Virus record (IMG/VR): IMGVR_UViG_3300025120_014099
Location: 1 to 23,202 of that record
Source of the DNA: a virus
DNA length: 23,202 bases
Reading direction: 5' to 3' (one strand)
Part shown: positions 1 through 23,202 of the stretch, in pieces
How positions within the stretch are numbered: the stretch's first letter is position 1
Layout: every line of letters begins with the position of its first letter
The notes under the pieces: model-generated
What the model saw: only the letters and a program-made list of their open reading frames with translations
What the model was told of the DNA's origin: nothing
Database searches by the model: none
Position numbers and translations under genes: made by a program

Positions 1-63
1 GGATTTGAACCCACTACCTTCAAGATATAAGCTTGATGCTCTAACCAATTGAGCTACGTTCCC
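1..63 (-). tRNA. tRNA-Ile (anticodon UAU), 3' end cut by window edge
   Basis: On the minus strand, 5' end at 63, this folds as a tRNA. It has acceptor GGGAACG, D-stem GCTC/GAGC, anticodon stem TCAAG/CTTGA and the 7-nt loop CTTATAT, giving anticodon UAU. The T-stem begins GTGGG with loop TTCAAAT, and the window ends before the 3' acceptor strand. UAU reads AUA directly. Most bacteria instead read AUA with a lysidine-modified CAU tRNA, so this isoacceptor is uncommon. AUA is a frequent codon in this AT-rich sequence. Confidence 0.85.
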
Positions 64-130
64 AATTTGGTGCGCCTGTTTAAATCGCAGTGGCGTCATC
101 AGCGAATGTTAAAATGTCAAAGAACTCCAG

Positions 131-204
131 TACGCCCACTAGGATTCGAACCTAGGACCTACAGCTTAGAAGGCTGTTGCTCTATCCAGCTGAGCTATGA
201 GCGC
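131..204 (-). tRNA. tRNA-Arg (anticodon UCU)
   Basis: A complete 74-nt cloverleaf on the minus strand. Acceptor GCGCTCA pairs with TGGGCGT (two G-U pairs), the anticodon stem is ACAGC/GCTGT with loop CTTCTAA, and the T-loop is TTCGAAT. Anticodon UCU reads AGA and AGG, and AGA is the main Arg codon in the AT-rich genes here. No CCA is encoded directly after the discriminator A. Confidence 0.95.
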
Positions 205-213
205 ATATTTTAG

Positions 214-299
214 TACCCGGGGCGGGGCTCGAACCCGCACTCACCGTTCGGCGAATCAGATTTTAAGTCTGACGTGTCTACCAATTCCACCACCCGGGC
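214..299 (-). tRNA. tRNA-Leu (anticodon UAA)
   Basis: An 86-nt class II tRNA with a long variable arm. The acceptor is GCCCGGG/CCCGGGT, the anticodon stem TCAGA/TCTGA has loop CTTAAAA (anticodon UAA), and the T-arm is GCGGG-TTCGAGC-CCCGC. It reads UUA, the dominant Leu codon in this window. Its 5' end lies only 7 nt downstream of the stop codon of the preceding small gene, so gene and tRNAs may share a transcript. Confidence 0.95.
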
Positions 300-306
300 A
301 TTCGTT

Positions 307-513
307 TTATGAGGCTAGCTCCATAACCATATTAATTACTTTATGCATATCCTCTTCAGTCAACTCACCATGTATGTCTTCATGACGTTTTGTAAAATAA
401 TCCAGCTTATCGGGGTTTTGATTAGCAATGTGATAAGCAATCTTGGGCAAGTAACCCTCTGGATAGCGGTCATTTTTCATGTTGTTGTTATTTTGCATTT
501 GTTTCTCTCGCAA
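307..513 (-). CDS. Small hypothetical protein (68 aa)
   Basis: No family is recognised. The protein is hydrophilic, with an Asn-rich N-terminus, then HEDIHGELTEEDMHKV, which reads as a charged amphipathic helix. There is no membrane segment or signal peptide. A promoter-like element ends only about 10 nt upstream of the first ATG (513), so the predicted transcript would leave a leader of roughly 5 nt. The in-frame ATG at 498, preceded by an A-rich stretch, may be the true start and would give 63 aa. It sits directly before the tRNA cluster and is probably cotranscribed with it. Confidence 0.6.
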   Translation of the reverse strand: MREKQMQNNNNMKNDRYPEGYLPKIAYHIANQNPDKLDYFTKRHEDIHGELTEEDMHKVINMVMELAS

Positions 514-521
514 CCTTACCC

Positions 522-557
522 CGTAAATATACGAATGGATCTTTCGGATTCCACAAA
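522..557 (-). promoter_or_regulatory. Bacteroidota-type promoter upstream of the 68-aa gene
   Basis: The minus strand carries TTCGTATATTTACG (535 to 522), whose TATATTTA matches the -7 TAnnTTTG pattern. A TTTG lies 22 nt upstream (557 to 554). The 14-mer is identical to the copy near 1017-1030 and nearly identical to those near 19219 and 19761. It lies in the 59-nt gap between two genes. Confidence 0.65.
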
Positions 558-572
558 TTTTCGCGGAGATTT

Positions 573-1001
573 TTAAATTTTCTTCATTTCCTTTATGTGC
601 TTACACTCACGTGATTTGGCACGCCACACACCAGGGCAATTACAACTATACTGTACCTTACCAGTAGGCAACATTGTTTTCTTTGCTGTGTAGGTAATAT
701 CAGGATTACTTTTAGAAGTAAACTTTTTAGTAATTACATCAGGTTTTTGAACTTTACGTTCAGGACGTTTCCACATTACATCACTCAACTGTGCTTTAGG
801 GTGAACTTCAACCCATTCAGGTACTAGATATTTTTTATCTCTAATATTAACAAATGCTGGGGGCATCCAGGATTTTTGTTTATACATAACTCGCTGCACA
901 GCATACGATTTTGTTTTCCCGTCAGGTTTATAAGTAAATGCAGATGATTCTTGTGCGATTATTTCTTCGACACCATCCTTAATAACTTTGAAAATAGCCA
1001 T
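573..1001 (-). CDS. SWIM-type zinc-finger protein (142 aa)
   Basis: The C-terminus carries Cys120, Cys122, Cys133 and His135, spaced CxC-x10-CxH, which is the SWIM zinc-finger signature. SWIM domains bind zinc and are linked to DNA or protein binding in bacterial helicase-associated and eukaryotic proteins. Here the domain stands alone on a Lys-rich protein with no helicase or nuclease motif. The first 115 residues resemble no family I know and include a segment rich in Trp, Pro and Lys (residues 44-90). A promoter-like element sits about 16 nt upstream of the ATG. The start overlaps the end of the preceding 91-aa ORF by 43 nt. Zinc-binding is well supported; the role is unknown. Confidence 0.75.
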   Translation of the reverse strand: MAIFKVIKDGVEEIIAQESSAFTYKPDGKTKSYAVQRVMYKQKSWMPPAFVNIRDKKYLVPEWVEVHPKAQLSDVMWKRPERKVQKPDVITKKFTSKSNPDITYTAKKTMLPTGKVQYSCNCPGVWRAKSRECKHIKEMKKI

Positions 1002-1234
1002 ATCTGTAACTTATTACGTAAATATACGAACCAATTTTCAGGCTCCCGAGTATTTAATATGACGGGAGCGTGACTAATTGGTTTGCCTTCTCTTTTAAGT
1101 TCAATTTCTAAAGACCACATATTACACATAGTCTTAAATACTTGTGGGTTATAGGCAGCTATGAAGGCCAAGTCATTTTCAGACATGGTCTCCATAGCTT
1201 CACCTACTGTTACTGGTTCATTATTTTCTAGCAT
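959..1234 (-). CDS. Hypothetical protein (91 aa)
   Basis: No family is recognised. Residues 1-68 read like a genuine soluble protein, including TVGEAMETMSENDLAFIAAY and a stretch with Cys and Trp. The last 20 residues are basic and hydrophobic and are encoded across a promoter-like element and the first 43 nt of the next gene. The C-terminus is therefore the least certain part: a real gene may have acquired extra codons after loss of an earlier stop. Its first 14 nt overlap the end of the 56-aa gene upstream, which supports it as part of a tightly packed chain. Confidence 0.5.
   Translation of the reverse strand: MLENNEPVTVGEAMETMSENDLAFIAAYNPQVFKTMCNMWSLEIELKREGKPISHAPVILNTREPENWFVYLRNKLQIWLFSKLLRMVSKK
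1017..1030 (-). promoter_or_regulatory. Promoter-like -7 element upstream of the SWIM gene
   Basis: The minus strand carries TTCGTATATTTACG, identical to the element at 522-535, about 16 nt before the ATG at 1001. No TTG stands at the -33 position, so it is a weaker match than the other copies. It lies inside the 3' end of the preceding ORF (959-1234), so that gene's last codons would double as promoter. Confidence 0.5.
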
Positions 1235-1391
1235 AATAATCGTTCAAATCCTCATCCTCAGGTTTGAGGTATGTAGGTGGTTTGAATTTCGATTTTTTCT
1301 TGCGTTCTTTATAAGAAGGATACTCATTTTGCATCCAACGATCCCACTCTTGAAGTTGATCGTAACGCTGGTTATTACTATTTTTACTCAT
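1221..1391 (-). CDS. Small hypothetical protein (56 aa)
   Basis: This minus-strand frame opens with ATG at 1391 and ends at TAA (1223-1221). The product starts MSKNSNNQRYDQLQEWDRW and continues into a Lys-rich stretch followed by an acidic tail with PEDEDLNDYY. The ATG overlaps the stop of the 45-aa gene (ATGA), and the end overlaps the next gene by 14 nt, as is usual here. No family is recognised. It has no cysteine and no membrane segment. Support comes from the overlaps and plausible composition only. Confidence 0.5.
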   Translation of the reverse strand: MSKNSNNQRYDQLQEWDRWMQNEYPSYKERKKKSKFKPPTYLKPEDEDLNDYYARK

Positions 1392-1525
1392 TTTCCTTGT
1401 CCTCTATAGGATTTTTTATAATGTTTGGACGTTTTGTGTTTGCTGGTTTTTGTTTTAGCGTGAACACCAGGCCTACTCACTGAGCTATCACCTTTATAAG
1501 CAAAGGCATTGATTTTTTTAGCCAT
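1388..1525 (-). CDS. Very small basic protein (45 aa) with RPGVHAKTKTS motif
   Basis: An ATG at 1525 opens a 45-codon frame ending TGA at 1390-1388. The product is strongly basic: it starts MAKKINAFAYKGDSSVSRPG and ends in repeated Lys/Ser/His and YRGQGK. From memory, similar short proteins with an RPG(V/I)H-K-KTSK core and an RGQGR/K tail occur in phages of Bacteroidota, which would support its reality; this was not checked. The stop overlaps the next ATG (ATGA) and the start overlaps the end of the 103-aa gene by 8 nt. The charge suggests nucleic-acid binding, but this is inference. Confidence 0.6.
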   Translation of the reverse strand: MAKKINAFAYKGDSSVSRPGVHAKTKTSKHKTSKHYKKSYRGQGK

Positions 1526-1829
1526 TTTTAGTTTTTAAATAGTTTATTGCTTCTAAAATTTTTTGACAACCTTCATATGCTTCTTCATTTTCAAAATGAA
1601 TAAGGTTAGTTTTTAATGTATGAATGAATTCATCTCTTTGAATGGAAAGGGTATAATTTGCTCCTTCTCCCTCAACTTCAATTTCAAAAACTGGAAGTTG
1701 TTTTTTCCTAGTATCTATATTATTTAATACAGCTTCTACAATTTGTTGTGAGATTGTGAACTTTTGATTCTTAGCCATCTCTAAGAAATCACTATAGTTT
1801 TCAACCGTAATTTTTTTTACGTATACCAC
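1518..1829 (-). CDS. Hypothetical protein (103 aa), related to the 114-aa protein at 2985-3329
   Basis: No named family is recognised. The C-terminal half (EFIHTLKTNLIHFENEEAYE followed by GCQKILEAINYLK) aligns by eye with the C-terminal half of the protein at 2985-3329 (NFSKVLDTAIKFFEQQENYS followed by KCAKLVKLKEEV). A helix that begins with an Ile/Leu-rich segment about 60 residues earlier also aligns. The two look like diverged paralogues of one small phage family: a helix, three or four beta strands, then a helical hairpin with a conserved Glu-x-Tyr-x-x-Cys. The gene follows the 52-aa gene with a 1-nt gap. Confidence 0.65.
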   Translation of the reverse strand: MVYVKKITVENYSDFLEMAKNQKFTISQQIVEAVLNNIDTRKKQLPVFEIEVEGEGANYTLSIQRDEFIHTLKTNLIHFENEEAYEGCQKILEAINYLKTKNG

Positions 1830-1830
1830 T

Positions 1831-1989
1831 TTAAAATAAATCTAAAAAATTATCTTTTATATCTTTTGACTTAAATCTACGCATTTTTTCATCCTTCTCC
1901 AAGCTTTTTGTTGCAATTTTTTCAAGATGTTTACGTTTTTGAGTATCATAATCATCTACTAGCTTTTGATGTTTTTTCTTACGTTTCAT
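1831..1989 (-). CDS. Small basic coiled protein (52 aa)
   Basis: ATG at 1989 and TAA at 1833-1831 define a 52-aa product that is almost entirely Lys, Asp, Glu and Arg. It starts MKRKKKHQKLVDDYDTQKRK and ends in KDNFLDLF. It is predicted to be a single charged helix. Its ATG overlaps the TGA of the HNH-like gene (ATGA), suggesting translational coupling. No homologue is recognised, so support is limited to gene packing and in-frame length. Confidence 0.45.
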   Translation of the reverse strand: MKRKKKHQKLVDDYDTQKRKHLEKIATKSLEKDEKMRRFKSKDIKDNFLDLF

Positions 1990-2612
1990 ATTCTAGATAC
2001 TAAATCTAACTCATTATCTTCTTCAAGGCCTAATTCTTTTAAACGTTGTAAATGGTAATTATCAATTTCCCAATCAACTTTACTTTCATTTACTGGTTTA
2101 TGTTCTTCTAAACCCTGGACCTGTTTGTCACTAAATATATTCCCGACTTGGAGAAAATAACAGTTATAACAAAGGAGTTCTACATTATCTAATTTATAAT
2201 TTTTTTTACTACCATCTTTAAAATGCATAAGTAAAGGAACTCTATAATCTAATACTCTACGTTCACTAAACTTACAATTACTGCAACATTCTTCGAGATA
2301 CCCATCTGCAACTAATTTATCTTTAATTTTATTAGCATCAAAGTGAGAAGAATCAACTCTCCCTTCAATAATATCTAATATTGCAGGGGCCTTTTTCCCG
2401 CCGTTTAAAAATTTAGGAATACCCTTACCTGATTGGTTTTTATGTTGTTCAAATATATTCTCGTAACCTTCTTCAGTGGCATCATAGTTTTTAGCCCATT
2501 TCTTGTAGTGAATATAAGAAACACCCAAATATCTGGCAGCTGCTCTGTTACTTTTAGTTTTATTAACGGCAGCTTTAATTTGTAGCTTACTAAGTGGTTT
2601 AGCTTTAGGCAT
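1986..2612 (-). CDS. Helix-turn-helix / HNH-like endonuclease (208 aa)
   Basis: Residues about 17-42 (NKTKSNRAAARYLGVSYIHY and following KKWA) form a helix-turn-helix of the kind that precedes nuclease domains in phage HNH proteins. Residues 110-151 carry a zinc-type HNH core: Cys110-x2-Cys113, then MHFKDGSKKN (His130), DNVELLCYNC with Asn143, and Cys148-x2-Cys151. The usual first HNH histidine is not clear, and the domain ends soon after the second Cys pair with YFLQ where many HNH proteins have a histidine. It may be degenerate or a DNA-binding derivative. The gene overlaps the upstream stop by 1 nt. Freestanding HNH genes of this type in T4-like phages are often homing endonucleases; that is inference here. 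Confidence 0.7.
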   Translation of the reverse strand: MPKAKPLSKLQIKAAVNKTKSNRAAARYLGVSYIHYKKWAKNYDATEEGYENIFEQHKNQSGKGIPKFLNGGKKAPAILDIIEGRVDSSHFDANKIKDKLVADGYLEECCSNCKFSERRVLDYRVPLLMHFKDGSKKNYKLDNVELLCYNCYFLQVGNIFSDKQVQGLEEHKPVNESKVDWEIDNYHLQRLKELGLEEDNELDLVSRI

Positions 2613-3019
2613 TATAATTTCATCATTTCTTCAGCCCAATACATTAAAAAGTCCCAAAGATCATCTATTGTATTAAAAATATGTTCTTTACCCGAAGAGT
2701 CTATAAAAGGATAAATTTCACCCTCGTCACTTTTTCTACCATAGATATAAAAAATAATAGCCGAACCTGCTATTTCATCAAAGCTAAAGTGGATAAATTT
2801 TTCAATTAATTTGAAAAAAGGTTCATCATAAGTAGAAAAATCAGCCCCATATTCTATATCTATATCATTTTGCCGTTTCCAAACATTTTCATATAATTCT
2901 ATTATTTCAATAAATTCATTTTTTAGTTTATCTTCTTCAGTGGTGCCATCAAAACGCATAGTAATGTTAGATCCTAAAATCTGTTCAATTACTCCTTTTA
3001 TTTCCTTTCTTTGATTCAT
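2612..3019 (-). CDS. Hypothetical acidic protein (135 aa)
   Basis: No family is recognised. The protein is acidic, with an N-terminal helix, a charged middle (residues 27-60) and a C-terminal part that mixes aromatic strands (SAIIFYIYGR) with a final helix (DDLWDFLMYWAEEMMKL). There is no signal peptide or transmembrane helix. It overlaps the upstream gene by 35 nt and the HNH-like gene by 1 nt, so it is probably translated with both. A role cannot be inferred. Confidence 0.6.
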   Translation of the reverse strand: MNQRKEIKGVIEQILGSNITMRFDGTTEEDKLKNEFIEIIELYENVWKRQNDIDIEYGADFSTYDEPFFKLIEKFIHFSFDEIAGSAIIFYIYGRKSDEGEIYPFIDSSGKEHIFNTIDDLWDFLMYWAEEMMKL

Positions 3020-3329
3020 TGACTTCCTCTTTTAATTTAACTAATTTAGCACATTTAGAATAATTTTCTTGTTGCTCAAAAAATTTAATAGCAGTATCTA
3101 ACACTTTAGAAAAATTACGTTCTTCTAATACTACAGAACACTCTAAATTAGGAACATAACATACTCTAGCAGATTTACGTTTTTTAGTTAAGGCATGTTC
3201 GATTGTGATTATAGCTTCATCTAGTAATAACTTATGGAAATCATTACTTTTTATTAAAGCATCCAACTCTTCAGTTTCATCATATTGAATTTCAATAGAT
3301 AAAACATCTCTTTCTTTTTTCTTTACCAT
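2985..3329 (-). CDS. Hypothetical protein (114 aa), paralogue of the 103-aa protein
   Basis: No named family. It starts with a basic VKKKERD stretch, then alternates helix and strand, with CYVPNLECSVVLEERNF in the middle and an ENYSKCAKLVKLKEEV helix near the end. This last part aligns with the protein at 1518-1829 (see there). It is the first gene after the glycan cassette: a 46-nt gap separates them, and that gap holds a small inverted repeat. It may therefore start a new transcription unit, though no clear -33/-7 promoter was found. Confidence 0.6.
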   Translation of the reverse strand: MVKKKERDVLSIEIQYDETEELDALIKSNDFHKLLLDEAIITIEHALTKKRKSARVCYVPNLECSVVLEERNFSKVLDTAIKFFEQQENYSKCAKLVKLKEEVNESKKGNKRSN

Positions 3330-3346
3330 AATAAATAAATTTAGGG

Positions 3347-3370
3347 ATTAGTGAGATAATTACCACTAAT
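3347..3370. repeat. Small inverted repeat after the glycan cassette
   Basis: ATTAGTG (3347-3353) and CACTAAT (3364-3370) are perfect 7-nt inverted copies around a 10-nt spacer, in the gap between the last cassette gene and the next gene. The stem is short and AT-rich and has no T-run after it on the minus strand, so it is a poor intrinsic terminator. A protein-binding site or chance are also possible. Confidence 0.3.
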
Positions 3371-3375
3371 AAATA

Positions 3376-4443
3376 TTATAAACTAATTAATTCATTTTGG
3401 CATTCATTAAGTGAGTTAATTACTATAGTTAAGTTACCTAGTTCAAATTTACCTATTTCTCCACTATCCTTTACAATATCATTTAATTTTTGAATTATTT
3501 GGAAATCCTGTTGGTTAAACGTATTTCCATCAACATTAACTATGATATCACCTCCATCGTTAGCCCAGGGTTCTAATGTTTCCTCTAATTGAGGATTAGA
3601 ATTAATAATATTAATTGTTTTCTTATAAACGGGAGAAATAATAGGTTTCATGAATTGATCGTGCTGGACTACAGTACCCCATTTTCTAATAAATTTTTTC
3701 ATATTAGTAGTTGTAGTTTGCAACCATTCATTTGAGTTTACTCCAGCGGCTCCACCAGCATGTTTATTAAATCTACTACCCCTACTAGTAAAATGGTAAA
3801 CTAAACCTTCCCATGTTTGTAGTACTTTATAACCATTTAAAACAAAACGATTAAATAAATCACTATCTTCTTTAGATTGGGGAGCAAATAATTCATCATG
3901 CCCCCCAATAGCTAAAAAGTCTTTTTTATACATACACCAAGGAGCAAATATACCCTCAGTAACTAACGTATCGTGTTTAGGTTTATATTCATTTAATACC
4001 CAGCTGTTAAATTTATCTATATTAAAATCCTCAACTTCAATCCCAAAATCAACTAGCATTTTTTCGGGCCCATCTGGGTGTAAAGGTGGTTCAACTCTAG
4101 TTGCACTAACAACAATACCTGGTTTTAAATGGTTTAATATATGTTTATCTAAATCGGGTGCAGCAACCATATCAGCATGAAATGCCATTATAATATCCGT
4201 TCGTGCCATTTCTATTCCTTTATCAAACATACCCACTATACCAATACGTTCGGGACCTGGGTTGTGATGTACAATTAAGTCATCATCCCCTAAATTATCT
4301 ATCCATTCTTGAGTACCATCTGTACTAGCATCATTTAATACAAGTATTTCGTGTTTAGTTGAAAGGTTACGGATAGATTTGTATGCTAATTCTAGAAATT
4401 CTAAGTTGTTTCTACTTGGTATTACAAATGTTATTTTTTCCAT
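3376..4443 (-). CDS. GT2-family glycosyltransferase (355 aa)
   Basis: GT-A fold glycosyltransferase, expected to move a sugar from a nucleotide-sugar donor. The N-terminal MEKITFVIPSRNN opening and LNDASTDGT (about residues 37-44) are the GT2 nucleotide-binding signature, and FHADM (88-92) sits at the metal-binding DxD position. A GGHDELF segment and a KEDSDLFNRF segment further on match the acceptor side and catalytic Asp of the family. About 75 C-terminal residues go beyond the GT domain. I take the ATG at 4443 as start because it gives the standard opening and begins 2 nt after the upstream stop; the longer frame (ATG 4482) would overlap the methyltransferase gene by 37 nt. It is the last gene of the cassette. 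Confidence 0.88.
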   Translation of the reverse strand: MEKITFVIPSRNNLEFLELAYKSIRNLSTKHEILVLNDASTDGTQEWIDNLGDDDLIVHHNPGPERIGIVGMFDKGIEMARTDIIMAFHADMVAAPDLDKHILNHLKPGIVVSATRVEPPLHPDGPEKMLVDFGIEVEDFNIDKFNSWVLNEYKPKHDTLVTEGIFAPWCMYKKDFLAIGGHDELFAPQSKEDSDLFNRFVLNGYKVLQTWEGLVYHFTSRGSRFNKHAGGAAGVNSNEWLQTTTTNMKKFIRKWGTVVQHDQFMKPIISPVYKKTINIINSNPQLEETLEPWANDGGDIIVNVDGNTFNQQDFQIIQKLNDIVKDSGEIGKFELGNLTIVINSLNECQNELISL

Positions 4444-4445
4444 AA

Positions 4446-5081
4446 TTATTTTAAATTTATAACTGCGAAAAATACCCAACAACTATTTAAATCAGTAGTT
4501 ATATCAGTACCCCATTGACCCCCTGGGAGTTGGACTTCATTTAATCCTATAGCTGTTATATCACACCCATCAAAGTTTCTATATAATACTTCTGTAAATT
4601 CCTGTGGGTTGTATTCATATAAATGGGTTCCTCCATTATAAACCCAAGTAGGGGTTTTCCTTCTTGGAGTTGTAATGATGATTGTTTCTTTAGTTACGGA
4701 TTTTAAACTTTGTAAATAATCATCTATTTTTTCTTTTGGTAAATGTTCAAATGTTTCTATAGAAGTACAAACATCAAATTCATCTTTTTTAAATCGTTCT
4801 TTAAGATTGAAAATATCACATACTTCGTGCCTACAATTAGGTGATTGATATATTTCATTAGCACTTTTTACTCCTTCTTCATCAATATCAATACCTACAA
4901 CACTTTTAGCTCCTAGTGATAATAAAATTCCTGCCCCATAACCTTTTCCGGTTGCGGCATCTAGTACTTTTTTATCTTTAGTCCAATGGTTAGCAAAAAT
5001 GTATCTATCTATCATAGTAGAAGTAGCGGGTTTTACTAATCTATCTATATCTTTTAATGGGTGGTTATCTGTTACTTTCAT
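4446..5081 (-). CDS. Class I SAM-dependent methyltransferase (211 aa)
   Basis: Motif I is DAATGKGYG (residues 41-49), motif II is GIDID (63-67), and FDVCTSIETFEHL is the strand-4 motif with the usual EHL after it. This is the Methyltransf_11/23 layout of small-molecule or sugar methyltransferases. It is followed by IIITTPR, also typical. The ATG overlaps the stop of the epimerase gene by 4 nt (ATGA), so translation is probably coupled. In this cassette the likely substrate is a sugar or a glycan terminus, which is inference from position. Confidence 0.87.
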   Translation of the reverse strand: MKVTDNHPLKDIDRLVKPATSTMIDRYIFANHWTKDKKVLDAATGKGYGAGILLSLGAKSVVGIDIDEEGVKSANEIYQSPNCRHEVCDIFNLKERFKKDEFDVCTSIETFEHLPKEKIDDYLQSLKSVTKETIIITTPRRKTPTWVYNGGTHLYEYNPQEFTEVLYRNFDGCDITAIGLNEVQLPGGQWGTDITTDLNSCWVFFAVINLK

Positions 5082-5926
5082 TTTTTTATATTGTTTATAT
5101 AATCTACTAAATTAATTTTTGGTTCCCAACCTAAAAGAGATTGAGCATGGGAATTTGTATTTAGGGTATCTTGTGCTTCGCCCGGTTTAGCGGGTTTGTA
5201 AGTAGGGTTAATGTTTAACATTTTAGCTACTTCGTTTACTGAGTGGTTTTTACCTCTTCCTAGTTCAAATATAAACTCATAAGCCTGTTGTTTTTGAATT
5301 CTAATTAGGGCATCTACTATATCATCAACGTGGGTAAAATCTCTTCGTTGTTTACCATCACCATATATTTCACAATCGATTCCTTTTTTTATATTATTTA
5401 ACCACCTACCAATTAATGTAGTATAACCACCTTCGGTTAATTGATAAGGACCATAAACATTATAAAAACGAACAATAGATGCTTTTAAGTTATAGTGTTC
5501 CCAGTATAATTTAATTATTTCTTCACCTATATCTTTACTAAAAGTGTATGGATTTTTGAATTTACCACTATGATGGGATGAAGAACCCGCATACACTAAG
5601 GGTACTTCATTTTTAGCACAATAGTCAACTATTTCTAAAGTTCCGTTAGCATTAGCAGTAAAATAATCTTTAGGATTCTCGAATGAAGGTTGAATCCTAG
5701 CTATAGCAGCTAAATGGAATATAATATCTGGGTGTTGGTTGTATACCCATTTATAGCTATAGACTTTTCTTATATCAAATTCTTCATACCTAACTCCCTC
5801 TATATGGTTTTCTATTTTACCAGTTGAATAATTATCTATTGAGGTTACTTCATGTCCTAATTCTATTAGTTTTTTACATAAATTAGTACCTATAAAACCT
5901 GCTCCTCCTGTTACTATTATTTTCAT
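5078..5926 (-). CDS. NAD-dependent nucleotide-sugar epimerase/dehydratase (SDR, 282 aa)
   Basis: Extended short-chain dehydrogenase of the GalE type. GGAGFIG (7-13) binds NAD, DIIFHLAA is the second nucleotide motif, SSS at 115-117 and Tyr127-x3-Lys131 are catalytic, and RFYNVYGP and the late RRDFTHVDDI are family signatures. These enzymes oxidise and re-reduce C4 of NDP-sugars (4-epimerases) or make 4-keto-6-deoxy sugars (4,6-dehydratases). The length and the absence of the Asp-Glu pair typical of dehydratases at SSS favour an epimerase, but the substrate cannot be read from sequence. It supplies donors to the surrounding glycosyltransferases. Confidence 0.9.
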   Translation of the reverse strand: MKIIVTGGAGFIGTNLCKKLIELGHEVTSIDNYSTGKIENHIEGVRYEEFDIRKVYSYKWVYNQHPDIIFHLAAIARIQPSFENPKDYFTANANGTLEIVDYCAKNEVPLVYAGSSSHHSGKFKNPYTFSKDIGEEIIKLYWEHYNLKASIVRFYNVYGPYQLTEGGYTTLIGRWLNNIKKGIDCEIYGDGKQRRDFTHVDDIVDALIRIQKQQAYEFIFELGRGKNHSVNEVAKMLNINPTYKPAKPGEAQDTLNTNSHAQSLLGWEPKINLVDYINNIKK

Positions 5927-5931
5927 ATTTG

Positions 5932-6855
5932 TTATATTTTAACATTAAAATATTTCATTGCATATTCAGCTCGATACTGTGGGTAATAGTCATAATCATC
6001 CCCCATTCGCACCCAACAACGACCATCTTTACCTAATAACACCCTTTTGTTGTCAATTTTCTCTATCCTGGGGTCTACATTTTTCCACTTGCGGTGGTGG
6101 TATTCAACTCCAGTCATGTTGTTTCCTCGATCCATACTTCCCTCTCCTTTATTACGACTTCCAGCATCTAACTCCTGGCCTGTATTGGTTTTTAGTCCAA
6201 TAATTTTATGTTGGGAAAATTTTGAGTTACAGAAGTATGTAAGATTAGGTTTTTGGAAATATTCTTTTTTTGCATCTACATGAGGTGAAATTGCTTCAAT
6301 ATAATTAGGATATCTTTGAAATTGTGGAAAATTTTTATTTTCATACCACGATCCATAAGGGGAATACCCTTCAACTTCAACACACCTTAAAAACCAATCA
6401 TCATCTTCCATGCTAGGATAGTAACGATAGCCTTCATCCCACCACCCTATCCTAACAATGGTTTTTTTATGAAATGCAACAGCATTCCAAGCGTTAAGAT
6501 GTACTTGCTCTAAATGAGGATTTTTTTCTAATATGTCATTCAATACCTCAAGCCAATCACTATCAAATAGCATATCATCACACGTAAGTAAAACCCAATC
6601 TGTTTGGGATTTAATAATTCCTTGATTCCAAGCTTTTGTTAACCCTACATTTTCTTTACTATATATAAAGTTTGATTTAGGATGGGATTTTTCAGCAATT
6701 TTAATTTTTTCTAATTCATCCCCAGTTGTGTTATTATCCCATACAATGACAGGAATTAAAGGATCAATAGTATCTAAGCATTTTTTAAGTCTATCTCCTC
6801 TATAGTAACTTACAATAACTATAGTTATGTCGGATTTATTAAAGGAAGCTACCAT
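5932..6855 (-). CDS. GT2-type glycosyltransferase (307 aa)
   Basis: GT-A fold: TIVIVSYYRGDRLKKCL opening, then NVGLTKAWNQGI (about 69-80), a hallmark of GT2 enzymes, and a CDDM acidic metal site at 92-95. Further on, YPSMEDDDWFLR is in place of the usual catalytic ED/W motif. The final 100 residues are unusual, rich in Asn, Tyr and Arg, and hold a GQELDAGSRNKGEGSMDRG stretch not seen in ordinary GT2 enzymes. The start overlaps the end of the preceding gene by 17 nt. The family is clear; the donor and acceptor are not. Confidence 0.85.
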   Translation of the reverse strand: MVASFNKSDITIVIVSYYRGDRLKKCLDTIDPLIPVIVWDNNTTGDELEKIKIAEKSHPKSNFIYSKENVGLTKAWNQGIIKSQTDWVLLTCDDMLFDSDWLEVLNDILEKNPHLEQVHLNAWNAVAFHKKTIVRIGWWDEGYRYYPSMEDDDWFLRCVEVEGYSPYGSWYENKNFPQFQRYPNYIEAISPHVDAKKEYFQKPNLTYFCNSKFSQHKIIGLKTNTGQELDAGSRNKGEGSMDRGNNMTGVEYHHRKWKNVDPRIEKIDNKRVLLGKDGRCWVRMGDDYDYYPQYRAEYAMKYFNVKI

Positions 6856-7585
6856 CTTGTAATCTTTTAAAATAAGTCCCCGGGCTGTATGATTTTAATT
6901 TATATCCCATTTTATAAAAATAATTTGTAAAATCAATTTCTACTTGATCCCCTACATATCCCCCTTTAGTAGGATTATCTTGAAACAATTCAGGATTAAT
7001 ATTGGGAGTATTAAAATACTTAGGGACACATAATCTAAGGTTTTGAAGTGTTTTAGTTGTTGTTAACCCCACACCCCCATGAGCATGAGGAGGATGATTA
7101 CCTGTTCTTTTTATGTAATCATTCTCATCAAAAGTAAATCTATGGATTTCATGTGCCTCAAAATTTAAAGCTGCAACAAATCCTATTAAGGAATCATTTT
7201 CAATAAAATCGATCATTTCTTTTATATAATTCTCCCTTAAAGGAAGTATATCGTCTTCAGTAAAATACCAATAATCATATTCATTTTCAAATTTATGGAA
7301 AGCATATTTATATGATCCAAAACTTAAATCTTTATTTAAAATAGGTCTATGTAATATTTTAATTACTCCATTTTTTAATTGAGTTCCTTCAATAGATGAC
7401 AAATAATCATAAACTTGAGGGGATTCAATATCATGGTTAACTATAAGGAAATCGCAGTTACATCCTACATCAAAATCCTGGTGGAGTTCTATTTGTTGGT
7501 TTAAAACTTCTGCTACTTGTGTAGCATTTGAGGGATAATTACGACGTTCACCAAAATAAGTGGCTATTACTTGAATTGCTTTCAT
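6839..7585 (-). CDS. GT-A fold glycosyltransferase-like protein (248 aa)
   Basis: A divergent GT-A protein. It opens MKAIQVIATYFGERR, with a long N-terminal part, and carries YWYFTEDDILPL (EDD at 110-112), the acidic metal-binding motif flanked by aromatic residues as in GT2 and related families. A later GGVGLTTTKTLQNL helix and GDQVEIDF probably line the acceptor site. The classical DGS motif is missing, so donor specificity may differ from the other GT2 genes here. Its end overlaps the next gene by 17 nt. Confidence 0.72.
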   Translation of the reverse strand: MKAIQVIATYFGERRNYPSNATQVAEVLNQQIELHQDFDVGCNCDFLIVNHDIESPQVYDYLSSIEGTQLKNGVIKILHRPILNKDLSFGSYKYAFHKFENEYDYWYFTEDDILPLRENYIKEMIDFIENDSLIGFVAALNFEAHEIHRFTFDENDYIKRTGNHPPHAHGGVGLTTTKTLQNLRLCVPKYFNTPNINPELFQDNPTKGGYVGDQVEIDFTNYFYKMGYKLKSYSPGTYFKRLQDGSFL

Positions 7586-7588
7586 AAG

Positions 7589-8134
7589 TTATAAATTATA
7601 TCCCGATAACCCTGGCCAGTTGGGGTTTAATATATTATAGTTTATTTTAGATTGGAGGGAGGTTATAGGAGTAGCATTATATTTATGCATCCATTCTTCA
7701 TTATCTCTTTCTTGTGTTCCCCCTTCAAATAAAACTAAAGAATTAGGGAAATGGGTATAAATTTCAGATATAGTATCTCCAGTATTTGATATATCTAAAT
7801 GAAGTAAATCGAATTTTTCATTTTCATATAACCAATTATTAAAATCTTTTTTAATTAAAGAAACATATTGATCTAAGTTATAAAATTTTAAATTATTTAG
7901 TACTACATCTTTAACAGCTCTTTTATATGGGTAGTCTTCAAATAAATCATAAGCTATAACTTCCCCAAATCCATTATCTTTAACTCCTTGAGCTAAGCAT
8001 ATTGTTGAATATCCATATAAAATGCCAAAGTCAATTATTTTTTTAGGTTTATACTTTATAACAGTGTCATATAGGGTTTTACCTATATTATTTTTGCCAT
8101 AAGACGATACTATGTGGTGAGGATTTTGGTACAC
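7589..8134 (-). CDS. SAM-dependent methyltransferase (181 aa), GTG start
   Basis: DFGILYGYST (35-44) is the SAM-binding glycine motif. EVIAYDLFED (acidic end of strand 2) and FDLLHLDIS (strand 4) follow in order, as in Methyltransf_24-type proteins, and LVLFEGG closes the core. The start is GTG at 8134, 1 nt after the upstream stop; no in-frame ATG occurs nearby and the next ones would remove the SAM site. A small size and lack of extra domains suggest a small-molecule substrate; in this cassette a sugar O- or N-methylation is likely. Confidence 0.8.
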   Translation of the reverse strand: MYQNPHHIVSSYGKNNIGKTLYDTVIKYKPKKIIDFGILYGYSTICLAQGVKDNGFGEVIAYDLFEDYPYKRAVKDVVLNNLKFYNLDQYVSLIKKDFNNWLYENEKFDLLHLDISNTGDTISEIYTHFPNSLVLFEGGTQERDNEEWMHKYNATPITSLQSKINYNILNPNWPGLSGYNL

Positions 8135-8135
8135 G

Positions 8136-8723
8136 TTATATATGATATAATTTGTTAATAGCGGGGATAAAATTTTTATAAGTATCCAAATCTTTATCTT
8201 CTATATTTCCTCTTTTAAATAACCTTGGGTTATGGACTTGACATTCTTCAATGGAGGGAAGACATTCTAAAAGTTTTAAAGAACCTAAAACAAAAGAAGG
8301 ACAGATTTGAATTAATCTTTGATATAAATCAATCATTGTATCTGTTTTAAACACAGGATAAGTTGTTTTGCTTATAATGGGCCCCCTATCAAATTTTTCT
8401 GTTATTTTATGAAAACTCATTCCTTGTTCTAAAGCCTCTTCTTTTAAAGTATGGTATAATATGTCAGTTCCTCCCCATTCAGGGAGGAGACCAGTGTGCA
8501 CATTAAAAGCATTTTCAATATTTAAAAGCTTTTTATCATATTGTATAGATAACTTTATATCATGTTCCACACCTTCATTAACTATTGGGAGATCCATTTT
8601 TCCCTTTATCAAAGGATTTTGGGAGGGTATATAACCTACTAGATCATAGTGGGGTTTTAGAAAATCACAAGTTATCTTAGTAAGATAAGTTGACCCATAA
8701 ATAAGAATTTTATTTAGATTCAT
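8136..8723 (-). CDS. Formyltransferase-fold protein, likely sugar N-formyltransferase (195 aa)
   Basis: The catalytic set of the formyl-THF transferase family is present (residues numbered from the upstream ATG, 8729): Asn76 and His78 in FNVHTGLLPEWGG, and Asp114 in FDRGPI, with His107 upstream of it. Known members that act on UDP- or dTDP-linked amino sugars pass a formyl group from N10-formyl-THF to the amine. The gene follows the DegT aminotransferase directly, which fits: one enzyme makes the amine, the other caps it. I favour ATG 8723, whose ATGA overlaps the aminotransferase stop, over ATG 8729. The protein is shorter than full-length MTF and lacks its C-terminal tRNA domain, which argues against Met-tRNA formylation. 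Confidence 0.82.
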   Translation of the reverse strand: MNLNKILIYGSTYLTKITCDFLKPHYDLVGYIPSQNPLIKGKMDLPIVNEGVEHDIKLSIQYDKKLLNIENAFNVHTGLLPEWGGTDILYHTLKEEALEQGMSFHKITEKFDRGPIISKTTYPVFKTDTMIDLYQRLIQICPSFVLGSLKLLECLPSIEECQVHNPRLFKRGNIEDKDLDTYKNFIPAINKLYHI

Positions 8724-9910
8724 TTCCAATTTTTAATACAATCCACAATATATTCCCTTTCTTCATTAGTTACCCACCATCCAACAGGGATTGATACTAC
8801 GTTGCTAATTGTTTTTTCTAAGTTAGGTAATTCAGTTTTAAATTGGGACATGCAACTATGTTTATCATTTCTTTCATGAACTTGTGATACTGTAATATTA
8901 CATTTTTCCATATGTTTATAAAATGAAGGTCTATCATTTACCTTCAATGTGTAAATCCAAAATGCGGATTCAAATCCTTCTTCTCTTTTTAATAATGTAA
9001 CTCCTTCTACATTTTGGAGATGTTCATCGTAATAAGCTGCGTTTTCTTTATGTTTAGATACTATCGTATTTAAATGTTTAAAATTTTCCATACCAACAGC
9101 CGCACACACATCATTCATGTGGAATTTAAATCCCCATTCTTCTATATCTGCTTCACATCTAAAGTCAGTTCTACCCTTTGGATTTCTATCGATACCATAC
9201 CATCTAAGCAATTTTGCTCTTTCATATAATTCTTCATGAGGGCAGTAAAGTAAACCACCATCAACCGAAGTAATATGTTTAATTGCTTGTAGGGAATTCA
9301 TTACAAAGTTCCCATGATTGCCTAAATACTCTCCTTTATACTTTGTACCAATTGAATGTGCTCCATCTTCAATTAATACTGGGGCCCAGTTATGCTTTAT
9401 TCTGAACTTGTTTTGGATTTCTTTAATCTTATCTAAATCTAGTGGGTATCCACCCCAATGGACTCCCATAATAGCTTTTGTTTTTGGAGTCATTTTCCTT
9501 TCTAGATCTTCCAAATCCATATTTAAAGTTGTTGGATCAATATCTACCCATTTAATTTTTAAATTATTTGCTAGAATAGGCCAATTTGATGCTGTACACG
9601 TTAATGGGGATGCTAATACTTCATCTCCATCCTCTATACCTGGCCAATTATGATTAGTAAAAACTAAGTGTTCATATTCATTTCTATTCCAGTTAAGTTT
9701 AGGTTTTTTTAATAAATGGAGAGCCAAATGTAAAGCGGATGTTCCGGCATTAAGAGTTACTACTTTTTTATTTCCAAAATATTCACCTAATTGTTTTTCA
9801 AACTCATCTACTTTGGATCCCTGTCCAATGTATCCACTATCTAGTACTTTTCCTACTTCTTCTTTTGCTGTAGGAGCCATAAATACTTTAAAAAGAGGTA
9901 TTTGTTCCAT
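8720..9910 (-). CDS. DegT/DnrJ/EryC1/StrS-type sugar aminotransferase (396 aa)
   Basis: A PLP-dependent aminotransferase that turns a ketosugar nucleotide into an amino sugar nucleotide, usually with glutamate as donor. Evidence: IPLFKV opening, LNAGTSALHLAL (53-64), VDIDPTTLNMDL, LIEDGAHSIG (179-188) with the PLP-contacting Asp and His, and SLQAIKHITSVDGG, where Lys211 is the Schiff-base lysine. There is an extra segment of about 25 residues (68-95) compared with typical members, placed between the first PLP motif and the GDEVLASPLTC region. Length and domain order are otherwise standard. It overlaps the GT2 gene by 1 nt and the formyltransferase gene by 4 nt. Confidence 0.93.
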   Translation of the reverse strand: MEQIPLFKVFMAPTAKEEVGKVLDSGYIGQGSKVDEFEKQLGEYFGNKKVVTLNAGTSALHLALHLLKKPKLNWNRNEYEHLVFTNHNWPGIEDGDEVLASPLTCTASNWPILANNLKIKWVDIDPTTLNMDLEDLERKMTPKTKAIMGVHWGGYPLDLDKIKEIQNKFRIKHNWAPVLIEDGAHSIGTKYKGEYLGNHGNFVMNSLQAIKHITSVDGGLLYCPHEELYERAKLLRWYGIDRNPKGRTDFRCEADIEEWGFKFHMNDVCAAVGMENFKHLNTIVSKHKENAAYYDEHLQNVEGVTLLKREEGFESAFWIYTLKVNDRPSFYKHMEKCNITVSQVHERNDKHSCMSQFKTELPNLEKTISNVVSIPVGWWVTNEEREYIVDCIKNWK

Positions 9911-10524
9911 TATAATGTATTATAAAATTCGTTTTGGTTTTCTTGTCGTTTTATATCTTTTGGGTGGTAGATACAAAATTCTTTATTTGCGGGTAACTGA
10001 GATTCGGTTTTATGGCCTGTAAGTATTTCATGGACTTTATTTTTCCATTTAATACGTTTTACGTTTTTAAGGATTCTACATTGGTAATCCGGAAAATTTA
10101 CTTTCCCATCAGGGTCAACTCTCCATCCCCATTTCTTAATATGTTCATCTGTTAGCCCTCTAACTGTATTAATTCGAGGAACCCAAAATACATCAGTTCC
10201 CGGATTATTTTTTATTAACCACTCAATAGTATTCATTAAATATTCTTCAGGGTACTCATCAGCATCAATTTGAAAAATATAATCTCCAGAACAATTATCT
10301 TTAAGATTATTTTTAAATGATGAGAAATTTTTATTTAAAGCAAATTCTATAACTTTTACATCAGGGTGTTGATTTAGTACTTTATACACTTCAGAGGTAG
10401 TATTTCCCTGATCACATTGTACCACTATTTCATCTTGTTCCCTTTTATGTTTAGTTAAGTACTCAAGTAAATATTCTATTTCTTTATACTCATTACATAC
10501 GGGGACTGCATAACTAATTTTCAT
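9910..10524 (-). CDS. GT2-family glycosyltransferase (204 aa)
   Basis: A compact GT2 enzyme. It opens ISYAVPVCNE, has a DEIVVQCDQGN nucleotide site, and the DxD motif is Asp87-Ala88-Asp89-Glu90 in FQIDADEYPEEYL, the pattern seen in WaaE/KdtX-like lipopolysaccharide glucosyltransferases. The CRILKNVKRIKWKNKVHE stretch resembles the end of that family's catalytic domain. At 204 aa it is short, but the catalytic core is complete. Start and end share one base with neighbours. Confidence 0.88.
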   Translation of the reverse strand: MKISYAVPVCNEYKEIEYLLEYLTKHKREQDEIVVQCDQGNTTSEVYKVLNQHPDVKVIEFALNKNFSSFKNNLKDNCSGDYIFQIDADEYPEEYLMNTIEWLIKNNPGTDVFWVPRINTVRGLTDEHIKKWGWRVDPDGKVNFPDYQCRILKNVKRIKWKNKVHEILTGHKTESQLPANKEFCIYHPKDIKRQENQNEFYNTL

Positions 10525-10973
10525 TATTTTTCAAGTTCGAATACCCCAATATAATCAAGAGCTTCTATAAAATCACGTTCTTTAAAGTAAGACGCCTTTT
10601 TCATGTCCATTTTATAAGTAGCATCTTCCGGAAATTTTTCTTTTTCTTCTTCTGTAAGTTCTTTAGCGGGACATGCCACCCAATTCCAATCATTAACAGA
10701 ATTACCTTGAATAAAAATCATTCCCTTATCAGCTATATTAATTGTAGATGGGATCCAAGTAAAACCATCTGATTCTACTTTAGATAAATCTTTATAAATT
10801 TCTGGGAGTACTTCTAGTTGTTCATTTAAAAATTCACTATTGGGTTCCATTAAAGTATTAGTAGTAAAACCACATCCATAACACATATGAACTTTATAAT
10901 CAGCCCCTAAATCATTTTCATAACAAGCGTCACTTCCGCAACGGGGACATGTTGTTAATTTATCCTTTAACAT
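10524..10973 (-). CDS. Zinc-ribbon hypothetical protein (149 aa)
   Basis: The N-terminus has Cys9-x2-Cys12, Cys17, and Cys31-x2-Cys34 (CPRCGSDAC and CYGCG), a treble-clef or zinc-ribbon layout. The rest is an acidic domain with LEVLPEIYKDL, WVACPAKELTEEEKEKF and a C-terminal helix, which resembles no enzyme I know. It overlaps the GT4 gene by 14 nt and the GT2 gene by 1 nt, so it is encoded within the glycan cassette. Its role there could be regulatory or structural; nothing in the sequence points to sugar chemistry. Confidence 0.72.
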   Translation of the reverse strand: MLKDKLTTCPRCGSDACYENDLGADYKVHMCYGCGFTTNTLMEPNSEFLNEQLEVLPEIYKDLSKVESDGFTWIPSTINIADKGMIFIQGNSVNDWNWVACPAKELTEEEKEKFPEDATYKMDMKKASYFKERDFIEALDYIGVFELEK

Positions 10974-12258
10974 CTTCTAATTTTTTAAGTTTAGGTAAGC
11001 CTAATGTCGGAAGTTCTAATTTAACTTCTTTGGGGAAATCCGGGAGGTATTGATCTAAATAAGTTTTTAATTGTTTAACCATTACATCAAAGTTAAATTC
11101 TAAAGAGTTTTTTCTTGCTTGTCTAATTGACTTTTCTTTATAGGTTTTATAATTAGCAAACATATCTCTTAAAGCATTAACTGTAGCTTGTTGGTCAACA
11201 TCAAACCATTCAAATTCTTTCATTAACACATTTTTTACTACAGAACTATCATCTAACTTATTTAACTTACCTGGGAGGAGTGGGGTAAATTTGTTATCTA
11301 GAAAATCCTTATGACCACTCCAATCTGTGGTTAAAATAGGTTTTTTAGTTAAACTAAATTCCAATAAAGGTCTACCAAATCCTTCTCCTTTAGTTAGACT
11401 TACCATAGCTTTAACTTTATTATGAGTGTAAACTTCATTCATTTCTTCATTAGTAAGATCACCATGAAGAATGTAAATATTAGGTAATGTTTGAGCATCT
11501 TTTACAGTACCACGTATGGAATCTATTTTTTCTAGGAGGTCATTTCGATCCATATATGAAGTACCTACTCGAGTAGTTTTTAGTATTAGGGCAGGTGCTT
11601 TTTTAACATTTTTGAATGATTCTAAGAATAATCTTACTAACAGTCCTACATTTTTCCTATCATGTCCTACATGCCCTTGCATCCAGTGCCCTACAAATAA
11701 GTAGGCAAAGTCTTCTTTAATTTCACTTAAATCAAATGTAGATTTTTTAGGCTTGTAAGTATTAAGATCTACTCCTTCAATTAATATCTCTATTGGTTTT
11801 TGAAGTTTATATTCTCCCACTGTTTGATTGGTATTTTTATCCTTTTGTTCAAACTTGATAGTTTTAAACACATCAGCACTGTGAGTAGAAGATGTTAACA
11901 CTAAATCCATCCTATTACATCCTTCAACCCATGATGGGTGACATCCTGTAGTTTCAATTCCAGCTGTAAGACCTATATTATATTTTCCTATTGGTTGGAA
12001 TTCATTAGGTACAGTAATTTGACACCATATTTCTGGCTTTTTTGGGAGTTGATTTCCTACTGGGAGTAAATGGGGTTTTAGGAAATGCCATTCAGGGTGA
12101 TCTGCTATAAAACCCCATGCACATACCCCCCATCTTTGGGGTAAGACTTTAACATCATATTCATCTAACTCAATAAGAGCTTTTACAAAATCTCTAGCTC
12201 GAGCTCCATAACCGCTGTACGTGTCAATCGGACAGCTTACTATAAACATTGGTTTCAT
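10960..12258 (-). CDS. GT4-type glycosyltransferase (432 aa)
   Basis: GT-B fold enzyme. The N-terminal domain starts FIVSCPIDTYSGYGARARDF, with the Gly-rich loop after the first strand. The C-terminal domain has FVGHWMQGH for the donor-binding region, ILHGDLTNEEMNEVY, and the EX7E motif GEGFGRPLLEFS (Glu292 to Glu300) followed by KPILTT. This is the retaining GT4 pattern. It overlaps the upstream GT4 gene by 1 nt. Residues about 138-150 form a Lys/Asn-rich insertion. Together with the next gene upstream it suggests two sequential sugar additions by related enzymes. Confidence 0.9.
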   Translation of the reverse strand: MKPMFIVSCPIDTYSGYGARARDFVKALIELDEYDVKVLPQRWGVCAWGFIADHPEWHFLKPHLLPVGNQLPKKPEIWCQITVPNEFQPIGKYNIGLTAGIETTGCHPSWVEGCNRMDLVLTSSTHSADVFKTIKFEQKDKNTNQTVGEYKLQKPIEILIEGVDLNTYKPKKSTFDLSEIKEDFAYLFVGHWMQGHVGHDRKNVGLLVRLFLESFKNVKKAPALILKTTRVGTSYMDRNDLLEKIDSIRGTVKDAQTLPNIYILHGDLTNEEMNEVYTHNKVKAMVSLTKGEGFGRPLLEFSLTKKPILTTDWSGHKDFLDNKFTPLLPGKLNKLDDSSVVKNVLMKEFEWFDVDQQATVNALRDMFANYKTYKEKSIRQARKNSLEFNFDVMVKQLKTYLDQYLPDFPKEVKLELPTLGLPKLKKLEDVKG

Positions 12259-13691
12259 TAATATACTAAATTATGTTGTACAACTTTTTTTTCGATTGGA
12301 TCAGCTTTGATCACTTCATATCTGGGTCTGGGAGTCCAGGTTTTTAATAGATTATCTATATTTTCTATTACTCTTTCTCCTTGGCGTTCAGCAGTAAATC
12401 CTGCTTCATTTCCCGTCGCCCATTCTCTACCTAATAATCCTATAGCTTTTCTTCTTTCAGGAGTTAAATTATAAACTTCTAAGAGTTTATCAGCAGCATC
12501 ACTAGGGTCACACCTATCATCAAAAATATATGGTGTTGGGGGAGAACCAACAATAGAAATATTAGTTGGAAAAACTGGGAAGGCCCAAGGTCCACATTCT
12601 TTATAAGTACCCCTATGGTTTGAAGGAATATTTTCGTCTGGGGTAAACCATAATCCTTTTTCGTCTTGAAATCTCATTTGGTCTTGCATCCCACCTGTGG
12701 TATTAGCAATTATAGGGTTACCAGCTAAAAGAGCTTCTGTTAAGCTTAAACCCCACCCTTCATTAGAGGTTAATTGAATTTGAACATCCGTGCTATTATA
12801 TAATAAATTCATATCATGAGTTGAAAGTTTAGGTTCATGTATGATAATATTATATCTTTCATCGTCACCACAAAGCATATCTATTACTGCTCTAAGGTCT
12901 GTTCCATTAGGATCTACAGCATGGGTATGTAAAAGAAAAGCACACTGTTTAGCTTCTTCTAAAGGTAATTTATCTATAAATTGTTTATAAGCCCAAATAG
13001 TATCAGGTATTTGTTTACGTCTAATATTTCTGGAGTTAAAAAATGCTACAAAATCATATTCTTTATCCCCATATAAATTCTTTTTAAATTTTATTAATTC
13101 AGGATCTTTTTTATCTAAAGGCTTATAGATTTTATGGTTTAATCCATGAGGAACATATTTAATAATTTTATTTTTAGCTTTATCCCCTAATACTATTTTA
13201 TTAATATTTACTGTTTGTTTCGAAATACCCATTAATAAATCACAAGATTCATAATAAGCTTCATTATATCTGGGTGCCGGGTAGTCGTCCCAAATGTTCA
13301 GATAAATAATAGGAATTTTTGTTCTAACCTCCGCTTCCATTTTAAATAACCAAGCCCAATATCTAGGATCAGTTATAATAAAAATAGCATCTGGGTTTTC
13401 TATGCTGATAACTTCCCTAAGCTGTTCAGGGGTACCATATCCACTAGAGGGATAAAGAGTTACACTGGCATCACTAATGCCTATTTCATCGTTTGTGCTT
13501 TCACTTAAATCTAATCGTTTCCCTGCTTCAGGGTGATCTATAGCTGCTCCTAAATTGCTGTAGTTAAAATGGTGGGCTGTATGGAGTACTATTTCTTTTG
13601 CAACTGTCCCAATTCCAGAATGGGTTCTAATATCGTCGCACATCAACAAAATTTTCTTTCGTTGATCTTTTGGAACATAACCTTTTTTCAT
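12258..13691 (-). CDS. GT4-type glycosyltransferase (477 aa)
   Basis: GT-B fold enzyme, first gene of the cassette. It has LLMCDDIRTHSGIGTVAKEI near the N-terminus, YVPHGLNHKIYKPL at about 179-192, and FNSRNIRRKQIPDTI for the donor domain. LLHTHAVDP follows, then LTSNEGWGLSLTEALLAGNP with Glu311 and Glu319 of the EX7E motif and ANTTGGMQDQM. This is a complete retaining GT4 domain. The ATG lies 7 nt after the stop of the ribbon-helix-helix gene; no promoter fits in that gap, so both genes are probably cotranscribed. Only its family is certain. Confidence 0.92.
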   Translation of the reverse strand: MKKGYVPKDQRKKILLMCDDIRTHSGIGTVAKEIVLHTAHHFNYSNLGAAIDHPEAGKRLDLSESTNDEIGISDASVTLYPSSGYGTPEQLREVISIENPDAIFIITDPRYWAWLFKMEAEVRTKIPIIYLNIWDDYPAPRYNEAYYESCDLLMGISKQTVNINKIVLGDKAKNKIIKYVPHGLNHKIYKPLDKKDPELIKFKKNLYGDKEYDFVAFFNSRNIRRKQIPDTIWAYKQFIDKLPLEEAKQCAFLLHTHAVDPNGTDLRAVIDMLCGDDERYNIIIHEPKLSTHDMNLLYNSTDVQIQLTSNEGWGLSLTEALLAGNPIIANTTGGMQDQMRFQDEKGLWFTPDENIPSNHRGTYKECGPWAFPVFPTNISIVGSPPTPYIFDDRCDPSDAADKLLEVYNLTPERRKAIGLLGREWATGNEAGFTAERQGERVIENIDNLLKTWTPRPRYEVIKADPIEKKVVQHNLVY

Positions 13692-13698
13692 ACTTATT

Positions 13699-13884
13699 TT
13701 ATAAATTTAAATCTGTGTGGTTGTGAATTTGTCGTTTGAATTCTTCATCTGTAAGGTACAAATAAACACATCTATCAGCAAGTTTTTGGAATGAAAACTT
13801 TTGCCTAACACATGCTATTTTAAACTCTTCAAATAAATCACTTTTAATTTTTACGCTTGTTAATGTTAAATCTTTTTTACTCAT
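13699..13884 (-). CDS. Ribbon-helix-helix-like small protein (61 aa)
   Basis: LTLTSVKIKSDLFEEFKIAC fits a beta strand followed by an alpha helix, and FSFQKLADRCVYLYLTDEEF by the second helix, as in MetJ/Arc/CopG proteins. Such small proteins bind DNA as dimers through the strand. From memory, similar MSKKDLTLTSVK proteins occur in T4-like phages; this was not checked. It sits directly upstream of the 10-kb glycan cassette and downstream of a 51-nt intergenic gap with a possible promoter, so it is a candidate regulator of the cassette; that is inference from position. Confidence 0.65.
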   Translation of the reverse strand: MSKKDLTLTSVKIKSDLFEEFKIACVRQKFSFQKLADRCVYLYLTDEEFKRQIHNHTDLNL

Positions 13885-13911
13885 AATAATATTTTATATA
13901 GTTTGCGTATA

Positions 13912-13923
13912 TAAATATGTACG
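13912..13923 (-). promoter_or_regulatory. Possible promoter upstream of the ribbon-helix-helix gene and glycan cassette
   Basis: Minus strand CGTACATATTTA in the 51-nt gap before the ATG at 13884 resembles the repeated CGTATATTTA element with two bases inserted. No TTG lies at the -33 position. The gap must hold the cassette promoter if the cassette is not read through from the nuclease gene. Confidence 0.3.
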
Positions 13924-13935
13924 GAGTCTAAAAAA

Positions 13936-14862
13936 TTAATGTTTATTACATAATTCTTTATTATCATTAAAGGAACACCACTTACATAAAGGTGATACTA
14001 CTTTAGGATGTTCTTTATCTTGATGTTTTCCTTTAGGAGTAAAACAGTCACTAATAAATTCCTCTAATATAGTGTCTGCTTTTCTAAGCTTATTACGTCC
14101 CGCAGACGGTTTATGGAGTTGGACTCTATGGATAGGGTAATCACTATTTTCCCAAATTTTTCTACGTACAATAAAAAATTCTACTTCTATATTTTCAAGT
14201 GGAATTCCATACTGCTCATTAAAAAACTTTTTATAAAGAACTAACTGCATTTGCTTATTTTCGTCCTTTTTGGCTTTAGCACCCCATCCCCTAGTAGACG
14301 TTTTTATATCGTATACATAAAATTTATTTGTGGGTTCATGGTATAATACCATATCAATAAAACCCTTGTATACTAAGTTGTTACCAACGTTCATTACAAT
14401 GGGTAACTCAATACCTGCAAGGTGCCATCCACGGTTTCCAAAATATTGTTTACGTCTTTTTTTAAGAAAATCTAATATTGCTACTCCATCTTCGAAAAAC
14501 TCACGTAATTCTTCTGGGGATGAGTAGTGGGTGTCTTTATTTTTAGTATAACCTTCTTTATATAGGTTAATAAATTTTTCTTGGAACATTCCTTCCAAAT
14601 CCATATTATCTGCTTTTACTCCAGATTGCTCATACAATACCGTAAGCCAGTCTTGGATTACTTCATGCATTGATGTTCCAAAGGTAAAATGGATGGATTG
14701 TTCATTTTTATAATGTCCATCTTTATACTGAAGTGCCCACTTGTGTGGGCAACTTCTATACATAGACATTTGAGAATAAGAAATTGTTTTTTGGTAAGCG
14801 TAATTTACCTCAGGTAATTCCTTATTTTGTATCTCTTTGAGTATTTGGGGCTTCTTTGCCAT
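13936..14862 (-). CDS. PD-(D/E)XK nuclease, Cas4/RecB-like, with probable Fe-S cysteines (308 aa)
   Basis: Catalytic motifs of RecB-type nucleases are in order: His66 in GTSMHEVIQ, Glu152 in GIELP, Asp170 in KGFIDMV, Asp185-x-Lys187 in YDIKTS, and QMQLVLYKKF (204-213). Four cysteines at 38 (RSCPHKW), 293, 296 and 305 match the one-plus-three arrangement that holds a 4Fe-4S cluster in Cas4 and AddB nucleases. Such enzymes resect or process DNA ends. No CRISPR array or Cas1/Cas2 is present, so a role in phage recombination or replication is more likely than spacer acquisition. The start overlaps the MazG-like gene by 41 nt. Confidence 0.85.
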   Translation of the reverse strand: MAKKPQILKEIQNKELPEVNYAYQKTISYSQMSMYRSCPHKWALQYKDGHYKNEQSIHFTFGTSMHEVIQDWLTVLYEQSGVKADNMDLEGMFQEKFINLYKEGYTKNKDTHYSSPEELREFFEDGVAILDFLKKRRKQYFGNRGWHLAGIELPIVMNVGNNLVYKGFIDMVLYHEPTNKFYVYDIKTSTRGWGAKAKKDENKQMQLVLYKKFFNEQYGIPLENIEVEFFIVRRKIWENSDYPIHRVQLHKPSAGRNKLRKADTILEEFISDCFTPKGKHQDKEHPKVVSPLCKWCSFNDNKELCNKH

Positions 14863-15037
14863 ATAATTTTTCTAATTTCTCTAAATAAAGTATAGCATCC
14901 ATAAGTTCCTCTTTCATATGAGTAACCCATTCTTTAAATGGTAGATCATCTCTATCCATATTTACACCATACTTTTTTTCACCAAACTCTGATCGAGTTT
15001 TAAATTGTTCTATAACTGAGGTTACAATACTGTCCAT
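14822..15037 (-). CDS. Small MazG-like protein (71 aa)
   Basis: RSEFGEKKYGVNMDRDDLPF is followed by HMKEELMDAILYLEKLEKL. The ExxxD portion (EELMD) matches the metal-binding helix of MazG-like NTP pyrophosphatases, which hydrolyse nucleoside triphosphates to monophosphates. It is shorter than full MazG proteins and keeps a single helical pair, so it may need to assemble as an oligomer or may be a family member with another role. It overlaps the clamp-loader small-subunit gene by 1 nt. Confidence 0.6.
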   Translation of the reverse strand: MDSIVTSVIEQFKTRSEFGEKKYGVNMDRDDLPFKEWVTHMKEELMDAILYLEKLEKLYGKEAPNTQRDTK

Positions 15038-15453
15038 TATTTAAACATTTGGATTACTTCTTTATCTTGGTAGCCTGCTTTATATAACATATCCTCTAAA
15101 ACATCATTATCTAAAGTCATAACTGCTGTTGCAGCTTCTCGAGTAGAACATTCATAAATTTTAGATAAGGCATCTACTAATTCCGTAGTAGGTTGTTTCA
15201 TTTTTGATTTTATATATTTTAACCAAACATTTTGTTTAGGTAGTAAGCCACAGTATACTGTGTAATACTTTTCTCTACTAATATAGGGGATAGTTTGTAC
15301 GTAGTTTACTAATTCAATAAAAGGTTGGTGCATTGATAAAAAACGATTAACCATATAAGGATTAAAGGACTCCTTCTCCTTATCGGTGAAGGAGTCCCAA
15401 TCTCGTTTTTTACCTGTTAGCTCTTTTAACCAATCAAATAGTGTCATATTCAC
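15037..15453 (-). CDS. 62: Clamp-loader small subunit, gp62-like (138 aa)
   Basis: T4 gp62 pairs with gp44 to load the gp45 clamp. The T4-like marine phage version starts with LFDWL followed by a basic and acidic stretch, then a YMVNRFLSM motif and WLKYIK; all are here, at residues 5-9, 33-41 and 77-82. The rest is a helical domain. In T4 the gene lies directly after gene 44; here two small genes intervene. ATG 15453 was kept, but ATG 15447 (two codons in) is equally good. The start overlaps the 81-aa gene by 20 nt. Confidence 0.72.
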   Translation of the reverse strand: MNMTLFDWLKELTGKKRDWDSFTDKEKESFNPYMVNRFLSMHQPFIELVNYVQTIPYISREKYYTVYCGLLPKQNVWLKYIKSKMKQPTTELVDALSKIYECSTREAATAVMTLDNDVLEDMLYKAGYQDKEVIQMFK

Positions 15454-15679
15454 CTCTTAATTCGGGTGGTAATGTGTCTTGTAAAATTTTACCTGTTTTT
15501 TCATCATAAAAAACTGGGATTGGGAGAACAGCATCCTCAGCTCCGTTAGTAATAAAACGAGATACTTTTCTTAGGATAAATCCTTGTTGAAAAAGTTGTC
15601 CACCTGAATCATTTGGTACTGAGGTGGTTTTACCCAAATCAATTTGGGGTTGTTGTTGGGCCATTTCTGATTTCTTCAT
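15434..15679 (-). CDS. Hypothetical protein (81 aa)
   Basis: No family is recognised. The N-terminal third is Gln/Ser/Gly-rich and disordered, followed by a domain with FILRKVSRFITNG, LPIPVFYDEKTGKIL and a Leu/Pro/Glu-rich end. The FYDEKTGKIL pattern looks like a beta hairpin. There is an alternative start at the sixth codon (15664). The frame overlaps the neighbouring genes on both sides by 20 and 41 nt, and it sits between the two clamp-loader subunits, so it may work with them. That link rests on position alone. Confidence 0.55.
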   Translation of the reverse strand: MKKSEMAQQQPQIDLGKTTSVPNDSGGQLFQQGFILRKVSRFITNGAEDAVLPIPVFYDEKTGKILQDTLPPELRGEYDTI

Positions 15680-15878
15680 AATCTATTGTTTGAATTTCGT
15701 TGCAAAAATAATAATGTTTTTCTTTTTTTAAAACTGTATCACAATGCCAATATTTTTTTACCAAGTTAATAGCTTCTTGGGTTGTTTTTTCTGTTTCTCT
15801 TATTGTACGATACAATAAAAATTTCCTATCTCCAAATTCTATTATATCCTTATAAAACAACTTTACCAGAGACTTCAA
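15639..15878 (-). CDS. Hypothetical protein (79 aa)
   Basis: No family is recognised. The product is basic and rich in Lys, Tyr and Glu, with a central EAINLVKKYWHCDTVLKKEKH stretch that looks like a helix followed by a strand. It has one Cys-containing segment (KHYYFCNEIQTIDYEEI) and no membrane segment. It overlaps the end of the clamp-loader ATPase gene by 29 nt and the next gene by 41 nt, more than is usual for this chain. It is read as coding because of its composition and placement. Confidence 0.5.
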   Translation of the reverse strand: MKSLVKLFYKDIIEFGDRKFLLYRTIRETEKTTQEAINLVKKYWHCDTVLKKEKHYYFCNEIQTIDYEEIRNGPTTTPN

Positions 15879-16776
15879 GTAGTTTAGAAATACAAGCCAT
15901 TACATTAATTTCCTTATCAATTCGGAAGTTTGAATGGTACATATATTCTTCAATAATAATAATTGCTTCGGCGGGGCGAGAAGTATATTCGTCTATACGT
16001 TCATATAACGTTTTATATAGCGCTTCAAAGTCCTGAACGTTAGAATCGGCGATTACTTGTCTAATTTGTTTAAATGACTTTTTATTAGGCAATAGCTCAA
16101 TTACTTTATCAATATAATTAGATGATACAAGTGTTTGTTTATCCAATTCTAGTTCACCATCTTTAGAAGACATTTGACATACATTAAGCATCTTACGTAC
16201 ATCAGGGTAGTATTGATTTATTAAATCTTTAAGATGATCAGTACTATGTTGTATATTTTCTTTAGATAAAACATTAAAAATATGTTTTGCTACTTCACCT
16301 TTACTAGGAGGTACAATCTTAAGTACTTGACAGCGTGATTGAAGAGGGTCAATAATACGCTCTACGTAATTACAAGTTAGAATAAATCGTGTGCTCTTAG
16401 AAAAAGTTTCAATTACATTCCGAAGTGAAGCTTGTGCTTGAATTGTAAGAAAATCAGCTTCATCAAGAATAACTACCTTAAGAGGTTTAAATGACATAGT
16501 ACTAGCAAAACCTGATACCTTATCCCTAATGGTTTCAATGCCCCTTTCATCTGAGGCGTTAATATAGAGATAATCACAATTAAGATTATTAACTAACAAT
16601 TTTGCTAATGTAGTTTTACCTGTACCTGCGGGTCCATAGAAAATCATATTATTCATATCATTTTCATCTATGTACTTAGCCATAGTACCTTTAAGGTGAT
16701 CATTCCCAATGTAATTTTCTAGTATACTAGGGCGGTATTTTTCAACCCATAAACTATTATTTGTAGCCATCTCCAT
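15850..16776 (-). CDS. 44: Clamp-loader ATPase large subunit, gp44/RFC-small-subunit-like (308 aa)
   Basis: An AAA+ ATPase. WVEKYRPSIL near the N-terminus is the RFC box, GPAGTGKT (48-55) is Walker A, VILDEADF (102-109) is Walker B, and QSRCQ (146-150) is the SRC motif with the arginine finger. The C-terminal helical collar domain follows. As in T4, the subunit should assemble as four copies with one gp62 and open the gp45 clamp. Length is close to T4 gp44 (319 aa). The second ATG, at 16770, is an alternative start. It overlaps the 89-aa gene by 20 nt. Confidence 0.93.
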   Translation of the reverse strand: MEMATNNSLWVEKYRPSILENYIGNDHLKGTMAKYIDENDMNNMIFYGPAGTGKTTLAKLLVNNLNCDYLYINASDERGIETIRDKVSGFASTMSFKPLKVVILDEADFLTIQAQASLRNVIETFSKSTRFILTCNYVERIIDPLQSRCQVLKIVPPSKGEVAKHIFNVLSKENIQHSTDHLKDLINQYYPDVRKMLNVCQMSSKDGELELDKQTLVSSNYIDKVIELLPNKKSFKQIRQVIADSNVQDFEALYKTLYERIDEYTSRPAEAIIIIEEYMYHSNFRIDKEINVMACISKLLEVSGKVVL

Positions 16777-17026
16777 AAAAATCGAATGTTTTGATTGGTT
16801 TAGGTTTAACCTCTATTTCAGTTCGTTCAACTGCGTATAAAGAACTCCCAATAGGATCTAAATAAAAAGCAGCGTTAAATTGTGTTTTTTTAAAATATGC
16901 TTCTAGGGTATCAGTTAAAGTGTTATATACCTCACTTGAAGGATCAGCAATGAGAGACCACCGGTCGCCCGGTGGTACTCTCTTTGCGATCAATTGTTTA
17001 TTCTCTACTGTTTCGAATTCAGACAT
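16757..17026 (-). CDS. Hypothetical protein (89 aa)
   Basis: No family is recognised. It opens MSEFETVENKQLIAKRVPPG and has a middle PSSEVYNTLTDTLEAYFKKT helix and a strand-rich end (AAFYLDPIGSSLYAVERTEIEV). It is soluble and has no signal peptide. It lies 9 nt after the GroEL stop and overlaps the clamp-loader gene by 20 nt, so it bridges the chaperone and replication blocks. Nothing suggests a chaperone partner beyond position. Confidence 0.55.
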   Translation of the reverse strand: MSEFETVENKQLIAKRVPPGDRWSLIADPSSEVYNTLTDTLEAYFKKTQFNAAFYLDPIGSSLYAVERTEIEVKPKPIKTFDFYGDGYK

Positions 17027-17035
17027 TACTTAAAT

Positions 17036-18944
<1,909 letters not shown>

Positions 18945-18945
<1 letters not shown>

Positions 18946-19196
18946 TAGATAATATTTTTTAATTCGTTTTTAATAGATTTTAATTCTTCAATATATTCTT
19001 TGATGCTATCATAAGACCGTTGACGAACTTTATTTTCAGCGATTTTTTCAATTGCCTTAGCTAAATCACTGAAGTGGCCAATAGATGAATCATAAGGAAT
19101 ACCACTATCAGGTATAATTTTTTTAAACGCTGAATAATTCAGGTCGTCCACTTGAATAAAATAAGGTTCAAGCAAAGGGTCTTTAATAAATCTCAT
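18945..19196 (-). CDS. Hypothetical protein (83 aa), first gene of the chaperonin operon
   Basis: No family is recognised. It has an N-terminal strand region (DPLLEPYFIQVDDLNYSAFK) and a C-terminal helix ending KEYIEELKSIKNELKNII. The middle IGHFSDLAKAIEKIAENKV fits a small phage family pattern but gives no function. Its promoter lies about 25 nt upstream, and it runs into groES by a 1-nt overlap, so it belongs to the groES-groEL transcription unit. A cofactor or unrelated passenger are both possible. Confidence 0.55.
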
Positions 19197-19218
19197 AACT
19201 TTTTAAATTTTAATTACG

Positions 19219-19251
19219 CGTGAATATACGAATGAATCTTCAGGGCACCAA
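19219..19251 (-). promoter_or_regulatory. Bacteroidota-type promoter of the 83aa-groES-groEL unit
   Basis: Minus strand TTCGTATATTCACG (19232-19219) with TTG at 19251-19249, spacing 20 nt, which fits the -33/-7 pattern of Bacteroidota. The -33 TTG lies inside the word AGGTTGGTGCCCT, whose inverse copy lies in the hsp20 leader. The predicted start of transcription is near 19215, about 20 nt before the ATG at 19196. Confidence 0.7.
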
Positions 19252-19254
19252 CCT
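19242..19254. repeat. 13-nt inverted repeat, left copy (downstream of hsp20)
   Basis: AGGGCACCAACCT reads on the plus strand; the exact reverse complement lies at 19737-19749. It overlaps the -33 region of the groES/groEL promoter. Read on the minus strand it is AGGTTGGTGCCCT. Confidence 0.75.
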
Positions 19255-19258
19255 TTAA

Positions 19259-19690
19259 TTACTTAATTGTTAAAGTTTTTGGTTTGTTTTCATCTGCGTA
19301 CGGGATGGTTACTACAAGGAGACCATCACTCATTTCTGCTTTTGCTTTTGCAAGAGCAAATCTACGAGCTACTTTCCAGCCAATATTAAAGCTAGATTTT
19401 TTAACGCTTGAGTGATAGTAGCGACGCTCACTCTCATTTTTAGGTAGAGTCTTTTTGTCATATTTAACACAAAGATAGTCTCCTTTAAGCTCAATTTCAA
19501 CTAATTCTTTAGGAATACCTGTACAAGCTACCTCAAAGGTAAGCCCATTTTCATCTTCAAAAATATCTACAGGTTGGTTTACATTGCGGTTATCGGGTTG
19601 AGCAAATTCCGCTTTTTCATTAAAAAAGTCCTTTACCAGGACGTCAAGTGGCGAGAATACTCGCGGATCGAATAGATTTACGTGTGTCAT
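19259..19690 (-). CDS. Small heat-shock protein Hsp20 (143 aa)
   Basis: An alpha-crystallin domain protein. The N-terminal arm includes VFSPLDVLVKDFF, the core runs from about NQPVDIFEDENGLTFEV through ELKGDYLCVKYDKK to LLVVTIP, and the C-terminus ends KPKTLTIK, a near-typical I/V-x-I tail. Such proteins form large oligomers that hold unfolded proteins for refolding. It stands alone between two promoters, with its own leader of about 65 nt. Hsp20 genes are well known in T4-like cyanophages, but pairing with a full GroES-GroEL operon is less usual. Confidence 0.93.
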   Translation of the reverse strand: MTHVNLFDPRVFSPLDVLVKDFFNEKAEFAQPDNRNVNQPVDIFEDENGLTFEVACTGIPKELVEIELKGDYLCVKYDKKTLPKNESERRYYHSSVKKSSFNIGWKVARRFALAKAKAEMSDGLLVVTIPYADENKPKTLTIK

Positions 19691-19736
19691 TTTGTTTGTT
19701 TTTGTCCCCTAAGGTGACGGTTAATAAAATATAACT

Positions 19737-19749
19737 AGGTTGGTGCCCT
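19737..19749. repeat. 13-nt inverted repeat, right copy (in the hsp20 leader)
   Basis: AGGTTGGTGCCCT on the plus strand, the reverse complement of the copy at 19242-19254. It lies between the hsp20 -7 element (19761-19768) and the ATG at 19690, so it is transcribed as part of the leader. Flanking bases differ, so the match ends sharply at 13 nt. Confidence 0.75.
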
Positions 19750-19760
19750 AAAGTCATCCA

Positions 19761-19792
19761 TAAATATACGAAAAAAATCCTAAATTACCAAA
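19761..19792 (-). promoter_or_regulatory. Bacteroidota-type promoter of hsp20
   Basis: Minus strand TATATTTA (19768-19761) preceded by TTTG at 19792-19789 with 20 nt between TTG and TATATTTA. This is one of the best matches in the window. The start of transcription should be near 19755, giving a leader of about 65 nt before the ATG at 19690. The -33 element ends just before the stop of the upstream gene. Confidence 0.72.
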
Positions 19793-20350
19793 TTATTTCA
19801 CAATTCCTGCTCTGAGCTGCCATTGGCGTTTTGTCCATTCTTCCAACTGTTGTTCTTCAAGTTTATTTTGGAAATCAGACATTTTAGCTTTTACATCATC
19901 AGTACTAATGCCCTTTCGATCAGCAATATCTTTTTGTAAATCTTTATCGTATTTAATAGAAATTGCTCTGCGTTTTGCAGGGGTGAAATTACTAGGATCT
20001 GATGTAAACTCATCTATAAGATTATTAAATTCTTCGTCTGAGAGCTTATTAAATCTTCCTTGGTCTCTAGCTAATTTCATTTTAGCAAGAGCAAGTCTCA
20101 CATAAAGTTCAGGTTGAAGTTTTAAAATCCCCATAGTATTAAGCTCATTATATTGGGTCTTACCTAGAGCATATTTTTCCCTATACTCATCCATATCTTC
20201 ATTCCACTTTTTGGATCCACCTTCTAGATAATCTTCTAATTGTTGGGCATAGTTATAGCCTCCCCTTAGGTTACTATTAATAATATCTGTTATACCGTCA
20301 GTAGCGGCCCCAATTTCATTATAAACCGAGTTGTAATTTATTCTTGCCAT
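19793..20350 (-). CDS. Hypothetical helical protein (185 aa)
   Basis: No family is recognised. It is hydrophilic and almost fully helical: a Tyr/Asn-rich start (INYNSVYNEIGAA), a Tyr/Glu-rich middle (EYREKYALGKTQYNEL), and a charged C-terminal helix (KMSDFQNKLEEQQLEEW). There is no membrane segment, cysteine or clear coiled coil. The ATG follows the sliding-clamp stop by 11 nt, so it is in the same transcription unit as the clamp. Its role is unknown. Confidence 0.6.
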   Translation of the reverse strand: MARINYNSVYNEIGAATDGITDIINSNLRGGYNYAQQLEDYLEGGSKKWNEDMDEYREKYALGKTQYNELNTMGILKLQPELYVRLALAKMKLARDQGRFNKLSDEEFNNLIDEFTSDPSNFTPAKRRAISIKYDKDLQKDIADRKGISTDDVKAKMSDFQNKLEEQQLEEWTKRQWQLRAGIVK

Positions 20351-20361
20351 GTTAATAAATA

Positions 20362-21114
20362 TTAATAATCTGCCTTTCGTACAACAAAATACATAGCATC
20401 TATATTTTCATCTTCAGATCTAAATATAAGGCGGAGAAGACCATCATCAGTAAAACTTAATTGACATTCATCTGCAGTTTTATTAGCATTAAATATTTCT
20501 TTAAGCATTTCACTACTAAATGGGATTTTATTATCTTGTTTAACATTTTCTTTAAAATCAGCATTAACATGAAATTCTACTTTATTTGAAAACTCCATTC
20601 GCTCACCAAATACAAATTGCAATACTGAAGTGCCTACAATATCTTCTGTAGGGTTTAAGGCAACAATTTCATTATTTTGAATTGCTGATGCCGCCCTAAC
20701 AAGAGTATGGAAATCTTCATTTTCAAGTGTAGCATTTACTTGCCAATTAACGTTTTCATCTACTTCACCTGGTTTTTGGATCATCATAGGGTCAGCAAGT
20801 GAATAATTAATTGTGGATTTAGCGTCTTGAATATTTAGTTTAGTAAATACTGCCTTAGTTCTTTCAGCATCAAGCATTAAATCTCCTGCTAATACATTAA
20901 GAAGCCTATTGAGTTGGGTTGTATTAAAAATAGCTAATGTACCATTTGTTATAAAGGGGAAATCCCCTACATTTAACCTGCCAATCATGTCTTTAGTAGG
21001 AGCCATAAAGTCAATAGTTAAAGTACCATCATTAACTACCCATTTGACTGATTCTACTTTACCTCCAAGATAGTACTTAGAGATAATGGATTGTAATTTA
21101 TTTTTTGCTATCAT
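20362..21114 (-). CDS. 45: DNA sliding clamp, gp45-like (250 aa)
   Basis: A trimeric processivity clamp of T4 type. Best anchor: DAKSTINYSLADP (97-109) matches T4 gp45 DARSTIFWPAADP, and the segment ENEDFHTLVRAASAIQNNEI matches the clamp's second-domain strand in T4. An early FPFITNGTLAIFNTTQLNRL resembles T4's first-domain loop. It is a little longer than T4's 228 aa. It starts 1 nt inside the polymerase stop, and its partners gp44 and gp62 lie downstream in the same chain. Clamp assignment is strong by pattern. Confidence 0.87.
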   Translation of the reverse strand: MIAKNKLQSIISKYYLGGKVESVKWVVNDGTLTIDFMAPTKDMIGRLNVGDFPFITNGTLAIFNTTQLNRLLNVLAGDLMLDAERTKAVFTKLNIQDAKSTINYSLADPMMIQKPGEVDENVNWQVNATLENEDFHTLVRAASAIQNNEIVALNPTEDIVGTSVLQFVFGERMEFSNKVEFHVNADFKENVKQDNKIPFSSEMLKEIFNANKTADECQLSFTDDGLLRLIFRSEDENIDAMYFVVRKADY

Positions 21115-22040
21115 TAGAAGCTAAAGAATTTATTAATATTTGGGTTTAAATTTAAAGTCCATCCTAAGTCATTATAAAAGTTTTCTAACTTACTTTGTAA
21201 AATGGTTTCAAATGATTTTTTTCTATCTGCATAATCATTTAGGAATGTATGCATTTTATCAGGCATATCAAAATTAAGGAAAGCAATTGCTTCAATCTTA
21301 TAAGGATTATCAATTAAATAGATCCATTTAATTTTATCTCCCTGTACAATTTCACTATGGTCTTTAATATTCCAAAATTTAAGAAGATCATTATAACGAA
21401 TAGCTGCTTTAACATTAGCAGGAGCACCCTTTTTCATCTCAGTCATAAATTCCCCTGCTCGAGGCTTACGGCCAACATATTCATTTAAGGTTTTAACAGA
21501 TGTGGGGTTACCTAATAAAACAATGTTAGTGTCTTTAGACATAATTTTATTTCTAAAATTAAGAATTAGATCATCAATTTCTTTTTGTTCAGTACCCTTA
21601 AGGATCATTTCTAAAATATCATTAAAAAATTTACCAAATATAGGAGGGAAATTTGCTTTTCTAAATTCTAGTCCTTTAATATCTAAAGACTCATTTTCAA
21701 TGCCTTCTTGTTTTGTAATCCATTGAGCGTATCTACGAGTAGCTCTAAAGTATGCTGAGCGGATTACACATTCTGTCTTCATCTCAAGTCTATGCTCGGA
21801 GACATTAAAACAATCTTTAGCTAATCTATCATAATCCTCTGTAATGATATCTTGGTACTTAAGAGCAATTTGTTCTAGTACATCATCTTTTTCCCCATCA
21901 CTCATTTCCTCAAAATTAGGATATAAATGTTTTAATAAGGGTTCGGCATTAAAATAATTAGAATCTGTGTCTACATAAGCACAAAAGTTATAATCATCTT
22001 TATCACAAATCCACCAAGGGGTATCTTCTAAATGTTTCAT
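21114..22040 (-). CDS. 43: DNA polymerase family B, C-terminal fragment carrying motif C (308 aa), gp43-like
   Basis: The fragment starts 21 residues before CAYVDTDSNYF, which is polymerase motif C (Asp-Thr-Asp, two catalytic acids). It continues through the thumb with NKIMSKDTNIVLLGNPTSVK to the C-terminus NKFFSF, a plausible clamp-binding tip like T4 gp43's. Compared with T4 gp43 (898 aa) this is about the last third, and motifs A and B and the exonuclease are missing. ATG 22040 overlaps the stop of the cysteine synthase gene (ATGA). An in-frame TAG three codons upstream rules out a longer open frame. The N-terminal part is not in the window. It must be encoded elsewhere, as in the split gene 43 of some Aeromonas phages. 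Confidence 0.85.
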   Translation of the reverse strand: MKHLEDTPWWICDKDDYNFCAYVDTDSNYFNAEPLLKHLYPNFEEMSDGEKDDVLEQIALKYQDIITEDYDRLAKDCFNVSEHRLEMKTECVIRSAYFRATRRYAQWITKQEGIENESLDIKGLEFRKANFPPIFGKFFNDILEMILKGTEQKEIDDLILNFRNKIMSKDTNIVLLGNPTSVKTLNEYVGRKPRAGEFMTEMKKGAPANVKAAIRYNDLLKFWNIKDHSEIVQGDKIKWIYLIDNPYKIEAIAFLNFDMPDKMHTFLNDYADRKKSFETILQSKLENFYNDLGWTLNLNPNINKFFSF

Positions 22041-22915
22041 AAGCAGCTAAAATATCTTTCACCTCTATCGCAAAGGATTGTAACTACATCAGTAGCATAT
22101 CCCTCTTCTATAAGGCGTTCGGCAACAAGATAATTAGCTGCTGCTGAAAAGCCAACAAAAAGTCCCCATTCTTTTGCTAAGTCTTTAGATTTATCTATAG
22201 CATCTTGAGTAGAAACTACTTCAATTCTATCTATATCTTTTAAATTAACTAAAAATTTACTCCCATCTCCTATACCTTGGATTCCATGTAATCCTGGGCA
22301 ACCCCCTGACATAACCGGAGATTCAGCGGGTTCTAAAGCAACTAATTTACATTTAGGGTACATATTTTTTATAAATTTTCCGGCTCCCATTATAGTACCT
22401 CCGGTTCCGGTTCCTGCTACAAAAGCATCAATTTTTTTATCTAAAGGAAAATCTTTACAAACTTCAAATCCCGTAGTATACCAATGGGAAGCAATATTTA
22501 ATTCATTATGGAACTGATTAAAATTAAACCAATTATTATCTTTGGCTAGTTTATTTCTAAGTAAAATGGCACCATCAAAATCACCAGCCGGAACTTCTAT
22601 TAATTCGGCACCAAAGGATTTTAACATAACTTTACGTTCAGTACTCATATTTGAGGGCATCACTATAAGACATTTAAATCCCATATTAGCACAAAACATA
22701 GATAAAGAAATACCCATATTACCTGAAGTGGCCTCTATAATAGTATCCCCTTGTTTTAAAGTCCCATCACATAAAGCTTGTTGTAAAATATAAGCAACTG
22801 GTCTATCTTTTACAGAGCCTCCTGGGTTTACAAATTCTGCTTTACCCCAAATTGTTCCTTTTTCTAAGGGAAATTCTAAAAGGGGGGTATTACCTACTAT
22901 ATCTATTAAGTTCAT
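22037..22915 (-). CDS. cysM: Cysteine synthase, PLP-dependent (CysM/CysK type, 292 aa)
   Basis: A fold type II PLP enzyme. LIDIVGNTPLLE start, NPGGSVKDRP with the Schiff-base Lys (residue 36), ATSGNMGIS (TSGN motif, with Met replacing the usual Thr), MSTERKVMLKSFGAELIEV, and GTGTGGTIMGAGK, which binds the PLP phosphate. The enzyme joins O-acetylserine (or a phosphoserine analogue) with sulfide or thiosulfate to make cysteine. Length matches CysM. I chose ATG 22915, where ATGA overlaps the preceding stop, over ATG 22927. It lies between a DUF2452-like gene and the polymerase fragment, which is an unusual position for a metabolic gene. Confidence 0.92.
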   Translation of the reverse strand: MNLIDIVGNTPLLEFPLEKGTIWGKAEFVNPGGSVKDRPVAYILQQALCDGTLKQGDTIIEATSGNMGISLSMFCANMGFKCLIVMPSNMSTERKVMLKSFGAELIEVPAGDFDGAILLRNKLAKDNNWFNFNQFHNELNIASHWYTTGFEVCKDFPLDKKIDAFVAGTGTGGTIMGAGKFIKNMYPKCKLVALEPAESPVMSGGCPGLHGIQGIGDGSKFLVNLKDIDRIEVVSTQDAIDKSKDLAKEWGLFVGFSAAANYLVAERLIEEGYATDVVTILCDRGERYFSCL

Positions 22916-23202
22916 ACTTTTTTCCATTTTTGATCAGCCATTAATTTAAATGATCCTAAACAATCTTTGTTCCATTCATTTGGGGATATTAATGATAAAA
23001 AATTTTCATTATTATCCCCTGTATAAAGGTGGTAAATTTCACCTATAACGGGTTCAAAATTAAATTTTGCACTATAAATTAAATCATTCCATTTAAATTC
23101 TTCAACTAATTTATTATATTCATTTTTAAGTTCTAAAAATTTAGTTTCTAAATGATGGTTTACTTTAGTTACTCCTCGTTTTCTCCAACTATCAATATTT
23201 TC
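22912..23202 (-). CDS. DUF2452-like protein, C-terminal part (96 aa, cut by window edge)
   Basis: This reading frame is open from the window edge (23202) to TGA at 22914-22912. The end reads SAKFNFEPVIGEIYHLYTGD then FLSLISPNEWNK and KLMADQKWKKV, matching my memory of the DUF2452 core: an F-x-P-V-I-G-x-x-Y-x-L-Y strand, an LSLI-x-P-x-EW strand and a final LMAD-x-x-W. The family's role is unknown to me. A helix with many Lys and Glu precedes it. Its stop overlaps the cysteine synthase start (ATGA), so it is probably cotranslated. Its start lies outside the window. Confidence 0.65.
   Translation of the reverse strand, partial: ENIDSWRKRGVTKVNHHLETKFLELKNEYNKLVEEFKWNDLIYSAKFNFEPVIGEIYHLYTGDNNENFLSLISPNEWNKDCLGSFKLMADQKWKKV

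Follow-up and report, generated by a model that had tools for sequence, protein, structure and literature searches.

A phage glycan locus with conserved borders and an exchanged middle, putatively for an N-formylated amino sugar

Introduction

Among the closest described systems to the locus reported here are the LPS-type gene clusters of T4-like marine phages of cyanobacteria (P-SSM2 and the like), which hold glycosyltransferases, epimerases and sugar genes (PMC2984593, PMC9602691), and the nucleotide-sugar clusters of the Megavirinae, such as that for viosamine in Mimivirus, with which giant viruses make clade-specific amino-sugar virion glycans (PMC10117803). Few phages have been shown to have glycosylated virions (Mycobacterium work cited in PMC12619734), and the target of the 'LPS genes' clusters of marine and freshwater phages is not settled.

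The locus described here lies in a 23,202-nucleotide stretch of viral DNA (the window) and is a variant of already known phage glycan clusters. Its aminotransferase, N-acyltransferase, methyltransferases and glycosyltransferases resemble the Megavirinae set, but the Megavirinae are viruses of eukaryotes, use acetyl rather than formyl groups and have a proven virion location for their glycans, whereas that location is only proposed for the window. The cyanophage clusters serve different hosts, and block exchange between fixed borders with a DegT gene and an acyltransferase slot is not described for them; our literature search located no description of this fixed-border locus. Fixed borders, a wholly replaced middle, the absence of export genes and the existence of an isolated relative make it a useful test case.

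Results

Gene content and layout

Open reading frame analysis of the window from position 13691 to 3376 on the minus strand reveals 12 uninterrupted, co-directional genes whose junctions overlap or are separated by about 5 bases at most (Table 1). This arrangement, already described in the initial annotation, is not due to chance, since one named phage and dozens of IMG/VR contigs share the gene order. The carriers are T4-like phages whose hosts are probably Bacteroidota, and the host of the window virus is probably a Flavobacterium-like bacterium. The cassette sits among replication genes rather than structural genes, which counts against a virion role for its product, and promoter-like sites occur in the window at the same frequency as in shuffled sequence.

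Table 1 Genes of the cassette and its borders in the window
Feature	Coordinates	Strand	Evidence
PD-(D/E)XK nuclease, outermost left-border gene	13936..14862	-	PF12705 8e-18; present in 112 loci
61-aa conserved protein, left border, just before GT4a	13699..13884	-	Family in 113 loci; no Pfam match
GT4a, border glycosyltransferase	12258..13691	-	PF00534 9e-8, above cut-off; 59% to immuto; best solved relative chlorovirus B736L, 5.8e-9
GT4b, border glycosyltransferase	10960..12258	-	PHROG 2170 2e-18; Pfam below cut-off; 54% to immuto
Zinc-ribbon protein, left border	10524..10973	-	CxxC pairs; sub-threshold PF14354; family in 92 loci
GT2a, last left-border gene	9910..10524	-	PF00535 2e-10, above cut-off; family in 104 loci
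DegT aminotransferase, variable middle	8720..9910	-	PF01041 8e-71; matches CalS13 and two chains related to it, 1e-113 to 3e-103
Compact formyltransferase, middle	8136..8723	-	Formyl_trans_N PF00551 9e-12; ATG at 8723; N76, H78, D114 invariant
Methyltransf_24 methyltransferase, middle	7589..8134	-	PF13578 9e-10
GTx, probable GT-A glycosyltransferase, middle	6839..7585	-	AlphaFold2 pLDDT 85.8 and fold matches; invariant E110 D111 D112
GT2b glycosyltransferase, middle	5932..6855	-	PF00535 4e-12, above cut-off
SDR nucleotide-sugar epimerase, middle	5078..5926	-	PF01370 4e-49; best solved relative UDP-glucose 4-epimerase, 9e-37; SSSHHSG motif
SAM methyltransferase, middle	4446..5081	-	PF13649 9e-14; no relative in fetched loci
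GT2c, last glycosyltransferase	3376..4482	-	PF00535 5e-16, above cut-off; 60% to immuto from residue 14; 25% to L094
Right-border protein	2985..3329	-	56% to L094, 58% to L089
Right-border protein	2612..3019	-	52% to L094; family in 13 loci
HNH endonuclease, right border	1986..2612	-	PHROG 14736 9e-11; 84% to L094, 46% to immuto

The assignments of two methyltransferases, a sugar epimerase, a DegT aminotransferase and a formyltransferase are each backed by a Pfam domain match, and the proposed zinc-ribbon protein has the CxxC pairs, its Pfam match being sub-threshold. Six glycosyltransferases had been counted, five of which are recognisable by domain; the sixth, GTx, has no match in Pfam or PHROG, but its confident AlphaFold2 model has a fold common to GT-A enzymes and nucleotidyltransferases, and it is probably a GT-A glycosyltransferase. 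Sequence comparison places the start of GT2c probably at an ATG near 4443 rather than at the TTG at 4482.

Conserved borders and an exchanged middle

The left border of the locus (nuclease, 61-aa protein, two GT4s, zinc ribbon and GT2) and the right border (small proteins and HNH) are both conserved. Most flanking genes of the window show 52-94% identity to those of a sister contig, L094, while the block between the flanks has a single GT2 in common, at 25%. The alignments indicate that the border genes form the conserved part of the locus and that the middle is exchanged as a whole block between sister viruses; direct repeats at the block edges are limited to AT-rich, chance-like pairs. Because sister viruses hold the same border genes around a replaced middle, this pattern suggests that the virus lineage trades sugar coats.

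A syntenic glycan locus with the same borders and gene order is present at 49172-59988 in the Flavobacterium phage vB_FspM_immuto_2-6A (Immutovirus, MW353175.1; immuto in Table 1), an isolated relative whose laboratory host, Flavobacterium sp. LMO8, makes the locus testable. Its genome is complete, whereas most other relatives are fragments. In addition to the identities in Table 1, its zinc ribbon is 42%, GT2a 48%, DegT 56%, epimerase 59% and one methyltransferase 33% identical to those of the window. The immuto cassette has no formyltransferase and carries instead a PglD-like hexapeptide transferase, a half-length DegT-like protein and other glycosyltransferases. Across the cassettes, the gene that follows DegT may encode a formyltransferase, a GNAT or hexapeptide acyltransferase or a methyltransferase, an acyl- or methyltransferase occupying this slot in about half of 103 cases. 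The DegT-formyltransferase pair of the initial annotation does recur, but it is one interchangeable part of a hypervariable locus, other cassettes having acetyl- or methyltransferases in the slot.

The DegT aminotransferase and its partner

The DegT protein has a full-length domain and is closest to CalS13-type nucleotide-sugar aminotransferases, its SLQAIKH segment (the PLP lysine region) aligning with SFQALKH of those structures. Similarity to CalS13 and its relatives 4zwv and 4xau, which we take to be AtmS13, extends over the full length; the phage enzyme is longer by about 20 residues near 70-92 and differs in its phage cassette context. CalS13 and 4zwv/4xau are enzymes of actinobacterial antibiotic-sugar pathways. 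The hints on the position of the amine disagree, with QdtF and WlaRD pointing to a 3-amino and CalS13 to a 4-amino sugar.

DegT and the formyltransferase meet in an ATGA overlap at 8723-8720, where homologues favour the ATG at 8723 over a TTG at 8729 as the likely formyltransferase start. A family-alignment search of IMG/VR yielded eight contigs with a close formyltransferase relative; a single-sequence pattern search gave no match. DegT is present in all eight and directly upstream in seven, which corresponds to about five of six independent cases, so the adjacency pointed out in the initial annotation is a recurrent one. In contigs L166 and L167 the two genes travel within a moved trio.

What does this formyltransferase act on? 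The protein has 197 residues in all, with PF00551 as its sole domain match, above the cut-off, and the catalytic Asn-His-Asp residues (Table 1) are invariant in eight relatives. Clustering with Met-tRNA formyltransferase or purine enzymes was named at the outset as evidence against a sugar substrate. The family profile gives no sign of it, ranking QdtF (1e-11), ArnA (4e-11) and GDP-perosamine formyltransferase first, though by a narrow margin over Met-tRNA formyltransferase (Fmt, 1e-10); purine enzymes score much lower (PurN, 1e-7). It is very improbable, in our estimation, that a purine-type or Met-tRNA-type enzyme lies beside DegT by coincidence and that no N-formyl sugar is made. In single-sequence comparison Fmt scores best (3e-7), phosphoribosylglycinamide formyltransferase is the label of the nearest PHROG, and the length is near that of PurN; against these, the C-terminal tRNA-binding domain of Fmt is missing from the 197 residues, the profile aligns QdtF over positions 45-182 and PurN over the core 75-156 only, and the start overlaps a DegT gene with which pairing recurs. 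Relative to QdtF, WlaRD, ArnA and GDP-perosamine formyltransferase, which provide the best family-profile and fold matches and share the Asn-His-Asp residues and a DegT partner, the phage protein is much shorter, with a compact N-terminal part and identity of about 20% or less, and it lacks a C-terminal extension for dimerisation or sugar binding. Confidence in its own structure model is low (pLDDT 58) and does not allow the active site to be analysed. In bacterial and archaeal genomes the family alignment gave no relative, a pattern-based result that is not proof of absence, and a phage collection gave weak partial matches only. These comparisons suggest that phages carry a small family of likely sugar N-formyltransferases, for which the nearest label in the library names a purine enzyme; our literature search located no description of a phage sugar N-formyltransferase.

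Discussion

A fundamental question is where the glycan would be placed. Searches of 16 related records, the complete immuto genome among them, gave no Wzx flippase, GtrA or initiating transferase; most of the other records are fragments, outside which such genes could lie. PF04138 (GtrA), the mark of a gtr serotype-conversion cluster, is absent from all 16, and no polytopic membrane protein is present among the cassette glycosyltransferase and sugar genes. An O-antigen or capsule locus of the Wzx/Wzy type with its own export was rejected because the initiating sugar-phosphate transferase, flippase and membrane genes are missing. The same absence of flippase, GtrA and initiating transferase in the cassettes and related genomes searched weakens the host-like exported surface glycan raised as one option in the initial annotation. 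One hypothesis is nevertheless that phage sugars and transferases remodel the surface polysaccharide of the infected host, with display left to the lipid carrier, flippase and ligase of the host, and so block other phages or grazers. A role of this kind is proposed for the LPS-type clusters that T4-like cyanophages carry (PMC2984593, PMC9602691), and the DegT, N-acyltransferase, epimerase, GT2/GT4 and methyltransferase genes, together with fixed-border exchange, resemble bacterial O-antigen loci; we consider it unlikely, though the stronger of the two alternatives on location, given the missing export genes and that a lytic T4-like phage would have little time to replace a surface.

An alternative hypothesis is that a complex glycan is placed on a modified base of phage DNA, allowing escape from host nucleases. 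Cytoplasmic glycosyltransferases without export genes would fit DNA as well, virus glycosyltransferases that place diverse glycans on DNA are reported (Pyle et al. 2024, cited in PMC12619734), and many loci have DUF1599, a 'nucleotide modification associated' family by name, close to the left border. PF00303, the family that includes base hydroxymethylases, is, however, absent from 9 of the 16 records, three large close relatives among them, although the records are fragments; in the other 7 it never lies in the cassette, and the profile cannot separate thymidylate synthase (ThyA) from hydroxymethylase. The 7-deazaguanine pathway of immuto is complete and separate (a PF01702 search for the transglycosylase was set aside, since it did not recover even the DpdA annotated in immuto), and methylated, acylated and swapped outer sugars would exceed the needs of nuclease escape. 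Together these points leave a DNA target quite improbable.

We hypothesize, with roughly even confidence for and against, that the locus directs phage glycan synthesis in which an exchangeable middle between fixed borders makes an N-formylated amino sugar and the glycan is built in the cytoplasm on a phage structural protein. DegT would aminate a 4-keto nucleotide sugar, at position 3 or 4, and the adjacent enzyme would then N-formylate the amino sugar from formyl-tetrahydrofolate, while the epimerase, methyltransferases and middle glycosyltransferases would provide and trim further residues. The conserved GT4a, GT4b and GT2a would build a constant inner part of the glycan, and the swapped middle a variable outer part. 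Since neither a lipid-carrier transferase nor a flippase was found, assembly in the cytoplasm directly on a structural protein is the most likely route, and the purpose would be to change the exposed virion surface. Were the glycan located on the virion, exchange of cassettes would allow a quick change of surface chemistry, parallel to O-antigen switching and to the clade-specific glycans of giant viruses. More broadly, and with somewhat less than even confidence, T4-like Bacteroidota phages may possess a cytoplasmic, carrier-free 'glycotype' locus with constant border glycosyltransferases, a block-swapped middle and exchangeable N-acyl (formyl or acetyl) and methylation parts, by which virion surface chemistry evolves through cassette exchange as bacterial O-antigens do.

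The 4-keto nucleotide sugar would come either from the host or from phage genes that lie beyond the contig. As first noted, the early steps (nucleotidyltransferase, dehydratase) are not visible in the window, and they are absent from the complete relative immuto as well. The epimerase was considered as the missing NDP-glucose 4,6-dehydratase and rejected, the Asp-Glu of the STDEVYG type being replaced by SSSHHSG in the aligned proteins of the window and immuto. A 4,6-dehydratase with the STDEVYG motif is carried by two formyltransferase-bearing relatives (G001 and G006), and a HAD-nucleotidyltransferase is present in four related records.

Gene content and conservation of the locus

The initial annotation described a 10-kb glycan cassette of 12 genes, and the window, an IMG/VR virus record of 23,202 bases, does carry a single tight run of 12 ORFs, in which profile searches identify five glycosyltransferases, two methyltransferases, an SDR epimerase, a DegT aminotransferase, a formyltransferase and a zinc-ribbon protein. 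Six glycosyltransferases had been proposed; five are confirmed by profile, while the remaining gene, GTx, returned no profile match and is probably a glycosyltransferase based on its predicted fold. The GTx model, built with 13 relatives, is confident (pLDDT 85.8) and has a fold common to GT-A enzymes and sugar nucleotidyltransferases, and a Glu-Asp-Asp motif is invariant in GTx and its relatives. The same strand bears T4-type replication genes (clamp loader, sliding clamp and the C-terminal part of DNA polymerase) as well as GroEL/GroES and an Hsp20-type chaperone, the GroEL being 61% identical to that of Flavobacterium phage vB_FspM_immuto_2-6A (MW353175.1; immuto). A cysteine synthase-like gene lies ahead of the polymerase C-terminal half.

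The complete 160-kb genome of immuto, with T4-type portal gp20 and capsid gp23, shares the locus and gene order with the window, with identities of 59% (GT4a), 54% (GT4b), 42% (zinc ribbon), 48% (GT2a), 56% (DegT), 33% (one methyltransferase), 59% (epimerase) and 60% (GT2c). Since immuto is a Flavobacterium phage with the same locus, the window host is probably a Flavobacterium-like member of the Bacteroidota.

Coordinates of the cassette genes and associated features
Feature	Record	Position	Strand
12-ORF cassette	window	13691–3376	minus
GT4a	window	12258–13691	minus
GT4b	window	10960–12258	minus
Zinc ribbon	window	10524–10973	minus
GT2a	window	9910–10524	minus
DegT	window	8720–9910	minus
Formyltransferase	window	8136–8723	minus
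GTx	window	6839–7585	minus
Epimerase	window	5078–5926	minus
GT2c	window	3376–4482	minus
61-aa protein	window	13699–13884	
GroEL, GroES, Hsp20-type	window	17036–19690	minus
Split-polymerase site with cysteine synthase-like gene	window	21114–22040	
Split family B DNA polymerase	L166 (also L167)	1287–6928	
Second formyltransferase-domain protein	L002 (immuto)	1040–1567 (35039–35566)	
Half-length DegT-like protein	L002 (+15 loci)	22736–23380	
DUF1599 protein	L156 (+39 loci)	1842–2252	
Phytanoyl-CoA dioxygenase-like	L070 (+8 loci)	13462–14343	
HAD phosphatase-nucleotidyltransferase fusion	L027 (+18 loci)	2394–3761	
Dehydratase-like protein	G001	33,209–34,105	
Dehydratase-like protein	G006	34,724–35,746	

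Fixed borders and an exchanged middle

Comparison of 159 contig stretches, fetched starting from DegT and GT4a and including near-duplicates that make locus counts partly non-independent, shows a cassette organization in which the borders stay fixed. The left border comprises, in order, a PD-(D/E)XK nuclease, a 61-aa protein, GT4a, GT4b, the zinc ribbon and GT2a. On the right, the border begins with GT2c or a different glycosyltransferase; next come small proteins or one resembling DksA, and an HNH endonuclease. Between GT2a and GT2c, the middle ranges from 1 to 12 genes (34 loci, window counted). Where GT4a is 60–70% identical, two loci share a mean of 7% of their middle gene families, and 53 of 83 such pairs share none.

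The related stretch L094 illustrates this exchange. Its left flank is close to that of the window (polymerase 85%, clamp loader 94%, GroEL 90% and nuclease 85% identical), apart from Hsp20 (37%) and gene 19793, which has no match, and the border genes are also kept (GT4a 79%, GT4b 75%, zinc ribbon 78%, GT2a 60%). The window genes from DegT through the epimerase have no counterpart in L094 and GT2c is just 25% identical, while successive genes beyond GT2c return to 56%, 52%, 84% (HNH) and 69%. The same pattern of kept flanks and replaced middle is seen in L096 and L089.

Several smaller features accompany the locus. The 61-aa protein directly before GT4a is kept in 113 loci without a Pfam match and could be a small cassette regulator. 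A DUF1599 ('nucleotide modification associated') protein is found near the nuclease end in 40 loci. A half-length DegT-like protein of about 213 aa is conserved in 16 loci, and its length varies too little to reflect simple decay. A phytanoyl-CoA dioxygenase-like oxygenase, found mid-cassette in several loci, suggests oxidative glycan modification.

The DegT–formyltransferase pair and the slot after DegT

CalS13 aminates a dTDP-4-keto sugar. This enzyme and two related chains are the nearest solved relatives of the window DegT (1e-113 to 3e-103), with ArnB, perosamine synthase and QdtB far behind. The formyltransferase family profile best matches QdtF, a TDP-Qui3N enzyme (positions 45–182, 1e-11), with ArnA and GDP-perosamine formyltransferase next. 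Met-tRNA formyltransferase ranks behind these sugar enzymes (1e-10), and purine enzymes match in the core alone (1e-7). Asn76, His78 and Asp114 are kept in 8/8 aligned family members, and WlaRD ranks first in a fold search with a formyltransferase model that is itself weak. The proposed N-formylated amino-sugar pathway is supported at the level of predicted enzyme activities, and its amine would be at position 3 or 4.

The adjacency singled out by the initial annotation recurs. Within the window, the DegT stop codon overlaps the formyltransferase start (ATGA), and close formyltransferase relatives occur in only 8 IMG/VR contigs, directly 3' of DegT in 7 (about 5/6 independent cases, given the near-duplicate pairs L166/L167 and L011/L164). 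The exception, L168, has the two genes in reversed order, one gene apart. No formyltransferase relative turned up in a pattern-based search that covered 84,980 species of bacteria and archaea with one genome per species. In L166/L167, the two parts of a split DNA polymerase gene flank the DegT, formyltransferase and GTx trio, off the usual site, so the module moves as a unit. The split family B polymerase itself consists of ORFs of 592 and 311 aa, with the break near profile position 565.

Unlike the window, the immuto cassette has no formyltransferase and carries a PglD-like hexapeptide acyltransferase in its stead. A second formyltransferase-domain protein of immuto sits outside the glycan cassette, among 7-deazaguanine DNA-modification genes (DpdA, QueF, QueE, QueD, FolE). 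For 103 DegT genes the next gene lies on the same strand. It is a member of a GNAT acetyltransferase cluster 26 times, a methyltransferase about 19 times, a window-type formyltransferase 4 times and a member of a hexapeptide transferase cluster twice. The economical reading is that the enzyme in this slot N-acylates or methylates the amino sugar.

Phage glycan gene clusters are already known: T4-like cyanophages bear LPS-type clusters with a proposed role in altering the host surface (PMC2984593, PMC9602691), and core glycosyltransferases of unsettled target were noted in large Bacteroidota phages (PMC12619734). In the open-access literature covered, we found no description of fixed-border exchange, a DegT-acyltransferase slot or a phage sugar N-formyltransferase.

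Acceptor and sugar supply

Where would the glycan be attached? A simple hydropathy count over 78 cassettes (842 proteins) predicts no membrane segment for 824; another 17 show one or two, and the sole outlier, a 159-aa protein from the edge of the stretch L007, shows five. Wzx (PF01943), initiating sugar-phosphate transferase (PF02397) and GtrA (PF04138) were not found in 16 related records, complete immuto included, whereas the positive controls gave hits. The lack of these export genes and the scarcity of membrane proteins point to an acceptor in the cytoplasm, either protein or DNA, more than to an exported lipid-linked glycan. DNA may be that acceptor; we favor a virion protein because the middle is large and block-exchanged, as expected of an exposed structure, and because comparable giant-virus clusters (aminotransferase, N-acetyltransferase, methyltransferase and glycosyltransferases) make virion fibril glycans that are clade-specific (PMC10117803). 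The best solved relative of GT4a, chlorovirus B736L (5.8e-9), is a weak lead, and the acceptor of B736L is itself unsettled (PMC9614988).

The window epimerase was considered as the missing dehydratase and ruled out because SSSHHSG replaces the 4,6-dehydratase motif STDEVYG. The suggestion that the missing early steps might come from the host fits complete immuto, in which no nucleotidyltransferase was matched and the dehydratase search matched its epimerase alone (103 bits). It extends only in part to two formyltransferase-bearing relatives (G001 and G006), whose dehydratase-like proteins have STDEVYG and YxxxK with scores under the curated TIGR01181 cut-off, and to four related records in which HAD-nucleotidyltransferase fusions of roughly 455 aa occur. 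Some phages would therefore depend on the host, whereas others bring part of the supply. Fusions of this kind recur near DegT in L027 and 18 more loci.
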